Source of the DNA: Selenomonas sp. oral taxon 920
GTDB taxonomy: Bacteria; Bacillota; Negativicutes; Selenomonadales; Selenomonadaceae
NCBI RefSeq assembly: GCF_001717585.1
Contig: NZ_CP017042.1
Location: 1,890,501-1,954,500 of the forward strand
Reading direction: 5' to 3'
DNA: 64,000 nt
Shown here: positions 1-64,000 of the stretch, piece by piece
Position numbering within the stretch: the first letter of the stretch is position 1
Layout: every line of letters starts with the position of its first letter
Program-made: the position numbers and the translations under genes
The notes under the pieces: model-generated
What the model was told of the DNA's origin: nothing
The model's input: only the letters and a program-made list of their open reading frames with translations
Database searches by the model: none

Positions 1-1821
1 GCACTCGTAGGCACGCTCCGCACCGAGATAGTCGAACTCGGCAAGCATTTCGTCCGTCGTGCGCAAATAGAGCGGCGGCTGTCGCTCGGCATCACGGTAG
101 CCGTTCGCTTTTTGCAGCATGGCGCGGTAGACGGCATCCTCTGGATTGAGGAAGTGCACGTCGCAGGTCGCAATCAGCATTTTATCGAGTTTTTTGGCAA
201 GCGCATCGACTTTGCGGTTGATGTCCCGCAGATCTTCATCCGTGTGAATCGGGAAACGATCGTCAATCTTGAGGAAGTCGTTGTTGTGAATCGGTTGGAT
301 CTCGAGGAAGTCATAAAACTTTGCGATTTCCTCCAGCTCCTCGTCGGGCCGCCCCGCGACGATACTGCGGATCAGTTCGCCCGCCTCGCACGCAGAGCCG
401 ACAATGATCCCCGTACGGTACTGCTGCAGCACGGCGCGGGGAACACATGGACGACCGCGCTTCTTCGTGCCGCGGAAGTAGCGGATATGTGAGAGGGAGA
501 CGAGCTTGTAAAGGTTATACAGCCCTGTCTTGTTCTGCGCAAGGAAGATGATATGGTGCGCCCGCGCATCGTTCGGTTTGTCAAGAAGATAGCCCTCCAT
601 CCCGTAGATGATCTTGATGTCCGTTCCCTTCTTTTTGAGGGCACGCGCCGTATTCATCGCCTCGGGGAACGCCTGCACAACGCCGTGGTCGGTGATGGCG
701 ACGGCAGGCCAGCCCCAGCGCGCCGCCGTCTCGACGAGCACCTTCGGCGGGACAACGGCATCGAGTGCACTCATTTTCGTGTGCGCGTGCAGCTCGACCC
801 GCTTCACCTGTGCCGTGTCCTCACGCTGTGGAACAGAGCGTCGCTCCATACTGTCGATGAAGAGAACGTAATCGCTGATGAATTTATCGTATTCAATCTT
901 GCCCTGTATGCGGACAGAGCATCCCTTGCCGATTGCCTTCAGGATTCGCTCGACCTCCGCGTCAATGTCCTCCTGTGTCGTTTTCCCGCGTGCGGCAAAG
1001 AACTTTTTGCACGCGATACCGTTCGTCTTGTCGGCAAATTTGAGCAGGAGGATGTACGCGCCCGATTTGAGCTTGTTCGCCTGCGGAGCAAAGACCTCGC
1101 CCTCGAGCACGATATTCTTGACCTCATCCTCGAGTACACCGAGGTCACGCGCCTCACCCGAGACCCCGCGTCCGAGAATGACGTTTGCAGGCAGCTCTTT
1201 GACCTTTGCACCCTTTGCGGCACGCGAGGGAGACAAAGCTGCGGGAACCTCCTTGGGGGCGGGAACGGAAAGTACGGGCGGTGTCCATGCAGGTGCATTC
1301 AAATCGTCCGCAAGTTCACACTCCATGCAGACGACCCGACAGGTACAGCCAACATGCGTGCGGACGGCCGCCTCAATGCGCTTTGCGACCGCGCTCTGCG
1401 CGAACAACTCCGCACCGAAGTGCCCCGGCGCAGAGAGACGGATGACATTGCCGTCGACGGCGTACTCCGTTCGGCGCAGCGTGTGGAAAAGGACGGCATC
1501 GTCCCCTGCTGCCTCACACACGACGCGCTCCCAGAGCGGCGCAACGGCACGATCGAGTGCAATGACATTCTGCTGCACGAATGCTCCCGCGAGACTGTAG
1601 TTCGTCTCAACCTGCCGTGCAATCGCCGCGAGAAGATCCTCATCGAGAACGACGGGAGTGCCAATCACAAGTTCCCATGTATTTTCCTCTGCCGATACCT
1701 CGACATGCCGCAGAGCACACGCACGCAAAAGAGCCCGCTCCTCATCGGAGAGGGCGAGTCCGCGCAGAAGGCGAAGGAGCATATCCTCCGCACTGGGAAG
1801 AATCCGATAGGTCTTGTTCAT
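1..1821 (-). CDS. polC: DNA polymerase III alpha subunit, PolC type (3' part beyond window)
   Basis: Replicative DNA polymerase of the Firmicutes PolC type. The first 607 codons are present; the polymerase core lies beyond base 1. The N-terminal domain is followed by an OB-fold region at about residues 232-325 and a PHP domain from about residue 345 (VELHAHTKMSALDAVV, then TDHGVVQAFPEA). In typical PolC a DEDD 3'-5' exonuclease of about 170 residues interrupts the PHP domain after the 'YGVE' segment. Here IYGMEGYLLDKPNDA runs directly into AHHIIFLAQNKTGLYNLYK at about residues 408-435, so that insert is absent. The ATG at 1821 overlaps the stop of the upstream transglycosylase gene by four bases (ATGA), which suggests translational coupling. 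PolC rather than DnaE is supported by the OB domain preceding PHP and by the sequence SLSHIRYF. Confidence 0.9.
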   Translation of the reverse strand, partial: MNKTYRILPSAEDMLLRLLRGLALSDEERALLRACALRHVEVSAEENTWELVIGTPVVLDEDLLAAIARQVETNYSLAGAFVQQNVIALDRAVAPLWERVVCEAAGDDAVLFHTLRRTEYAVDGNVIRLSAPGHFGAELFAQSAVAKRIEAAVRTHVGCTCRVVCMECELADDLNAPAWTPPVLSVPAPKEVPAALSPSRAAKGAKVKELPANVILGRGVSGEARDLGVLEDEVKNIVLEGEVFAPQANKLKSGAYILLLKFADKTNGIACKKFFAARGKTTQEDIDAEVERILKAIGKGCSVRIQGKIEYDKFISDYVLFIDSMERRSVPQREDTAQVKRVELHAHTKMSALDAVVPPKVLVETAARWGWPAVAITDHGVVQAFPEAMNTARALKKKGTDIKIIYGMEGYLLDKPNDARAHHIIFLAQNKTGLYNLYKLVSLSHIRYFRGTKKRGRPCVPRAVLQQYRTGIIVGSACEAGELIRSIVAGRPDEELEEIAKFYDFLEIQPIHNNDFLKIDDRFPIHTDEDLRDINRKVDALAKKLDKMLIATCDVHFLNPEDAVYRAMLQKANGYRDAERQPPLYLRTTDEMLAEFDYLGAERAYEC

Positions 1822-2450
1822 TCGTCGTAGAGCCTCTTGTACTGTTCCCTGTCCTCGAGCACACGACGCACGTAGAGCCGTGTCTCGGGGTAGGGAATCG
1901 CCTCGATTTCGTCAAACTGCTCGTTCCAATGAAAGCGCTCCATCCAGTCGCGCACATTGCCGCGCCCCGCGTTATACGCCGCGAGTGCAAGGATGTCGTT
2001 GCCGCCGAACTCGCGCTCGAGCTCTGCAAGATACCATACACCGTAGCGGATGTTGAGCGCTGGATCGTAAAGGTAGTCCTCGGTAAACGGCTCGTCAAGC
2101 TGGCGCGCAACCCATGCCGCCGTCTGCGGCATCAGCTGCATGAGCCCGAGCGCACCGCCGTCGGACTGCGCACGCGGCTCGAATCCGCTCTCATGCTTGA
2201 TGACAGCGGCGACGAGGTAGGGATCCGTGCAGCAGACGGCGGCACTCGTCTCGATGTAGCTCTGATATTCATAGGGATAGATATAGGTGCGCTCCACCCA
2301 ACCCCAGCCGCCGACAATCGCAAAGGCAATAACGGCGATGACAATGAGGCGCAGCCCCCACCAGAATCTGCGCCGCAAACTACGAATTCCCAATGATCCT
2401 TTCGCTCCAAACTTTCCCAATGTATTCCCGCGTTTCTTCCTTTGTCCCAC
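1818..2450 (-). CDS. Membrane-anchored lytic murein transglycosylase (SLT family)
   Basis: Predicted to cleave the glycan strand of peptidoglycan with formation of 1,6-anhydro ends. A basic N-terminus is followed by one membrane segment (about residues 31-50), then a soluble SLT domain with the catalytic glutamate at residue 87 (KHESGF), the motif GALGLMQLMPQTA and the later AAYNAGRGNV signature. At 210 residues it matches the short Slt70-like proteins found next to coaE in many Firmicutes. The ATG at 2450 overlaps the end of coaE by 71 bases; a TTG at 2378, after the coaE stop, is an alternative that still keeps the membrane segment. The stop overlaps the polC start. Confidence 0.88.
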   Translation of the reverse strand: MGQRKKRGNTLGKFGAKGSLGIRSLRRRFWWGLRLIVIAVIAFAIVGGWGWVERTYIYPYEYQSYIETSAAVCCTDPYLVAAVIKHESGFEPRAQSDGGALGLMQLMPQTAAWVARQLDEPFTEDYLYDPALNIRYGVWYLAELEREFGGNDILALAAYNAGRGNVRDWMERFHWNEQFDEIEAIPYPETRLYVRRVLEDREQYKRLYDE

Positions 2451-2985
2451 TGTTGTCGATCACAATGTCTGCCCGCGCGCATTTCTCTGCGAGCGGCATC
2501 TGCGCCCCGATGCGTGCCCGCGCCTCGCTCTCATGCATCGTCTTGTCCCGTGCCAAAAGACGCGCCAGCTGCTCCTCCTCTGGGATCGCAACCACCCACG
2601 TCTCATCGGCGAGCACATCCCATCCCGCTTCAAAGAGCAGCGGCACATCGAGTACTGCTGCTCTCTCACCTGCCGTGCGTGCCGCCTGTATCCGCCGCTC
2701 CGCCTCAGCGCGGATCAGCGGATGCGTAACAGCATCCATCTCCGCGCGTACGGCGGGGTCAGAAAAGACGCGCTGCGCAACTGCCGCACGGTCAAGCGTT
2801 CCGCCCGCCGTCACAACCGCGCGCCCAAAGCGCTCCACATAGACGTTGAAGATCGGCTGCTTTGGCTGCGAGAGTTCATGCGCGAGAACATCCGCATCAA
2901 TGATATACGCGCCAAGTGCGTGCAGCGTTTTGCTGACAGTGGACTTGCCGCAGGCGATGCCGCCCGTAAGGCCGATGATCTTCAC
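2380..2985 (-). CDS. coaE: Dephospho-CoA kinase
   Basis: Last step of coenzyme A synthesis: phosphorylation of the 3'-hydroxyl of dephospho-CoA by ATP. The P-loop GGIACGKST is at residues 8-16; DADVLAHEL and the RLLARDK segment typical of CoaE follow. Length (201 residues) is normal for the family. The start is GTG at 2985, two bases after the polA stop, with GGAGG upstream at a rather long spacing. The pairing polA-coaE-transglycosylase is common in Firmicutes. Confidence 0.95.
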   Translation of the reverse strand: MKIIGLTGGIACGKSTVSKTLHALGAYIIDADVLAHELSQPKQPIFNVYVERFGRAVVTAGGTLDRAAVAQRVFSDPAVRAEMDAVTHPLIRAEAERRIQAARTAGERAAVLDVPLLFEAGWDVLADETWVVAIPEEEQLARLLARDKTMHESEARARIGAQMPLAEKCARADIVIDNSGTKEETREYIGKVWSERIIGNS

Positions 2986-2987
2986 GG

Positions 2988-5618
2988 CTATTTCGCCTCC
3001 GCCCAGTTCTTGCCGATGTGCACGTCCACGGCGAGCGGCACAAGAAGTTCCGCCGCGCCGCTCATCGCCGTGCGCAGGATCTCAGTCACCGCTTCCACCT
3101 CCGCCTCCACCACTTCAAGCACGAGTTCGTCATGCACCTGCAGCAGGATGCGGCTCTGCACGTTCGCCGCACACAGGGCGTCGTACGCGCGGATCATCGC
3201 AATCTTAATGAGATCCGCAGCCGTTCCTTGGATCGGCGTATTCATCGCCATGCGCTCGGCAAAGGAGCGCTGCATAAAGTTGCGGCTGTTGAGCGCGGGC
3301 AGGTCACGCCGCCGTCCGTAGAGTGTCGTTACGTAACCGTTCACGTGTGCATCGGCTACGATTTTATCCAAAAACACCCGCACGCCGTGGTACCGCTCAA
3401 AGTATCGTTCAATATAACCCGCCGCCTCCTTGCGCCCGATGCCGAGATCCCGCGCAAGTCCGAAGTCACTCAGGCCATAGACGATGCCGAAGTTGACCGC
3501 CTTTGCCCGGCGGCGCTGCTCGCCCGTCACCGCATCAAGCGGTACACCGAACACCTCGGCCGCCGTGCGCGCGTGAACATCCTGCCCGCTGCGGAACGCG
3601 TCGATGAGCGTCGCATCGCCCGACATATGGGCGAGAATACGCAGCTCGATCTGCGAATAGTCCGCCGAGAGGAGCTCATCATAGCCCTCGCCCGGCTCGA
3701 AGAGTGCACGTACGGCACGCCCCTCCTCCGTCCGCACAGGAATGTTCTGGAGGTTCGGATCGGAACTTGAGAGCCGTCCCGTCGCTGTCACGGTCTGGTT
3801 GAAGCTCGTATGCACGCGCCCCGTTGCGGGGCGGATGAGGCCGCCGATGCCCTCGAGATAAGTCGAACGCAGCTTCGTCCACATGCGGTAGGTGAGCACC
3901 TTGTCGACGATGGGGTGCTGATCGCGCAGCTCTTCAAGGGTCTCGGCGTTCGTCGAGTAGCCCGTCTTGGTCTTCTTGACCTTGCCGCCTGTCGTGAGCC
4001 CGAGGCGCTCGAAGAGGATCTCGCCGAGCTGCTTGGGCGAGCTGATGTTGAACTCCGCACCCGCAAGTGTGTGAATCTCCCTAACGAGCGTATCAATGCG
4101 CACATTCGCCGCAGCAAGCTCTCGTTCGAGTGCTGCGCGGTTCACATAGATGCCCGTTCGCTCCATCGCCGCGAGTACAGGAACAAGCGGCAGTTCCACG
4201 TCCTGACAGAGACGCAAAAGCCCGGCTGCCGCAAGCGCCGTCCGCATGGGCGCAGAGAGACGTGCGGCAAGCAGAGCCTCACGTACGGTGCGCTGTTCGT
4301 CGGTGAGGTCAGCGGGCACTTCGGCCGCCTCGGCAAGATGGGCAAATGCCGTGCGTTCAATACTGCGCCTGCTCTCCTCGGGATGGAGTAGGTAGTCCGC
4401 AAGTTCCAGATCAAAGATGTTCGTGCCGATGGAAACTCCTGCCTGTGCATAACGCTTTGCATTCCAGAGAACGAGTGAACACTCCGCCATGATATTCCGC
4501 ACCTCGTCAAAACACGGTACATCCGGACGCAGGATATACCGTTTCTCCCCGCAGACAAGGGCAAGCAGAGCAATCCGAACAAAGGGAGCTGCCCCTTCGA
4601 ACACTGCACCGATGGAAATTTCCTTCGCCGCGCGCAGGACATCGAGGTCGGCAGCAGTGAGTTCTGCTGCTTCGAGAGACATGGCAGGCTCATCTTCCTC
4701 TGCCGCAAAGAGGGACTGTTCCACCGCTGCCGTCGGAGCCGCCGCGCCGAGATACTCCGAGAGTGTGCGCCACACGGTACGCAGCTCATATTCCCTGCAG
4801 AACGCCTCAAGTGCGGCACGGTTCGGCTGCATGCGAAAATCCTCCGCACGGTAGCGGAGTTCGGGCACAGAGCATTCAATCGTCGCAAGCTGCTTTGAGA
4901 GGAGCGCCTGATCACGATATTCCACGAGCGAGGCGCTGAGCTTCTTCCCGCTGACCTCAGCGGCATGATCGAGCACATTTTCGATCGTACCGTACTCCAC
5001 AAGCAGTTTCGTTGCGGTCTTCGGCCCCACACCGGGCACCCCCGGAATGTTGTCCGAACTGTCTCCCATCAGCCCTTTCATATCAATGAGGCGGATCGGC
5101 GGGAATCCATACTCCTCCTCAAATGTCGCCGCATCGTAGGCACGAGTCTCACTGATTCCCTTTTTCGTCAGCATGACGGTGAGCCCTGTGCGGATCAGCT
5201 GCAGTGCGTCACGGTCGCCCGTCACAACGACGGATGGGATCCCCTCTGCCGCCGCCTGCGTTGCGAGTGTGCCGATGATGTCGTCCGCCTCGTAGCCGTC
5301 CAGTTCGAGGAAGGGAATGCCGAGCGCTGCCGACAGTTCCTTTAGGAGAGGAATCTGGGAAAGCAGCTCCTCCGGCGTCTTGTCACGCGTCCCCTTGTAC
5401 GCGGGGTAGAGTGCCGTGCGGAACGTTGTGCGGCTCTTGTCAAACGCGATGACAATGTTCGTCGGTGCGAGTTCCCGCATCAGCTTCACAAGCATCATCG
5501 CAAAGCCGTGCACCGCATTCGTGTGGATGCCGCGTGCGTTCGGCGGGAGCTGCAGCGCATAGAATGCGCGAAAGAAGAGGCTGCTCCCGTCGAGTACGGC
5601 AAATTGCTCCCTGCTCAC
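2988..5618 (-). CDS. polA: DNA polymerase I
   Basis: Repair and Okazaki-fragment polymerase of 876 residues. An N-terminal 5'-3' exonuclease/flap domain (about 1-290; DGSSLFFRAFYA, then MGDSSDNIPGVPGVGPKTA) is followed by a 3'-5' exonuclease-like domain (about 310-480) and the polymerase domain, with motif A (DYSQIELR), motif B (RRRAKAVNFGIVYG) and motif C (VHDELVLE). The middle domain lacks the usual DxE metal ligands: the motif I position reads ISIGAVFEG. The enzyme is therefore probably not proofreading, as in several Gram-positive PolA proteins. The GTG start at 5618 overlaps the stop of the adenosyltransferase gene by four bases, with no obvious Shine-Dalgarno sequence of its own. Confidence 0.96.
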   Translation of the reverse strand: MSREQFAVLDGSSLFFRAFYALQLPPNARGIHTNAVHGFAMMLVKLMRELAPTNIVIAFDKSRTTFRTALYPAYKGTRDKTPEELLSQIPLLKELSAALGIPFLELDGYEADDIIGTLATQAAAEGIPSVVVTGDRDALQLIRTGLTVMLTKKGISETRAYDAATFEEEYGFPPIRLIDMKGLMGDSSDNIPGVPGVGPKTATKLLVEYGTIENVLDHAAEVSGKKLSASLVEYRDQALLSKQLATIECSVPELRYRAEDFRMQPNRAALEAFCREYELRTVWRTLSEYLGAAAPTAAVEQSLFAAEEDEPAMSLEAAELTAADLDVLRAAKEISIGAVFEGAAPFVRIALLALVCGEKRYILRPDVPCFDEVRNIMAECSLVLWNAKRYAQAGVSIGTNIFDLELADYLLHPEESRRSIERTAFAHLAEAAEVPADLTDEQRTVREALLAARLSAPMRTALAAAGLLRLCQDVELPLVPVLAAMERTGIYVNRAALERELAAANVRIDTLVREIHTLAGAEFNISSPKQLGEILFERLGLTTGGKVKKTKTGYSTNAETLEELRDQHPIVDKVLTYRMWTKLRSTYLEGIGGLIRPATGRVHTSFNQTVTATGRLSSSDPNLQNIPVRTEEGRAVRALFEPGEGYDELLSADYSQIELRILAHMSGDATLIDAFRSGQDVHARTAAEVFGVPLDAVTGEQRRRAKAVNFGIVYGLSDFGLARDLGIGRKEAAGYIERYFERYHGVRVFLDKIVADAHVNGYVTTLYGRRRDLPALNSRNFMQRSFAERMAMNTPIQGTAADLIKIAMIRAYDALCAANVQSRILLQVHDELVLEVVEAEVEAVTEILRTAMSGAAELLVPLAVDVHIGKNWAEAK

Positions 5619-6124
5619 AGGCCGGGCTTGTCCGCATCCTCAAGGCGCATGAGGACAAAGATGTAGTCGGACAGGCGGTTCAGATAGCGCAGGTCGACCT
5701 CCGCCACAGAGCCGCGGCGTGCAAGCGTCCATGCATGGCGCTCGGCGGTGCGTGCCGTCGTGCGCGCTAGATCAAGCATCGCGCTCGACTTCCGATCGCC
5801 GGGGATGATGAACTCCTTCAGCGCAGGCAGGCTCTCCTCGATGCTTGCAATCTCTGCCTCGATTCCCGCGATCATCTCATCCGTGATGCGCGGCGGCTTG
5901 TTGCGGCTGGCAAAGTCTGCCATCAGCATGCCAAGCTGCTTCTGCGCGGCGAGGATATCCTCCTTCACGCGCTTGTTCTCAGCGAATGCGCGCGCCATGC
6001 CGAGCGTGGAGCCGAGGCTGTCCACAATCCCGTACACCTCGACGCGCAGATCGTCCTTTGCAATCCGCTCGCCCGTAAAGAGGCTCGTCTGTCCCTGATC
6101 GCCGGTCTTGGTCGTGACACTCAT
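5615..6124 (-). CDS. PduO-type ATP:cob(I)alamin adenosyltransferase
   Basis: Transfers the adenosyl group of ATP to Co(I) corrinoid, forming coenzyme B12. The N-terminal signature TKTGDQGQTSLFTGERIAKD and the following LRVEVYGIVDSLGS match the PduO/MMAB family, as does the C-terminal ARTTARTAERHAW helix. The ATG at 6124 is chosen over an upstream start because AGAGGAGGAA stands at ideal spacing and the protein then begins with MSVTTKTGD, as in homologues. It is coupled to polA through a GTGA overlap, although the two functions are unrelated. Confidence 0.93.
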   Translation of the reverse strand: MSVTTKTGDQGQTSLFTGERIAKDDLRVEVYGIVDSLGSTLGMARAFAENKRVKEDILAAQKQLGMLMADFASRNKPPRITDEMIAGIEAEIASIEESLPALKEFIIPGDRKSSAMLDLARTTARTAERHAWTLARRGSVAEVDLRYLNRLSDYIFVLMRLEDADKPGL

Positions 6125-6202
6125 CGTATGTTCCTCCTCTGCGGATAAATGCGCCCAGTCGTACAACTGGCACGACCGGGCATATTGATGAAATGAACGT
6201 TT

Positions 6203-6616
6203 TTAGAAAATCTCCGTCTCACTGAAGAAGATGTGCACCTCGCGCGCTGCGCTCTCGGGGCTGTCGGACGCGTGCACCGCGTTCTCGCTCCCGTTCTTGG
6301 CGAAGCGCTTGCGGATCGTGCCCTCCGCCGCATTTGCCGGATTCGTCGCACCGTGCAGTTCACGCACGCGCGCAATCGCATTCTCACCTGCGAGCACCAT
6401 CGCCACGAGCGGCGCGGAGGTCATAAACGCAGAGAGCTCGCCGTAGAACGGCTTCGTGAGATGCTCCGCATAGTGAATGCGTGCGATGCGGTCCGTCATC
6501 TGCATCATCTTCATCGCACGAATCTGCAGTCCCGCATCCTCGTACGCCTTCGTAATATCTCCGATGTGATGCGCCCCGACGGCGTCCGGCTTAATGAGAA
6601 CCAGAGTTTGTTCCAT
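6203..6616 (-). CDS. ndk: Nucleoside diphosphate kinase
   Basis: Balances nucleoside triphosphate pools by phosphate transfer from ATP through a phosphohistidine. The N-terminus (TLVLIKPDAVG) and the active-site motif NAVHASDSPESA, which contains the catalytic histidine, are intact. At 137 residues it is a standard single-domain Ndk. The start codon overlaps the stop of the upstream hexapeptide-repeat gene by one base (TAATG), and GAGGAG is well placed before it. Confidence 0.97.
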   Translation of the reverse strand: MEQTLVLIKPDAVGAHHIGDITKAYEDAGLQIRAMKMMQMTDRIARIHYAEHLTKPFYGELSAFMTSAPLVAMVLAGENAIARVRELHGATNPANAAEGTIRKRFAKNGSENAVHASDSPESAAREVHIFFSETEIF

Positions 6617-7146
6617 TACTTCATCTCCTCAATGATACGTTTGTACTCCGCTCCAAGATCGGCGTAGTTGCCCGCCGCATCTCGAAGCGCCTCGATTTCA
6701 TCGTCACGCAGTGCGCGTACGATCTGAGCAGGGTTGCCGAACACAAGCGAGTTCGACGGAATCCTCTTGTGCTGGGGAAGGAAGGTGCCCGCGCCGATGA
6801 CGACGTTCTCGCCGATCTCGGAGTAGCCCATCACGATGGAGCCCATACCGATGAGGGTATTGTCCCCGATGCGGCTGCAATGCACGACGGCATTGTGCCC
6901 AACGAGCACATTGTCCCCGATGCGGACAGGTACGTCTCGCATGACGTGAATCGTCGCATTTTCTTGGATATTCGTATTCTGCCCAATGGTAATCGGTTGA
7001 AAATCGCCGCGTACAACGGCACCAAACCAAATGCTCGAACCGGCACCGACCGTCACGTCTCCGATGACCGCCGCTGTCGGCGCAATAAATGCCGTTGGAT
7101 CAATAACGGGCATTTTGCCCCGATAGGGCAGGATGATAGGCTCCAT
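6616..7146 (-). CDS. Gamma-carbonic-anhydrase-like hexapeptide-repeat protein (YrdA/PaaY family)
   Basis: Left-handed beta-helix protein of 176 residues with many hexapeptide turns (for example FIAPTAAVIGDVTVG). Three histidines are placed as in gamma-class carbonic anhydrases (ATIHVMRD, then VGHNAVVHC), so a zinc-dependent trimer is likely. Substrate is not certain: YrdA-like proteins often lack measured carbonic anhydrase activity. The ATG at 7146 is preferred over one 18 bases upstream because AAGGAGG lies 8 bases before it. This is the first gene of the run leading to polC. Confidence 0.88.
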   Translation of the reverse strand: MEPIILPYRGKMPVIDPTAFIAPTAAVIGDVTVGAGSSIWFGAVVRGDFQPITIGQNTNIQENATIHVMRDVPVRIGDNVLVGHNAVVHCSRIGDNTLIGMGSIVMGYSEIGENVVIGAGTFLPQHKRIPSNSLVFGNPAQIVRALRDDEIEALRDAAGNYADLGAEYKRIIEEMK

Positions 7147-7181
7147 CAAATCCGCCTCCTTCACTTTCTCTGCTCAGATGT

Positions 7182-7190
7182 ATTATACCA
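7182..7190 (-). promoter_or_regulatory. Candidate extended -10 promoter for the hexapeptide-ndk-polA-polC run
   Basis: On the minus strand TGGTATAAT gives a perfect -10 (TATAAT, 7182-7187) with the extended TGn element. A TTGTTG that could act as a weak -35 lies 18 bases upstream, within the end of cca. It is followed within about 40 bases by the start at 7146. Confidence 0.5.
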
Positions 7191-7196
7191 CGTCAA

Positions 7197-8453
7197 TTAC
7201 CGCTCCAACAAGAATTTTTTGACGCTTTGCGTTTCTCTGTGCCTCCTCAGAATGCGGATGCGCTCCGTACGCAGCCATGCGCCAATCTCCTCGCCCGAGA
7301 GCTCCGGCGGTGCGGAACGCCCCGTAACCGTCCGCATCGCCGCGAGGTAATCCGCGCCGCGCGTGAGATAATCCGGCAGAGAGCCGTGGTCGGCTTGGAT
7401 GATGACATTGAACTGCGCGATCGAAAGCCCCGACGCACCAATGCCGAGCAGAAGATCGGCAATCTTCCCGGGACGCGTGAGACGCGGTGCGCGCATATGC
7501 TCGCGAATGACGAACGCTGCTGCCTTGCGCCAGTCACGCGGCAGCGCCATACGCGCATTCCATGCAGCGAGCGCATCGAGGCCCGTGCACTCGTGTCCGT
7601 AATGGTGCGGCAGCAGTTCCCGTGGGGTCAGTCCCTTGCCGAGATCGTGCACGAGTGCGGCAAAACGCGTCTTGATATCCTCCGTCTCACGTGCAACCGC
7701 GTCGACCATCGCGAACGTATGCGCAAGGGCATCCCCCTCGGGGTGGAAATCCGTCGGCTGCGTCTGCCCTTCGAGCGCCGCGATCTCCGGAAAGGTAACG
7801 GCAAGCAGATCCGCCGCACGCAGCACACGAAAAAAGGCGGAGGGACGCGGTGTCATCAGAGCACGCCGCAGCTCGCCCATCAATCGCTCTGTCGGCTCCG
7901 CACGCAGCTCATCTGCACACGCACGCATATAGGAGAGTGTCCCCTCCTCCACCGTGAAGCCAAACGCTGCTGCCTGTCGAGCGGCACGCAGCGCACGCAC
8001 AGGATCCTCCATGAAGTGCTCCGAGACAGCACGGATTACACCCGCTGCGAGATCATCACGCCCGCCGTAGGGGTCGAACAATTTTTCTGCAGGGAGTTCC
8101 AATGCCATCGCATTCATCGTGGTATCGCGTCGATAGAGATCCTCCGCGATCGTCACGGACGGGTCAAACGCAACTGCGAAGCCACGATACCCCGCGCCCG
8201 TCTTGCGTTCCCTCCGTGCAAAGGCGACCTCACGGCGTACGCCGTCCACACGCACATGGTAGACGGGAAAGGACTTCCCGATCTTCTCCGCGCCTGGGAA
8301 GATCGCACAGAGTGTTTCCTCCGTCATGCCCGTCAGCACATAGTCGACATCCTTTGCCGGCACGCCGCGAAACTGATCGCGCACACAGCCGCCCACGCGA
8401 AAGACGCATGCCCCCGCGCGCCGTACGGCATCTACAAAAGCAGCTTCCGTCAT
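7197..8453 (-). CDS. cca: CCA-adding tRNA nucleotidyltransferase with HD domain
   Basis: Adds or repairs the 3'-CCA end of tRNA. Class II motifs are in order: FRVGGCVRDQ, the DVDYVL metal-binding pair, YRRDTTMNAMAL and DPVRALRAARQ. After the RNA-binding helices comes an HD domain (ALAHTFAMVDAV, then ALVHDLGKG), as in E. coli-type enzymes with added phosphohydrolase activity. The length of 418 residues fits. AGGAGG precedes the ATG. The gene lies just downstream of three tRNA genes, though these already encode CCA. Confidence 0.94.
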   Translation of the reverse strand: MTEAAFVDAVRRAGACVFRVGGCVRDQFRGVPAKDVDYVLTGMTEETLCAIFPGAEKIGKSFPVYHVRVDGVRREVAFARRERKTGAGYRGFAVAFDPSVTIAEDLYRRDTTMNAMALELPAEKLFDPYGGRDDLAAGVIRAVSEHFMEDPVRALRAARQAAAFGFTVEEGTLSYMRACADELRAEPTERLMGELRRALMTPRPSAFFRVLRAADLLAVTFPEIAALEGQTQPTDFHPEGDALAHTFAMVDAVARETEDIKTRFAALVHDLGKGLTPRELLPHHYGHECTGLDALAAWNARMALPRDWRKAAAFVIREHMRAPRLTRPGKIADLLLGIGASGLSIAQFNVIIQADHGSLPDYLTRGADYLAAMRTVTGRSAPPELSGEEIGAWLRTERIRILRRHRETQSVKKFLLER

Positions 8454-8470
8454 TTTCTCACCTCCTCCGC

Positions 8471-8498
8471 AAAAGAAAAAGCATCACCTGCGTGATGC
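8471..8498 (-). terminator. Rho-independent terminator after the CAU tRNA
   Basis: On the minus strand a 7-bp stem (GCATCAC/GTGATGC, 8481-8498) is followed by TTTTTCTTTT. It separates the tRNA gene from cca. Confidence 0.8.
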
Positions 8499-8510
8499 TC
8501 TCGTTTCGAT

Positions 8511-8587
8511 TGGTGGGCCCACTTGGACTTGAACCAAGGACCGACCGGTTATGAGCCGGTTGCTCTAACCAACTGAGCTATAGGCCC
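8511..8587 (-). tRNA. tRNA with CAU anticodon (tRNA-Ile2 or elongator tRNA-Met)
   Basis: A 77-nt cloverleaf. The acceptor stem GGGCCTA pairs with TGGGCCC, the D arm is GCTCAGTTGGTTAGAGC, the anticodon loop is CTCATAA (anticodon CAT in DNA), and the T loop is GTTCAAG. The 3' CCA is encoded and the discriminator base is A. The variable region and acceptor resemble the minor isoleucine tRNA whose CAU is modified by TilS, but elongator Met cannot be excluded by eye. Confidence 0.92.
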
Positions 8588-8620
8588 CAAACAGTGCAGA
8601 GAGCAAGAAAGCTCTCACTT

Positions 8621-8647
8621 TCAAAAAAACCTGCGCAGTGCGCAGGT
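8621..8647 (-). terminator. Rho-independent terminator after the tRNA-Gly pair
   Basis: On the minus strand ACCTGCGCA and TGCGCAGGT form a perfect 9-bp stem with a one-base centre, followed by a run of seven T. Confidence 0.85.
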
Positions 8648-8658
8648 CAGGTAAGCGA

Positions 8659-8733
8659 TGGAGCGGAAAACGAGGCTCGAACTCGCGACCCCCACCTTGG
8701 CAAGGTGGTGCTCTACCACTGAGCTACTTCCGC
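8659..8733 (-). tRNA. tRNA-Gly (GCC), copy 1
   Basis: A 75-nt cloverleaf. The acceptor GCGGAAG pairs with TTTCCGC, the anticodon loop is TTGCCAA, the T loop is GTTCGAG and CCA is encoded. It is identical to the copy four bases upstream at 8738-8812. Confidence 0.97.
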
Positions 8734-8737
8734 ATAA

Positions 8738-8812
8738 TGGAGCGGAAAACGAGGCTCGAACTCGCGACCCCCACCTTGGCAAGGTGGTGCTCTACCACTG
8801 AGCTACTTCCGC
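8738..8812 (-). tRNA. tRNA-Gly (GCC), copy 2
   Basis: Identical tandem copy of the tRNA-Gly at 8659-8733, separated from it by four bases. It is the promoter-proximal member of the pair. Confidence 0.97.
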
Positions 8813-8848
8813 ATCCGTCACTGACATCTCTGTCAATCAACAAGAAAT

Positions 8849-8877
8849 ATTTTAGCAAGAGAAGGACATTCTGTCAA
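8849..8877 (-). promoter_or_regulatory. Promoter of the tRNA-Gly pair
   Basis: On the minus strand a perfect TTGACA (8872-8877), a 17-base spacer and TAAAAT (8849-8854) lie about 37 bases before the first tRNA-Gly. Confidence 0.8.
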
Positions 8878-8888
8878 GGAGGAATTTC

Positions 8889-8924
8889 AAAACAAAAGGG
8901 GGCACGCTTGCGCACGTGCCCCTC
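8889..8924 (-). terminator. Terminator of the chemoreceptor gene
   Basis: On the minus strand GGGGCACG (8915-8922) and CGTGCCCC (8899-8906) form a stem followed by CTTTTGTTTT, just after the chemoreceptor stop at 8933. Confidence 0.8.
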
Positions 8925-8932
8925 CACTAAAT

Positions 8933-10651
8933 TTACACCTTAAACTTATCCGTCTCGCTCTGCAGGTCGGTTGCCATGTCGGCGAGGCTGCGGCTTGAGG
9001 AGGCAATCTCCTCCATGCCCGCCGCCTGTTCTTCGGTCGCGGCAGAGACGTTCTGCGACTCGCTTCCGATCCCCTTTGCCGAACTGTCCACAGCGCCCAT
9101 GCCCTCGATGATCGAGTTCATATTCTCGCGCAGTTCGAGGACGCGCTTGCTGACCGCGAGCGATGCCGTCTTGACATCCTCGACCATGCTCAAAATGAGC
9201 GAGAACGTCTCCCCCGTTGCGGTGACGTTCTCCTTGCCCGTCTCCGCCTCGCGCAGGCCCTCGTCCATCGAGGCGACCGCACGGTCCGTCTCCTCCTGAA
9301 TGCTGCAGATGAGCTCAGAGATCTGCTGGGAGGCATTCTGCGACTCCTCTGCGAGCTTTCGCACTTCCTCGGCGACAACCGCAAAGCCGCGTCCGTGCTC
9401 ACCTGCGCGCGCGGCCTCGATCGCGGCGTTGAGGGCGAGGAGGTTCGTCTGCCCCGAGATGCTCGAGATGATCTCGACGATGTTGCCGATCTCCTTTGAA
9501 CGCTCGCCGAGCTTGCTGACAATCTCGCCCGTCTGCTGAACAGTACGTGCAATCGAGTTCATCTGTTCAACCGTCGTCTGCACGAAGGCATTGCCTTCCG
9601 CTGCCTTCTCCGCCGTTGCCTGCGTCTGCTCGCGTGCACGGCGCTGGTTCGTGATCGCCTCCTCAAGACCGCGCTGGAACTCCTGCACGGTCATGCGGCT
9701 CGTATCGATGATCTGCAGCTGCTTCTCCGCCGCCTCTGCAACCTCGGTGATGGACTGCGCGACGTTCTGCGTTACCTGCGCCGACTGGTTCGCATTCGCC
9801 GTCAGCTCCTCGGACGAACCTGCAACATCCGTCGCCGTCGTCTTGATCTTGCGGATCATCTTCTGCATGCTCTCGACCATCGTGTTGAATTGATGCGCGA
9901 TGTGCGCGAACTCATCGTCACCGTCCAACTGGATCTTCGACCGCAGATCACCGGACGCGATGTGACGTGCACCATCGAGAATTGTATCCACAGAGTTCTT
10001 GATGCTTTTGAGCAGCAGGACAAGCGTGATGATCGACAGAATGACAACAACGATCAGGGAGATGATCGTAATCATCTGAACCCCTGAGAACACCTCCTCG
10101 CTGTGTGCCATCTCTGCACGCGCGAGACGGACGCTGTCCGCCTTATCCTCCTCGAGGATGTCCGTCATCCGCTTGTAGACATCTGCCTGCTCGTTGAATG
10201 CGAGGAGCACAGCCCCCGCCTGATCGCCCGCATTGATGAGATCCGTCGCGCGCTGACGCACCTCGGCATACGCCTTGCGTTCCTGCTTGAGTTTTTCGAG
10301 GCGCGCGAGCTTCTGTGTGCGGTCCGGCTCGTTCTGGAACGGTGCTTCCTGAATCGCCTTTTCATACTCCTCGTACGCCTTGTTCAGCTGCGGTGTGAGC
10401 TGTGAGATCAGCCCTGCCGCACGTTGACGTTCCTCCTCATTCGGTGCCGAGATGCGCATGAGCTCAAACTCGCGCCCCTCTGCCGTGAGTGACTGCACCT
10501 GACCGCCCACGTTGATGACGTGTGCCCAGCTGAACACGCTCACCGTATTGTTGTTGAGCACGCTGCTCGCATGATTCGCATAGAATCCATATGCGCCAAA
10601 CATGACGACCAGGAATCCGATGCTCAGCACAATTTTCTTTGCTACCGACAT
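8933..10651 (-). CDS. Methyl-accepting chemotaxis protein
   Basis: Transmembrane chemoreceptor of 572 residues. A first membrane segment (about 4-26) is followed by a mostly helical extracytoplasmic domain of about 150 residues resembling 4HB sensors, a second membrane segment (near 180-205), a HAMP linker and a long cytoplasmic coiled coil. The hairpin tip carries [18 protein letters not shown], the conserved contact region for CheA/CheW. The ligand is unknown. The ATG at 10651 has GGAGGG at good spacing and is preferred over one 27 bases upstream. No CheR/CheB-binding C-terminal pentapeptide is evident. No other chemotaxis gene is adjacent, so this looks like an orphan receptor. Confidence 0.93.
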
Positions 10652-10715
10652 TCTAAGTTCCCTCCAAAAACACTCCAATTTCTCAAAAGAAAAAATCTTC
10701 CCTTAATCTTTTTTG

Positions 10716-10724
10716 ATTATACCA
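10716..10724 (-). promoter_or_regulatory. Candidate extended -10 promoter of the chemoreceptor
   Basis: On the minus strand TGGTATAAT provides a perfect -10 (10716-10721) with the TGn extension. The -35 match is poor (TGGTTT). Confidence 0.45.
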
Positions 10725-10765
10725 TTCTCTGCTGTGAAAAACCATATGGCAACAAATATTTTTCT

Positions 10766-10775
10766 ATGATATACT
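10766..10775 (+). promoter_or_regulatory. Candidate extended -10 promoter of the small membrane protein
   Basis: TGATATACT gives a -10 (TATACT, 10770-10775) with TG one base upstream. The -35 region (TGGCAA at 10747-10752) is weak. It lies 41 bases before the start of the downstream gene. Confidence 0.4.
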
Positions 10776-10816
10776 TACACTATTACTACAACAAATAAAC
10801 AAAAGGATGGATATCC

Positions 10817-11146
10817 ATGGCAAAAATGTTAAAAAAGCTGCAACAAAAAGTCACACCCCCGGAAAAGCCGAAACCGGCGCGCCCTCCTGGGAAGGACTAT
10901 ATGCTTCTTATTCTCATGGCATTCACCGTCATGGTCGTACTTGCGGCATGGGAGGATCTGGACAGCCTCACGCTCACGATGTATATCCTGCTGACGGCTT
11001 CTCTCGGATTGACCTACACGCGCCGCCAGGCAGTCGAGCGTCTCTCCGAGACACAGATGACAATGGTGACGCGTGCCAGCTTCGTCACCATCGGCATGGC
11101 GGGTGCGCTCTTTCTCTTCGATGCGTATCGGCGTTTCTTTGCATAG
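10817..11146 (+). CDS. Small integral membrane protein of unknown function
   Basis: A 109-residue protein with a basic, proline-rich N-terminus (VTPPEKPKPARPPGK) and three likely membrane segments at about residues 28-44, 51-66 and 84-103. No catalytic motif is recognised. AAGGATGGATATCC precedes the ATG. The gene is monocistronic, divergent from the chemoreceptor and convergent with lptB, from which a long bidirectional terminator separates it. The gene is probably real because it has its own ribosome-binding site, candidate promoter and terminator; its function is unknown. Confidence 0.75.
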   Translation: MAKMLKKLQQKVTPPEKPKPARPPGKDYMLLILMAFTVMVVLAAWEDLDSLTLTMYILLTASLGLTYTRRQAVERLSETQMTMVTRASFVTIGMAGALFLFDAYRRFFA

Positions 11147-11148
11147 GA

Positions 11149-11202
11149 GCCTTTGAACGAAAAAACACCGACATGACTGTCGGTGTTTTTTCGTTCAAAG
11201 GC
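11149..11202. terminator. Bidirectional terminator between the small membrane protein gene and lptB
   Basis: Near-perfect inverted repeat with 24-25 bp arms (11149-11173 and 11178-11202) around a 4-base loop. The stem core is ACACCGAC/GTCGGTGT with runs of A and T on either side, so it can act in both directions. The right arm includes the lptB stop codon. Confidence 0.92.
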
Positions 11203-11914
11203 TGAAATTCTCTCCGAGATAGAATTTCCGTGCAATGGGGCTCTCGGCGATGGTCTTGCTGTCACCTTCGAGGAGAAGTTTTCCCTCGCTGAGAAGGTAG
11301 ACGCGGTCGACAATATGGAGCGTCTCGCGCACATTATGGTCGGTGATGAGGATCCCCATGCCGCGCTGACGCAGGTACTCGATGATCTCCTGAATATCGG
11401 CAACCGCGAGAGGGTCGACGCCTGCGAACGGCTCATCGAGCAGGATGAACTGCGGTTCAAGCGCAAGACATCGCGCAATCTCGACGCGGCGGCGCTCACC
11501 GCCCGAGAGTTCCGTGCCGCGCCGATCACGGACGTGCCCGATGTGAAATTCCTCAAGCAGTCCGTCGAGCCTATACTTTTGCTCCGCCTTCGAGAGTTTC
11601 GTCGTCTCGAGAATCGCGGCGATGTTCTCTGTGACGGTAAGCTTGCGGAAGATGGACGGCTCCTGCGTGAGGTAGCTGATGCCCAGCTCTGCACGCCGAT
11701 ACATGGGGTAGTCCGTGATGCAGATGTCCGAGAGATAGACATCGCCGTGCGTCGGCTTTTCAAGGCCCACGATCATGTAGAACGTCGTCGTCTTGCCCGC
11801 ACCGTTCGGGCCGAGCAGACCGACGATCTCGCCCTTGTCGATGCGGACAGAGATGCGGTCAACGACGGTGCGGCTGCCAAATTTCTTAACGAGGTTGCGG
11901 GATTCGAGATGCAA
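11195..11914 (-). CDS. lptB: LPS export ABC transporter ATPase LptB
   Basis: Cytoplasmic ATPase powering extraction of LPS from the inner membrane through LptFG. The Walker A motif is GPNGAGKTT (residues 35-43), the signature is LSGGERRRVEIAR and Walker B is FILLDEPFAGVD, followed by a switch histidine in LITDHNVRE. The length of 239 residues is typical, and the sequence matches LptB rather than a generic importer ATPase. The start is TTG at 11914, with GGAGG seven bases upstream. It is the last gene of the LPS supercluster, after lptC and lptA. LptF/G are not in the window. Confidence 0.95.
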   Translation of the reverse strand: MHLESRNLVKKFGSRTVVDRISVRIDKGEIVGLLGPNGAGKTTTFYMIVGLEKPTHGDVYLSDICITDYPMYRRAELGISYLTQEPSIFRKLTVTENIAAILETTKLSKAEQKYRLDGLLEEFHIGHVRDRRGTELSGGERRRVEIARCLALEPQFILLDEPFAGVDPLAVADIQEIIEYLRQRGMGILITDHNVRETLHIVDRVYLLSEGKLLLEGDSKTIAESPIARKFYLGENFSL

Positions 11915-11926
11915 AGCGGCGCCTCC

Positions 11927-12622
11927 TCACTTGGCCACAGCACTGCCGTCATCCGCGAGGTAGACGGTCATGTGATTGCTGCGCGCCATATTGTTTCCCT
12001 GAAACACCCATGCACTCCCATCGAGCACTACATACGGACGTTCGACCCCGCCGAAATACTCCATGCGGTCGCCGCCCCCCTCAAGATCACGCGGAGGGCT
12101 GACAATATGTGCATTGCCCGTGCCGACGAATCGGTTTTCTTTCATCCATCCTTCGAGGCGGTCTGCCGTAAGCGTGCCGTCGGCACTCGTAATTGTACCG
12201 CCGCTGCCGGCGAGGATGTAGTCGTTCTGCGAAGGATAGTAGTCGACCTGTGGCCCCGTGAATGTACGCTTCGCCTTCACCATGTGAACGCTGCCCGTTG
12301 CCTGCCAATGCTCCTGCGATGCAGCAAAGAGACGATCACAGGAAAGGTTCATATCCTCACGCATGGCACGGACCCCCCCTTCGACCGTCCCCTCCTCGGT
12401 CTTGGTATTGTACGTCGCGCGCGCACCCTCGATCCACCCCGTCCCCTGCTCCAGGCGGACGTTCTTCTCCGCAGTGACGAGTCCCGTCGTCGTATCGTAG
12501 GTGAGGCTGTCCGCCGTGAGATTCGTCGGCTCATTCCCTTGCTGCGGCGCAGCTGCCGCCGTGCAGACCGCGCCCACTGCGAGCAGTGTTAGAATGCCCC
12601 GATAGAGTTTCTTCTTTGTCAT
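11927..12622 (-). CDS. lptA: Periplasmic LPS-transport protein LptA (OstA-like)
   Basis: Forms the periplasmic beta-jellyroll bridge that carries LPS to the outer membrane. A signal peptide (MTKKKLYRGILTLLAVGAVC with cleavage in the AAAA stretch) precedes repeating OstA strands: LTADSLTYDTTTGLVTAEKN, VRLEQGTGWIEGARATYN and LTADRLEGW. At 231 residues it is slightly longer than E. coli LptA. The ATG overlaps the lptC stop by four bases, indicating coupled translation. Confidence 0.9.
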   Translation of the reverse strand: MTKKKLYRGILTLLAVGAVCTAAAAPQQGNEPTNLTADSLTYDTTTGLVTAEKNVRLEQGTGWIEGARATYNTKTEEGTVEGGVRAMREDMNLSCDRLFAASQEHWQATGSVHMVKAKRTFTGPQVDYYPSQNDYILAGSGGTITSADGTLTADRLEGWMKENRFVGTGNAHIVSPPRDLEGGGDRMEYFGGVERPYVVLDGSAWVFQGNNMARSNHMTVYLADDGSAVAK

Positions 12623-13164
12623 TTCGCCTCACCCTTTACTATATGTGCATTTCCAATCACGCTGAACCGCTGAAAATTATCCGTGCTCACAATGCGGTCA
12701 CCGGTCGCACGGATGTCATCACGCACGAACTCGGCATCGCCCTCGGCGCTGAGCTCCCCCTCTGCCGCCGTCCACTTGACCTCTTTTGCACGCAGATGCG
12801 CGCCGTCGCTCGTCGTCGCCTCGATCGTGCCGGTGAGTACGACATCGCGCGTCCTGCTGTCCATACGTCCCTCATCTGCTTTGAGCGTGAGGGTACGCCC
12901 ATCCTCCGTAAAAAATGCGCCGTCGATCTTCGTCATGCTTGTATCGTTTGTATCAATATCGACGTTCACCTTTTCCGCCGTCATCTTCCAGATTGTGCGT
13001 CCGTCACGCTCCTCGCTGAGTGTGTTGTCCGCATAGGACATGATGCGCGGTCCGCTCGGCTCATCTGTTTGCGTGGAAGGCTCCGGCACGGTTGCAGCTG
13101 CCCATGCGATGAGTCCGGCGAGGAGAACAGCTCCACCGCCGTAAATCCACTTGCTCTGCGCCAT
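12619..13164 (-). CDS. lptC: LPS export protein LptC
   Basis: Bitopic inner-membrane protein that passes LPS from LptBFG to LptA. A single N-terminal membrane segment (about residues 8-25) is followed by an OstA-like beta fold (DEGRMDSRTRDVVLTGTIEA, LRAKEVKWTAAEGELSAEGD), 181 residues in all. The ATG at 13164 is chosen because GAAGGAGGGGG lies just upstream and it overlaps the stop of lpxL (TGATG). Upstream in-frame starts would add a tail inside lpxL that has no family counterpart. Confidence 0.88.
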   Translation of the reverse strand: MAQSKWIYGGGAVLLAGLIAWAAATVPEPSTQTDEPSGPRIMSYADNTLSEERDGRTIWKMTAEKVNVDIDTNDTSMTKIDGAFFTEDGRTLTLKADEGRMDSRTRDVVLTGTIEATTSDGAHLRAKEVKWTAAEGELSAEGDAEFVRDDIRATGDRIVSTDNFQRFSVIGNAHIVKGEAK

Positions 13165-14078
13165 CAATCCCCCTCCTTCGCTGCCACGGACATGTGATGC
13201 TTGCCCGTCTTTTGCTGCTCGGGCGCGGTATTCCAACGCTTTTGGAACCAGATCCACTGTGTCGGATTCTCGCGGATGATCTTCTCCACGATCGCAGTCA
13301 TCTGCACTGTGAACTCATGCAGATCACGATCGCTGTCCCCCGTGTCCGGACAGCGCATGATCTCGCCGACGACGACCTCGTGCCTGCCGCTCGGCTGTCG
13401 CAGGATAAATGCCGGCACTACAGGCGATTTGAATTTACGCGAGAAGACGGCAGGTCCGAGCGGAGTCGATGCCGTACGCCCGAGGAATTCGATGAATGCG
13501 CCGCCGGGACCGCCGTCCTGATCCGCGAGAAAACCGAGGAGCCGCCCGCGCTTTAAGGCACGTGCCGCCGCGATCAGCTCGCTCGTCCCGCGTGAGAAGA
13601 TCTCGACGTGAATGGTCGCACGCAGATCATCGAGCACGCGCGTGTACTCGATATTTGGCTGCGGCTTTGCAATCGCACTGACGGGAATCCCGTTCAGCGT
13701 GAACGCCGCCGACAGCCACTCCCAGCAGCCGACATGCCCTGTGAGGACGACCACACCATGCCCCTCGGCGAGTGCCTCCTGCATCCGTTCGAGATGGTCG
13801 ATCTCGATGTACTCACTGAGGTTCTCCTCATTCAGCATGGGCATCGCGAGAATGTCGAGGACGTTGCGCGCCATATTGATAAAAGAGGCGCGCACAAGCT
13901 TCTTTGCCTCCGCTTCGTCAATGTCGAGCGCAGGCATCATATGCTCTACAGCGCGGCGGCGCATCTTCGGGATCAGGAGATAGTAGAGATTGCCGAGCAC
14001 CCAGCCCGCAGCGAGCAGGATGGGACGCGGGGTGCGGCACGCGAGCCAGCTTAGAAACATGAGTGTATTATAGAGCAC
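13164..14078 (-). CDS. lpxL: Lipid A biosynthesis acyltransferase (LpxL/HtrB family)
   Basis: Transfers a secondary acyl chain to Kdo2-lipid IVA at the inner membrane. The HX4(D/E) catalytic motif is GHVGCWEW with H115 and E120, preceded by an N-terminal hydrophobic segment and followed by DQDGGPGGAFIEFLG. It has 304 residues. The start is GTG at 14078, with GGAGG seven bases upstream. Whether it acts first (LpxL) or second (LpxM) cannot be read from the sequence; only one member is present here. Confidence 0.9.
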   Translation of the reverse strand: MLYNTLMFLSWLACRTPRPILLAAGWVLGNLYYLLIPKMRRRAVEHMMPALDIDEAEAKKLVRASFINMARNVLDILAMPMLNEENLSEYIEIDHLERMQEALAEGHGVVVLTGHVGCWEWLSAAFTLNGIPVSAIAKPQPNIEYTRVLDDLRATIHVEIFSRGTSELIAAARALKRGRLLGFLADQDGGPGGAFIEFLGRTASTPLGPAVFSRKFKSPVVPAFILRQPSGRHEVVVGEIMRCPDTGDSDRDLHEFTVQMTAIVEKIIRENPTQWIWFQKRWNTAPEQQKTGKHHMSVAAKEGD

Positions 14079-14098
14079 TGCCGCACCTCCTCTTCCAG

Positions 14099-14656
14099 TT
14101 ATTGGGCAACTTCATCAACATTCGTTTGAAATGCCGTAAGAATCTCATCCCACCGCCCCTGCGTCTTTAGGATAATTTCATAGATTTCACGCACGGCACC
14201 GTGTCCGCCGCGTTCATTCGCGATGATCTGCGCTGCGTCCTTTACCTCTGGCACAGCATCGCCCACCGCGCAGGGCAGTCCAACCATGTGCATCACGGGA
14301 AGATCAATGATGTCATCACCGATGTAGGCGATCTCCTCGTCCGTCAGCCCCGTTTTCGCCTTGATGTCTGCGTAGGCGGTACATTTATTGCGGCAGCCCT
14401 GATAGACGAGATCGATATGCAGCTCCTTGGCACGATGCTCGACAATTGCAGACGAACGGCCCGTAATGATGGCGGTCATAAGTGCTGCTCTCGGTGCCAG
14501 CGAGATGACAAGCCCGTCCCGTGCAAAGAACGGCTTGTAGAGCTCGCTCCCGTCGGGGGCGACGTAGACCCCCCCATCCGTGAGCACCCCGTCCACGTCG
14601 AGGATCACGCATTTGATTTTCTTCGCGCACTCTATTGCGCCCTCTCGAATCGGCAT
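14099..14656 (-). CDS. kdsC: 3-deoxy-D-manno-octulosonate 8-phosphate phosphatase
   Basis: HAD-family phosphatase that releases Kdo from Kdo-8-phosphate. The nucleophile motif DVDGVLTDGG is at residues 20-29, and GDDIIDLPVMHMVGLP carries the later aspartates. The absence of a cap domain and the length of 185 residues fit tetrameric KdsC. The ATG at 14656 is preferred, seven bases from AGGGGG; a GTG three bases upstream is possible. The start overlaps the kdsD stop by one base. Confidence 0.94.
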   Translation of the reverse strand: MPIREGAIECAKKIKCVILDVDGVLTDGGVYVAPDGSELYKPFFARDGLVISLAPRAALMTAIITGRSSAIVEHRAKELHIDLVYQGCRNKCTAYADIKAKTGLTDEEIAYIGDDIIDLPVMHMVGLPCAVGDAVPEVKDAAQIIANERGGHGAVREIYEIILKTQGRWDEILTAFQTNVDEVAQ

Positions 14657-15633
14657 CACACAACCCCCTGACGCAGAAGATCGGTCAAATGTACAATGCC
14701 GACGGGCACGCCCGCCGCGTCGACAACGGGCAGAACTGTGACGGGACGCGGCTGATGCTTCTCCATGACGGAGAGCGCCGCTGCCGCCATCTTATCCGGC
14801 GCGATTGTGAGCGGCGTAGCAAACATGATGCTCTCCACATCCTTATCCAAAAAGGTATAGTCCTGCGCCAGCGCACGCCGAATAATCCCATCGGTGACAA
14901 GCCCGATAAATTTGCCGTCCGCATCGACGACAGAGACGGCGCCGAGGCCCTTGTCCGTCATGACGAAAAGTGCATCCTTTGCCGTCGTATGATAGGGCAC
15001 AACAGGATTTTCATCCCCCGTGTGCATCACGTTCGCAACCGTGAGGAGCAGCTTGCGCCCGAGCGCACCGCCCGGATGGAAGAGGGCATAGTCCTCCTTC
15101 TTGAAGTCGCGCGCTTCCATGAGTGCCATTGCGATCGCGTCACCCATCGCGAGTGTCGCCGTCGTGGAGCTCGTCGGGGCGAGTCCCAGCGGGCACGCTT
15201 CACGCTCGACACCGATATCGATGTAGAAGTCCGCACTGCGCCCGAGCTGGGAGTTTCGCCGGCCGCACATGGCGACGATCCGTGCGCCGATGCGGTGGAT
15301 GATCGAGAGGATGTTGACCACCTCGTTTGATTCACCGCTGTTCGAAATGGCAATGACGATGTCATCCTCCGTCACCATGCCGAGATCACCGTGGAAAGCC
15401 TCGGCAGGGTGCATAAAGAAAGACGGCGTGCCCGTACTCGCAAGCGTTGCGGCAATCTTGCGTCCGACGTGACCGGATTTGCCCATGCCGGTGACGACAA
15501 CACGTGCCTTGCAGTCCAAAATGGCGCGCACGGCCGCCTCGAAATCGTCGTCAATGCGCTCTGCAAGCTGTGCGACTGCCTGTGCTTCGAGTTTCAAGGT
15601 CTCGATTGCTTTCTCTCGAATACTCTGTGCCAT
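14656..15633 (-). CDS. kdsD: Arabinose-5-phosphate isomerase
   Basis: Makes D-arabinose 5-phosphate from ribulose 5-phosphate, the first committed step to Kdo. An N-terminal SIS domain (VVTGMGKSGHVGRKIAATLA, then AISNSGESNEVVN) is followed by two CBS domains (about residues 200-325). The length of 325 residues is standard. AGGAG precedes the ATG. It lies between kdsA and kdsC. Confidence 0.95.
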   Translation of the reverse strand: MAQSIREKAIETLKLEAQAVAQLAERIDDDFEAAVRAILDCKARVVVTGMGKSGHVGRKIAATLASTGTPSFFMHPAEAFHGDLGMVTEDDIVIAISNSGESNEVVNILSIIHRIGARIVAMCGRRNSQLGRSADFYIDIGVEREACPLGLAPTSSTTATLAMGDAIAMALMEARDFKKEDYALFHPGGALGRKLLLTVANVMHTGDENPVVPYHTTAKDALFVMTDKGLGAVSVVDADGKFIGLVTDGIIRRALAQDYTFLDKDVESIMFATPLTIAPDKMAAAALSVMEKHQPRPVTVLPVVDAAGVPVGIVHLTDLLRQGVV

Positions 15634-15642
15634 ATATTTCTC

Positions 15643-16470
15643 CTAGTTCAGCTTTTTCCGCACAACTTCGTAGATCGCAAGGGCATCCTTCAGGAGCTCC
15701 TCGAGCTTGTCGAGATAAACCATGTTCGCACCGTCCGAGAGTGCCTCAGGCGGGTTGTCGTGCACCTCAAGGAAGAGTCCGTCAACGCCCGCACCAACCG
15801 CCGCGCGCACGAGGTACTCAACATACTCGCGCTGACCGCCCGAGCTCGTTCCAGCACCGCCCGGCAGCTGTACGCTGTGGGTGCCGTCGAAGATCACAGG
15901 GTAGCCAAAGCTGCGCATGATCGGAAATGCGCGCATATCCACAACGAGGTTGTTGTAGCCGAAGCTCTCGCCGCGCTCCGTGAGCAGTATGCGGTCACTG
16001 CCGCTCTCGTGAATCTTATCGACGACATTGCGCATATCGTTCGGCGAGAGGAACTGTCCCTTCTTCACGTTGACAACAGCTCCCGTCTGCGCCGCCGCGT
16101 GCAGAAGGTCGGTCTGACGCGAGAGGAACGCGGGGATCTGGAGGATGTCCGCGACCTTCGCGACAGGCTCCGCCTGCGAGGTCTCGTGAATGTCCGTCAC
16201 GACAGGCACACCAAGTTCCGCGCGGATCTGCCCCAGAATCTTTACGCCCTCTTCCAGTCCCGGGCCGCGAAAGCTGTGGTAGGCGGATCGATTCGCCTTG
16301 TCAAAGGATGCCTTGAATACATAGGGAATGCCGAGACGATCCGTGATCTCCTTGATGCCGCGCCCGATCATGAGCGAGTGCTCGAGTCCTTCGAGGACGC
16401 AGGGTCCTGCAAGAAGTACCAGCGGCTCACCGCCGCCGATCTCAAAATTCGCCAGCTTCACTTTGTTCAT
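15643..16470 (-). CDS. kdsA: 3-deoxy-8-phosphooctulonate synthase
   Basis: Condenses phosphoenolpyruvate with arabinose 5-phosphate. Family motifs include [42 protein letters not shown] and [14 protein letters not shown]. The protein has 275 residues. Of two close ATGs, the one at 16470 lies eight bases from AGGAG; the upstream one is too close to it. A strong promoter lies immediately upstream at 16537-16565, so kdsA and the genes after it can be transcribed separately from the lpx genes. Confidence 0.95.
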
Positions 16471-16536
16471 CTTCATGGCTCCTTTCAACAATCGTGTCAT
16501 CATCTGCATCTATGAAATGCGAAATTCACAATCATT

Positions 16537-16565
16537 ATTATAGAATTTTCACGCGAAAAGGTCAA
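16537..16565 (-). promoter_or_regulatory. Internal promoter before kdsA
   Basis: On the minus strand TTGACC (16560-16565), a 17-base spacer and a perfect TATAAT (16537-16542). The -35 overlaps the last codons of kdsB. The gap between kdsB and kdsA is AT-rich compared with its surroundings. Confidence 0.75.
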
Positions 16566-17296
16566 TGAATCCCACGTCTCATGTACTCTTCGTTGACCGC
16601 CGCGAGATCGTCCTCCGTGTCGACGCCGATAAAGACGGCGTCCGTTTCGATAACGCGGATCGTGTGTCCGTTCTCGAGCGCGCGCAGCTGCTCGAGGGAC
16701 TCGGAAAGCTCGAGCGGGGTCTGCGCCATACGTGCGTAATCAAGCAGAAAATCGCGGCGGTAGGCATAGATTCCGATATGCTTGTATACCTTTGTCCCCG
16801 CATTCCGCGCATATGGGATACGGGCACGTGAGAAATAGAGAGCGTTGCCCGTGAGGTCTGTGATGACCTTGACGTTGTTCGGATTTGCCATCTCCTCCTC
16901 ATCTGCGAGGAGCGTCTTTGCCGTCGCCATCGGCAGCGTTTCATCTGCGAGAAAGGGCTCAACAAGCGCGTCAATCACGGCAGGGTCGATGAGAGGCTCA
17001 TCGCCCTGCACGTTGATGATGAGGTCATAATCCTGCATCTTCTCTGCGACCTCGGCGAGACGATCCGTCCCCGTCGCGTGATCGGTACGCGTCATGACGG
17101 CGCGTCCGCCGTGTTCCTCGACGGCAGCACGGATGCGCTCATCATCCGTTGCGACAACAACGTCCTGCACGAGCTTTGCCCGCACGGCGCGCTCGTAGAC
17201 ACGAACGATCATGGGCTTGCCCGCAATCTCGCGCAGGGGTTTCCCCGGCAGCCGCGTGGATGCGTAGCGCGCGGGAATAATGCAGAGAACTTTCAT
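16562..17296 (-). CDS. kdsB: 3-deoxy-manno-octulosonate cytidylyltransferase
   Basis: Activates Kdo as CMP-Kdo for transfer to lipid A. The nucleotide-binding start IIPARYASTRLPGKPL, the VQGDEPLIDP motif and KHIGIYAYRRDFL are typical. The length of 244 residues is normal. AAGGTG precedes the ATG. It directly follows the WaaA-LpxK fusion gene, which uses its product. Confidence 0.96.
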   Translation of the reverse strand: MKVLCIIPARYASTRLPGKPLREIAGKPMIVRVYERAVRAKLVQDVVVATDDERIRAAVEEHGGRAVMTRTDHATGTDRLAEVAEKMQDYDLIINVQGDEPLIDPAVIDALVEPFLADETLPMATAKTLLADEEEMANPNNVKVITDLTGNALYFSRARIPYARNAGTKVYKHIGIYAYRRDFLLDYARMAQTPLELSESLEQLRALENGHTIRVIETDAVFIGVDTEDDLAAVNEEYMRRGIH

Positions 17297-17319
17297 ACAA
17301 TCACCTTCACAAGACTATA

Positions 17320-19833
17320 CTAAACCGCAGGTCTCAGCTTCGCCGCAAGCTGCTCCTCGAGCGCATGGAAGAACTCCTCCTGCCCCTTCTGGAACGTCAC
17401 TTCGACCGAAATAACATACATCGGGATGCGCCACTTCGCGCGTACAACATCCGCCGGCACCTTCACCGCATCCTTCTCCGTGATGACGATCGCCTCGACT
17501 CCAAGCGTCTCCGCGCGGTACAGCACCTCCGCCATATCGCGTTCACCGTAGTCGTGGTGATCGGGGTAACGCATGCTCTCGACCATCTCAACCCCGAGAT
17601 CGGCAAGCGTCTGCTCAAACGAGGCGGGGTTTCCGATCGCGGAGACAGCGAGTACCTTTTTGCCCTCCATCTCAGTGGCGGGAACGCCGCCCGCAGCGAT
17701 GTCCTCGTACCAGTCGGAGAGCCGCACGAACTGGCGCGGCTGATGAATACTCTCGATGATGAGCCCGTCCTGGTTGTAGCTGCGGAACGTCTCCCAGATA
17801 TGCTGAATCGCCCCCGGTGCCGCCTGATCGACCTTTGTCATAAGGCAGACATCCGCGCGGTCGATATGTGAGAGCGGCTCACGCAGTGTGCCGCGCGGCA
17901 GGAGATAGCCATTGCCGAACACGTTCACCGCGTCCACGAGGAGAATATCCATATCACGCGCGAGCTGCCAGTGCTGATAGCCGTCGTCGAGGATCGCCAC
18001 CTCTGCGCCGAAGTGCTCGATCGCATAGCGCCCCGTCACGGCGCGCTGCGGACCAATGAGCACGGGCACATCCGGCAGATGCTTTGCAAGCATGAACGCC
18101 TCGTCTCCCGCCGTCTCCGCATCCATCTTCAGTGTATGCCCGTCGGAGACAATGCCAACCTCACCGCGCCACTTCGCGCGGTAGCCTCGGTTGAGAATTG
18201 CGACACGATAGCCCATCTCGTGAATCGCGCGTGCAAGGTGTTGTGCTGTCGGTGTCTTGCCCGTACCGCCGACTGTGACATTGCCAAGGCTGATGACAAA
18301 GCAGGGCAGCTGCTCCTTTTTCGCCCAGCCGAGGCGATACATCGTCAGCTTCAGATTGACGAGCTGCTCGTAGATGAGAGAGAAGGCATAGAACACCCCC
18401 ATGATAAGCCTGCGCGAAACGCCGCGTACGTCCTTGTCATGGACGAGATCAATGAAGTATGTCTGGAAGTTCGCGACCTTCTGCGTCGCGCGCACCCGAT
18501 GGGCACTGATGCGCTCCTGCGCACGAAGGGCACGCCGTGCCTCGTACGCCGCAAGCATATCCACAAGAATCTGCGCAGACTTCGCAGATGCGCCCTTGTT
18601 TTCATTGATGATGGCAAGCGTCTCACGCTCGAGGCGTTCTCGCTCGGCAGCATCCCCAAAGAGGCGCAGCGTCTCGCGCGTCAGTTCCTCCCCGTTCGTG
18701 ACCGTCACAACGGCACTGCGGTTGCGGAAGAGTGCGTGGATGTCCTTGAAATTGAACATCTGGTTGCCGACGATGATCGCCTTGCCGTGCGCCGCGGGTT
18801 CAAGGATGTTGTGCCCGCCGTGCGGAATCAGGCTGCCGCCGATGTAGATCACATCACCAAGTCCGTAGACGCGCCCGAGCTCGCCGACCGTGTCGAGAAT
18901 GACGATGTCCTCGCCGCCCTCGGCTCCCTTTTGCAGGTTCTTGCGGGTATTGACGGTAAAGCCCGCCTTGTGACAGAGGTGCTCGACTTCGATCGTACGC
19001 AGTACCTCACGCGGTGCAATGATCAGCCGCACATTCGGCTCACGCTCGCGCACGGCGGCAAACGCCGCGAGTACCAGCTCCTCCTCGCCGCGATGGGTTG
19101 AGCCCGCGATCATGATATGACTCGCCCCCGTGAGCCCAAGCTCCTGAATGAGCGCCGCCCGCTCTTCGGGGCTGACGCTCGTATACGCCTGATCAAACTT
19201 CGTGTTGCCCGTGACCGTGACGAGCTCGCGCGGTGCGCCGAGACGCATGATATAGTCAGCGTCAATGCTCGACTGCATAGCAAAGCATTTCACCGTTCCG
19301 ATCATCTCGCGCAGCATCCCGAGCAGGTATTTGTACTGCTTGACACTGCGGTCACTGATGCGCCCGTTGACCATCATGACGGGCACGTCAAGCTGCTTTG
19401 CCTTCTTCAGGAAGTTCGGCCAGAGTTCCGTCTCCACGGGCAGGAACACGCGCGGACGGATGCGTCCCACGACGCGTGAGGCAAGAAAGGGCAGGTCGAG
19501 CGGAAAGTAGATGATCGCGTCCGCATCCTTGATGATGCGGTGTGCCATCTCGTAGCCGCCTGTCGTGACAACCGAAACGAGGATGGGGCTGTCCGGGAAC
19601 ATTTTTCGGAACTCGCGCACGAGAGGGCTCGTCGCCACGATCTCGCCGACGGATGCCGCGTGTACCCAGATCGCATTTTTGCCCGCGACCTTGTCAATCG
19701 TGTCCTGCGGGTAGAATCCAAAGCTCTGCTTGATGCGTTCCACAAAGCCGCGCTCGCGTGTCGCGCGCAGCATGAAGATCGGTATGATGATGGTGACGAT
19801 GAGGATTGCCGCTAAGTTATACAGAAATCTCAT
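17320..19833 (-). CDS. waaA-lpxK: Fusion of Kdo transferase (WaaA) and tetraacyldisaccharide 4'-kinase (LpxK)
   Basis: A single reading frame of about 837 codons joins two lipid A enzymes. The N-terminal part (about 1-425) is a GT-B Kdo transferase with a membrane-proximal helix, WVHAASVGE, ETELWPN and GGSLIPHGGHNILEPAA. A linker of about 50-60 residues follows. The C-terminal part (about 480-837) is LpxK, with a hydrophobic segment, the P-loop GNVTVGGTGKTPT near residue 520, RGYRAKWRG and ILDDGYQHWQL. LpxK phosphorylates lipid A disaccharide to lipid IVA and WaaA then adds Kdo, so the fusion places consecutive activities in one inner-membrane protein. ATG 19833 is preferred; a GTG at 19839 is also possible. 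No stop or frameshift lies between the halves. Confidence 0.95.
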   Translation of the reverse strand: MRFLYNLAAILIVTIIIPIFMLRATRERGFVERIKQSFGFYPQDTIDKVAGKNAIWVHAASVGEIVATSPLVREFRKMFPDSPILVSVVTTGGYEMAHRIIKDADAIIYFPLDLPFLASRVVGRIRPRVFLPVETELWPNFLKKAKQLDVPVMMVNGRISDRSVKQYKYLLGMLREMIGTVKCFAMQSSIDADYIMRLGAPRELVTVTGNTKFDQAYTSVSPEERAALIQELGLTGASHIMIAGSTHRGEEELVLAAFAAVREREPNVRLIIAPREVLRTIEVEHLCHKAGFTVNTRKNLQKGAEGGEDIVILDTVGELGRVYGLGDVIYIGGSLIPHGGHNILEPAAHGKAIIVGNQMFNFKDIHALFRNRSAVVTVTNGEELTRETLRLFGDAAERERLERETLAIINENKGASAKSAQILVDMLAAYEARRALRAQERISAHRVRATQKVANFQTYFIDLVHDKDVRGVSRRLIMGVFYAFSLIYEQLVNLKLTMYRLGWAKKEQLPCFVISLGNVTVGGTGKTPTAQHLARAIHEMGYRVAILNRGYRAKWRGEVGIVSDGHTLKMDAETAGDEAFMLAKHLPDVPVLIGPQRAVTGRYAIEHFGAEVAILDDGYQHWQLARDMDILLVDAVNVFGNGYLLPRGTLREPLSHIDRADVCLMTKVDQAAPGAIQHIWETFRSYNQDGLIIESIHQPRQFVRLSDWYEDIAAGGVPATEMEGKKVLAVSAIGNPASFEQTLADLGVEMVESMRYPDHHDYGERDMAEVLYRAETLGVEAIVITEKDAVKVPADVVRAKWRIPMYVISVEVTFQKGQEEFFHALEEQLAAKLRPAV

Positions 19834-19835
19834 AA

Positions 19836-21560
19836 TCACTCTCCCCGAAACTGAATGTCATAGAGATGCTGATAGAGCCCGCCCTTTGCCAGGAGCTCCT
19901 CGTGCGCCCCCTGCTCCACGATGCGGCCGCCGTCGATCACGTAGATGCGGTCAGCGTTAAATACCGTCGAGAGACGATGTGCAATGACAAAGCTCGTGCG
20001 TCCGACCATGAGATTGTCGAGCGCCGCCTGCACGATCTTCTCACTCTCCGTATCGAGCGCAGAGGTCGCCTCGTCAAGGATGAGAATGCGCGGATCTTTG
20101 AGGATCGCACGCGCAATCGCAATGCGCTGCCGCTGCCCGCCCGAGATGCTGACGCCGCGCTCACCGATCTGCGTATCATAGCCGTGCTCGAGCTCCATGA
20201 TGAAGTTATGTGCGTTCGCCGCACGCGCCGCCTCTTCGATCTCCGCATCCGTCGCATCGAGTCGCCCATAGCGGATATTCTCGCGGATGGTCGTGGAGAA
20301 CAGCATCGTCTCCTGCGGCACAAGGCCAATCTGCCCGCGCAGAGATGCAAGCGTCACGTCGCGGATGTCATGTCCGTCAACGGTGATCGTACCGCTGTCC
20401 ACCTCATAGAAACGCGGAATGAGGTTTGCGATCGTGGATTTTCCCGCACCCGAGGGGCCGACAAAGGCAATCATCTCGCCCGGTGCCGCCTCGAGCGAGA
20501 TGCCATCGAGCGCACGCCGCCCCTCCTTATAGGAGAACGTCACATTCTCGAACCGCACGCGCCCTTCTACGGGCGGAAGTACCTGTGCGTCCGCTTTGTC
20601 CGTAATGCTCTCCTCAAGATCGACCACGCTGAATACACGGTCGACCGCCGCCATCGCCTTTTGCAGGTTTCCGTAGATGCGCGAGAGCCGCTTGACGGGA
20701 TTTGCGAGGTTTACAGCGTACGTGAGGAACGCGACGAACGCACCCGCCGTGATGTCGCCGTTGACAACCTCATAGCCGCCGAACCAGACAATGAACGTGA
20801 CGGCGATCGCCGCAAGGAATTCGACCGTCGGCGTGAGCATGCTCGTCTGCTGCACATTCTTCATCACGGCGTCGAAATTGCGCTGATTGCTGCGGACGAA
20901 ACGGTCGATCTCATAGTCCTCGCGCACAAAGGATTTCACGACCCGCGTTGCGGAAAAGCTCTCCTGCAGGAGCGCCGTAATCTCGGCAAGACGCTCCTGA
21001 ATGACATTGCTCGACTTCTTGATCTTGCGCCCGAAGATCTTCATCGCCTGTCCGACCATCGGAATGACGACGAGCGTCAGGAGAGAGAGTTTCCAATCGA
21101 GGTAGAACATGAGGACGAGCGAGCCGATGAGGATACATCCCTCCGTTACGAGATCGATAAGGTTGTCCACGAGCGCGGACTGGATCGCGGCAACGTCGTT
21201 TGTGACGAAGCTCATGATCTCACCCGTCTGGTGACGATCATAGTATGCGAGCGGCATCCGCTGGAACTTTCGGAACATGACCTCGCGCACGTCGATGATG
21301 ACCTTCTGCCCGATGTAGGAGACGAGATAGGACTGCCCAAAGTAAAAAATCCCGCGCAGGAAAAAGATGACGACGATGCCGATGCAGATGGCGTTCAGAA
21401 GCGCCATATTCTTATCGGCAAGCACGTCGTCGATCATGTCCTTGATGATCCACGGGACATAGAGGTTCGCCCCTGAGGCGAGAATGATGCACACGATCGC
21501 AAGAGCAAACTTGTTCACGTACGGCCGCATATAGGCGAGCAGTCTCGTATAATTTTTCAT
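19836..21560 (-). CDS. msbA: Lipid A export ABC transporter MsbA
   Basis: Flips core-lipid A across the inner membrane. The protein (574 residues) has a six-helix membrane domain (about 1-310) fused to an ATPase with Walker A (GPSGAGKST), signature (SISGGQRQRIAIARAIL) and Walker B (ILILDEATSALD). The ATG at 21560 with AGGAG upstream gives an N-terminus like known half-transporters. The assignment to MsbA rather than a drug exporter comes from its place between lpxB and waaA-lpxK. Confidence 0.92.
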   Translation of the reverse strand: MKNYTRLLAYMRPYVNKFALAIVCIILASGANLYVPWIIKDMIDDVLADKNMALLNAICIGIVVIFFLRGIFYFGQSYLVSYIGQKVIIDVREVMFRKFQRMPLAYYDRHQTGEIMSFVTNDVAAIQSALVDNLIDLVTEGCILIGSLVLMFYLDWKLSLLTLVVIPMVGQAMKIFGRKIKKSSNVIQERLAEITALLQESFSATRVVKSFVREDYEIDRFVRSNQRNFDAVMKNVQQTSMLTPTVEFLAAIAVTFIVWFGGYEVVNGDITAGAFVAFLTYAVNLANPVKRLSRIYGNLQKAMAAVDRVFSVVDLEESITDKADAQVLPPVEGRVRFENVTFSYKEGRRALDGISLEAAPGEMIAFVGPSGAGKSTIANLIPRFYEVDSGTITVDGHDIRDVTLASLRGQIGLVPQETMLFSTTIRENIRYGRLDATDAEIEEAARAANAHNFIMELEHGYDTQIGERGVSISGGQRQRIAIARAILKDPRILILDEATSALDTESEKIVQAALDNLMVGRTSFVIAHRLSTVFNADRIYVIDGGRIVEQGAHEELLAKGGLYQHLYDIQFRGE

Positions 21561-21582
21561 AGTTCTCCTAGTGGAAAATGTA

Positions 21583-22716
21583 TTATGCGTGCTTCCCCAG
21601 CGCGAGAATCTTCTCTGCGACGCGGCGGGCGGCGTGCGGCTCTCCGAGGAGTGCGACGGCACGCGCAAGGTGTTCCGTCACGTAGTCACGCTCCGTGCCG
21701 TCTGCGATGATCCGCTCCATGGCCTCGGCAATGCGTGCGGGCTGCACGGCATCCTGCAGCAGCTCCGTCTCAAACGTCTCTCCGACAAGGATGTTCGGCA
21801 GAGAAAAGCGCGGTACGTCGACAAGCAGCCGCCCGACAAGGTAGGAGAGCGCGGACATACGGTAGAGAACAACGGCAGGCAGCCCCATGATTGCCGCCTC
21901 CATGATGACCGTCCCCGATGCTGCGATTGCCGCGCGTGCAATGCCCATGAGTGCATAGCGTGCATCGTGCGTGAGCGTGACCTCCACAGAGGAGTTCTCA
22001 AGATGTTTCTTGATCTGCGCGACATCCACGCCGCCCGCCACGGGCAGGAAAAATCGTCGCGCAGAGTCGCACGCTGCCAAGATCTCTGCCGCACCAAGCA
22101 TGGGCGGGAGCAGCCGCTCGATCTCCTCGCGGCGGCTGCCGGGCATCAGAAGGATTGGTACATCCTCCGTACGAATGCCAAAGTGGCTTCGTACCTCCTC
22201 CGCCCCCATCTCCGCATGTACCGTATCGACGAGTGGATTGCCGACAAAGGAGATGTTCGCTCCCACGTTCTCATAGGGCGGAAGTTCGTGCGGGAAGATC
22301 GCAACGATCTCATCCGCGAGCGCGGCGCAGGACTTTGCGCGTCCCTTGCGCCACGCCCATGCAGAGGGCGGAATATAAGAAAAAACGGGGATCCCCCGCT
22401 CTTTCGCCCGCGCTGCGAGCCGCCAATTAAAATCCGGATAGTCGATGATGACGAGCACATCCGGACGCTCCTCCTCCATGAGCCGTGTAAGATCGTCAAG
22501 GAGGGCAAAGATCCGCCTAAGGTTCATGAGAACTGCCGAGATCCCCATGATGTTGTAGTTCACATAGTTCTGACGGAGGACGACACCCGCCGCCTCCATC
22601 TCTGCGCCGCCGAAACCGATCAGCGAAACAGAGGGGTCGAGCACACGCAGTTCACGCGCAAGCGCTGCCCCGTGAAGGTCGCCCGAGGTCTCCCCCGCCG
22701 AAAGCATGATTTTCAA
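21583..22716 (-). CDS. lpxB: Lipid-A-disaccharide synthase
   Basis: Joins UDP-2,3-diacylglucosamine and lipid X. Family motifs are MLSAGETSGDLHG, YIPPSAWAWRKGRAK and VGNPLVDTV. It has 377 residues. The start is TTG at 22716, nine bases after AGGAGG; the first ATG three codons later would be too far from it. It lies downstream of lpxI, which makes one of its substrates. Confidence 0.95.
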   Translation of the reverse strand: MKIMLSAGETSGDLHGAALARELRVLDPSVSLIGFGGAEMEAAGVVLRQNYVNYNIMGISAVLMNLRRIFALLDDLTRLMEEERPDVLVIIDYPDFNWRLAARAKERGIPVFSYIPPSAWAWRKGRAKSCAALADEIVAIFPHELPPYENVGANISFVGNPLVDTVHAEMGAEEVRSHFGIRTEDVPILLMPGSRREEIERLLPPMLGAAEILAACDSARRFFLPVAGGVDVAQIKKHLENSSVEVTLTHDARYALMGIARAAIAASGTVIMEAAIMGLPAVVLYRMSALSYLVGRLLVDVPRFSLPNILVGETFETELLQDAVQPARIAEAMERIIADGTERDYVTEHLARAVALLGEPHAARRVAEKILALGKHA

Positions 22717-22737
22717 GTGGGCAAGACCTCCTTATAT

Positions 22738-23544
22738 TCATTGCATCGCCGCAATCGTGATGCCGTTTGCCTCAGCGAGTGCCACCGCACGCTCCCTGTC
22801 GATGAAAAGCGTCTTGTCCGCCTCGATGACGAGTGCAGATGCCTTTGCCGCGACGAGCGACTCGATCGTATCCAGTCCGACCGCCGGCACATCGAAACGA
22901 CTGTCCTGCTGTGGCTTTGCCGCCTTTGCGACGACCGCACCGCCGCCCGCGAGCTGACCGCCGCGGCGAATGCACGCATCCGTCCCCTCGATCGCCTCGA
23001 GTGCCATCACCGCGCGGTTCTTCACCACGGCGGTCTGTCCCACATCGAGCCGTCCGATCTCGCGCGCCATCTGCAGACCATACTCCATATCCGCACGCTC
23101 GGCATCGCTCGGGGCACGACTTGTCAGCACGCCCGCCGACGGCATCAGCGGCTTGATGAGTGCCGTCTGGTCGAGCGGTGTCACGCCGACCTTCATGAGA
23201 GCACCGACGAACATCATCATAATCGTATCGTCGTTCTGGTTCGGCAGCTGCATGAGCATACTGCGCAGCATCTCATCGGGCTGAATTGCCCCCGTAAAGA
23301 GCAGCTCCTTCGTCACCTTGCCGATCATCGTGACCTTGCCGATGCCCTCCTGCTGAAGATAGGCAAGAATCGCACCAATCGAGCCGATGCTGATCTCACG
23401 GTAGACCGACGCCGCATCCTTCAGCTCCGGATCGCAGTCCGGCAGCAGGGCAATCGCGTGCACCTCGTAACCGAGCGCACGTGCTGCGCGTGCACATGCG
23501 GCGGGCAGATGCCCAACACCCGCGAGCAGACCCAGTTTTTCCAT
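22738..23544 (-). CDS. lpxI: UDP-2,3-diacylglucosamine pyrophosphatase LpxI
   Basis: Hydrolyses UDP-2,3-diacylglucosamine to lipid X, the role filled by LpxH in enterobacteria. The N-terminus (LGLLAGVGHLPAACARAARA) and the C-terminal DTIESLVAAKASALVIEADK belong to the DUF1009/LpxI family (268 residues). Its place between lpxA and lpxB supports the role. No lpxH is present here. Confidence 0.94.
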   Translation of the reverse strand: MEKLGLLAGVGHLPAACARAARALGYEVHAIALLPDCDPELKDAASVYREISIGSIGAILAYLQQEGIGKVTMIGKVTKELLFTGAIQPDEMLRSMLMQLPNQNDDTIMMMFVGALMKVGVTPLDQTALIKPLMPSAGVLTSRAPSDAERADMEYGLQMAREIGRLDVGQTAVVKNRAVMALEAIEGTDACIRRGGQLAGGGAVVAKAAKPQQDSRFDVPAVGLDTIESLVAAKASALVIEADKTLFIDRERAVALAEANGITIAAMQ

Positions 23545-23554
23545 GCTTTATCCC

Positions 23555-24367
23555 TCACTCATCCTCATGACGTTCGCGGCAGATTCCACGCTCCGCATTG
23601 CGGAGGAAGCGCAGGAGATGATCGACCTCCTCGCAGGAGTCCACCTCCTGCTCGATGACTGCAATCGCCTGTGTGAGATTCAGCCCCGAACGATAGAGAA
23701 TCTTGTATGCCTGTTTGATGCGGCGGCGCACGTCAATCGGAATGCCTGCACGCGAGATGCCGACGCTGTTCAGCCCCACGGCACGCGCTGGATGTCCGTC
23801 CACCATTGTAAACGGCACAACATCCTGCACGAGCTTCGATGTTCCGCCGATCATCGCATTGCGGCCGATCTTGACAAACTGGTGTACACCCGCCATGCCG
23901 CCGATCACGACGCCGTCCTCAACGATCGCGTGCCCCGCGAGCATCGCTGCATTGCTCATGATGATGCGGTTGCCAAGCACACAGTTGTGTGCGATATGCG
24001 TATACGCCATCAGCAGACAGTCGTCGCCGATGCGTGTCTCCTCGCCCTCGCCCGTCGCGCGGTGCACCGTCGCGCACTCGCGGATCGTCGTACGGTCGCC
24101 GATGAACGTATAGCTCTTCTCGCCCTTGAACTTCAGATCCTGCGGCACCTCGCCGATCGACGCGCCTTGGAAGATATGGCAGTCGCGGCCGATCTGCGTC
24201 CACTCCTTGATCACGACGTGCGGACCAATCTTCGTCCCCTCGCCGATCTGGACATGATCCGAGATGACCGCATAGGGGCCGATCTCCACGTTCTTCGCGA
24301 TGCGCGCCGTCGGCGCAACCACCGCCGTCTCATGGATGTAGGCAAGTACCTTGCTGCTGCCTGTCAT
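23555..24367 (-). CDS. lpxA: UDP-N-acetylglucosamine acyltransferase
   Basis: First lipid A step: O-acylation of UDP-GlcNAc by acyl-ACP. A left-handed beta-helix of hexapeptide repeats (VLAYIHETAVVAPTARIAK onward) contains the catalytic-histidine region MAYTHIAHNC, and a C-terminal helical bundle follows; 270 residues. AAGGAG lies nine bases before the ATG. Unlike many clusters, lpxD is not adjacent and must lie elsewhere. Confidence 0.95.
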   Translation of the reverse strand: MTGSSKVLAYIHETAVVAPTARIAKNVEIGPYAVISDHVQIGEGTKIGPHVVIKEWTQIGRDCHIFQGASIGEVPQDLKFKGEKSYTFIGDRTTIRECATVHRATGEGEETRIGDDCLLMAYTHIAHNCVLGNRIIMSNAAMLAGHAIVEDGVVIGGMAGVHQFVKIGRNAMIGGTSKLVQDVVPFTMVDGHPARAVGLNSVGISRAGIPIDVRRRIKQAYKILYRSGLNLTQAIAVIEQEVDSCEEVDHLLRFLRNAERGICRERHEDE

Positions 24368-24384
24368 CTATTTCAACTCCTTCA

Positions 24385-24404
24385 GCCCCAAACGAATTTG
24401 GGGC
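24385..24404 (-). promoter_or_regulatory. Stem-loop in the fabZ-lpxA spacer
   Basis: GCCCCAAA and TTTGGGGC form an 8-bp stem with a 4-base loop, just upstream of the lpxA ribosome-binding site, in an AT-rich 167-base spacer. There is no T-run, so this is not a standard terminator. It may be an RNA processing or stabilising element. Confidence 0.4.
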
Positions 24405-24534
24405 AGACATATTCCACTCTCTGTTAATATCCGGCAGGAACGCTTTTCTTTCACCTCTGAAAATCAGCCGTTATCGCCGAATAATCCTCTTTTTCGGTGG
24501 ATTATGTCCGGTTTTCCTACATTTTTCACTATAT

Positions 24535-24975
24535 TTAGAGATCGTTTCCGTCTTTCAGTGCGAATTTAAAATCCGCCGAAGCGACGAGTTCATCTTCGAC
24601 ATACGCATCCGCGTGCAGCACGCCGAACACGCTGCGCACGCGCACGAGCTCCGCCTTTGTCACAACGACATCACCGGGTACAACGGGACGCTTGAACTTC
24701 ACGTTCTCCATTCCGCCAAAGAGCGCAAGTTTGCCGCGGTGCTCCTCGGGGTAGAGCATTGTCACGCCGCCCACCTGTGCCATGCCCTCGAGGAGCAGGA
24801 CGCCGGGCATGATCGGATGCCCCGGGAAATGTCCGAGGAAGAACGGCTCGTTCATCGTCACGCACTTGATGCCTGTCGCCGATTTGAACGGCACCAGATC
24901 TATAATCCGATCAACAAGCAGCATCGGCGGGCGATGCGGCAGAATCTGCTGAATCTCATTGATGTCCAAAGTCAT
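24535..24975 (-). CDS. fabZ: (3R)-hydroxyacyl-ACP dehydratase
   Basis: Dehydrates hydroxyacyl-ACP in fatty-acid synthesis and so competes with LpxA and LpxC for hydroxyacyl-ACP flow. Hot-dog fold of 146 residues with ILPHRPPMLLVDRI and the active-site segment FLGHFPGHPIMPGVLLLEG (H49, E63). The ATG at 24975, preceded by GGAGAGGG, gives the family's usual length. Longer in-frame starts run into lpxC and are rejected. The start follows the lpxC stop by one base. Confidence 0.95.
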   Translation of the reverse strand: MTLDINEIQQILPHRPPMLLVDRIIDLVPFKSATGIKCVTMNEPFFLGHFPGHPIMPGVLLLEGMAQVGGVTMLYPEEHRGKLALFGGMENVKFKRPVVPGDVVVTKAELVRVRSVFGVLHADAYVEDELVASADFKFALKDGNDL

Positions 24976-24976
24976 G

Positions 24977-25801
24977 CTAGTCCCTCTCCTCTGCAATCCG
25001 TTTTGCGAGTGCCGTGTTGAGCGCGTGCCCCGACGCAACCGCAATGATATGGCCGCGAATGATCCCCGCGAGCCGCAGATCCCCGAGCACATCGAGAATC
25101 TTGTGCCGTACGAGCTCATTCGGGAAGTTGAGCGGATTCATCCACCCTTCATCGTTATAGACAATCACCGTTTCAAGTGAGCCGCCGAGACCGAGACCGT
25201 TTGCCTGCAGCGCCGCGATTTCCTTCTCGTAGGCGATCGTCCGTGCGGGCGCAATCTCCTTTTCATATGTCTCGGGTGTGACCTCGATATCGTAATACTG
25301 CACGCCGATCAGCGGATGATCGTTCAGTGAGGTGAACGAGACACGCAGTCCGTCATAGGGGATTGCCATGACAAAGTGACTGCCGTTGTCCACACGGTAG
25401 ACACGGTCAATCACCGTCTCATGCCGCTCCGCATCCTGCTCTGCCGTTCCCGCCTGCGCAATCAGGCGGAAGAACGTACGTGCACTGCCGTCCACTACGG
25501 GCGGTTCCTCCGCATCGAGCGTCACGAGGCAGTTGTCAATCCCATGCACATGGAGCGCACTCATCAGATGCTCGATCGTGAAGAATTTCAGCGTGCCCGC
25601 ACCGATCGTCGTCGCACGGAGCGTTGCCGTCACATTTGCCGCCGTTGCGGCAACGGGCTTTTCGGCGGGCATATCGGAACGCGCAAATACGATCCCCGTC
25701 CCCGGTGCCGCCGGGGCGAGTTCCATATGTACCGGCTTCCCCGCGTGCAGCCCAATGCCGTCGTAGATCACACGCGATGCCAGCGTTCTCTCTCTTTGCA
25801 A
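24977..25801 (-). CDS. lpxC: UDP-3-O-acyl-N-acetylglucosamine deacetylase
   Basis: Zinc-dependent, committed step of lipid A synthesis. Zinc ligands are H78 (TIEHLMSALH), H233 and D237 (VRHKILD), and the catalytic histidine is H259 (ASGHALN). The length of 274 residues is slightly short of E. coli LpxC. The start is TTG at 25801, seven bases after AGGAGG; the nearby ATG is out of frame. It is the first gene of the LPS supercluster, with a promoter at 25844-25872. Confidence 0.95.
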   Translation of the reverse strand: MQRERTLASRVIYDGIGLHAGKPVHMELAPAAPGTGIVFARSDMPAEKPVAATAANVTATLRATTIGAGTLKFFTIEHLMSALHVHGIDNCLVTLDAEEPPVVDGSARTFFRLIAQAGTAEQDAERHETVIDRVYRVDNGSHFVMAIPYDGLRVSFTSLNDHPLIGVQYYDIEVTPETYEKEIAPARTIAYEKEIAALQANGLGLGGSLETVIVYNDEGWMNPLNFPNELVRHKILDVLGDLRLAGIIRGHIIAVASGHALNTALAKRIAEERD

Positions 25802-25843
25802 GTCATATCCTCCTCGGACTCTGACATATTCGAATTCTTTTAC

Positions 25844-25872
25844 ATGATACTAAAATTTTTTCCATCTTGCAA
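25844..25872 (-). promoter_or_regulatory. Promoter of the LPS supercluster (lpxC)
   Basis: On the minus strand TTGCAA (25867-25872), a 17-base spacer and TATCAT (25844-25849). It is divergent from the ssrA promoter, with 22 bases between the two -35 elements. Confidence 0.65.
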
Positions 25873-25894
25873 GAAAAAACAAAGGAAACGTGAT

Positions 25895-25923
25895 TTGACA
25901 CGGCGCACAGCATCTGCTATTAT
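25895..25923 (+). promoter_or_regulatory. Promoter of ssrA
   Basis: A perfect TTGACA (25895-25900), a 17-base spacer and TATTAT (25918-25923), about 30 bases before the mature tmRNA end. It is one of the closest matches to consensus in the window, as expected for an abundant RNA. Confidence 0.85.
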
Positions 25924-25952
25924 ATCAGATAAGCACACATGCTTCCATTATC

Positions 25953-26304
25953 GGGGATGTAATGGTCTCGACGGGGATGGATGGTATGTGGACAGCGAGC
26001 CGGGGGGTCATCAACCCGTTAGTAAGGTGAACCTTTTATTTAAACATAAAAGCAAACGAAGACTACGCTCTGGCGGCTTAAGCCAGCCCCTTTCCGTCTG
26101 CCTCCCGCACGGATGGATAAAGGGGAAAGACGCGGGATACCTGCGAGCCATCGCACGATAACTCGCACGGGAACTCTGTCGTGATCGGTACGTCGCAGCC
26201 TGTCTGCGGGCGGCGGCATACTTAAAGCAGAGCACAGACTGCGCTCGGAGAAATCCATGTAGCATTATCTTCGGACAGGAGTTCGATTCTCCTCATCTCC
26301 ACCA
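25953..26304 (+). ncRNA. ssrA: Transfer-messenger RNA (tmRNA)
   Basis: Rescues stalled ribosomes and tags nascent chains for proteolysis. The 5' end GGGGATG pairs with CATCTCC at the 3' end, before an encoded ACCA. The tRNA-like T arm is GGAGTTCGATTCTCC, and the 5' side carries the conserved GGTCTCGACGGGGATGG. The internal reading frame at 26052-26081 encodes the tag ANEDYALAA followed by TAA, ending in the usual YALAA degron. The length is 352 nt in one piece, not circularly permuted. Confidence 0.97.
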
Positions 26305-26315
26305 ACTCGATTTGT

Positions 26316-26345
26316 AAAGCCGCCCATACGGGCGGCTTTTTGTTG
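26316..26345 (+). terminator. Terminator of ssrA
   Basis: AAAGCCGCCC and GGGCGGCTTT form a 10-bp stem with a 4-base loop, continuing into a T-run. Confidence 0.92.
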
Positions 26346-26393
26346 TGCATACAAAAAGAGCACCACCGAATTTCTTCGCGGGCGCTCTGCTCA

Positions 26394-27053
26394 TTACAGA
26401 TTATTCTTCAACTTCTCCAGATCGGGGAAGAGTTCGCCGATGGAGTCGGAGAGACCCTCGCTCGGTTCGAGGATTTCGAGGACGGGACGCATGGTCTCGC
26501 GAAACCGTGCGTCATCCTGCATGAGTGTGAGAACTGCGCTCGTGTTGAGCGCGTCGGCGAGTGCGGAGTGCTGACTCCCCTCGAATCTGCGTCCCATCGC
26601 ACCGAGCGCGTGCTTCAAGGCAAGGCTGTTGTGCAGCCCCAAGCGATCATCGAATGCCTGCTGCAGGTCGACCCAGCGCGTATCGAGCCAGTTCACATCG
26701 AAGTCGGGCAGCTTCAGCCGGCATTCCTTGCGCAGCTGCTTGATATCGGACATGCTCCACGAGTAGATCTTCGTCTCTGATTCGCCGATCCAGTTGACGA
26801 ATGAATGAAAGCGCTCGGCAAATACGGGATGTCCCGCAACCTTCTCCTGGGTGATGCCCGTGAGCTCGGTGATGTGCTTCTTCACCATCCCGTACTCAGG
26901 GCAGACGTAGCACTGGAACTCATCCTCCTGTTCAAAGTTCTCGTTGAGTCGAACGGCGCCGATCTCGATGATCTCCCCGTTGAGTTTTCTGCGGATTTCC
27001 CTGTGTTCCTTCGCGACAGGGTTCATCTCCAAGTCTACAACGATGTGTTTCAT
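26394..27053 (-). CDS. DEDDh 3'-5' exonuclease (KapD/DnaQ-like)
   Basis: Stand-alone nuclease of 219 residues. The DEDDh metal and catalytic residues are all visible: D7 and E9 (VVDLEMNP), D103 (WSMSDIKQL), H162 and D167 (HSALADA). The family includes proofreading epsilon-like subunits, RNases and KapD-like proteins; the substrate cannot be assigned. The ATG at 27053 follows AAGGA at suitable spacing; a TTG two codons upstream is less likely. The gene converges on ssrA and has its own promoter at 27159-27187. It is of interest because PolC in this window lacks a proofreading domain. Confidence 0.85.
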   Translation of the reverse strand: MKHIVVDLEMNPVAKEHREIRRKLNGEIIEIGAVRLNENFEQEDEFQCYVCPEYGMVKKHITELTGITQEKVAGHPVFAERFHSFVNWIGESETKIYSWSMSDIKQLRKECRLKLPDFDVNWLDTRWVDLQQAFDDRLGLHNSLALKHALGAMGRRFEGSQHSALADALNTSAVLTLMQDDARFRETMRPVLEILEPSEGLSDSIGELFPDLEKLKNNL

Positions 27054-27158
27054 GAGCAATCCTTACTTTCGAAAAAATCTGCCGCAAATGACGCACGGCA
27101 GACGGTGTTGCGGTATTCTATGACGCCGCCATATGGGCGCGCGTTTTCTGTTAAAAAT

Positions 27159-27187
27159 ATCATAGCATAAAGTTTTCAGAAAATCAA
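27159..27187 (-). promoter_or_regulatory. Promoter of the DEDDh exonuclease gene
   Basis: On the minus strand TTGATT (27182-27187), a 17-base spacer and TATGAT (27159-27164), within the AT-rich 226-base gap that separates it from the divergent MFS gene. Confidence 0.6.
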
Positions 27188-27279
27188 TGTCTAGGTATTT
27201 CGTCCCGGGGTTTTTGTTTCATTTTCTAAAAAACGTGGTAGAATACAGGTAAGATTTGCTGATGGAAAGAGGTGCTGCC

Positions 27280-28476
27280 ATGACTTGGAAACTGGTTCTC
27301 GCCCTGCTCACGTGCAACGTACTCTTCATGTCGGCAAGCTATACGATGATCATTCCATTCCTGCCGATGTATCTGACCATCGAACTCGGCGTGGACGATG
27401 CCGCAGTCAATCTCTGGGCGGGGCTGGCGTTCTCCGTGACCTTCCTCATCTCGGCGGTGATGGCGCCGATCTGGGGGCGCATTGCTGACCGCAAAGGAAA
27501 GCGTCTCATGGCGATGCGCGCGAGTCTTCTCATCTCGATCAGCTATCTGCTCGGCGGTATTGTCACCTCGCCCGAACAGCTCATCGTCGTACGCGTCTTT
27601 CAGGGTTTTGCCTCGGGGCTATGGCCGATGGATCTCGCCATCATGACGCTCTATGCGCCGCGCGAACGGCTCGGTTTCTCGCTCGGCATCATGCAGGGCA
27701 CTCTCACGGCAGGCGGAGTTGTAGGGCCTCTGCTCGGCGGCGTGCTCGCGGAGGCGTTCGGCATGCGTGCGAGTTTCTACATCGGCGGTCTGGCGCTCTT
27801 CATCAACTTTCTTGCCTTTACGTTTATCATCAAAGAACCGCCGATGCCGAAAAATACCGTGCCGCTTACGGCAGAGGAAAAAAATCCGACGCACCTCTGG
27901 CACATCCCGATCCTGCGCACGATGATGATTGTGAGCACGCTCGCACAAATGGTGCTCTATATCCTCATGCCCGTCATCACGACCTACATCAAGGCACTTG
28001 CGGGCTCCATGGACAACATCGTCTTTGTCGCAGGTGCGGTATTCTCTCTCAGCGGGATCGCGGGGGCAATTGCCGCACCGCTCTGGGGCATCTACGGCAC
28101 GCGGCGCACCTACTTCAACTCCATGTTCCTCGCCATGCTGTTCGGAGGAATCATGTTCACCCTGCAGGGCATTCCCGATACGCTCATGCCGTTCGCCGTC
28201 ATGCAGTTCGGCGTTGGGCTCTTTATCGCAGGGATTCAGCCCTCGCTGAACGCAATCATTGCCCAGCATACCCCCCCGCAGCTCAAAGGAAGCGTCTTTG
28301 GGCTTCTCTTTTCCGCACAGCAAATTGGCGGCGCAACGGGACCGCTCCTCGGCGGCATCGTCGCAACCTACCTCGGCATGCACTATCTTTTCCCGACGGC
28401 AGGCGCGATCCTCCTCCTGCTCGCACTGTTTGTCCGGTGGAGATATATCATGAAAAGGCACGCAGCGACGGAGTAA
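27280..28476 (+). CDS. Major facilitator superfamily transporter
   Basis: Predicted 12-helix inner-membrane exporter of 398 residues. The loop between helices 2 and 3 carries the MFS signature (PIWGRIADRKGKRLMAMRAS), and GGVVGPLLGG in helix 5 resembles motif C of drug:proton antiporters. Each half starts with a motif that fits the antiporter group, so drug or metabolite efflux is likely; the substrate is unknown. The ATG at 27280, preceded by AAAGAGGT, is chosen over one 24 bases upstream. The gene is monocistronic, ending at a bidirectional terminator. Confidence 0.85.
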   Translation: MTWKLVLALLTCNVLFMSASYTMIIPFLPMYLTIELGVDDAAVNLWAGLAFSVTFLISAVMAPIWGRIADRKGKRLMAMRASLLISISYLLGGIVTSPEQLIVVRVFQGFASGLWPMDLAIMTLYAPRERLGFSLGIMQGTLTAGGVVGPLLGGVLAEAFGMRASFYIGGLALFINFLAFTFIIKEPPMPKNTVPLTAEEKNPTHLWHIPILRTMMIVSTLAQMVLYILMPVITTYIKALAGSMDNIVFVAGAVFSLSGIAGAIAAPLWGIYGTRRTYFNSMFLAMLFGGIMFTLQGIPDTLMPFAVMQFGVGLFIAGIQPSLNAIIAQHTPPQLKGSVFGLLFSAQQIGGATGPLLGGIVATYLGMHYLFPTAGAILLLLALFVRWRYIMKRHAATE

Positions 28477-28480
28477 TTTT

Positions 28481-28530
28481 ATGCATACGAAAAGGGAATG
28501 CCCGCGCGGGCATTCCCTTTTCATATGCAT
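28481..28530. terminator. Bidirectional terminator between the MFS gene and leuB
   Basis: Long inverted repeat centred near 28505, with core arms AAAAGGGAATGCCCG/CGGGCATTCCCTTTT and outer arms ATGCATA/TATGCAT. A- and T-runs on both sides serve both convergent genes. Confidence 0.9.
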
Positions 28531-28533
28531 ACT

Positions 28534-29607
28534 TTACAAATGGGCAAGCACGGCATCGGTCATTTCGGTTGTGCCGACCTTCGTACAGCCGCTTCCCTCG
28601 ATGTAGATGTCAGCCGTGCGCTTGCCGTCCGCAAGTGCCGCATCCACCGCAGCCTCGACAGCGTCCGCCGCAGCTTCTTCGCGCAGAGCGTAGCGCAGGA
28701 GCATCGCCGCCGAGAGAATCGTCCCGAGCGGGTTTGCGATGCCCTGCCCTGCGATGTCAGGCGCACTGCCGTGGATCGGCTCAAAGAGGCTCGTTCCCGT
28801 ACCGATGGATGCAGACGGCATCAGGCCAATCGAGCCGCCGATCACCGCCGCCTCATCCGAGAGGATATCGCCGAAGAGGTTGCCCGTCACGATCACATCG
28901 AACTGCGTCGGACGCACGGCAAGCTGCATGGCGCAGTTGTCCACATAGAGATGGTCGAGGACGACATCGCCGTACTCCGGTGCAAGTGTCGTCACCGTGC
29001 GTCGCCAGAGCCGCGAGGTCGCGAGCACGTTCGCCTTGTCCACGGACGTGACCTTGCCGCGGCGCAGACGTGCCGTCTCGAACGCGAGACGTGCGATGCG
29101 CTCCACCTCGGGCACGGAGTAGTTCTCCATGTCCCACGCACGCTCTGCACCATCCACCTGCTCGGACTCGCATTTCTCTCCGAAGTAGATGCCGCCGATC
29201 AGCTCGCGCACGATGACGAGATCGACACCGCGTACGAGTTCCGGCTTCAGCGGCGAGTGCTCGATAAGTGCATCCGCGACCTTCACGGGGCGCAGATTTG
29301 CATAGAGGCCAAGCCCCTTGCGCAGTCCCAGAATCGCACGCTCGGGGCGCAGGGCAGGCTCCACACTGTCCCACTTCGTCCCGCCGACCGCACCGAAGAG
29401 TACGCCGTCCGATGCCTTGCAGACCGCGAGTGTGTCCTCAGGCAGCGGCGTGCCGAATTTATCGTATGCCGTACCGCCCGCGTCGCGCGTCTCGTACGTC
29501 AGCCCGAGTGAGAATTTCGCATCGACCGCCTGCAGCACGCGCACGGCTTCCGTTGTGATCTCCTGCCCAATGCCGTCGCCGGGGACGACTGCAATCTTAT
29601 ACGCCAT
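28534..29607 (-). CDS. leuB: 3-isopropylmalate dehydrogenase
   Basis: Oxidative decarboxylation of 3-isopropylmalate in leucine synthesis, NAD-dependent. Motifs include [22 protein letters not shown], the arginine-rich [20 protein letters not shown] and [18 protein letters not shown]. It has 357 residues. The ATG at 29607 overlaps the end of leuD by 11 bases. It is the last gene of the leuCDB unit. Confidence 0.96.
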
Positions 29608-30103
29608 GACGGAAGCCCCCATTCTCACGAATATAGTTCAGCAGACCGCCCGCACGCGCGATGTCCTGCACGAATCCCGGCAGGGGATGCGCGTGGAACG
29701 TGTCGCCCGTCGTCAGATTTTCGATCGCACCCGTCGCCGTGTCCACGCGCAGACGGTCGCCCGCACTGATCTTCTCCACCGCGTCGCCGATCTCAAGGAG
29801 CGGCAGACCGATATTGATGCCGTTGCGGTAGAAGATGCGCGCAAAGCTCGCCGCGATCACGACAGGCACGCCCGACGCCGCAATCGCAATCGGTGCGTGC
29901 TCACGCGAAGAGCCGCAGCCGAAATTGCGTCCGCCGACCATGATGTCGCCCTCTGCCACGTTCCCGGCGAACGTCGTGTCGATGTCCTCCATGCAGTGCG
30001 CCGCGAGCGCTTTCGGTTCGAACGTGTTGAGATAACGCGCGGGAATGATAACGTCCGTGTCGATGTTGTCGCCGTAGCGCCAGACCTTTCCCTCGAACAT
30101 CAT
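29597..30103 (-). CDS. leuD: 3-isopropylmalate dehydratase small subunit
   Basis: Swivelling domain of the isopropylmalate isomerase. [20 protein letters not shown] and the [14 protein letters not shown] motif define the family (168 residues, the short archaeal/Firmicutes form). Two adjacent ATG codons follow AGGAGG; the second, at 30100, has the better spacing. The start overlaps the leuC stop. Confidence 0.95.
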
Positions 30104-31362
30104 GCCACCTCCTCAGGGGCTGCAATCCGCCCCAGTATCGCACTCGCCGCCGCAACGTGCGGACCTGCGAGATAGACCTCGCTGTCGACGTGTCCCATGC
30201 GTCCGCGGAAATTGCGGTTCGTCGTCGAAACGCAGCGCTCACCAGCCGCGAGAATGCCCATGTAGCCGCCGAGACACGGCCCGCAGGTCGGTGTGGAGAT
30301 CGCCGCACCCGCCTCCATGAAGATCTCGAGGTAGCCGCGCCGCATCGACTCCTGATAGACCCACGGCGAACCGGGAATGACAATGCAGCGCACGCGCTCA
30401 TGCACCGTATGCCCCTTGAGGATCTTCGCCGCGATCTCCATGTCCTCGAGCCGTCCGTTCGTACACGAGCCGATCACCACCTGATCAATCACAATCGGCT
30501 CTGCGATATCCATGACGCGTTTCGTGTTCTCCGGCAGATGCGGGAACGAGACAACGGGGCGCAGCTCGCTGAGGTTGATCTCCACCGTGCGTGCGTACTG
30601 CGCGTCGGGGTCCGGGTTCACGGGCTCAAACACGCCCGTCATGCGCCCCTCGACGTATTCCTTGCACACATCATCGTACGGGAAAATGCCGTTCTTCGCG
30701 CCCGCCTCGATTGCCATATTGGCAATCGTCAAACGGTCGGTCATCGTGAGATCCGCCACGCCCTCGCCCGTGAACTCAAGGCTCTGATAGAGCGCGCCGT
30801 CCACGCCGATCATGCCGATCAGCGTGAGGATCACATCCTTGCCGCTGATGTCGGCAGGCTTCTTTCCCGTCAAATGCACATTGATCGCCTCAGGCACCTT
30901 GAACCACGCCTCACCCGTCGCCATGCCGACCGCCAGATCAGTCGTGCCGACACCCGTCGAGAAGCCGTTCACCGCGCCGTAGGTGCAGGTGTGCGAGTCC
31001 GCGCCGATCGTCAGCATGCCGGGGCCGACAATGCCCTTCTCGGGGAGAATAACGTGTTCGATGCCGACACGCCCCTGTTCATAGTAGTGCAGGATGTCAT
31101 GTTTGCGTGCAAAGTCACGCATGATCTTCGCCAGCTCCGAGGACTTGATGTCCTTTGCCGGCTGGAAATGGTCGGGGATCAGCGCGATCTTCGTCCGGTC
31201 GAAGACGGGGCGGCCCGTCTTTTCAAACTCCTTGATCGACGGGGGCCCCGTCACATCGTTTGCGAGCACCATGTCGAGCCTGCAGGTGACGAGCTGCCCC
31301 GCCTCAACATGATCCAGCCCCGCATGGCGTGCGAGAATCTTCTCGCTCATATTCATGCCCAT
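30100..31362 (-). CDS. leuC: 3-isopropylmalate dehydratase large subunit
   Basis: Aconitase-family [4Fe-4S] enzyme of 420 residues. Cluster cysteines are in VIGSCTNGR and [23 protein letters not shown] is also present. AGGAGG lies five bases before the ATG. Upstream, a terminator-like hairpin (31418-31455) and a stem-loop (31382-31408) separate it from ilvC, so leuCDB expression may be partly uncoupled from ilvNC. Confidence 0.96.
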
Positions 31363-31381
31363 ATTGCCCTCCTAAAATCCT

Positions 31382-31408
31382 CCGAGATGGCAGGCTTTCC
31401 CATCTCCG
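31382..31408 (-). promoter_or_regulatory. Stem-loop upstream of leuC
   Basis: On the minus strand CGGAGATGG and CCATCTCGG form an 8-9 bp stem with a 9-base loop, ending about 10 bases before the leuC Shine-Dalgarno sequence. It has no T-run. Confidence 0.4.
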
Positions 31409-31417
31409 AAGTCTTTG

Positions 31418-31455
31418 AAAAAAGAAGTCTCTCCGCGTGGAAAGACTTCTTTTTC
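31418..31455 (-). terminator. Terminator or attenuator between ilvC and leuC
   Basis: A perfect 12-bp stem (31419-31430 with 31443-31454) with A/T ends and a 12-base loop, followed on the minus strand by a T-run. No promoter of good quality was seen between it and leuC, so partial read-through is the simplest way to express leuCDB. Confidence 0.8.
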
Positions 31456-31481
31456 ATATAGAATAGAGAATCAGCGATTTC

Positions 31482-32495
31482 TTAGAATTCGAGTTCTTTC
31501 TTGTCACGCAGCCACGGCATCATATTGCGCAGCTGTGCGCCAACCTGCTCGATCTGATGCTCCTTGTGGAGACGGCGCTGTGCGAGGAAGTTCGCACGGC
31601 CGGCGGCACGGTTCTCGAGCAGCCAGTTGCGGGCGAAGGTGCCGTCCTGGATCTCTTTGAGAACCTTCTTCATCTCTTTCTTCGTCTCCTCCGTGATGAT
31701 GCGCGGTCCGATCATGTAGTCACCGTACTCCGCCGTGTCGGAACAGGACTGGCGCATCTTCGTCATGCCGCCCTCGTAGCAGAGATCGACGATGAGCTTC
31801 ATCTCATGGAAGCACTCGAAGTACGCCATCTCAGGCGGATAACCGGCCTCGACGAGCACCTCGAAGCCCGTCTGCATGAGCTGGCAGACACCGCCCATGA
31901 GCACGCACTGCTCACCGAAGAGATCCTCCTCCGTCTCGTCGCGGAACGTCGTCTGGAGCACGCCGGAGCGCGTCGAACCAACGCCGCGCGCATAGGCGAG
32001 CGCGATCTCAAAGCACTTGCCCGTCTCATCCTTCTCGACGGCAAAAACGGCCGGAACGCCCGAGCCCTCCGTGAACGTACGGCGGACGAGGTGACCGGGA
32101 CCCTTCGGCGCAACCATGAACACATCGACACCCTCGGGCGGGACGATCTGCTTGAAGTGAATGTTGAAGCCGTGTGCGAATGCGAGTGCACTGCCCTTCT
32201 TCAGGTTCGGACCGATCTCTTCCTTATAGACATCCGCCTGCTTCTCATCGGGAATGAGCACCATCGTGATGTCTGCCTGCTTGACCGCCTCGGCAACCGT
32301 CGCGACCTTCAGCCCGTGCGCCTCTGCCTTTTCCTTGGACTTCGAGCCGGCATAGAGACCGACAACGACATTCACGCCGCTTTCCTTGAGGTTCAGCGCA
32401 TGTGCATGCCCCTGACTGCCGTAGCCGATGATGGCAACCGTCTTGCCCTCAATCGCACTCCAGTTGACATCCTGATCATAGTAAGTTTTTGCCAT
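31482..32495 (-). CDS. ilvC: Ketol-acid reductoisomerase
   Basis: Second common step of valine and isoleucine synthesis, NAD(P)H- and Mg-dependent. The N-terminal Rossmann motif is [17 protein letters not shown], followed by FAHGFNIHF and the knotted C-terminal domain with [11 protein letters not shown]. It has 337 residues (class I). The ATG at 32495 follows GGGAGTACT and overlaps the last 20 bases of ilvN. Confidence 0.96.
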
Positions 32496-33006
32496 AGTAC
32501 TCCCGCTCCTCACAATGCTCATAAATTGTGTGTTCCCCTCGCTCGAGCGCAATGAGCCCCGTGCGGATAACCTCGACGATCCCATAGGGTTTGATTACCT
32601 TGAGGAACGCCGTCACCTTGTCATCGCTGCCCGTGATCTCAAAAATGATCGAGGCGGACTCCACATCGACGACGTGCGCACGGAACAGTTCCCCCATCTT
32701 CAGCACGTCCAGGCGATTGTCGTCGTCCGCCCGCACCTTGATGAATGTCATGCCGCGGCATGCCGCGTTCTTTTCATCCAACCGCTGAACCGCCCGCACG
32801 ACGGGCATCTTTTCCAGCTGCTTGATCATTTGCTCGACGAGATTTCCATCTCCCTGCATCACAACCGTGATGCGTGAGAAATCCGGCGACTCCGTCACGC
32901 CGACAGACAGGCTGTCGATGTTGAACTCGCGCCGCGAAAACATACTCACGACGCGCACCAGAACCCCCGTCTGGTTCTCCACAAAGACGGACAGCACATG
33001 TTTCAT
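32476..33006 (-). CDS. ilvN: Acetolactate synthase regulatory (small) subunit
   Basis: Binds the catalytic subunit and confers valine feedback. An N-terminal ACT domain ([20 protein letters not shown]) is followed by the ALS small-subunit C-terminal domain; 176 residues in total. The ATG at 33006 after GAGAGGAG is preferred over longer starts. No ilvB catalytic-subunit gene is next to it, which is unusual since ilvB normally precedes ilvN. Confidence 0.94.
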
Positions 33007-33063
33007 ATGAAAAAACTCCTCTCCGCCGCGCCGCAAGACTGCTCTGTATGGGAAAACTCCTTC

Positions 33064-33092
33064 ATTATCGCCCACACATGAGTATTTGTCAA
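33064..33092 (-). promoter_or_regulatory. Promoter of the ilvNC-leuCDB operon
   Basis: On the minus strand a perfect TTGACA (33087-33092), a 17-base spacer and GATAAT (33064-33069). The leader to ilvN is only about 50 bases, too short for a T-box or a leader-peptide attenuator. Confidence 0.8.
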
Positions 33093-33134
33093 TATGTTTT
33101 GGGCGATTCCTCATGTATACGCACGTGTGCGCCC

Positions 33135-34064
33135 CTAGACGCGCACCTCGAAATGCGGCTTCTCCTCTGTCTCCTTCGTCTGTGTGGGGGATCCTGCAGG
33201 AGGTTTCTGCGTGAGCGGCTGTGTCGTCGGCACAGGTTTCGGCACTGGCGGCGGGGATTGCGGCAGCTTCCTGCGCGGCAGGGCGGCGGTCTTCTGCGGT
33301 GCCGCTTGCGGTTCCTCCTGCGTCAGCCGTGCAAGTGCCTCGCCCGCCGTCAGCCCCGTGAACTCGGGCAGGAGCTCGCTGTGTGTATCGCGCGCACGCC
33401 GTGTACGTGCAGCCGCTGCAAGGAGCTCGTCATGTGTGCCGTCCTCCGCTGCGGTGTAGGACATCTTATGCCTGTGTGGTTCTGCCGCCGGGACCGCATT
33501 CTCCCTGTCATGCGCCAGAATGCGCTCCCCGAGCGACGTGTCTTCCGTCCCCGCCTCCACGGGCTTTTTCTGCGCGAACTTGCGGAAGAACACGATTCCA
33601 AGCACAAGCGCAGCAGCAATCATCCCCGCCCAGTAGAGCCCGCTCGTTGCCGTGTAGGACTGCGGTGCCTGCGGCGGCTTCTGCTCTGTATTCGCAAGCT
33701 GCTGCCGAAGCGCCGCGTTCTCCTGCGCCATATCGAGACCATTTGTGACATCCGCACCCGTCTGTCCCTCGGCCTTCGTCCCGTGATCCACCTTCGATGC
33801 GGAGGTGCTCACATGATCCCCCTTCGCCGCATCCGTACGCGCGCCGGCATTTGGGCGTTCTGCAGCATTCTTCTCCTTCGGTGTACCCGTTGTTGTCTTG
33901 GAGAGTGCGCCGTTTCCCTGCGCCACCGAGTCACGCGCCTGCTGCTCCGCCTGCGCATCACCCGTTGTATGCGTCTGATTTGCCTGTGCGTCACGCGCCG
34001 CATCGCCGAGCGTGATCTTCGGCGGTGTCGGGGGTGTCGGCGGTGTCGGCGGTGTAATCGCCAT
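33135..34064 (-). CDS. Proline-rich single-pass membrane protein, function unknown
   Basis: A 309-residue protein beginning with four TPP-type repeats (MAITPPTPPTPPTPP), then a polar, glutamine- and alanine-rich segment, one membrane helix at about residues 143-160 (GLYWAGMIAAALVLGIVFF) and a basic, proline-rich tail (PQSPPPVPKPVPTTQPLTQ). Sequence complexity is low outside the helix. No enzyme motif is visible, and no signal peptide precedes the helix. AAAGGAG precedes the ATG. A structural or scaffold role at the cell envelope is possible but unproven. Confidence 0.7.
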   Translation of the reverse strand: MAITPPTPPTPPTPPKITLGDAARDAQANQTHTTGDAQAEQQARDSVAQGNGALSKTTTGTPKEKNAAERPNAGARTDAAKGDHVSTSASKVDHGTKAEGQTGADVTNGLDMAQENAALRQQLANTEQKPPQAPQSYTATSGLYWAGMIAAALVLGIVFFRKFAQKKPVEAGTEDTSLGERILAHDRENAVPAAEPHRHKMSYTAAEDGTHDELLAAAARTRRARDTHSELLPEFTGLTAGEALARLTQEEPQAAPQKTAALPRRKLPQSPPPVPKPVPTTQPLTQKPPAGSPTQTKETEEKPHFEVRV

Positions 34065-34130
34065 AGCAGGGCTCCTTTCTCATCAAATTGCTCTCTCTAC
34101 TATAGCAGAAAAATCTCTTCGGCGAAACAG

Positions 34131-34163
34131 AAAAAGCGTCCCGCCGATCACAGGACGCTTTTA
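34131..34163 (-). terminator. Terminator of the methyltransferase gene
   Basis: On the minus strand AAAAGCGTCC and GGACGCTTTT form the stem with an 11-base loop, followed by T-rich sequence. It also has an A/T run on the other side. Confidence 0.85.
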
Positions 34164-34180
34164 TGATGTCGAAACGATTA

Positions 34181-34807
34181 TTACGCCTTATACGCCCGAA
34201 CGTTCAGACGGTCATGCGCCAAATCCTCGTCGATCTCCACGCGTGCAAATCCCGCGCCTGTGAGCAGTGCCTCAAGTTCCTCACCCGTATAGACAGACAG
34301 TCCATCAACGAGTTTCTGCCACTTTTCATGTGCGCCCGTCTTTCCGCTTGTTTCGTTCGTTATCATAAACACGCCGCCCGCTTTCAGCACACGATGAATT
34401 TCGGTAAAGCAGCGTGCAATCTCCGGCCAGAAATACACCGTTTCGAACGCCGTCACAACGTCAAACTGTTCATTCTCAAAGGGCAGCTCCAGTACATTCC
34501 CCTGCACGATCTCACAGCGTCCCGCATCAATCGCCGCACGATTCACCTCACGCGCCTTCGCTACGGAGACCGTTGAATAGTCCAGCCCCGTCACATGCCC
34601 CTCGTCCACCATCCGCAGGAACACGGCGACGTTCGCACCACCGCCGCAGCCGCAGTCAAGCACCTGCTCATTCCCTTGCAGGTCGAGATGCGAAAAGCCC
34701 CACGCCGCAATGCCCGCATGACCGCGATTCATCATGGCGATGACAAATTTCCCCATCTTCCCTTGAGGGTTTCCCATATTGCTGAAAAATTTACGAAGCA
34801 AGCCCAT
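34181..34807 (-). CDS. Class I SAM-dependent methyltransferase
   Basis: A 208-residue Methyltransf_11-type enzyme. Motif I is VLDCGCGGGANVAVFL, followed by the GLDYSTVSVAKAREV acidic loop and FDVVTAFETVYFWPE. The N-terminus (MGLLRKFFSNMGNPQGKMG) resembles small-molecule methyltransferases of anaerobes. The substrate is unknown. The ATG at 34807 has AAGGAGGAG upstream; longer starts lack support. It follows ddh after a terminator. Confidence 0.82.
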   Translation of the reverse strand: MGLLRKFFSNMGNPQGKMGKFVIAMMNRGHAGIAAWGFSHLDLQGNEQVLDCGCGGGANVAVFLRMVDEGHVTGLDYSTVSVAKAREVNRAAIDAGRCEIVQGNVLELPFENEQFDVVTAFETVYFWPEIARCFTEIHRVLKAGGVFMITNETSGKTGAHEKWQKLVDGLSVYTGEELEALLTGAGFARVEIDEDLAHDRLNVRAYKA

Positions 34808-34849
34808 GCTGCTCCTCCTTTCTGCGAATGCCGCAGCACCAATACAAAA

Positions 34850-34877
34850 GTGCCCCGTGCAAAAATGCACGAGACAC
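34850..34877 (-). terminator. Terminator of ddh
   Basis: On the minus strand a stem with core CGTGCA/TGCACG, extended by outer GTG/CAC pairs, is followed by TTTTGTATT. It stands seven bases after the ddh stop. Confidence 0.7.
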
Positions 34878-34883
34878 TGGATT

Positions 34884-35864
34884 TTACAACAAAGCCGCAC
34901 GAAGCTCCTCACCGCTCCGCGCCGAGAGATAGACAGGGGCGATGTCGAGCACGGTCTTGCAGCCCTTCATCCCCTCGGACGCGAGACGGTATGCCGCACG
35001 CGCATAGGCAGCGAGGACGCACGCCGTGAACTCGGGGTTCGAATCGAGCTTCAGGCTGAACTCGATCACATGCTTGTGTTCGCCGCCCTTGCCCGTCGCA
35101 CCGGAGCGGATGACGAACCCCGCATGGGGAAGCCCTGCGTGGTCACGCTGCAGCTCCTCCTCGCTGATGAAGTGCACCGTCGTGTCATAGTCCGAGAAGT
35201 AATTTGGCATCGTCACGATTGCCTTCTCCACGGCAGCCGCATCCGCCCCCGGCTCGAGTACGACGTAGCACTCGCGCGTATGCTTCTCACGCGTACTGAG
35301 CTGCGGATTCGCGCCGCTGCGCACAGCATCGAGCGCTGCCGGAACGGGCACGGTGTACTGCTTGGCATCCTTCACACCCGGGATGCGGCGAATCGCATCC
35401 GAGTGCCCCTGGCTGACGCCGCGTCCCCAGAATGTATAGTCTGCACCATTCGTGAGAACAGCGTTGCTGTAGACACGTGCGAGCGAGAACATCCCCGGAT
35501 CCCAGCCGACCGAGATCACGCCGATGTGCCCCGCAGCCTTTGCCGCCGCATCCACCGCCGCAAAGTGCGCGGGGATCTTTGCGTGCGTGTCAAAGCTGTC
35601 GACCACGTTGAACAGCTTGGCAAACTCCGGCGTCTGCTCCGGCAGATCGGTGGCAGAACCACCGCAGAGAATCAGAACATCCACCTTGTCCTTCCACTCC
35701 GCCGCCTTCGATGCTGCAACAACCGGCACATTTGTGCGCGGCCGCACCGATGCAGGATCGCGCCGCGTAAACACGGCGACGAGCTTCATATCTGCATTTG
35801 CCTCGACGGCGTACTCCACGCCGCGTCCGAGATTACCATAGCCAAGAATACCAATACGAATCAT
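34884..35864 (-). CDS. ddh: meso-Diaminopimelate D-dehydrogenase
   Basis: NADPH-dependent reductive amination of tetrahydrodipicolinate directly to meso-diaminopimelate, the one-step branch of lysine and peptidoglycan-precursor synthesis. The Rossmann motif is GILGYGNLGRGVE, followed by LCGGSATDLPEQ, SVGWDPGMFSLARVYSNA and WGRGVSQGHSDAIRRI. Length (326 residues) fits the Corynebacterium enzyme. The ATG at 35864 has GGGAGGAG upstream. It probably shares a transcript with the small upstream gene at 35929, since the 64-base gap holds only two stem-loops and no T-run. Confidence 0.94.
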   Translation of the reverse strand: MIRIGILGYGNLGRGVEYAVEANADMKLVAVFTRRDPASVRPRTNVPVVAASKAAEWKDKVDVLILCGGSATDLPEQTPEFAKLFNVVDSFDTHAKIPAHFAAVDAAAKAAGHIGVISVGWDPGMFSLARVYSNAVLTNGADYTFWGRGVSQGHSDAIRRIPGVKDAKQYTVPVPAALDAVRSGANPQLSTREKHTRECYVVLEPGADAAAVEKAIVTMPNYFSDYDTTVHFISEEELQRDHAGLPHAGFVIRSGATGKGGEHKHVIEFSLKLDSNPEFTACVLAAYARAAYRLASEGMKGCKTVLDIAPVYLSARSGEELRAALL

Positions 35865-35876
35865 AAAAACTCCTCC

Positions 35877-35930
35877 CGCCATCCCCCAGATGGCGTAAAA
35901 CCTTTGGAGAAACGGCACGTGCCGTTCCTC
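35877..35930 (-). promoter_or_regulatory. Two stem-loops between the 104-residue protein gene and ddh
   Basis: One is the 16-base palindrome AACGGCACGTGCCGTT, extended by GAG/CTC, at 35907-35930 at the end of the upstream gene. The other is CGCCATC/GATGGCG at 35877-35895, next to the ddh ribosome-binding site. Neither has a T-run. Confidence 0.4.
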
Positions 35931-36243
35931 AGTAATGCGGGTGTGCCTTCACATAGTCGACCGGCCGCGACCAGTCCACCTGTACCCCCGTTTCATTCCA
36001 CAGGCGCGTGAGCGCAAGCTCAAAACTCTCCCGATCCGCGAGTGGGGTGACGGTCTCCTTCGTGAAGTCCATCAGTGTCTCATGCGGCACCTCGACCTCA
36101 TGATCCTGCGCGAGAAAGGCCTCCGCCGCCGCGCGGCCCTTTTCATCCGCGAGATTCACCGTCGCCACGCGGGATGCCGCATCATAATCAATCCAGCCAA
36201 GAACGTCGCCATAGCTGATGGCGACACTGTATGTATCACTCAC
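35929..36243 (-). CDS. Small conserved-looking protein of unknown function
   Basis: An acidic soluble protein of about 104 residues, ending WSRPVDYVKAHPHY. It has an N-terminal beta-rich stretch (YSVAISYGDVLGWIDYD) that could fit the small DUF2442-like fold, but this is only a resemblance. The GTG at 36243 is preferred because AGAGGTG lies six bases upstream; another GTG at 36252 falls inside that motif. Upstream are a promoter (36329-36357) and a leader stem-loop (36264-36292). Function not assigned. Confidence 0.7.
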   Translation of the reverse strand: MSDTYSVAISYGDVLGWIDYDAASRVATVNLADEKGRAAAEAFLAQDHEVEVPHETLMDFTKETVTPLADRESFELALTRLWNETGVQVDWSRPVDYVKAHPHY

Positions 36244-36263
36244 TCGTATCACCTCTTATATTC

Positions 36264-36292
36264 GTCAGTGATAAATTTCTTTTATCGCTGAC
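36264..36292 (-). promoter_or_regulatory. Leader stem-loop before the 104-residue protein gene
   Basis: GTCAG-C-GATAAA and TTTATC-A-CTGAC form a 12-base stem with one mismatch and a 5-base loop. It ends about 10 bases before the ribosome-binding site. Not a terminator. Confidence 0.45.
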
Positions 36293-36328
36293 CCCTTTGG
36301 ATATATCCTGCCCCTGTGGGTGTTCCTT

Positions 36329-36357
36329 ATTATAGAACGATTCGCATACATACGCAA
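36329..36357 (-). promoter_or_regulatory. Promoter of the small protein gene and ddh
   Basis: On the minus strand TTGCGT (36352-36357), a 17-base spacer and a perfect TATAAT (36329-36334). Confidence 0.6.
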
Positions 36358-36379
36358 CTACCCGCTGAAAATAATTCTG

Positions 36380-36410
36380 TATACAGAAAGAGACGGCCCC
36401 AAAGCCGCCC
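36380..36410 (-). terminator. Terminator of autotransporter 1
   Basis: On the minus strand GGCGGC/GCCGTC forms a 6-bp stem with one G-T pair, followed by TCTTTCT, about 25 bases after the autotransporter stop. Confidence 0.6.
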
Positions 36411-36434
36411 CCTTCTCAAACATCAATACACTCC

Positions 36435-39400
36435 TCAGAACGCCCAGTTGATCTGAACGCCGCCGGAGATTCCCCTGCGCTTGCCCGTCATGCCCATGAG
36501 GCTCATGCCGTAGCTGACGTTGCTGGATTTCGGTGCAAAACGGTAACCGAGTTCCAGAACTCCCGTGCTGCCCTTCAGGCTCGGACTCGGTGTGGAGTAG
36601 TCGCCGAAAGTTGCACCCGCATCGCTGCCGAACTCGTACTCGTACGCAAGTCCCGTGTAGAACGCACCGCCTCCATTGAGCTTCTTCGTATAGCGTGCAC
36701 CGATGCGGAGACGGCTCGAATTCACCGCGTCAAAGTCATAGACCTCGCCCGTATTCAGCTTCACCGTATCGCCGCCCTGATGCGAGTAGAAATACTTCGC
36801 ATAGGTGTCGATCGTGTCGCCGCCCTTCAGCTCCTTCTCCCGTCCAACGCCGATATGCGCCGCGTAGTAGGTGCTGCTGCTGTCGTAGGTGGCAGTGGTA
36901 TTGGAGATATCGCCCGCATAGTCACTCTTGACGCGTCCTGCACGCAGGCTGCCCTCGACATATGCACCGCTGTCGCTCTTGGACACTGCCATGACACCCA
37001 CACCGACATGGCTCATCGAGCCGTCGCCGTGCGTGCCGTCGTCCAGATAGGAGTCGTACGTGCCGCGTCCGTATTCGATGAACGGTCCGTAGGTGACGGT
37101 GTTCCGTCCCATAGTTGTCTGCTTTGCAAAACCGAGGTTGAGGTTCCATCCCTTCGCGTCAACATACGAGCCGGAGTTCAGGCGCGTCGCAGACCCGCTC
37201 TGTGCCGCCCACATCTGGAAGGCGCTGCTTGCTGCTGCGGATGCCGCCGATGCCTGTGTGCCGGCGTTTGCCGTAGATTTTGCGGCAGGGGCGTGGGCGG
37301 CTGCGGATACGGCATTAATCGCCGCACCGATGCCGCTGTCGGCGAGGAGGTCGCCGCTGCTGTTGATCATGGCGGTTGCCGCGACTCTGGTCTCGACAAG
37401 AGACTTCGTCTGATCATTCACGGAAACATCGCTCACCTCGGCGACAAGCTCATTCTTCAGATGGGTTTCATTCTTGGTGTGCGGATCTGTCTCGTTCTGT
37501 GCCTCACGCGTGAGCAGGTTGAACTTGTAGCGCAGGCTGATGCCGTGCATGCCCTCTGCGTCGCTGACGCTCGGCGCGTTTATGATCTCGACTGCCTGGT
37601 TGTCGCTGCCGTCCACCTTGTATGCCTTCATCAGGCTGACCGTGTCGCCGACGTTCAGCGTCGGGCGGCTGCCCGCAAGTCCGACGCGGACGTTGACATT
37701 GCTCAGATTCTTCTTGTCGTCGTGCGACAGTTCTCCTACGTTCGTCAGACGGAGCATCGTCGCTGCTGCGGGATCCGCCGTTGTCCCCTCCGGAATGTAG
37801 AAGTGGAGGTTCTGTACGCCGTCAAAATCCTTCGCCGTCGTGCCGAACGAACGCACCGCGAGTGTGTTGTCCGTGCTGTTCGCATTGCCTGCGCCGCCGT
37901 GGATCACGCCGCCGATTGTGACACCGTGATAGAGATTCACCGTATTGTTCGATGCTGCGCCGTTCGTTGCGCGTCCGCCGTAGACATCGCCCGTCACCCT
38001 GCCGCCGAAGATGTCGACCGTGTTGTCCGTCGCCGTCGTGCCGAAGCCGCCGACGAGTTCGCCCGCCGAGCCGCCCTGCAGGACAAGCGTGTTCTTCTTT
38101 GCTGTGTTCGTACGCGATGTGCCGCCGTACGCCGTACCTGTAATTTCACCGCCCGTCATCGTGAGCGTATTCTCCTCGACCACGTTGCCAAGCTCCGAGC
38201 GACCCCCCCACGCGGAGTCGTGCGTATTGTCCGACGCCGCATAGGAGACTTCGTTGCCCTTGAAACGATAGGTGTCCGTGTAGACGCTGTTGTTGTCTTT
38301 ATCGGTAACGAACTCGAATACATCGCGCGTCTCACCCTTTGCGCCGTGATAGGTCGCACCGAAGTCAATGCCGTTCGCATTCGCCATCAGCGTGATGCGC
38401 GACGCGCCGTAGCTGCTCACCGTCATGTTCGTAGGATCGACCGTCGCCGTTACCTTCGACCAGTCAAGCCCCGTGGTCTGTGCACCGCCATTCAGCGAAA
38501 GGAGTGTCTTGCCCGCCGTATCCTTGTTCACGGCGAAGTTCAGCTTCTCAAAGTTTGCAATCTGCCCTGCCGTAATCGCGCCGCGCACATTCAGCGTATT
38601 GCCCGTCACATGATCGGACTTGCTGCCGCCGTAGATTGTGCCCGTGACTTTCGTGCCATCCGCGACCGCATGGAATGCACCGTTCTTGTCGGTATAGCCG
38701 ATATTCACGATGTTGCCCGTGGTCTCACCCGTGCCGCTCGTATAGCCGCCGTAGACATTCTGTGCCGTGCCGCCCGCAATGTTGACCGTGTTGCCGGTCG
38801 CATTCGCGGCATTCGTTGCCTTGCCGATGTAGCCGCCATACACCTCTTCGAGCGTACCTGAGCCCGTGCCGAGGAGGTTCACGGTGTTGTTGACCGCGCC
38901 GCCCGCCGTGCCCTCCGAACGTCCACCCGAGAGGTAATCAACGGTATTACCCGAGGCAATGCCCGTAAGCGTCATTATATTTTTCTCTGCCGTATTGCCG
39001 CCGTAGGAAACACCGGCATAGGTCTTGGCGTTTGGATTGACACCGTCATAAATGACATCGCCATTCTTGAAACGGTTCACGTCAATAAGGACAGCGTTCG
39101 CCACGCCCGTATTTGTATCCGTACGCTGAACGACTTCGTAGTCGCCGCTCACCGCATGATTCTTTGCCGCGTAGTTCGAGAACTTCAGCTCGTTCGCCGC
39201 CGTACTCTTCATCAGCGTGATCGCGCCGAGCGTCTTGTCGGCGGAGAGCTTCGACGTATCGACCGTAACCTTGTTCCAGTCTGCCGTCTGTCCGTCAAAC
39301 CCATTCGCAAGCGTCAGCATCGTGCCGCGGCTCGTAGTATAGGTATCGTCAACCGTGCCGCTCGACGGCTTGTCCGCCGCAACGGAGTTCGTCAGATAGA

Positions 39401-42400
39401 ACGTATAGTTCTCGAAGTTCTGCGCCTTCTTCGCCGCAGCATCCTTTACCGTGATATTCAGCGTATTGCCCGAGGCATCGGACTTGTTGCCGCCGTAGAG
39501 TTCAGCAGCAGTAAAATCTGTTCCCGCCGCGAGCGTCGAGGTATCGCCCTGACGCAGCGTCGTCGGATCCGCGCCGATGTTGACTGTATTGTTTGTAGTC
39601 GCACCGCCGCCATTCGTGTAGCCGCCGTAGACCGCGCCCGTAACCTTACCGCCCGAGAGCGTGACTGTGTTGCCCGTCACATCACCGCTGTTCGCAGCCT
39701 TATCAACGTAGCCGCCATAGACGTTCGTCAGCGTACCTGCGCCCGTCCCCGTGACCGTGACCGTATTCTTGATCGAGCCGCCTACCGTGCCCATCGTCTT
39801 GCCGCCGTATGCACTGTGCGCACCTGCGGCGAGACTCTTGACCGTCAGCCGATTGCTCTCCGTCGTATTGCCGAAATGAGAAATGCCGCCAAGTGCCTCG
39901 CCCGTCGTCGCGGCGGTAAAGTCAACCACGCCGTCCTTGAAACGGTTTGCATCGAGGTAGATCTTGTTCGCCGTCGTGCTGCCGACATGATTTGTGCGCA
40001 GACCGTACTCCATGCCGTCATGGACGCTGAGGAGACGCTGATTTGCCGCGCCCGTGAATGTCATGCCTGCGGCATTGAGCAGCGTGATGGTATTCGTGCG
40101 CTGTTTGCCCACACTCCATGCGTGAAGCGTCTCTCCGTCGAGGTTGATTTTCGACCAGTCTACGTCATCACCGTCAAATCCGCCCGCCTGCGCGAACGTC
40201 AACAGCGTATCGCCGTCCTTTACATCATTCCCCAAATAGAAAGTATAGTTCTCGAATTTGCCCGCCGTCTTGACGGTCATATCCTTTCCCTTGACATTCA
40301 GCGTGTTGCCCGTCACATCGCTCCGATTACCGCCGTAGATGGAGGTACCCGAAAGATCGGCACCCTGAGCAAGCCCCGTGCCGTTCCCGAGGTTCACTGT
40401 ATTGTTCGTGGTCGCACCGCCGCCGTCTGCGTATCCGGCGTAGACCTTATCCGTCACCTTGCCGCCCGTCAGCGTCACTGTGTTGCCCGTGGCATCGCCG
40501 CCGTTATTTGTATAGCCGCCGTAGACCAGACCGTTAACGACGCCGCCCGTCAGCGTCACTTTATTGCCCGTCGCCGCGCCACCGTCATGCGTGTAGCCGC
40601 CGTGGACATCATCGCTGCTCGTGCCGCCCGAGATCATGACCTCATTGTTCTGCGCCGCGCCCTTGCCCTTGGTATGACCGCCATAGAGCCGGTTGTATGT
40701 ACCGTTTTGGATCGTGACCTTGTTGCCCGTGACAGCGGCCGTGCTGTCCGCATTGTCGATGGCACCGCCGTAGACATCGCCCGCTGTGCCATTCTCAAGC
40801 GTCACTGCATTGCCCTCGCCGTCCGCACTGCCGCCGACCGCGCCCTTGCCCCGCGTATAGCCGCCGTAGACCGTGCTAGTACGACCATTTTTCAGCGTGA
40901 CACTGTTGCCTGTCACCGTGCCCGTAGCGTTCTTCTTATTCGTGACCGCACCGCCGTGGACGTAGGAGAGTCCGCCGCCGACCCCCGTATTCTCGACAAC
41001 GACGCGGTTGTTCTTGGAACCGCCCGTGCGTCCTGCCGTCTTGCCGCCGTAGGTATTGCCCACCCACTCCGTCGTGGAGGTGTTCGTGATCGTGAGCGTA
41101 TTGCTCTCCGTCGTGTGGTTGTTGTAGGAGACACCACCGAACAGTTCCTTCGCATTCGGCGGATTCGTACCGTTATACGTCCACGTATTTCCCTTGAAGA
41201 TATTGTACCCCATGATGACGGAGGAGCCTTCACGTTCCCCCGTATCAGTGCCGACGAAGTACTCGACATTGTCCGTGCTGCCGAGATCGCGGGACTGATA
41301 GCCCTGTTTGAACTTCAGCATCCCCGTCGCGCTCTTGACAAGAGTAATAAGGCCGGTTGGTTTTCCCGTCAGCTTCGATGTATCCAGAACGAAATTATTC
41401 GCAAAGTCGATCTCCCTGCCAAAGCCGCCGTTCTCCAGCGTCAGCATCGTGTCGCCGTCTTTGATGTTGTTGTTCAGCGTGAACTTATACTTGTCAAAAT
41501 TATCCACGCTGTAAACCTTGACGCCCTTGGCGCGGACGTTCAGCGTATTGTTGTTCACCGCACCGTCCGTGGAGTTGTCGCCGTGAATATTTGCCTTGGT
41601 GAGGTCTGCCGTATAGGTGCCGTCCTCTGCACCAAGATTCACCGTATTGTTCGATGCGCTGCTGCCGGCAGCCGTCATCTTTTTGCCGCCGTAGACATCG
41701 GCAGGGGTGAAGCTGCCTACCGTGCCGCCCGAGATCGTGACTGTGTTGCCCGTCGCCGCCCCCTTGGCGCTGAGACCGCCATAGATCTCCCTCGTCACCG
41801 TGCCGCCCGTGAGGTTGACCGTATTGTTCTTCGCCGCACCTGTACCATAGTTCTGCCCGCCGACCGCATACTCCACCGTGCCCTGCTTCATATTGACGAT
41901 ATTGCCCGAAACCTCGCCCGCATTGTCTGCGTTCGTGATTTTACCGCCGTAGATATCCTTGATCGCGGAAGTGTTGGCGGGGAGTTCGAGCGTCGCCGTA
42001 TTGTCTTTGACATCACCTGTCGCTCCCTCGTTCTTGCCGCCGTAGGCATAGGAGAGCTGTGTGCCGGACGCAGGCAGCCCCGTCACCGTCAGCGTGTTGC
42101 CCGTCGTCGTATGACCAAAGCGGGAGAGTCCGCCGTAGACCTCGCCGCCGAAGGTCGGTGTTGTACCGTCATAGGTGACATGACTGTCCTTGAATCGGCT
42201 CGCCTCCAGCATGAGGGCGTTCGCCGTACCTGTGCCATTATTCGTAACAAATCTGAACTCATGCGTCTCGGTAGCCGTCGCCGCCTCACCACGTGTCGCA
42301 TAGTTTTGGAACGTCAACGTATCGGTATCATTGCTGCGCTTCAAAAGGGTCATGCGCTTGATTCCGTGCTGCGTCGCGAGGTAGTCCGCCGACAGCCCCG

Positions 42401-45191
42401 TGCGATCGACAGTGATCTTGTCCATGTCAACGCCCGTGCCTACGAAGTCGCCCGCATTGGTGACGGTCAGCATTGTATCGCCGAACGCAGTTGCGCTGTT
42501 CAGTTTGAATTTGTAGTTCTCGAAATTGTTGACGGACTTCGCCGCAGCATTCTTGGCGTTGACGCTGAGTGTATTGCCCGTCACATAATCGCCTGTCCCC
42601 GTCCCGTTTCCGCTGTATTTTCCGCCATAGATATCGGCATTCGTAAGCGTTGTACCCGAGAGATCAGTATGCGTGTCATCGCCAAGGTTGACGGTGTTGC
42701 CCGTCGCCGTGCCATTCAGCTTCCACGACACGCCGCCGTAGATATTGCCGCTGAATGTGCCGCCCGCAATCGTGACGGTATTGTTGTTTGCAGCAAAGTT
42801 CTGCGCGGTATAGGCAGAACCGTTATCGCCGCCCGCACCGCCATAGACATGGTCTTGGAATGTGCCGCCCGTAATCGTGACCTTGTTGCCCGTCACCGTT
42901 CCGGACTTATCTGAATAGCCGCCGTACACGCGCTTTTGGAACGTACCGTCCGAGATATTGACGATATTCCCCGTCACCGTTCCGGCAGTATCCGCATAGC
43001 CGCCATACACGGCTTCCTCGAGTGTACTGCTGCCCGATACTGTGATCGTATTTCCTGTTACAGTACCGCTTGCACTGCTGTATCCGCCGTTGACAGACTG
43101 CTTGATCGTACTGCCCGAGATCGTGATCTCATTGTCCGAGGCAGTTCCGTCGCCCGTCATATGTCCGCCGTTGACGATGCCCTCGACGGTACTTCCATTC
43201 GTGATGGCGACAATATTCCCTGTCGCCTTTCCGTTTGCGCCCGAGGACTGTCCGCCGGAGATATTTTTCTTGACCGTACCGCCCGTTACCGTGACCTTGT
43301 TTCCGGTCACAGTTGAATCGGCTCCTCCGAGCACGCCGACGATATGCCCCTCCACTGTACCGCCCTCGACGCGGACTTCGTTGCCCTCAGCCGTGCCGCT
43401 GCCGTCCAGCTTGCCGCCGTAGACCGACCAGTCAGCATGTCCCTTGACGGTGAAGATATTGCGGTTCACATTACTTTTTGCCCAACCGGCATATGAGCTG
43501 TTGTCCACCCAGCCGCCCGTCTCGACGGTGACGGTATTGCCCTCTGCCTTGCTGTCTGCCGCCGTCGCATAGCCGCCGTACGCCGCCTTTACCTTGCCCG
43601 TCGCTGTGATCGTGACATGGTTGTTCGTCGCATTGCCGTCTCCCGCCGTGTAGCCGCCGTAGACACTCAGATTCGTGTTGTTCGTATTCGTGATCTTGAT
43701 TTTGTTGTTCGTCGTCGTATTGCCGAGACTCGAATAGCCGCCGTAGACCTCTGTGCCTGTGACGTTGTCTGCCGTCGCGTCGACGTTTTGGAAGCGGTTC
43801 ACTTCGGCTGTAACATCCGTCGTCAGCGTCCTTGTGGGGAAAAGCATCGACGGCGTTGCCGTAATGTTGTACTCGAAATCACCGCTCGATCCTGTTTTTG
43901 CCGCATAATTATTAAAAACGATATCCGAGCCAGAATTGGAATGCATTAGTGTTACAGTTCCAATTTTCCCGTACTTCGTTGTGTCTACTGCCCATCCAGA
44001 CAAGTCTAGATTCAGTTTATTCCAGTCAGCACCGCTGCCAAGATTCCCCGAACCAAGCGTAAGCATCGTATTTCCTGCTTTAATCGGAGCAGTCAGATGG
44101 AAATTGTAGCTCTCAAAGTTTCGTATTTTTTCAACTTCGACCCCCTTTGCATAGACATGCAGCGCATTTCCGGTAACATCACTGGTTCGATTCCCACCAT
44201 ATACCTCGACACGCTTCATTCCCGTTCCTGCGGTATAAACACCCTCCGCAGTGCCGAGATTCACAACATTGTTGATTGTTTTTCCCGTTCCTCCGGAGTA
44301 GCCGCCGTAAATCTTCCCGCTGGTTGTCAGAACAGCCTGGCCGCCGAGCGTCCCCCCCGATATGGTAACGGTATTGCCCGATACCGTACCAGAGCCATTC
44401 GAATAACCGCCATGAATATTTCCTCCAGCAGATGTGCCGATTATCCCCCCCGATACCGCAACCGTATTTCCCGATACATCACCGTTGCCCGCGGTATACG
44501 CACCGTATACGTTCGTATTTCCTTTGCTGAGTGTACCGCCCGAAATCGTCAGCGTATTGCCCGTGACATCTGAACTGTTCGACGCGTTTGTGACAACACC
44601 GCCGCCAGCCTCATCCTTGAGTGTGCCGCCCGTGATGGTGACAGAGTTGCCCGTGACCGCCCCCGTTCCTTGCGTCACGCCGCCAAAGGCATCACCCTCC
44701 ACGGTGCCGCCCGCGACCGTGACCGCGTTGCCCGTGACAGCCTTTGTCGCGGACGCGCCATTAAAGCCGCCATAGATAGGATCCTTCGACAGCCCGTTAT
44801 TGAAGAACACTTTATTGCCCGTGACTGCGCCTGTTCCGCTGACACCGCCGTAGATCATGCTCTGCCCGCCGCCGTTGCTGACCCGAAGGCCATGAATCGT
44901 GAGCGTATTGCCCGTGACATCCTCTGTCGCATTCTTCTTGCCGCCGCCGGAGATTGTTCCCCACGTACTAAACGGAACATTGGGTGTGCCTGGCGTCCCA
45001 ATCGTGATATTGTTATCACTCATTGAGTTGGTCTTGTTCGTACCCTCAAGACCACTGATGGTGGTTGCCGTCTCCGTGTAGTCATGCGCTGCATACGCCG
45101 TCGAGGCATCCAAAAAGGCACCGCTGCCGGCAGACAGGCCAAGAGCTACATACAAAGCCAACCGCCGTTGTGCTTTCAATCCATTGAACAT
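36435..45191 (-). CDS. Giant autotransporter 1 with nested passenger repeats
   Basis: A type Va autotransporter of 2918 residues. The signal peptide (basic MFNGLKAQRRLALYVALGL, cleavage near AYA-A at about 35) is followed by a passenger of about 2600 residues and a C-terminal beta-barrel of about 261 residues (2658-2918, from AFQMWAAQSGS), ending in the outer-membrane signature INWAF. The passenger has short units of the form GNTVTISGGT...VYGGYT (20-30 residues), probably a beta-solenoid. These are grouped into larger modules, each marked by an NFExYxF motif (near residues 358, 889, 1232, 1646, 1928 and 2213, with a variant near 2457) and an xRFKxxxVxYDG motif. No protease triad was recognised; adhesion is plausible. 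AGAGGAGGAG precedes the ATG. Paralogue of the gene at 46167-51743. Confidence 0.93.
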   Translation of the reverse strand: MFNGLKAQRRLALYVALGLSAGSGAFLDASTAYAAHDYTETATTISGLEGTNKTNSMSDNNITIGTPGTPNVPFSTWGTISGGGKKNATEDVTGNTLTIHGLRVSNGGGQSMIYGGVSGTGAVTGNKVFFNNGLSKDPIYGGFNGASATKAVTGNAVTVAGGTVEGDAFGGVTQGTGAVTGNSVTITGGTLKDEAGGGVVTNASNSSDVTGNTLTISGGTLSKGNTNVYGAYTAGNGDVSGNTVAVSGGIIGTSAGGNIHGGYSNGSGTVSGNTVTISGGTLGGQAVLTTSGKIYGGYSGGTGKTINNVVNLGTAEGVYTAGTGMKRVEVYGGNRTSDVTGNALHVYAKGVEVEKIRNFESYNFHLTAPIKAGNTMLTLGSGNLGSGADWNKLNLDLSGWAVDTTKYGKIGTVTLMHSNSGSDIVFNNYAAKTGSSGDFEYNITATPSMLFPTRTLTTDVTAEVNRFQNVDATADNVTGTEVYGGYSSLGNTTTNNKIKITNTNNTNLSVYGGYTAGDGNATNNHVTITATGKVKAAYGGYATAADSKAEGNTVTVETGGWVDNSSYAGWAKSNVNRNIFTVKGHADWSVYGGKLDGSGTAEGNEVRVEGGTVEGHIVGVLGGADSTVTGNKVTVTGGTVKKNISGGQSSGANGKATGNIVAITNGSTVEGIVNGGHMTGDGTASDNEITISGSTIKQSVNGGYSSASGTVTGNTITVSGSSTLEEAVYGGYADTAGTVTGNIVNISDGTFQKRVYGGYSDKSGTVTGNKVTITGGTFQDHVYGGAGGDNGSAYTAQNFAANNNTVTIAGGTFSGNIYGGVSWKLNGTATGNTVNLGDDTHTDLSGTTLTNADIYGGKYSGNGTGTGDYVTGNTLSVNAKNAAAKSVNNFENYKFKLNSATAFGDTMLTVTNAGDFVGTGVDMDKITVDRTGLSADYLATQHGIKRMTLLKRSNDTDTLTFQNYATRGEAATATETHEFRFVTNNGTGTANALMLEASRFKDSHVTYDGTTPTFGGEVYGGLSRFGHTTTGNTLTVTGLPASGTQLSYAYGGKNEGATGDVKDNTATLELPANTSAIKDIYGGKITNADNAGEVSGNIVNMKQGTVEYAVGGQNYGTGAAKNNTVNLTGGTVTREIYGGLSAKGAATGNTVTISGGTVGSFTPADVYGGKKMTAAGSSASNNTVNLGAEDGTYTADLTKANIHGDNSTDGAVNNNTLNVRAKGVKVYSVDNFDKYKFTLNNNIKDGDTMLTLENGGFGREIDFANNFVLDTSKLTGKPTGLITLVKSATGMLKFKQGYQSRDLGSTDNVEYFVGTDTGEREGSSVIMGYNIFKGNTWTYNGTNPPNAKELFGGVSYNNHTTESNTLTITNTSTTEWVGNTYGGKTAGRTGGSKNNRVVVENTGVGGGLSYVHGGAVTNKKNATGTVTGNSVTLKNGRTSTVYGGYTRGKGAVGGSADGEGNAVTLENGTAGDVYGGAIDNADSTAAVTGNKVTIQNGTYNRLYGGHTKGKGAAQNNEVMISGGTSSDDVHGGYTHDGGAATGNKVTLTGGVVNGLVYGGYTNNGGDATGNTVTLTGGKVTDKVYAGYADGGGATTNNTVNLGNGTGLAQGADLSGTSIYGGNRSDVTGNTLNVKGKDMTVKTAGKFENYTFYLGNDVKDGDTLLTFAQAGGFDGDDVDWSKINLDGETLHAWSVGKQRTNTITLLNAAGMTFTGAANQRLLSVHDGMEYGLRTNHVGSTTANKIYLDANRFKDGVVDFTAATTGEALGGISHFGNTTESNRLTVKSLAAGAHSAYGGKTMGTVGGSIKNTVTVTGTGAGTLTNVYGGYVDKAANSGDVTGNTVTLSGGKVTGAVYGGYTNGGGATTNNTVNIGADPTTLRQGDTSTLAAGTDFTAAELYGGNKSDASGNTLNITVKDAAAKKAQNFENYTFYLTNSVAADKPSSGTVDDTYTTSRGTMLTLANGFDGQTADWNKVTVDTSKLSADKTLGAITLMKSTAANELKFSNYAAKNHAVSGDYEVVQRTDTNTGVANAVLIDVNRFKNGDVIYDGVNPNAKTYAGVSYGGNTAEKNIMTLTGIASGNTVDYLSGGRSEGTAGGAVNNTVNLLGTGSGTLEEVYGGYIGKATNAANATGNTVNIAGGTAQNVYGGYTSGTGETTGNIVNIGYTDKNGAFHAVADGTKVTGTIYGGSKSDHVTGNTLNVRGAITAGQIANFEKLNFAVNKDTAGKTLLSLNGGAQTTGLDWSKVTATVDPTNMTVSSYGASRITLMANANGIDFGATYHGAKGETRDVFEFVTDKDNNSVYTDTYRFKGNEVSYAASDNTHDSAWGGRSELGNVVEENTLTMTGGEITGTAYGGTSRTNTAKKNTLVLQGGSAGELVGGFGTTATDNTVDIFGGRVTGDVYGGRATNGAASNNTVNLYHGVTIGGVIHGGAGNANSTDNTLAVRSFGTTAKDFDGVQNLHFYIPEGTTADPAAATMLRLTNVGELSHDDKKNLSNVNVRVGLAGSRPTLNVGDTVSLMKAYKVDGSDNQAVEIINAPSVSDAEGMHGISLRYKFNLLTREAQNETDPHTKNETHLKNELVAEVSDVSVNDQTKSLVETRVAATAMINSSGDLLADSGIGAAINAVSAAAHAPAAKSTANAGTQASAASAAASSAFQMWAAQSGSATRLNSGSYVDAKGWNLNLGFAKQTTMGRNTVTYGPFIEYGRGTYDSYLDDGTHGDGSMSHVGVGVMAVSKSDSGAYVEGSLRAGRVKSDYAGDISNTTATYDSSSTYYAAHIGVGREKELKGGDTIDTYAKYFYSHQGGDTVKLNTGEVYDFDAVNSSRLRIGARYTKKLNGGGAFYTGLAYEYEFGSDAGATFGDYSTPSPSLKGSTGVLELGYRFAPKSSNVSYGMSLMGMTGKRRGISGGVQINWAF

Positions 45192-45289
45192 AGGCTCCTC
45201 CTCTAATCCTTAGACAAAAAGTCTCGATTCCGTCACAGAAATGCTTTTACATATCTCATTGTAGATTGAGATTCATTATATGTCTATTT

Positions 45290-45319
45290 ATGATACATGA
45301 GCCCTATTGTCATTGTCAA
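45290..45319 (-). promoter_or_regulatory. Candidate promoter of autotransporter 1
   Basis: On the minus strand a perfect TTGACA (45314-45319), an 18-base spacer and TATCAT (45290-45295), about 100 bases before the start codon. Confidence 0.6.
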
Positions 45320-45470
45320 CGCTATTTCTAATTTATTATCCTTCTTATTGAATAAAATTTAACAAAGCGTGAATAAAAGGCCATCATTTTACTTTTATAT
45401 ATGAATCATCTTTCATATTTGTGTGTGCTGCAACACTTCCATGCACAAAACGCCGCAATTCGGATTCTTC

Positions 45471-45499
45471 TGGACAGGTGTGCGCATTGTGCTTATAAT
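45471..45499 (+). promoter_or_regulatory. Promoter of the thioesterase gene
   Basis: TGGACA (45471-45476), a 17-base spacer and a perfect TATAAT (45494-45499), about 50 bases before the start codon. Confidence 0.75.
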
Positions 45500-45550
45500 A
45501 ACTGTAGTATTTCAAATAGGCAAACGTATTATCAAAAAGGAGCAGTTCAT

Positions 45551-45952
45551 ATGGACTACACAAGCAAGATCGCCGTCGGAATGACGCATGAGGCAGTGGA
45601 TACGGTAACGGATGCGAATACGGCGGTGACGGTCGGCAGCGGCTCGCTTGCGGTGTATGCGACCCCTGCGATGGCGGCGCTGATGGAGCGTGCGGCGGCA
45701 GAGCTGTGCCAAGAGGAGTGCCCCGAGGGCTGGACGACGGTCGGCACGTCACTGAACATCGCGCACCGCGCGGCGACGCCGACGGGGCTGACAGTACGAG
45801 CCATTGCCGAGGTGACGGCAGTCGACGGACGCGCGGTCACACTCAAGGTCACGGCATACGACGAACGCGAGGAGATCGGCGCGGGCACGCACACGCGCTT
45901 TGCCGTTGCAGTGGATAAATTCATGGCAAAGGCAGAGGGAAAGCGTTCATAA
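45551..45952 (+). CDS. FlK-like hot-dog thioesterase
   Basis: A 133-residue hot-dog protein. The motif VYATPAMAALMERAA and the downstream NIAHRAATPTG place T38, E46 and H72 with the same spacing as the catalytic Thr42-Glu50-His76 of fluoroacetyl-CoA thioesterase FlK. It probably hydrolyses a small acyl-CoA; fluoroacetyl-CoA itself is unlikely in an anaerobe. The ATG at 45551 has AAAGGAG upstream. It sits alone on the plus strand between two minus-strand autotransporters and is followed by a regulator remnant. Confidence 0.85.
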   Translation: MDYTSKIAVGMTHEAVDTVTDANTAVTVGSGSLAVYATPAMAALMERAAAELCQEECPEGWTTVGTSLNIAHRAATPTGLTVRAIAEVTAVDGRAVTLKVTAYDEREEIGAGTHTRFAVAVDKFMAKAEGKRS

Positions 45953-45973
45953 TCCATCGGCAGAAGCGAGGAT

Positions 45974-46093
45974 ATGAGCGGCGTGACACAGCCCGTCATC
46001 TCCCGCGTTGAGCAGGGCACGACAAACCCGAACATTGCGACGATCCAGCTCCTCGTCTCACTTGGGAAAGAGCTCCGACAGCCCCTGCTCTAG
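45974..46093 (+). pseudogene. Remnant of an XRE-family helix-turn-helix regulator
   Basis: A 39-codon frame starting MSGVTQPVISRVEQGTTNPN and ending with LLVSLGKELRQPLL. This is the second half of a Cro/C1-type helix-turn-helix (recognition helix SQPVISRIE-like, then the TTNP turn and ATIQLL helix). The first helices, the N-terminus and any effector domain are missing. The same frame is open back to the thioesterase stop and still looks regulator-like (GRSED before the Met), so the 5' part has been lost. No ribosome-binding site is evident. It is probably non-functional, although a tiny protein cannot be excluded. Confidence 0.7.
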
Positions 46094-46103
46094 AGTACAA
46101 CAA

Positions 46104-46141
46104 GGGCGGCGATACGAAACAGAGATTTCGTACCGCCGCCC
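46104..46141. terminator. Bidirectional terminator between the regulator remnant and autotransporter 2
   Basis: 16-base arms with one mismatch (46104-46119 and 46126-46141) and a 6-base loop; the core is GGGCGGC/GCCGCCC. The T-runs on both sides are weak. Confidence 0.7.
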
Positions 46142-46166
46142 TATTCTTATGTCTTATTCGGTTTTA

Positions 46167-49100
46167 TTAGAACGCCCAGTTGATCTGGATGCCGCCGGAG
46201 ATTCCCCTGCGTTTTCCAGTCATGCCCATAAGGTTCACGCCATAGCTGACACGCTCGTCCTTCGGTGCGAAGCGGTAGCCCAGTTCGAGCAGCCCTGTGC
46301 TGCCCTTCAGGCTCGGGCTCGGCGTGGAGTATCCGCCGATGGACGCGCCGGCATCGCTGCCGAACTCGTACTCGTACGCAAGTCCCGTGTAGAATGCGCC
46401 GCCCCCGTTGATCTTCTTCGTATAGCGTGCACCGATGCGAAGACGGTGCGAGTCAATCGCGTCGAAGTCATAGACCTCGCCCGTGCTCATCTTCACCGTA
46501 TCACCCGCCTGATGCGAGTAGAAATACTTCGCATAGGTGTCGAGCGTATTGCCGCCCTTCAGCTCCTTCTCCTGTCCGATGCCGATGTGTGCAGCATAGT
46601 AGGTATTGCTGTTGTCATAGGTGACAGCGTTATTCAGGACATTGCCGCTGTAGTCGCTCTTCACGCGGCCAACGCGCAGGCTGCCCTCAACATATGCACC
46701 GCTTTCACTCTTGGACTTCGCCATGACACCCGCGCCGAAGTAGCTCATCGAGCCGTCGCCGTGCGTGCCGTCGTCGAGATAGGAGTCGTAGCTGCCTCTG
46801 CCGTACTCGATCATCGGGCCGTAGGTGATCGTATTGCGTCCTGCCGTCTTCTTCTTGGCAAAGCCGAGGTTCAGATTCCATCCCTTCGCATCGACGTACG
46901 AACCGGAGTTGAGGCGGGTCGAGGAACCGCCCTGCGATGCCCACATCTGGAACGCATTGCCCGCGGCAAGGCTCGCCGCGGCACCCGCTGCTGCATTTGC
47001 ATGAGCACTCTGTGCCGTGATGGCTTCCTCCGCCGCACGGAATCCATTCTCTGTGAGGAGATCCGCGCCGCCGTTGATCATCGCGGTGGTCGCGGCGCGC
47101 GTCTCAACGAGAGACTTCGTCTGATCATTTATGGAGACATCGGTCACCTCGGCAACAAGCTCGTTCTTCAGATGGTCTGCATTCGTGGTGTTGGCATTTG
47201 CCTCGTTCTGTGCCTCACGCGTGAGCAGGTTGAACTTGTAGCGCAGGCTGATGCCGTGCATGCCCTCTACATTGGTGACGCTCGGCGCATTCGCGATCTC
47301 GACCGCCTTGCTGTTGCCGCCGTCCACCTTGTACGCCTTCATCAGGCTGACCGTGTCGCCGACGTTCAGCGTCGGGCGGCTGCCCGCAAGGCCGACACGG
47401 ACGTGAATGTTGCTCAGATCCTTCTTGTCATTCGTCAGGTACTCCGCTTTCGTCAGGCGGAGCATCGTCGCTGCCGCAGGATCTGCCGTTGTTCCTGCCG
47501 GAATGTAGAAGTGGAGGTTCTGTACACCCGCGAAGTCACGCACCTCAGTGCCGCGCGCATGGATGGCGAGCGTATTGCCGATACCGTTCGGATTCGGCTC
47601 CGTATCCTGATGCTGGTGCGCCGAAGAATCATGGATCGCGCCGCCGAGCACGATTGCCTTGATGTTCGAACCCGCGAGGTTGATTGTGTTGTTGTCCGTG
47701 TTCGTCGTGCCAAAGCCGCCGACCACGTGCTTGACCGTATTGTCTTGCCCGACGGTGACCGCACCGATGTTCACGGTATTGCCCGATGCCGCGCCGGTTC
47801 TCGACTGACCGCCGTAGACGTTGTCTGTCACCGTACCGCCTGTGATCGTGACGGTGTTCCGAAGCGCATCTCCGCTCACTGCATCACCGCCGTTGACAAC
47901 GTGGACCGTGCCGTTTTTCATCTCAACGGTATTGTCGCTCGCCGTCGCACCGTAGCCGCCCGTGAGGTCGTCTGCTGTCGATGCCGCACCGTCAAATACG
48001 ACGGTATTGTGCTTTGCAGCACCTGTACCGCTCGTATATCCGCCGTAGACCTTATCACCGACCGTACCGCCCTCGACCGCAACGGTATTGAACGAAACAT
48101 CCGCCGCACTGGTCGTGCTGTCGATGTAGCCGCCCATGAGATCATGAAGCGTCGCGCCCTGCGAGAAGCGGAGCGTATTGCTGTGCACTGAACCCGTCCC
48201 TTTGGTGTAGCCGCCGACTGCCGTGTCAAGACTGCCCGCATTCGTATTCTGCACATCCACGTGGACATGGTTGTTCACTGCGCCGCCGTGCGCGCCCTCA
48301 GCGTACCCGCCGTAGGCTTTGAGGTTGTTCGTTCCGGTTGCAACATCCGTGATCTCGAGCGTATTGCCCTCGGCGATCGTCCCAACCGTCACTTCATGAC
48401 CGTCCGCATCGCGCTCCGTGTGGTCGTATGCAGTGTAGCCGCCGTAGACCTTAGCGGGCGCAGTCGTGCCGTTATGCGTTACCGTACCGTCCTTATAGCG
48501 GTTGAGTTCGAGCTGAACCTTGCTCGCCGTACCGCTGTTGGTGTCGGTGTGCAGCTTCTTCTCATAGACGCGGTCAAGTTCCGCCGTAGCCGTTGACGTG
48601 TAGTTGTCAAAGAGCAGATCGTCTGCGAGCGGCAGCGACGATGCACGCTGCAGGAGTGTGAGGGTATTCTTGCCCTGAACTCCGTCGCCGCGTGCTGCCG
48701 AGAGTCCCGACGTATCCGCCGTGACATTTGACCACTTGACCTTGACGTCATCGGGGGTCCCAGAGATACCACCGAAGCCGCCTGCTTCGGACAACGTCAG
48801 CATCGTATCGCTGTAGGCGTCGCCGATCTTGAAGTTGAACTTCTCGAAGTTGCGTACCTTCTTGACCGTCAAGCCTTTGCTCTGCACGTTCAGTGTGTTG
48901 CCCGTAATCTTTGCATCATTATTCGCAAAGACCTGTGCTTGATTGCTCGCGTTATAGTAAGCTGATCCCCAGACCTCAGCGCCTGTCAGTGTACCGCCGC
49001 CGAGTGTGACGGTGTTGCCATTCGAGGTGCTCGCCAAGACACGCGAATCGCCGCCGACAATCTGTCCGGAGACCGTGCCGCCCGTGATGGTGACTTTATT

Positions 49101-51743
49101 CTCGGACATATTGCCCGCCGCAGTACTCGTTCCACCGCCGCCGATCACGTTCGCAACCGTACCGCCCTCGACCGTGACTTCATTGCCCGTCGCCGAGCCG
49201 TTCGCACCCGAGACCGCACCGCCCATGGCATTTGTCACCGTGCCGTCCTTGATGATGACGCGGTTCTTCTCTGCAACGCCATTGGCAGCACCGGTGAATC
49301 CACCGTTAATGTTCACAATCGAGCCGGTACCCGTGCTCTCGACAATGACGCGGTTCTCCTTGGAGTCGGCTGCGCCGTTGGTCTTGCCGCCGTAAACGAA
49401 GTTCAAGTTCGTCGACGGAACGCCCGTCACCGTGATCTGGTTGTTGTAAGTTGTATGATTGTCGTCATATGAGATGCCGCCCGCGACCTCATTCACCGTC
49501 GACGGGTTCGTGCCGTCATACGTCCACTCGCTGTTGCGCCAGCGGTTCGTGCGCAGCTTAACCGTGGTCGCGGACTGCACCGTGCCCGCCCCCTTGTCTG
49601 TATCGGTGCGCATAACGGCTTCGTAGTCGGAGTTCGGATCGGTGATGAAATTGCGGACATTGTAGTTCGAGAACTTGAGCTCGTTCGCCGCATTCGATTT
49701 GAGCAGCGTAACCTCACGATTCGGCCGCACGGCACTAATCAGGCTCTCCGCAAGAACCTTGACCTTCTCCCAGTCCACCGTTCTGCCGAGGCCGTCGTTA
49801 TTGACGGTCAGCATGGTCGAGCCGTCTGTGATGTCATCATTCATATGAAAGTTGACGTTCTCGAAATTGTGGACGCTCTTGACGACGGCATTCTTCGCCT
49901 TGACATTGAGGGTATTGCCCGTTGCCGCCTTGTTGCCGCCGGAGATGTTGCTCGCCGAGAGCGTCGTGCCCGAAAGGTCATGATGCGCGTCGTCGCCGAG
50001 GTTGACCGTGTTGTTCTCTGTCGTGCCGTCCGCTTTCCACGAGTATCCGCCATAAATATTGGAGCTGAACGTACCGCCCGCAATCGTAACAGTATTGTTG
50101 TTTACCGTAAATGTCTCTGTGCTGGAAGGATCACCACCCGCACCACCATAGATGACATTTTGGAAGGTACCGCCCGTAAGCGCAACCTTATTGCCTGTCA
50201 CCGTTCCGGACTTATCCGAATATCCGCCGTAAATGGTTTCTTGGAACGTGCCGCCTGCAATGGCAACGCTATTATCCGTCACCGTTCCAGTATTATTGGA
50301 ATAGCCGCCGTATATCGTGTTCTCGACAGTACTGCTGCCCGATACGGTGACGGTATTCCCCGTCACACTGCCGTTTGTGGAATCATATCCGCCCGTTATG
50401 GCTTTTTTAATTATACTGCCCGAAATGTTGATCTGGTTGCCCGATGCAGTACCGCCGTCCACAGTGCTTCCACCGTACACAAAGCCCTCAGCTGTACTGT
50501 CCGTAATCGTGACGATATTTCCCGTCGCCTTTCCATTGGCACCCGAGACCTGCCCACCGGTAATATCTTTCTTGACCGTACCGCTTGTAACCGTAACCTT
50601 GTTGCCGGTCACGGTTGTACCCGTTCCTCCTTTCCCACCGACGGCATGCCCATTCACAGTGCCGCCCTCGATGCGGACTTCATTGCCCTCTGCCGTGTCA
50701 CCGGCGTCATCGATTCTGCCGCCATAGACCGACCAGTCAGCATGCCCCTTGACGGTAAAGATGTTGCGGTTCGCAGCACCCTTTGCCCAACCGGCGTACG
50801 AGTTGTCATTGACCCAGCCGCCCGTCTCGATGGTGACGGTATTGCCCTCAGCCTTACCCGTCGCCGAATCAGCACGTCCGCCGTAGATTCCCTTCACCTT
50901 GCCTGCCGCACCAATCGTGACATGGTTGTTGACCGCATTGCCGCCTCCTGCTGCATGCGCACCATAAACGGTCAGGTCCGTATTGGTGAGATTGCTGACC
51001 GTAACACTGTTGTTTTCCGCTTTGCCGGAACCTGCAGTATATGCACCAAAAACGTTTGTGCCGCCGCTCTTCGTGAATGCGCCGCCCGAGATCGTCAGCG
51101 TATTTCCCGTGATATCCGCACTGCTCGTTGTGCTTCGTATGATGCCGCCCATCGCCTCATCTTTGAGCGTACCACCCGTGATGGTGACAGAGTTGCCCGT
51201 GACGGCCCCCGTCCCTGCCGTTCCGCCGCCCTGAACATCACCCTCCACAGTGCCGTCCACGACCGTAACGGAGTTGCCCGTGACCGCATTGGTCGCGGAT
51301 GCACCATTAAAGCCGCCGTAGATGGAATCCTTCGACAGCCCGTTATTGAAAAATACTTTATTGTTGGTGACTGCACCCGTTCCGCTGACGCCGCCGTAGA
51401 TCATGCTTTGCCCATTGCCGTTGCTGACCTGCAGTCCATGAATCGTGAGCGTATTGCCCGTGACATCGGATGCTGTATCGGTCTTTCCGCCGCCGGAGAT
51501 AATGCCGTAGGTGCTGGCCGGCTGATTCGTTACTCCCGCCGTCCCAATCGTAATCCTGTTGTCACTCATGAAGCCTGTCTGATCCGAGCCCTCAAAGCCA
51601 TTGATACTGCTCGCCGTCACGGTGTGGTCATGAGTTTCCGCTGCATGCGCAGGCTGTGCAGAGAACAGGAGTCCTCCACCCGTGGACAGTCCGAGTGCAA
51701 CATAGGCGGCCAGCTGTCGCCGAGCCTTCAATCCGTTGAACAT
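46167..51743 (-). CDS. Giant autotransporter 2, paralogue of autotransporter 1
   Basis: An autotransporter of 1858 residues. The signal peptide (MFNGLKARRQLAAYVALGLS, cleavage after AHA) precedes a passenger with the same GNTVTITGGT...VYGGxS units. Three large modules are marked by FEN/FEK motifs near residues 628 and 965 and FAGVQNLHFYIP near 1407. The beta-barrel spans about 1598-1858 and ends INWAF. The first 220 or so and the last 450 residues are nearly identical to autotransporter 1, whereas the middle differs in module number and order. The ATG at 51743 with GGAGGATC upstream gives the same N-terminus as the paralogue, so upstream in-frame starts are rejected. A strong promoter and a palindromic leader precede it. 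Confidence 0.93.
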   Translation of the reverse strand: MFNGLKARRQLAAYVALGLSTGGGLLFSAQPAHAAETHDHTVTASSINGFEGSDQTGFMSDNRITIGTAGVTNQPASTYGIISGGGKTDTASDVTGNTLTIHGLQVSNGNGQSMIYGGVSGTGAVTNNKVFFNNGLSKDSIYGGFNGASATNAVTGNSVTVVDGTVEGDVQGGGTAGTGAVTGNSVTITGGTLKDEAMGGIIRSTTSSADITGNTLTISGGAFTKSGGTNVFGAYTAGSGKAENNSVTVSNLTNTDLTVYGAHAAGGGNAVNNHVTIGAAGKVKGIYGGRADSATGKAEGNTVTIETGGWVNDNSYAGWAKGAANRNIFTVKGHADWSVYGGRIDDAGDTAEGNEVRIEGGTVNGHAVGGKGGTGTTVTGNKVTVTSGTVKKDITGGQVSGANGKATGNIVTITDSTAEGFVYGGSTVDGGTASGNQINISGSIIKKAITGGYDSTNGSVTGNTVTVSGSSTVENTIYGGYSNNTGTVTDNSVAIAGGTFQETIYGGYSDKSGTVTGNKVALTGGTFQNVIYGGAGGDPSSTETFTVNNNTVTIAGGTFSSNIYGGYSWKADGTTENNTVNLGDDAHHDLSGTTLSASNISGGNKAATGNTLNVKAKNAVVKSVHNFENVNFHMNDDITDGSTMLTVNNDGLGRTVDWEKVKVLAESLISAVRPNREVTLLKSNAANELKFSNYNVRNFITDPNSDYEAVMRTDTDKGAGTVQSATTVKLRTNRWRNSEWTYDGTNPSTVNEVAGGISYDDNHTTYNNQITVTGVPSTNLNFVYGGKTNGAADSKENRVIVESTGTGSIVNINGGFTGAANGVAEKNRVIIKDGTVTNAMGGAVSGANGSATGNEVTVEGGTVANVIGGGGTSTAAGNMSENKVTITGGTVSGQIVGGDSRVLASTSNGNTVTLGGGTLTGAEVWGSAYYNASNQAQVFANNDAKITGNTLNVQSKGLTVKKVRNFEKFNFKIGDAYSDTMLTLSEAGGFGGISGTPDDVKVKWSNVTADTSGLSAARGDGVQGKNTLTLLQRASSLPLADDLLFDNYTSTATAELDRVYEKKLHTDTNSGTASKVQLELNRYKDGTVTHNGTTAPAKVYGGYTAYDHTERDADGHEVTVGTIAEGNTLEITDVATGTNNLKAYGGYAEGAHGGAVNNHVHVDVQNTNAGSLDTAVGGYTKGTGSVHSNTLRFSQGATLHDLMGGYIDSTTSAADVSFNTVAVEGGTVGDKVYGGYTSGTGAAKHNTVVFDGAASTADDLTGGYGATASDNTVEMKNGTVHVVNGGDAVSGDALRNTVTITGGTVTDNVYGGQSRTGAASGNTVNIGAVTVGQDNTVKHVVGGFGTTNTDNNTINLAGSNIKAIVLGGAIHDSSAHQHQDTEPNPNGIGNTLAIHARGTEVRDFAGVQNLHFYIPAGTTADPAAATMLRLTKAEYLTNDKKDLSNIHVRVGLAGSRPTLNVGDTVSLMKAYKVDGGNSKAVEIANAPSVTNVEGMHGISLRYKFNLLTREAQNEANANTTNADHLKNELVAEVTDVSINDQTKSLVETRAATTAMINGGADLLTENGFRAAEEAITAQSAHANAAAGAAASLAAGNAFQMWASQGGSSTRLNSGSYVDAKGWNLNLGFAKKKTAGRNTITYGPMIEYGRGSYDSYLDDGTHGDGSMSYFGAGVMAKSKSESGAYVEGSLRVGRVKSDYSGNVLNNAVTYDNSNTYYAAHIGIGQEKELKGGNTLDTYAKYFYSHQAGDTVKMSTGEVYDFDAIDSHRLRIGARYTKKINGGGAFYTGLAYEYEFGSDAGASIGGYSTPSPSLKGSTGLLELGYRFAPKDERVSYGVNLMGMTGKRRGISGGIQINWAF

Positions 51744-51845
51744 TTGATCCTCCAACTCCTTTGATGCAAGAACGCCATTCATGACAGCAAAACCACAGAA
51801 AGCGGCGAATTGAACTGTGTCTCCTGCATACTGCCCGAACGGCTT

Positions 51846-51870
51846 AGGGAACATCAGCCTGATGTTCCCT
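51846..51870 (-). promoter_or_regulatory. 25-base perfect palindrome in the autotransporter 2 leader
   Basis: Arms AGGGAACATCAG and CTGATGTTCCCT flank a single central base. It lies about 27 bases downstream of the -10 element at 51897-51902, inside the predicted 5' leader and over 100 bases before the start codon. No T-run follows in the direction of transcription. It could be an operator for a dimeric regulator or an mRNA-stabilising hairpin. Confidence 0.6.
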
Positions 51871-51896
51871 ATAAAAAATATTTTTCTATGCTGTGT

Positions 51897-51926
51897 ATTA
51901 TACCACGAGGTTTTTTTTCATGTCAA
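51897..51926 (-). promoter_or_regulatory. Promoter of autotransporter 2
   Basis: On the minus strand a perfect TTGACA (51921-51926), an 18-base spacer rich in A, and a perfect TATAAT (51897-51902). Confidence 0.85.
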
Positions 51927-52004
51927 TCTCACGATGCGATTCCGTTCTGTTTTGTCTTTTTCAACGAGGATAAATGAGGCAGTATATTCTTTCCTGCATG
52001 TCCG

Positions 52005-52751
52005 TTAGATTCTTCCTCCGTAAATCACGCGAATCTCCTCTGTATACTGCCCCTGTGCATCACGCACGATCAGCGCGGGCTCGTGACGCATTCCTGTGAG
52101 TGCGGCTCCTTTGACCGCCTCAATGAGCATGAGGTTCGGCGCTTTGTCCATGCGCGGCTGTACCATGCGCAGACGCTTGACGGCAAGGTGCTCCGCATGG
52201 AGGGCGAAGACGATCTCGCCGAGGCGCTCAGGCAGATGCACCATGGCGAGCCGACCGCCGTGACGGAGGGCGTACGCTGCCGCGTGTACGGTGTCTGCGA
52301 GTGTCGCCGTGATCTCGTGCCGCGCCGCCGCACGTCCTTCTCCCATGCTGACCGCACCGCTCGTCACGGGTCGATACGGCGGATTGCTGAAGACCAGATC
52401 GTATTCCGCACACGCAAAAAGTGCGGAAGGGGCGCGATAGTCGCCCTCCCGCACTGTGATCTTCTCTGTGAGTTGATTCATCCGCACGTTCCGCGCGGCG
52501 AGTTCCGTCTGCACGGGGCTGAGTTCCACTGCCGTGACCGCCGCTGCATGATCGGCGATGAGAAGCGGGATCACGCCTGTCCCCGTACCGAGATCGAGAA
52601 CGCGTTCCCGTCCCGTCATGTGCGGAAAATGCGCGAGGAGGACGGCATCCATTGAGAAGCAGAAGCCGTCCGTGCGCTGGATGATCTGCCGCCCGCCCAA
52701 AGAGAGGTCGTCGATCCGCTCGTTCGGGTGCAGCCGCATGAACTCACTCAT
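52005..52751 (-). CDS. tRNA1(Val) A37 N6-methyltransferase-like protein (YabB/TrmN6 family)
   Basis: A 248-residue class I N6-adenine methyltransferase. Motif I is VLDLGTGTGVIPLL and the catalytic motif is DLVFSNPPYRPV, as in YfiC/TrmN6 and Bacillus YabB. The N-terminus (MSEFMRLHPNERIDDLSLGG) is characteristic. The start at 52751 overlaps the end of ricT by eight bases; longer in-frame starts would read through the arginine-rich ricT tail and are rejected. It is the last gene of the yaaR-holB-ricT unit, matching the Bacillus gene order apart from the absence of yabA. Confidence 0.9.
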   Translation of the reverse strand: MSEFMRLHPNERIDDLSLGGRQIIQRTDGFCFSMDAVLLAHFPHMTGRERVLDLGTGTGVIPLLIADHAAAVTAVELSPVQTELAARNVRMNQLTEKITVREGDYRAPSALFACAEYDLVFSNPPYRPVTSGAVSMGEGRAAARHEITATLADTVHAAAYALRHGGRLAMVHLPERLGEIVFALHAEHLAVKRLRMVQPRMDKAPNLMLIEAVKGAALTGMRHEPALIVRDAQGQYTEEIRVIYGGRI

Positions 52752-53817
52752 GCGGCTCGCCCTGCCGTGGCGTGCGGCGCGGCTGACGTTTGCCGCCCTG
52801 CGGGCGGTGCCGTTCCCCTGCGCTCCGCTGCGTGCGTTCCCCGCGCTCTCTCCGCTCACCATGTTGTCCCTCGTGCTGTCTCGCGGCGGCAGGGCGCTCG
52901 CGTCGTTCCCGCCCCTCACGCTGCTCGCGCGGGGTGCGGCCCTCACGCGGGGCGCGCTCTCTGCGTGACGTATGCGGACACGCTGTGCGTTCCTCCTCCT
53001 CGACGCGCGCGATGTCCTCCCACGCGGCGACAACGGTTTTCCCATCGTCCATGAGGATCGTTGCCGTACGGCGCTGTTCATTGAGGGCAACGATGCGCCC
53101 CTCACCGTCCTCAGCAATGACGCGGTCGCTTACCGCAGGCGTGTACTCTGTTTTTTTCACCTTCATGCAGCCGCCGCAGCCGTAGCCGTCACTCTCGTAT
53201 TTCAGGCAGCACATGAGACGACCGCAGATGCCTGAGATCTTCGTTGGGTTCAGCGAGAGGTTCTGCTCCTTTGCCATACGGATGGAGACGGGGACGAAGT
53301 CGCCGAGAAAGCTCGCGCAGCAGAGCGGCCGCCCGCAGCAGCCCATGCCGCCCATCATCTTTGCCTCATCACGCACGCCGATCTGGCGCAGCTCAATGCG
53401 CGTGCGGAACACGCCCGCAAGTTCGCGCACGAGCTGACGGAAGTCGACACGCCCATCCGCCGTGAAGTAAAAGAGCATCTTCGAGAGATCAAAGGTGAGT
53501 TCGACATCGACGAGCTTCATTTTAAGCTCAAGTTCCTTGATCTTCTCCTCGCAGACGGTGCGCGCCTCGCGTTCGCGCGCGCGGTTCTCGTCAATCCGCG
53601 CGAGATCGGAAGCATCCGCGATACGGTGCACAATGCGCAGATTCGGCGGCACGGATTCGTCCGGCACTTCACGCGGCGGAATGACGACCTTGCCGCACTC
53701 CATGCCGCGCGAGGTCTCAACAATGACGTGATCCCCCTCGGCGATCGTCAGCCGCCCCTGCCCGAATGAATATATCTTGCCCGCCGACTTGAAGCGGACA
53801 CCTATAATCGTTTGCAA
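52744..53817 (-). CDS. ricT: RicT/YaaT-like PSP1-domain protein
   Basis: Homologue of Bacillus RicT (YaaT), part of a Fe-S-containing complex with RicA and RicF that promotes RNase Y-dependent mRNA maturation. The PSP1 domain carries the cysteine motifs MGGMGCCGRPLCCASFLGD and ICGRLMCCLKYESDGYGCGG. It has 357 residues; the last 80 form a low-complexity tail rich in Arg, Glu and Gly that is absent from Bacillus RicT and could bind RNA. The start is TTG at 53817, preceded by AGGAGGAAG. RicA and RicF genes are not in the window. Confidence 0.9.
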   Translation of the reverse strand: MQTIIGVRFKSAGKIYSFGQGRLTIAEGDHVIVETSRGMECGKVVIPPREVPDESVPPNLRIVHRIADASDLARIDENRAREREARTVCEEKIKELELKMKLVDVELTFDLSKMLFYFTADGRVDFRQLVRELAGVFRTRIELRQIGVRDEAKMMGGMGCCGRPLCCASFLGDFVPVSIRMAKEQNLSLNPTKISGICGRLMCCLKYESDGYGCGGCMKVKKTEYTPAVSDRVIAEDGEGRIVALNEQRRTATILMDDGKTVVAAWEDIARVEEEERTACPHTSRRERAPREGRTPREQREGRERRERPAAARQHEGQHGERRERGERTQRSAGERHRPQGGKRQPRRTPRQGEPHE

Positions 53818-53923
53818 AACTTCCTCCTAGATTATATATGTACACCCTTGCTAAAGGGAGAAAGCGACTGTCATTGATGGGCCTCTTTCCCTGCTGTGCC
53901 GAGGCAAACTGCGCGGAGGTCTA

Positions 53924-54973
53924 TCATGCGTACTGCCTCACCTTCAGCAGGAACGCCTCCGTCTGCAGGGCGGGGTTCACGTTCGCCGCGAAGCGCCGCG
54001 TGAGCTCGCGCGTGCCCTCCATGAGTGCGAAGATATCGGACGTGCTCATACGCGTACAGAGTTCTGTGAGTTCATCCCGTCGGTCTGCATGATAGAGCGC
54101 GTCACTGCCGCCATCCTCATGCAGGACAAGCAGGTCGCGCAGTGCCATCTGCCAAAATCCGATCCATGCGGTGCGTTCCTCATGGGAACGCGCACCGAGT
54201 GCCTCCGCACGTGCCCAGATATCCTCAACGCTGAGGCGGCGAAGCTCCATGAGGAGAGCAAACGCCTCATCGCGCAGGGCAAGCCCCTCCTCGGCGAGTT
54301 TATATGCGCGCCCGAGGCTGCCGTCTGCGAGTGCGGCGATTGCCGCTGCATGCGCTGCGCCGCACTCCGTGAGTGCCGCCGTGATCTCGGTGCGCGGTAC
54401 CGCACCGAACGCGATGCGTACGGCACGCGAGCAGATCGTCGGCAGGATCGCATCATAGGCGCTCGTCACAAGGATGAAGAGCACCTCCCCCGTTGGTTCC
54501 TCCAGCGTCTTTAAGAGGCGGTTCGCTGCCGTCTCGTTCATCCGATCGGCACCGTCAATGAGAATGATGCGGCGCTGCGCACTGACCGGTGCCCCCGATG
54601 CCGCAACAAGGATATCGCGCACGGCATCCGTGCGGATCATCGCCGCGCTCTTGCCGCGCGCCTCGGGTGCAGTCTCGAAGTAGTCCGGGTGCACACCTGC
54701 CGCCATTGTACGGCAGGTGTCACAATGCCCGCAGGGAGCGTCTCCCCCGCCCTCACAGAGCAGTGTCCGTGCGAGTACGCGTGCCGTACGCCGTTTGCCG
54801 ACCCCCTCCATGCCGCTGAACAGCAGCGCGTGAGGAAGGCGTTCCGCAGCAGCGAGTGCGCGAAGGCGGCGGATGATCTCCGCATGGCCGCGGATGTCCG
54901 CCCACCCCTCCGGAAATACCTCCCGTGTATCTGCAGGAGATGTGGCGTCTGCAGTCTTTTTCGCACGCGCCAT
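53924..54973 (-). CDS. holB: DNA polymerase III delta' subunit
   Basis: Clamp-loader subunit of 349 residues. An AAA+ domain carries a Walker A-like GMEGVGKRRTA, a zinc module (LLCEGGGDAPCGHCDTC) and MNETAANRLLKTLEEPTG with the sensor region. The ATG at 54973 overlaps the yaaR stop by one base; a GTG just before it is an alternative. There is little Shine-Dalgarno sequence, so translation is probably coupled to yaaR. Confidence 0.93.
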   Translation of the reverse strand: MARAKKTADATSPADTREVFPEGWADIRGHAEIIRRLRALAAAERLPHALLFSGMEGVGKRRTARVLARTLLCEGGGDAPCGHCDTCRTMAAGVHPDYFETAPEARGKSAAMIRTDAVRDILVAASGAPVSAQRRIILIDGADRMNETAANRLLKTLEEPTGEVLFILVTSAYDAILPTICSRAVRIAFGAVPRTEITAALTECGAAHAAAIAALADGSLGRAYKLAEEGLALRDEAFALLMELRRLSVEDIWARAEALGARSHEERTAWIGFWQMALRDLLVLHEDGGSDALYHADRRDELTELCTRMSTSDIFALMEGTRELTRRFAANVNPALQTEAFLLKVRQYA

Positions 54974-55437
54974 CACATATAGAGATCGACAAGCATCCCG
55001 CGAATCGCGTCATGACTTGCGATGATGTCGAGCTGATCCGCCTGCCCGAGACGAATCTTCTCCGCCATCTCCTCGAGTTTCTTGTCAATCTTGCGCACGG
55101 AGGTGTAGACCTTCTGCCGTCCGAGGCGATCCCATCCCGCCTGCGTGTGCAGCTCGTACATCGTTCCGACCGCCTCGCCGATAAAGCTCTGAATGAGCGA
55201 GCGATAGGAACGCAGTTCATCAAAGGTCGGCGACTTCGATAAGCGTGCCCCTTGCTCGTCAATCTGTTCGAGCAGACGATCCATCGCCTCGCGGGACATG
55301 GAGGACTCCTGATCCGCCAACTCCATGCTGAAGTCCGTCGCCGCCCCGCGCACGCCCACATCCACCTCTGGTCGCGGCATGGTGAGCGACGCTCCCCTCG
55401 AAATACTGCTGTCTATCTTCATCGCCATCGCGTCCAC
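54973..55437 (-). CDS. yaaR: YaaR-like DUF327 protein
   Basis: A 154-residue helical protein of the DUF327/YaaR family, conserved upstream of holB in Firmicutes. Recognisable segments are FDELRSYRSLIQSFIGEAVG, YTSVRKIDKKLEEMAE and the C-terminal ASHDAIRGMLVDLYM. Function is unknown in the family. The start is GTG at 55437 with AAAGGG upstream; ATG codons three and five residues later are possible. A strong promoter lies at 55489-55517. Confidence 0.85.
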   Translation of the reverse strand: MDAMAMKIDSSISRGASLTMPRPEVDVGVRGAATDFSMELADQESSMSREAMDRLLEQIDEQGARLSKSPTFDELRSYRSLIQSFIGEAVGTMYELHTQAGWDRLGRQKVYTSVRKIDKKLEEMAEKIRLGQADQLDIIASHDAIRGMLVDLYM

Positions 55438-55488
55438 CCAATCCCTTTTCCTACATTTTTAATATGATGATAGATTTCACCGATTATT

Positions 55489-55517
55489 ATTATAGCCCGA
55501 ACAAACGGCAAAGTCAA
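55489..55517 (-). promoter_or_regulatory. Promoter of the yaaR-holB-ricT operon
   Basis: On the minus strand TTGACT (55512-55517), a 17-base spacer and a perfect TATAAT (55489-55494). The -35 lies inside the left arm of the inverted repeat at 55506-55538. Confidence 0.8.
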
Positions 55518-55538
55518 AGCCGTAAATTGACTTTGCCG
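55506..55538. repeat. Inverted repeat joining the divergent yaaR and PilZ promoters
   Basis: Perfect 12-base arms CGGCAAAGTCAA (55506-55517) and TTGACTTTGCCG (55527-55538) flank a 9-base centre. Each arm contains the -35 hexamer of one of two divergent promoters. Confidence 0.85.
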
Positions 55539-55555
55539 CCGTACTTTGTTATCCT
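55527..55555 (+). promoter_or_regulatory. Promoter of the PilZ gene
   Basis: TTGACT (55527-55532), a 17-base spacer and TATCCT (55550-55555), 43 bases before the start codon. The -35 lies inside the right arm of the inverted repeat. Confidence 0.65.
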
Positions 55556-55598
55556 TGTTGATATAAAGGTATTTAATAGCGGAAAGGATCTGACAACT

Positions 55599-56324
55599 AT
55601 GATCGAGGGAGACAAACTCTTTGCACTCCTAAAACACGGAACTTCGATCCATATCATCGAACCGGAGCTTGAGATTGACTACTACGGAACGCTCGAACTC
55701 AGCGAGGAGGAGCAGGAGGCAGGAGTGCCCTCGGGAGCGCTTACCGTGCGGCTCGATATTCCGGTGGGAAAATTCGTCGACACGCCCGACGCGGGATGCA
55801 TCTTTCAGTGCCATCTCACGGGCGCCGGCTGCGTCTATCACTTCGAGAGTCCCTATCGCTCCGCCTCACCGCTGCCGGATACGATCTGGTATCTCGATCT
55901 GCCGAAGAACGCCGAGCGCATTCAGCTGCGCGACTTCGTCCGCGTGCCGATCCCGATATCCATCGAGGTAAAGCTGCCCGGCGATCACGGCGGGCTCAAA
56001 AACTACCGTGAGGTTGCTCTCATCGACATCAGCGGCGGCGGACTCTGCTTCGTCCATGACGAGCCGCTGATCATGGATGCGCCGATCAGCGTGCGCGTGC
56101 CGGACCTCCCGCGCATCGGAACGCTCGAAACGGAAGGCACGATCCGCAGGGCGACGCCGATCGAGACGAATCTCGGCATGACGTACCACATTGGCGTTAT
56201 GTTTGGCGACACGCTGTCCAATCGAGAGCGGGAACGCCTCGTCCAGAGCATCTATCAGCTGCAGCAGAGCTACCTGCGCAAGGGACTGAAGGTGCCGCAG
56301 ATCGACCATACAAAGCGAAGTTGA
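55599..56324 (+). CDS. YcgR-like PilZ-domain c-di-GMP receptor
   Basis: A 241-residue two-domain protein. An N-terminal YcgR-N-like beta domain (about 1-105) precedes a PilZ domain with both c-di-GMP motifs: RxxxR at R111-R115 (LRDFVRVP) and DxSxxG at D143-S145-G148 (DISGGG). Proteins of this type slow or stop flagellar rotation when c-di-GMP binds, fitting the flagellated Selenomonas. No flagellar gene is adjacent. The ATG at 55599, after GAAAGGA, gives the family's usual N-terminus. The gene is monocistronic, with a promoter sharing an inverted repeat with yaaR. Confidence 0.9.
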   Translation: MIEGDKLFALLKHGTSIHIIEPELEIDYYGTLELSEEEQEAGVPSGALTVRLDIPVGKFVDTPDAGCIFQCHLTGAGCVYHFESPYRSASPLPDTIWYLDLPKNAERIQLRDFVRVPIPISIEVKLPGDHGGLKNYREVALIDISGGGLCFVHDEPLIMDAPISVRVPDLPRIGTLETEGTIRRATPIETNLGMTYHIGVMFGDTLSNRERERLVQSIYQLQQSYLRKGLKVPQIDHTKRS

Positions 56325-56330
56325 TATATG

Positions 56331-56364
56331 AAAACGGGGTGCTGCATTGGCAGCACCCCGTTTT
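56331..56364. terminator. Bidirectional terminator between the PilZ gene and the YbjN-like genes
   Basis: A perfect 15-bp stem (AAAACGGGGTGCTGC with its complement) and a 4-base loop, with A- and T-runs on both sides. Confidence 0.92.
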
Positions 56365-56375
56365 ACGTTCAAAGT

Positions 56376-56861
56376 TCACGCCCAGCGCAGCTTCATCATC
56401 TCCGGATAGACTTCCTCGAGCACCTGCAGCCCAACGCCGACCATCGCCATAAAGCTGTCCGCCTGGAACATCCCGACGTGCAGATCAAGCGGCAGGTCGA
56501 TATCAACTACAACATCACGTTCGTCATCCACCACGAATTTTACGTAGCGGTACTGGCTGTTCCACTCGTTGAGCTTCTCGTGGAACGCCTTCGGATCCAT
56601 GTCCTCCTCCAGACGCACAAGATTGAAGTACTTGATCTTGATAAAGTCGTTCGTGTCGCCCTTCTCCGTAACGACAATCGCAATGCTTACGACACAGCCG
56701 TTGTCCAGCTGTTGACGCATACGGATGATCTGCTCCTCGCCATCATCGGTCACGTCCTCGCCGTATTTCATATCCTGCTTGTCGAGTTCCGCCTTGATCG
56801 ATTCAAACGCGCTGTTCTTGAGCCCTTCGTCGCTCCCACTGAACCCGTCAAAAAGTCCCAT
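56376..56861 (-). CDS. YbjN-like protein, copy 2
   Basis: A 161-residue acidic protein, paralogous to its upstream neighbour. Both start MGLFDGF, and share RYVKFVVDDERDVVVDIDLP and the following LDLH and MAM(V/M)xVGxxVxEEVY features. The fold resembles YbjN/type III chaperone-like domains, which bind other proteins; function is unknown. The ATG at 56861 after GGAGGAAC is preferred over one seven codons upstream. It is last in the TPR-NlpC-YbjN-YbjN row. Confidence 0.72.
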   Translation of the reverse strand: MGLFDGFSGSDEGLKNSAFESIKAELDKQDMKYGEDVTDDGEEQIIRMRQQLDNGCVVSIAIVVTEKGDTNDFIKIKYFNLVRLEEDMDPKAFHEKLNEWNSQYRYVKFVVDDERDVVVDIDLPLDLHVGMFQADSFMAMVGVGLQVLEEVYPEMMKLRWA

Positions 56862-56909
56862 ACAGTCCGTTCCTCCATTCAACTTCCGTATTTTTAGAAT
56901 CCACGCAGT

Positions 56910-57425
56910 TCATTCCTCCGAACTCGCCTTGTGCCCGCGTGTGCAAAGTTCTGTCAGATCATCATAGACCTTCTCCACGACGCGCATGCCGACCGCCATC
57001 ATCGCCATCACGCTGTCCGGTTGGAACTCACCCTTGTGAAGGTCAAGCGGCAGATCAATGTCGAGAACGACATCCTGATCGCGGTCAAGGCAGAACTTCA
57101 CATAGCGGAACTCACCATTCCATGTGTTGATCTTCGCAAGCAGCTCCGCGCGTGCCTCGGCCCTCTCCAGATAGGCAATGTCATAGAGCTTGATCTTGAT
57201 GAAGCCGTCGGCATGGTCATATTCGCGCACGACAATGACCGCCGTGATCGGCTCGTCATTCTCGAGTTCGTTTCGCATATAGAAATATGTTTCCTGACGG
57301 TTTTCTTCCTTCTCATCATTGATTTCGTAGTTCCAGTCGTTGCGGTCCAGTTCCTCCTTGATCGCATTCCTGATCCCCATTGGAGCGGCGGCTTCACCGC
57401 CCTTGAATCCATCGAAAAGTCCCAT
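56910..57425 (-). CDS. YbjN-like protein, copy 1
   Basis: A 171-residue acidic protein, tandem paralogue of the gene at 56376. The best-conserved part is RYVKFCLDRDQDVVLDIDLP with a later LDLHKGEFQPDSVMAMMAVG. It has no signal peptide, so it is cytoplasmic. GGAGGGGAC precedes the ATG. It follows the NlpC/P60 gene by 53 bases on the same strand. Confidence 0.72.
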   Translation of the reverse strand: MGLFDGFKGGEAAAPMGIRNAIKEELDRNDWNYEINDEKEENRQETYFYMRNELENDEPITAVIVVREYDHADGFIKIKLYDIAYLERAEARAELLAKINTWNGEFRYVKFCLDRDQDVVLDIDLPLDLHKGEFQPDSVMAMMAVGMRVVEKVYDDLTELCTRGHKASSEE

Positions 57426-57478
57426 TTGTCCCCTCCATATCTGCTCTGCTCTGTCCGCAGGGCATATGTCCCCATTCG

Positions 57479-58783
57479 TTATGGCGCCGGAGCAATCAAA
57501 CCGATCGCAGTAAGCGTATCGATTGCAGCAGTGCCGCGTTCATTTTGAAACTCAAGCGTCGAGACGACGACCTGTCGTATGTATTTCTTTTCGCCGTCTT
57601 CATAGTAACTGCTGATGTCATGGATCACGAGCGGGGTACCCCCCATATCCTGCCCGAGATAGAGCATAACATGACCGGGACGAAAGAGCAGTGCGCCCGG
57701 CGGCACCTCTGCGAGGAGCGCACAGCGCTCCGCCGCAGACAGTCCGGCAAGAGGCAGAAGCGAACAGGCACGCTCCTGCATATCCGCATCGCGTGGGAGC
57801 TCTACCCCCATCGCGCGATAGATGTTCTGTACATAGGAGGAACAGTCCATCCCATTGTTTGCCCCGCCCCAGCCGTACTCCGTATGGAGCGGCACGAATG
57901 CGAGGCGTACGAGATTGTTGCGTGTCAGCGGCAGTCGCCCGGCATGGAGACGTCCGTCATCGGGCATGTGCACCTCCTGTACGGCGAGACGCCCCCCAGC
58001 GTTCCGCACAGGCAGGAGGAGACGGAGCGTCCCGTCCTCTGCACGCGTCCCCGGAATCTTTGCTCCGAGCTGATAGCAAAGCCCCTCCTCCCCTAGGGTA
58101 AGCTGCGCCGCCGTTACAGTGAAGAACGCCTCCGGCGCAGCGAATGTGCGCCACGTCTGTGCGTCCGCGTGTGCAATCGCACGTGCATCGACCCAGCCGC
58201 GATAGTCCCGGGTCTCGATGAAGGCAAAAAGCCCGTCCGTCGAGTGATGAAGGAGCAAAACGGCTTCCCCTGGGTCGAGCACAGTGCCCTGCAGGGCATC
58301 GTAGCGCACATCATCCGGAGCCTCGTACCAACCCTCCTCCGTCGGCAGGAGCCGCACATCGGCGCGGCGAACGGCAACGGCAGGGCGCGCGGTCACCTGT
58401 GTGCCGATCGTATCGACACTGCAGTTTCTGCACACCGCCTGCCACTGCTCTTCACGCAGGAGCTGTTCGCCCGCATAGAGTTCCGGCAGTGCGCGGTCAA
58501 GTCCCTGTGCCGCCGCATGGATCTGCGCACGCAGCCCCCGCGCCGAGCGTCTCTCATGTGTGCTGACCAGATCGCGTACGAGCCCCTTCACCGTACTCCG
58601 ATGCGCATACGCTTCCGCCTCCGCCGAACGAAGGAGCGGCGCATCTCCGTCCGGACGCAGCCAGTAGTCTGCGGTCGCCGCCGCTCCCTCGACGGGTAGC
58701 GCCGCAGAGACAGGGACAACCATGAGAAGAGAGAAGAACACCGCGCCGAGGGTCACTCCCCATCGGCATATGCGTTCAGGCAC
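57479..58783 (-). CDS. Exported SH3/NlpC-P60-type cell-wall peptidase
   Basis: A 434-residue exported protein with a signal peptide (RWGVTLGAVFFSLLMVVPVS, then AAL). An N-terminal helical region is followed by SH3-like segments (about 120-215) and a C-terminal NlpC/P60 domain. The catalytic cysteine is near residue 312 (GMDCSSYVQNIYRAMGVELP), with histidines in RPGHVMLYLG and VIHDIS. The layout resembles YkfC-type gamma-D-glutamyl-diamino-acid endopeptidases that trim peptidoglycan stem peptides. The start is GTG at 58783, nine bases after GGAG, overlapping the end of the TPR gene by eight bases. Confidence 0.86.
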   Translation of the reverse strand: MPERICRWGVTLGAVFFSLLMVVPVSAALPVEGAAATADYWLRPDGDAPLLRSAEAEAYAHRSTVKGLVRDLVSTHERRSARGLRAQIHAAAQGLDRALPELYAGEQLLREEQWQAVCRNCSVDTIGTQVTARPAVAVRRADVRLLPTEEGWYEAPDDVRYDALQGTVLDPGEAVLLLHHSTDGLFAFIETRDYRGWVDARAIAHADAQTWRTFAAPEAFFTVTAAQLTLGEEGLCYQLGAKIPGTRAEDGTLRLLLPVRNAGGRLAVQEVHMPDDGRLHAGRLPLTRNNLVRLAFVPLHTEYGWGGANNGMDCSSYVQNIYRAMGVELPRDADMQERACSLLPLAGLSAAERCALLAEVPPGALLFRPGHVMLYLGQDMGGTPLVIHDISSYYEDGEKKYIRQVVVSTLEFQNERGTAAIDTLTAIGLIAPAP

Positions 58784-59684
58784 TCTCCTGTTCTCCGCGC
58801 AGTTCGCTCAGCCCCCATGCGAAGAAAGCATCCATCCCCATGAAGGCAAAGCCATTGTCCGTCACCGCCTCCCCGAACTCCTCCATCGTTCCGATGGCAA
58901 AGGAGCCTGCGTGACGTCCCGGCGCACGCGTGGGGAGATCCCCGCGCACACCGCGCTCAAAGAACGCCTCAGTGTCGCTGTTGACCGCCGCAAGTTCATG
59001 CAGGAAGTTGCGCGCCATCTTCATCTTGCCGAGGCGGTAAAAGAGCATCGCCAGCGGCAGATACATCAGTGCCACGCCCTCTTCGTAGCGCTGATACAGC
59101 CGGATTGCATCGTCCCCCTCCTCGATTGCCGAGTAGATGAACATGAGCTGATAGCGGCGCCCGAGTGCATCGTGCTCCGAGAGGCGGAGCATCTCCTCGC
59201 ACTCCTTTGCCGCAAGGCGCAGTTTGCGCGCTGCCAGCAGGGACTCCAGATAGGAAAGGCGCAGGAACATATAGGGCTTCGTCGCAGGCATCGCCCAGAA
59301 CTTGCCGATGTTCTCCTCCGCAAACATGCCCTCAGCCTCGAGCCGCGCGGTCGCTTTACGCGTCAGATCCTCGTAATGGTGCACGCGGTCGTCAGCATTC
59401 TTGGCAAGGTACTCAATCTGCATGCACGCTGCCGTGATGTTCTCCGGCTCGATACGCAGAACCCGCTTGATGATGCGGTAGCGCTCCTCCCCGGTCTTCT
59501 TTCGTGCACGCGCAATGAGTTCATCCGCAGTAAGCGTGTTCACCTCACGCGGCAGATTCGGATTCTCGCGCAGGCGCCGGCTGAGATCCGAAACAATCTC
59601 GGTCATGCGCTCTACGCTGATCTCGCCCCCCTCGGCCTTTACCATGCGGTTCAGTTCAAGCTGCATCCATTCCTTGTCTGTCAT
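58776..59684 (-). CDS. TPR-like repeat protein, function unknown
   Basis: A 302-residue helical protein. Paired helices resembling TPR units run through about 60-240 (KRVLRIEPENITAACMQIEY, then EEMLRLSEHDALGRRYQLM and MYLPLAMLFYRLGKMKMARN). The stretch IGKFWAMPATKPYMFLRLS resembles bacterial TPR proteins related to the ST7 family. No signal peptide is present, so it is cytoplasmic. The ATG at 59684, after GGAAGG, is preferred. It opens a row with the NlpC/P60 peptidase and the YbjN-like pair. Confidence 0.78.
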   Translation of the reverse strand: MTDKEWMQLELNRMVKAEGGEISVERMTEIVSDLSRRLRENPNLPREVNTLTADELIARARKKTGEERYRIIKRVLRIEPENITAACMQIEYLAKNADDRVHHYEDLTRKATARLEAEGMFAEENIGKFWAMPATKPYMFLRLSYLESLLAARKLRLAAKECEEMLRLSEHDALGRRYQLMFIYSAIEEGDDAIRLYQRYEEGVALMYLPLAMLFYRLGKMKMARNFLHELAAVNSDTEAFFERGVRGDLPTRAPGRHAGSFAIGTMEEFGEAVTDNGFAFMGMDAFFAWGLSELRGEQESA

Positions 59685-59884
59685 GCGGTGTACCTTCCTT
59701 TGCCCGTATGTTCTGAGAGAATCACTGATAAAATGGAAGCCGTCCGTTTGGTATAGATATTTCATTCTGTCGCGCAGGAAAGCCAAACACAGAGTGCTGC
59801 TCTGCGGAGGATTTGCCGACGAAGAGAGGCAGAAAAGATGTGCCAAGATGATGGCGCTGAATTTATCAGTACTTCCCTAGCCCT

Positions 59885-59890
59885 ATTATA
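59885..59890 (-). promoter_or_regulatory. Candidate -10 element for the TPR-NlpC-YbjN genes
   Basis: A perfect TATAAT on the minus strand in the 272-base gap before the TPR gene. No good -35 hexamer is seen at normal spacing, and the leader would be about 195 bases. Confidence 0.4.
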
Positions 59891-59916
59891 CCTTGTTTTG
59901 CAGGAAAAAGCTACAA

Positions 59917-59958
59917 AAAAGAACTGCCTCCCCACGTTTTATGGGAGGCAGTTCTTTT
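59917..59958 (-). terminator. Terminator of the exported protein gene at 59957
   Basis: A perfect 16-bp stem (59917-59932 with 59943-59958; core GAACTGCCTCCC) with a 10-base loop, flanked by A- and T-runs. It overlaps the stop codon of the gene. Confidence 0.9.
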
Positions 59959-60607
59959 ATGATTCTTTCTTCTTCTTTTGCTCATTCTTATCTTTTTTTG
60001 CGGGCTTTTCATTGGCATTGTCCGCCGATTCCAGCATTTTTTGCTTCTTCTCCTCGAGCGCCGCACGGTCGGCATCGCTAAGTATACCGCGCGAGCGCCG
60101 GATCATAGCTTCCTGATGGCTCATGCTGTAGTTGATGATCGCATCGATGAATTTCCGTTCGACATCCTTGTCCGAGAGTTCGGTGAGCGCGATCTCCTTC
60201 GTATTCTCCTCACGCGAGAGTGTGCCCCATGTGCTGTCCAGATCCTCATGCGCGGTGACATGGACGACTCCTGTACGCAGGTCGATCATGAGATACTCTG
60301 CCGCCCCCGAGAGATCACCGTAGCCATCGAGCGGAAGCATGCGCCAACGGCGCTTCGATACGACATCTTGGATCTGAATCTGGTCGTAGACGCGCAGCGT
60401 CGGCACCAAGATCTTCGTCATGTCGATATACCCATGCGCATCCGATGCGAACTGGATATACTCCTTGTTGAAATAGTAGCTCTGGCGTGCCGTCGACTGG
60501 ACCCACTCATAGATATTCTTGGGGATTTCCTCCGCCGCTGCCGCCGGCCGCGCCCCCATAAACAGGGCGGCACAGAGAAGAAGTGCGGCCCCCCATTTTT
60601 TTTGCAC
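59957..60607 (-). CDS. Exported protein of unknown function
   Basis: A 216-residue protein with a Sec signal peptide (MQKKWGAALLLCAALFMGAR, then AAAAEE). The mature part contains YEWVQSTARQSYYFNKEYIQ and a beta-rich middle, and ends in a highly charged lysine-rich tail (KPAKKDKNEQKKKK). It is probably periplasmic. The start is GTG at 60607, nine bases after GGGAG; the nearby ATG is out of frame. No domain is recognised. Confidence 0.75.
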   Translation of the reverse strand: MQKKWGAALLLCAALFMGARPAAAAEEIPKNIYEWVQSTARQSYYFNKEYIQFASDAHGYIDMTKILVPTLRVYDQIQIQDVVSKRRWRMLPLDGYGDLSGAAEYLMIDLRTGVVHVTAHEDLDSTWGTLSREENTKEIALTELSDKDVERKFIDAIINYSMSHQEAMIRRSRGILSDADRAALEEKKQKMLESADNANEKPAKKDKNEQKKKKES

Positions 60608-60691
60608 GTATCATCGCTCCCATCAAATAACCGTTATCACTTCTCTCTATGCTATCCTCAAAATCTGAATTTTTACTGAATACAAATCCGT

Positions 60692-61639
60692 TTACAGACT
60701 GGAGTAGTATTCCCAATCATCCGCGTTGTCGAGGCTGTCCAGCTCGTACGGCGTACCCTGATAGACGTAGTAGTTCAGCCAGTTGGCGAAAAGGAGATGT
60801 GCGACGCTGCGCCAGCGTACGACAGGCGCGCGATTCGGATCATCCCCGGGGTAGTAGTTGCACGGAATGTCCGGATCGAGCCCGGCGGCAAGATCGCGGT
60901 CGTACTCCGCCTTGAGCGTCAGCGGATCGTACTCAGCGTGCCCCGTGATGAAGAACTGACGGCGGCGCAGATTCGCGATGATGTAGACGCCCGCATCGCC
61001 CTCGGCGAGAACGGTGAGTTCCGGCACACGTTCAATATCCGCGCGCCGCGTCTCCGTGTGCCGTGAATGCGGTACATAGAAGCTGTCGTCGAAGCCGCGC
61101 AGAAGCGCCTCGTGCTGCACGCAGAGGCGGTGTTCATAGACGCCGAAAATCTTCTTGTCCGTCCAGTATTTGGGGATGCCGTAGTGGTAGTAAAGGCCCG
61201 CCTGTGCGCCCCAGCAGATATGGAACGTGGAGTAAGCGTGCTTGCGGCTCCACTGCATGATCTCGGACACCTCGTCCCAGTAAGCGACGTGCTCAAACGG
61301 AAGCTGCTCGATCGGTGCTCCCGTGATGATAAAGCCGTCGTATTTCTTATGCCGCACCTCGGCGAAGGTTCCGTAGAACTCCGTAAGGTAGTCGCGCGAC
61401 GTGTGTGTAGGGATATAGGACTCCGTGTAGATGAAGTCCACCTCGACCTGCAGGGGCGTGTTGCCGAGGAGACGCAGGAGCTGCGTCTCTGTCACGTCCT
61501 TGATCGGCATGAGGTTCAGAATGAGTATGCGCAGCGGACGAATATCCTGACTGTACGCGCGTGCCGCATTCATGACGAAGATGTTCTCCCCCTCGAGAAC
61601 ATTCGTCGCAGGCAGATTATTTGGTATTTTAATCGGCAT
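60692..61639 (-). CDS. metA: Homoserine O-acyltransferase (MetA), predicted acetyl-CoA specific
   Basis: Activates homoserine for methionine synthesis. A 315-residue glutamine-amidotransferase-like protein with catalytic C142 ([10 protein letters not shown]), a later histidine (FITGHAEYD) and Glu about two residues on. Residue 111 is glutamate ([10 protein letters not shown]). In this family Glu111 favours acetyl-CoA, as in Bacillus cereus, whereas Gly111 favours succinyl-CoA. The ATG at 61639 follows GGGAAGGG. No methionine riboswitch was recognised upstream. Confidence 0.94.
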
Positions 61640-61700
61640 TGTGTCCGTTTCCCTTCCCCGCAGAATCACTCATCGGGATTCCCAATTTCCATTTCAAAGA

Positions 61701-62588
61701 TTAAAGCTGATAGCGTGCAAGCCACGTCTTGTATCCGTCGGCATAGGCACGCAGACGAACGAGTCCGCGCCCCTCGGGCGCATCGGGCGGAATCATGCGG
61801 TACGCGCCCTCAAACCCGTCGTCGAGCGGCTGCCACCCATCCGCAGGAGACCAGTATTTCCCCGTGACAATGCGCTCCGTGCCCTGCGGCAGATTCACCG
61901 CACGCTTGTCGAATTTGACCTCGACCGCCTTGCCGTTCTTGTCACGCACCTCCGTCCACGCCCAGAAGATCAGATTGTCATGCACACGGCGCATGGTTGA
62001 GGTATCCGCCGTCACCTGCGTCTTGGTGCCGTCAGCAGCCTCATCCGTCCAGAGGAGAATCCATCGGTCATCCGCCCTCAGACGTGCCGTCTCGCCCTGA
62101 CGAAAGACAATGTCCACGATGGCAGCGTAGAAGTCCTCGTCGAACTGCTGGGAATTCATCTCCTTCTCCGTCCCCTCGGCCTTCGACCAGAGGACGTTGC
62201 CCGCTGCGTCATAGAATGTCTCATTGATATACTGCAGCGTGCGGCTCTGCGGCACAATGCGCACCTCGGCGATCGTGTAGGAGAGCTGCTGCGGGTTCTG
62301 GATGGCGTGCTCGATCTTGTAGTTGCGGATGGTCTCTGCCGCCCCCTCGGGACTGAGCTCGGTCTTGATGCCGGCGCGGATCTCTGTCGCCACAGGTTCT
62401 TCCCTGCCCGCAGGTGTCACACGCTCCGTCACATGAACGGAGGCGGGGGCGTAGAATTTCGAATACTTTTCATTGGAGCTCAGCCACGTCCATGCGCGCC
62501 CGTCCTCGGCGAGTGCCGCAGGGCACAGAAGCAGCAGAAAGAGCAGCGGCAGCAGCAGCCCCGTTCCATAACGTATCTTTGTGCGCAT
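61701..62588 (-). CDS. Exported protein of unknown function
   Basis: A 295-residue protein with a clear signal peptide (YGTGLLLPLLFLLLLCPAAL, then AEDG). The mature part is largely beta-rich (YSKFYAPASVHVTERVTPAG, LIFWAWTEVRDKNGKAVEV), with patterns such as 'W-S-K' and 'R-T-L-Q-Y-I' reminiscent of Negativicute surface or periplasmic proteins. AGGAG precedes the ATG. It lies just upstream of metA with no obvious relation. Function not assigned. Confidence 0.75.
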   Translation of the reverse strand: MRTKIRYGTGLLLPLLFLLLLCPAALAEDGRAWTWLSSNEKYSKFYAPASVHVTERVTPAGREEPVATEIRAGIKTELSPEGAAETIRNYKIEHAIQNPQQLSYTIAEVRIVPQSRTLQYINETFYDAAGNVLWSKAEGTEKEMNSQQFDEDFYAAIVDIVFRQGETARLRADDRWILLWTDEAADGTKTQVTADTSTMRRVHDNLIFWAWTEVRDKNGKAVEVKFDKRAVNLPQGTERIVTGKYWSPADGWQPLDDGFEGAYRMIPPDAPEGRGLVRLRAYADGYKTWLARYQL

Positions 62589-62603
62589 TCATATGCTCCT
62601 CTC

Positions 62604-63455
62604 TCAGTCGAGTGCCACACGCTCCCGGCCGCGTGCACCAGTGAAATGAATCTGCTCCGCAAAACCGAAGGAGCGTGCATACTGCACTGCCTCCTCGTTG
62701 TAGCGCGCACAGTCCTCGGGCTTGTGCGCGTCCGAGGTCGTGATGATCGACAGTCCGTATTCTTTCGCGGTACGCATAAAGTCCGGATACGGCGAGAACT
62801 CTTCCACAGGGTAGCGGTAGTATGTCCCCGTGTTGAGATCGACGATCATGTCCGCCGCCTTCATCGCCTCTGCCACACGCGTGAGATACGGCGCTGTATC
62901 GAAGTCGGGGAAGTGGCGGTAGAGGCGGATGTTGAACGGATGTCCGAGGGCATCATAGAGCCCTGATGCCGCGAGTTTTTCGACCTCCTCCGTGTACCAT
63001 TCGTAGATGTCCGTGAGCGGATGGTTGTCCCACTCCGCTGCGATTGCAGACGTATCGTATGCCCAGCCGTGCAGGAAGTGCACAGAGCCGATCACATAGT
63101 CGAACGGATAGGCGCGGAGAATCTTTGCGACAGCCTCTTGATTCTGGAAATTGCAGACCTCGATGCCCGCAAGTACCTTGTGCTTTTTCTGCAGCTTTTC
63201 GATGAATGCGAAATACTCGTCGAGTGTGTACTTGAACTTGTTCGACTTCAGCCATTTGCGCTGAAATGTGCCCACAAACGAATCATCAAGGATGAGATCG
63301 TCATAGTAGAGCTGCTCGAACTCCGGAAAGGTGTGCGAGTGCTCGGAGAATCCGATCTCATGAACGCCGCGCTCCGCCGCGGCGCGGAAGAACCCCTCTG
63401 CATAGTCCTCATCGTAGGAGCCGTACTCCAGATGCATATGATAGTCAAACCGCAT
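62604..63455 (-). CDS. PHP-family histidinol-phosphatase-like phosphoesterase
   Basis: A 283-residue PHP protein. Metal-binding motifs: H6 and H8 (YHMHLEYGS), FSEHSH, IEVC, GSVHFLHGW, LGHPFN and TTSDAHKP near the C-terminus. The profile fits HisJ/HisK-type histidinol phosphatases, but no other his gene is nearby, so another phosphomonoester is possible. The ATG at 63455 after GAGG is preferred over a TTG four codons upstream. The start precedes the neighbouring HAD gene's stop by nine bases. Confidence 0.85.
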   Translation of the reverse strand: MRFDYHMHLEYGSYDEDYAEGFFRAAAERGVHEIGFSEHSHTFPEFEQLYYDDLILDDSFVGTFQRKWLKSNKFKYTLDEYFAFIEKLQKKHKVLAGIEVCNFQNQEAVAKILRAYPFDYVIGSVHFLHGWAYDTSAIAAEWDNHPLTDIYEWYTEEVEKLAASGLYDALGHPFNIRLYRHFPDFDTAPYLTRVAEAMKAADMIVDLNTGTYYRYPVEEFSPYPDFMRTAKEYGLSIITTSDAHKPEDCARYNEEAVQYARSFGFAEQIHFTGARGRERVALD

Positions 63456-63463
63456 AACGCACC

Positions 63464-64000
63464 TCAATCAAACTCGCCCGCGAGAATCCGCTCGCAGACC
63501 TCCATCACGCCGTGTTCCCGATTGCTCGGCGCACGGTACCGCGCGCGCTCCTTTACCGCAGGGATGGCGTTCTCCATCGCAAAGCTGTGCGTGACCGCGT
63601 CCATCATCTCAAGATCGTTCCCATAGTCGCCGAACGCGACGCACTCATCCGGCGTGATGCCGAACAGCTCCTGCACGCGGCGGGCGGCGACGCCCTTGCT
63701 CACACCCTGCTCATAGACATCGACCCAGTGTGCGCTCGAGAGCGTTACCTGCATACGCGCGGCATACTGCTGCATGACAGGGAAGATGGTCTGCTCCGCA
63801 CGCCCTGCGCTGTCGAAGAACGCTATCTTGATCGGCACATCGTCTACGGCAGTAAAGTCCTCGACCACCGTCGAGAGCGTGATATATTTTGCAAGCTCCG
63901 CACGAAACGCCGGCGCATCATCCTCCGCGTGCAGATAGCCGCGCTTCTTCCCACAGAGTACACAGTGCACACCCGCCAGTTTTTCCCCGGTCCGCATGAC
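63464..64000 (-). CDS. Cof-type HAD phosphatase, C-terminal part (gene begins beyond window)
   Basis: At least 178 codons of a HAD-IIB (Cof/YbiV-like) sugar-phosphate or flavin phosphatase; the N-terminal nucleophile motif lies beyond base 64000. The cap region is followed by VSKGVAARRVQELF and the core motif VAFGDYGNDLEMMDAV with the Mg-binding aspartates, then MENAIPAVKERARY. It ends nine bases before the PHP gene start and is likely co-transcribed with it. Confidence 0.85.
   Translation of the reverse strand, partial: VMRTGEKLAGVHCVLCGKKRGYLHAEDDAPAFRAELAKYITLSTVVEDFTAVDDVPIKIAFFDSAGRAEQTIFPVMQQYAARMQVTLSSAHWVDVYEQGVSKGVAARRVQELFGITPDECVAFGDYGNDLEMMDAVTHSFAMENAIPAVKERARYRAPSNREHGVMEVCERILAGEFD

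What the first reader, a model, noticed from the sequence alone, without database searches (positions are those of the whole stretch)
36435..45191. Two-level repeat architecture in the 2918-residue autotransporter
Short GN-TVT-GG...VYGGY units are nested in large modules of about 240-530 residues, each with the same internal order: an NFExYxF block, a GDTMLTL segment, a 'TLMKS...L-F-NYA' segment, an RFK...VxYDG segment, then a run of YGG units. This suggests growth by whole-module duplication. The passenger may represent a distinct beta-solenoid family.
Basis: seen in the sequence. Interest (0 to 1): 0.6.

Follow-up and report, generated by a model that had tools for sequence, protein, structure and literature searches.

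The report
Mosaic adhesin built from repeated modules
A mouth bacterium (oral Selenomonas group) carries a giant surface protein, most likely an adhesin, built from six diverged copies of a large module, and related species and neighbouring genes appear to have swapped runs of these modules, with breakpoints at the conserved block that marks each module.

Summary
The two-level repeat is real. The 2918-aa ORF (minus strand, 45191-36435) has about 44 short units of about 27 aa (81 nt). These are interrupted by six full copies of a ~180-aa block (NFE..F / TMLTL / TLMKS / RFK..YDG) plus a seventh, shortened copy just before the barrel. Each block is found by a model of the other five at E 1e-24 to 6e-45. 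It is a type Va autotransporter. AlphaFold2 gives a confident beta-solenoid for two adjacent modules (pLDDT 88, pTM 0.85), with no significant PDB, Pfam or NCBIfam match.

"Growth by whole-module duplication" is only partly right. Blocks within this protein are 28-41% identical and each groups with its counterpart in other oral species, so the duplications are old. A sister protein in a relative does carry recent tandem copies of exactly 1026 nt. The present gene is a mosaic: one stretch is near-identical to Centipeda, the next to S. infelix, and the C-terminus to its own tandem paralogue. Switches fall inside blocks, three of four beside the NFE-TMLTL motif. Outside the genus the block mostly occurs once, beside the barrel, so internal blocks look like amplified copies of the pre-barrel junction domain. 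Adhesin function is inferred, not shown.

The parts
36435..45191 (-). whole ORF (2918 aa), type Va autotransporter 'Wa'
45290..45319 (-). probable sigma-70 promoter TTGACA-18 nt-TATCAT, read by eye; S. infelix has TTGACA..TATTAT at the same place
   Evidence: sequence; not tested
45087..45191 (-). signal peptide (aa 1-35, MFNGLKAQRRLALYVALGLSAG...AYAA); MFNGLKA/MLKGMKA start shared by relatives
44190..44924 (-). first run of short units (aa 90-334)
43644..44189 (-). block 1 (aa 335-516)
42597..43643 (-). run of short units after block 1 (aa 517-865); 84-100% aa identical to Centipeda
42027..42596 (-). block 2 (aa 866-1055); switch from Centipeda-like to S. infelix-like near aa 910-930
41571..42026 (-). 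run of short units (aa 1056-1207)
41034..41570 (-). block 3 (aa 1208-1386)
40329..41033 (-). run of short units (aa 1387-1621), includes an 81-nt tandem array
39792..40328 (-). block 4 (aa 1622-1800); 97% identical to S. infelix
39489..39791 (-). run of short units (aa 1801-1901)
38913..39488 (-). block 5 (aa 1902-2093)
38625..38912 (-). run of short units (aa 2094-2189)
38115..38624 (-). block 6 (aa 2190-2359); S. infelix-like identity ends near aa 2230
37875..38114 (-). last run of short units (aa 2360-2439)
   Evidence: pLDDT about 90
37404..37874 (-). block 7 = pre-barrel junction domain (aa 2440-2596); switch to paralogue-like sequence near aa 2460
37296..37397 (-). predicted helix leading into the barrel (aa 2599-2632; low confidence)
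36438..37229 (-). beta-barrel translocator (about aa 2655-2918), ends in F
46167..51743 (-). tandem paralogue 'Wb' (1858 aa from the MFNGLKA start; the ORF listing starts earlier at 51854): two full blocks plus junction and the same type of barrel; donor-like for the C-terminus of Wa

Best explanation
This is a type Va autotransporter of an oral Selenomonas-group bacterium. Its passenger is a long beta-solenoid of about 27-residue coils, interrupted six times by a ~180-residue block; a seventh, shortened block joins the passenger to the barrel. The block probably arose from that junction domain, which is single in most related genera, and spread through the passenger by old duplications of [block + coils]. 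Since then the gene has changed mainly by homologous recombination: runs of modules have been exchanged with orthologues in other oral species and with the adjacent paralogue, and deleted or reordered, with crossovers in the conserved blocks. Inferred: the protein is exported by Sec, inserted by the outer-membrane assembly machinery, and displays the rod as an adhesin in dental plaque. Each block may fold as a semi-independent unit, which would be why module runs can be swapped without wrecking the protein.
For: Two-level repeat. Barrel: sister barrels match PF03797 (3e-13) and the profile finds the BrkA barrel 3qq2 (8e-4); the model is nearest to BrkA (Foldseek 4e-11, TM 0.75 on the target). 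Solenoid: two modules at pLDDT 87.8, pTM 0.85. Old duplication. Mosaic: aa 751-900 has 95-98% third-position identity to Centipeda and aa 950-2230 mostly 75-98% to S. infelix, against 68-74% in the flanking DAP dehydrogenase gene and mostly 40-60% elsewhere in the same gene pairs; the C-terminus is about 80% aa identical to paralogue Wb against 55-70% to the orthologues. Switches at about aa 465, 915, 2230 and 2460, all in blocks, three beside NFE-TMLTL. Reordering: Centipeda has the counterparts of Wa blocks 4 and 5 in reverse order. Deletion: genome G001 keeps only aa 1-200 joined to 2268-2918. Junction origin: block profile against junction profile, probability 98.5%, E 3e-15 over 107 columns; 13 matches in 10 genomes of other genera lie directly 5' of an autotransporter barrel.
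Against: The 2918-aa protein itself scores nothing in Pfam. The C-terminal model is weak (pLDDT 59, seven sequences). No recombination-detection program was run; the mosaic rests on sliding identities. Four breakpoints are few, and the blocks cover nearly half the passenger. One genus (G029) has four internal blocks and another (G023) one, so spread of the block is not confined to this genus. No function has been tested for any member.
Confidence: 0.72

Rival explanations
1. The protein grew, and still grows, mainly by tandem duplication of whole modules within the gene, and similarity between species is ordinary vertical descent.
For: Six homologous modules exist. A congener's 4106-aa protein has successive 1026-nt modules at 88-91% nt identity, and another has a two-module duplication at 82%.
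Against: In this gene the best internal repeat is 68% nt identical and every block is closest to a counterpart in another species. Third-position identity jumps from about 50-60% to 95-98% and back within one gene pair, above the 68-74% of the flanking gene, which vertical descent does not explain.
Confidence: 0.15
2. The patchy identity reflects uneven selection: near-identical stretches are conserved for function and divergent ones are under diversifying selection, without recombination.
For: Surface proteins often evolve unevenly; identities vary along the gene.
Against: Silent third positions are also 95-98% identical in the conserved stretch. The identical partner changes along the gene (Centipeda, then S. 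infelix, then the paralogue), and block order is permuted in Centipeda.
Confidence: 0.07
3. The internal blocks are ligand-binding domains inserted into a solenoid stalk, unrelated to the pre-barrel domain; the resemblance is a shared way of starting or ending a solenoid.
For: The last third of the block (model positions about 120-184) has no counterpart in the junction domain. No solved relative is known.
Against: Profile-profile probability 98.5%, E 3e-15 over 107 columns, and the same motif order NxLxV-NFE/NFQ-TMLT-TLM/SLM. The internal-block model itself picks out the barrel-adjacent segment in other genera.
Confidence: 0.2

Closest known systems
Type Va (classical) autotransporters with beta-helical passengers, e.g. 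BrkA, AIDA-I, Ag43
   Same: Signal peptide, long beta-rich passenger, helix, C-terminal beta-barrel ending in F; the barrel matches BrkA by sequence profile and fold.
   Different: The passenger coil is about 27 aa with a YGG motif; six ~180-aa blocks interrupt it; no significant fold match in the PDB (Ag43 appears only at E 0.2).
Autochaperone (AC) domain of type Va autotransporters (PMC5767081)
   Same: Position: at the C-terminal end of a beta-helical passenger, just before the translocator.
   Different: No Pfam autochaperone match for blocks or junction, no test of chaperone function, and here the domain is repeated along the passenger.
Chlamydial polymorphic membrane proteins (PMC11166332)
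   Same: Short motifs (there GGA(I,L,V)/FxxN) mark the coils of a long beta-helix, with a separate middle domain before the barrel.
   Different: Different motifs; the middle domain there is next to the barrel, whereas here related blocks recur through the passenger.
Type Va adhesins of Fusobacterium nucleatum (Fap2, RadD, CmpA; PMC10995627)
   Same: Oral adhesin genes with mosaic structure from recombination between subspecies.
   Different: Here exchange is between named species and with a tandem paralogue, and switches fall in a repeated block. No sequence comparison was made.
Veillonella adhesin cluster (VtaA-I, VmaA-C; PMC7549365)
   Same: Negativicute autotransporters; genes in clusters with domain swaps and duplications; shown there to drive biofilm and aggregation.
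   Different: The cluster is mostly trimeric (type Vc) autotransporters, a different class.

Membership tests
Type Va autotransporter | C-terminal barrel of the PF03797 type | tested here: met
   3 of 7 sister barrels match PF03797 (best 3e-13), though this protein's own barrel does not; profile finds BrkA 3qq2 at 8e-4; model matches BrkA barrel, TM 0.75, E 4e-11
Type Va autotransporter | N-terminal signal peptide | tested here: met
   MFNGLKAQRRLALYVALGLSAG..AYAA, conserved start in relatives, by reading; no signal-peptide program available
Type Va autotransporter | Passenger folds as a beta-helix/beta-solenoid | tested here: met
   AlphaFold2 on two modules: all-beta coils, pLDDT 87.8, pTM 0.85; predicted only
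Type Va autotransporter | Passenger displayed on the cell surface | not testable with these tools
   needs an experiment
Autochaperone domain | Match to a known autochaperone family or fold | tested here: not met
   no Pfam autochaperone hit for 31 blocks or 10 junction domains; no significant PDB fold match of the module model
Autochaperone domain | Lies between passenger and barrel | tested here: met
   single copy directly before the barrel in other genera, 13 matches
Autochaperone domain | Needed for secretion and folding | not testable with these tools
   needs a deletion experiment
LOFI repeat protein (NF038205) | Score above the curated cut-off of 25 bits | tested here: not met
   15.9 bits, E 0.0097

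The most novel reading that the evidence does not exclude
Serial autochaperones: copies of the pre-barrel junction domain repeated along one giant passenger act as successive folding nuclei during export, and because each closes a self-folding unit, the same conserved motif serves as the crossover point for swapping module runs between species. That would be a modular adhesin system built on repeated folding domains.
Probability: 0.25. Interest if true: 0.75.

Novelty: new variant of a known kind. Interest (0 to 1): 0.52.

Why it matters
Very long autotransporters pose a folding problem: how does a passenger of over 2000 residues fold outside the cell without an energy source? Repeated copies of the domain that normally sits at the barrel suggest a testable answer. 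The gene also looks like a clear natural example of cassette exchange between co-resident mouth species, with crossovers at a recognisable motif; this bears on how surface adhesins diversify in dental plaque, and the module profile (A1) gives a way to find and type such genes.

Tried and rejected
Pfam and NCBIfam gave nothing for the passenger or block (LOFI repeat below cut-off). PDB sequence search with the block found only weak hits to an unrelated viral capsid/ORF2 protein. Foldseek of the two-module model against PDB and viral models found only weak beta-helix resemblances. No Rfam family in 34000-54000. tblastn of the junction domain against plasmids: none. In 398 genomes drawn across the phylum, only five genomes, all of this family, match the block at E 1e-6. 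The long ORFs antisense to the gene (1252, 693 aa) were taken as a by-product of composition: similar antisense ORFs accompany the relatives' genes. The papers I found on Selenomonas autotransporters do not describe this repeat.

Full report
WHAT IS THERE. The window lies in the genome of an oral Selenomonas-group bacterium: the closest named relatives found are Selenomonas infelix, Centipeda periodontii and Selenomonas sp. FOBRC6. The ORF 36435-45191 is on the minus strand and encodes 2918 aa, here called Wa. Just upstream lies a tandem paralogue, Wb (46167-51854 as listed; the shared MFNGLKA start puts the real start at 51743). A third, shorter paralogue (714 aa frame) lies elsewhere in the genome.

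THE OBSERVATION. Both repeat levels are real. The short unit occurs 44 times against 5 by chance, with spacing of 26-28 aa and an 81-nt period in DNA. Six full ~180-aa blocks and one shortened one lie at 245-531-aa intervals. With the other blocks masked, each block is found by a model of the remaining five at E 1e-24 to 6e-45, while 20 shuffled proteins give nothing below 3e-3.

WHAT KIND OF PROTEIN. The C-terminal barrel belongs to the autotransporter class: sister barrels reach PF03797 at 3e-13, the profile finds BrkA in the PDB, and the model, although weak overall (pLDDT 59), has BrkA and EspP barrels as best fold matches. Two adjacent modules (aa 1600-2200) are predicted as one all-beta solenoid with pLDDT 87.8 and pTM 0.85. 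No solved structure matches it significantly, and no Pfam family covers the block.

HOW IT EVOLVED, OLD PART. Blocks within Wa share 28-41% identity; Wa blocks 2-6 share 68-97% with their counterparts in S. infelix. In a tree of 115 blocks from this and related genomes, each Wa block groups with blocks of other species. So the duplications predate these species. Whole-module duplication does still happen in the family: in a congener's 4106-aa protein, successive modules of exactly 1026 nt are 88-91% identical.

WHERE THE BLOCK CAME FROM. In other genera the block model matches, with few exceptions (G029 with four internal copies, G023 with one), a single segment lying directly 5' of an autotransporter barrel: 13 such matches in 10 genomes, mostly in proteins of 670-890 aa (coordinates compared by hand). 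A profile of internal blocks and a profile of junction domains align at probability 98.5%, E 3e-15 over 107 columns. The simplest reading is that the junction domain was copied into the passenger. The direction of copying is an inference from the distribution.

HOW IT EVOLVED, RECENT PART. Along Wa the closest relative changes abruptly. Residues about 465-910 are closest to Centipeda (aa 751-900: 99-100% aa and 95-98% third-position identity). Residues about 930-2230 are closest to S. infelix, with G006 close behind. From about 2460 to the end the closest is the tandem paralogue Wb, with a paralogue of G001 close behind. For comparison, the neighbouring DAP dehydrogenase gene has 68-74% third-position identity to the same species. 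The switches at about 915, 2230 and 2460 lie beside the NFE-TMLTL motif of a block; the one at about 465 lies at the end of another block. Centipeda has the counterparts of blocks 4 and 5 in reverse order, and genome G001 has lost everything between aa 200 and 2268. These point to homologous recombination anchored in conserved blocks. No formal recombination test was run, and four breakpoints are few.

FUNCTION. Not shown. A surface-displayed beta-solenoid of this class in an oral Negativicute is most likely an adhesin: in Veillonella parvula autotransporters drive biofilm formation and aggregation (PMC7549365), and mosaic type Va adhesins are known in oral Fusobacterium (PMC10995627). That the blocks act as folding nuclei is a hypothesis from their homology to the pre-barrel domain, whose position matches the autochaperone of other autotransporters (PMC5767081); no sequence match to a known autochaperone family was found.

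VERDICT. The duplication interpretation is partly right; recent cassette exchange is the stronger result. New variant of a known kind.

Noticed in passing
L004 about 12955-13150 (same DNA in L046): In S. infelix the orthologue of Wa has its reading frame interrupted in the signal-peptide region at a run of G; it could be phase variation, decay or a sequencing error.
   Followed up: partly
L042 9643-12190; L050 9865 onward (reverse strand): The orthologue is also frame-broken near its 5' end in genomes G001 (with a large internal deletion) and G009, without a homopolymer before the stop; repeated loss of this gene is notable.
   Followed up: partly
window 45401-45952 (+): A small ORF between Wa and Wb, on the opposite strand, looks like a thioesterase-type protein by reading; it keeps this place in the relatives.
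   Followed up: no
L004 12174-12991; L006 14256-14942: A HicA/HicB-like toxin-antitoxin pair (by reading) sits between the paralogues in S. infelix and FOBRC6 and was not seen in the window.
   Followed up: no
L055 931-13248: A 4106-aa autotransporter of a congener has ten blocks, including successive 1026-nt modules at 88-91% nucleotide identity; that genome has 56 block matches in all.
   Followed up: partly
G000:C1:303751-304470, 2342211-2342918, 2366612-2367325 (outside the window; L001-L003): Three further PF03797 autotransporters in the window's own genome, one in a 3919-aa open frame.
   Followed up: no
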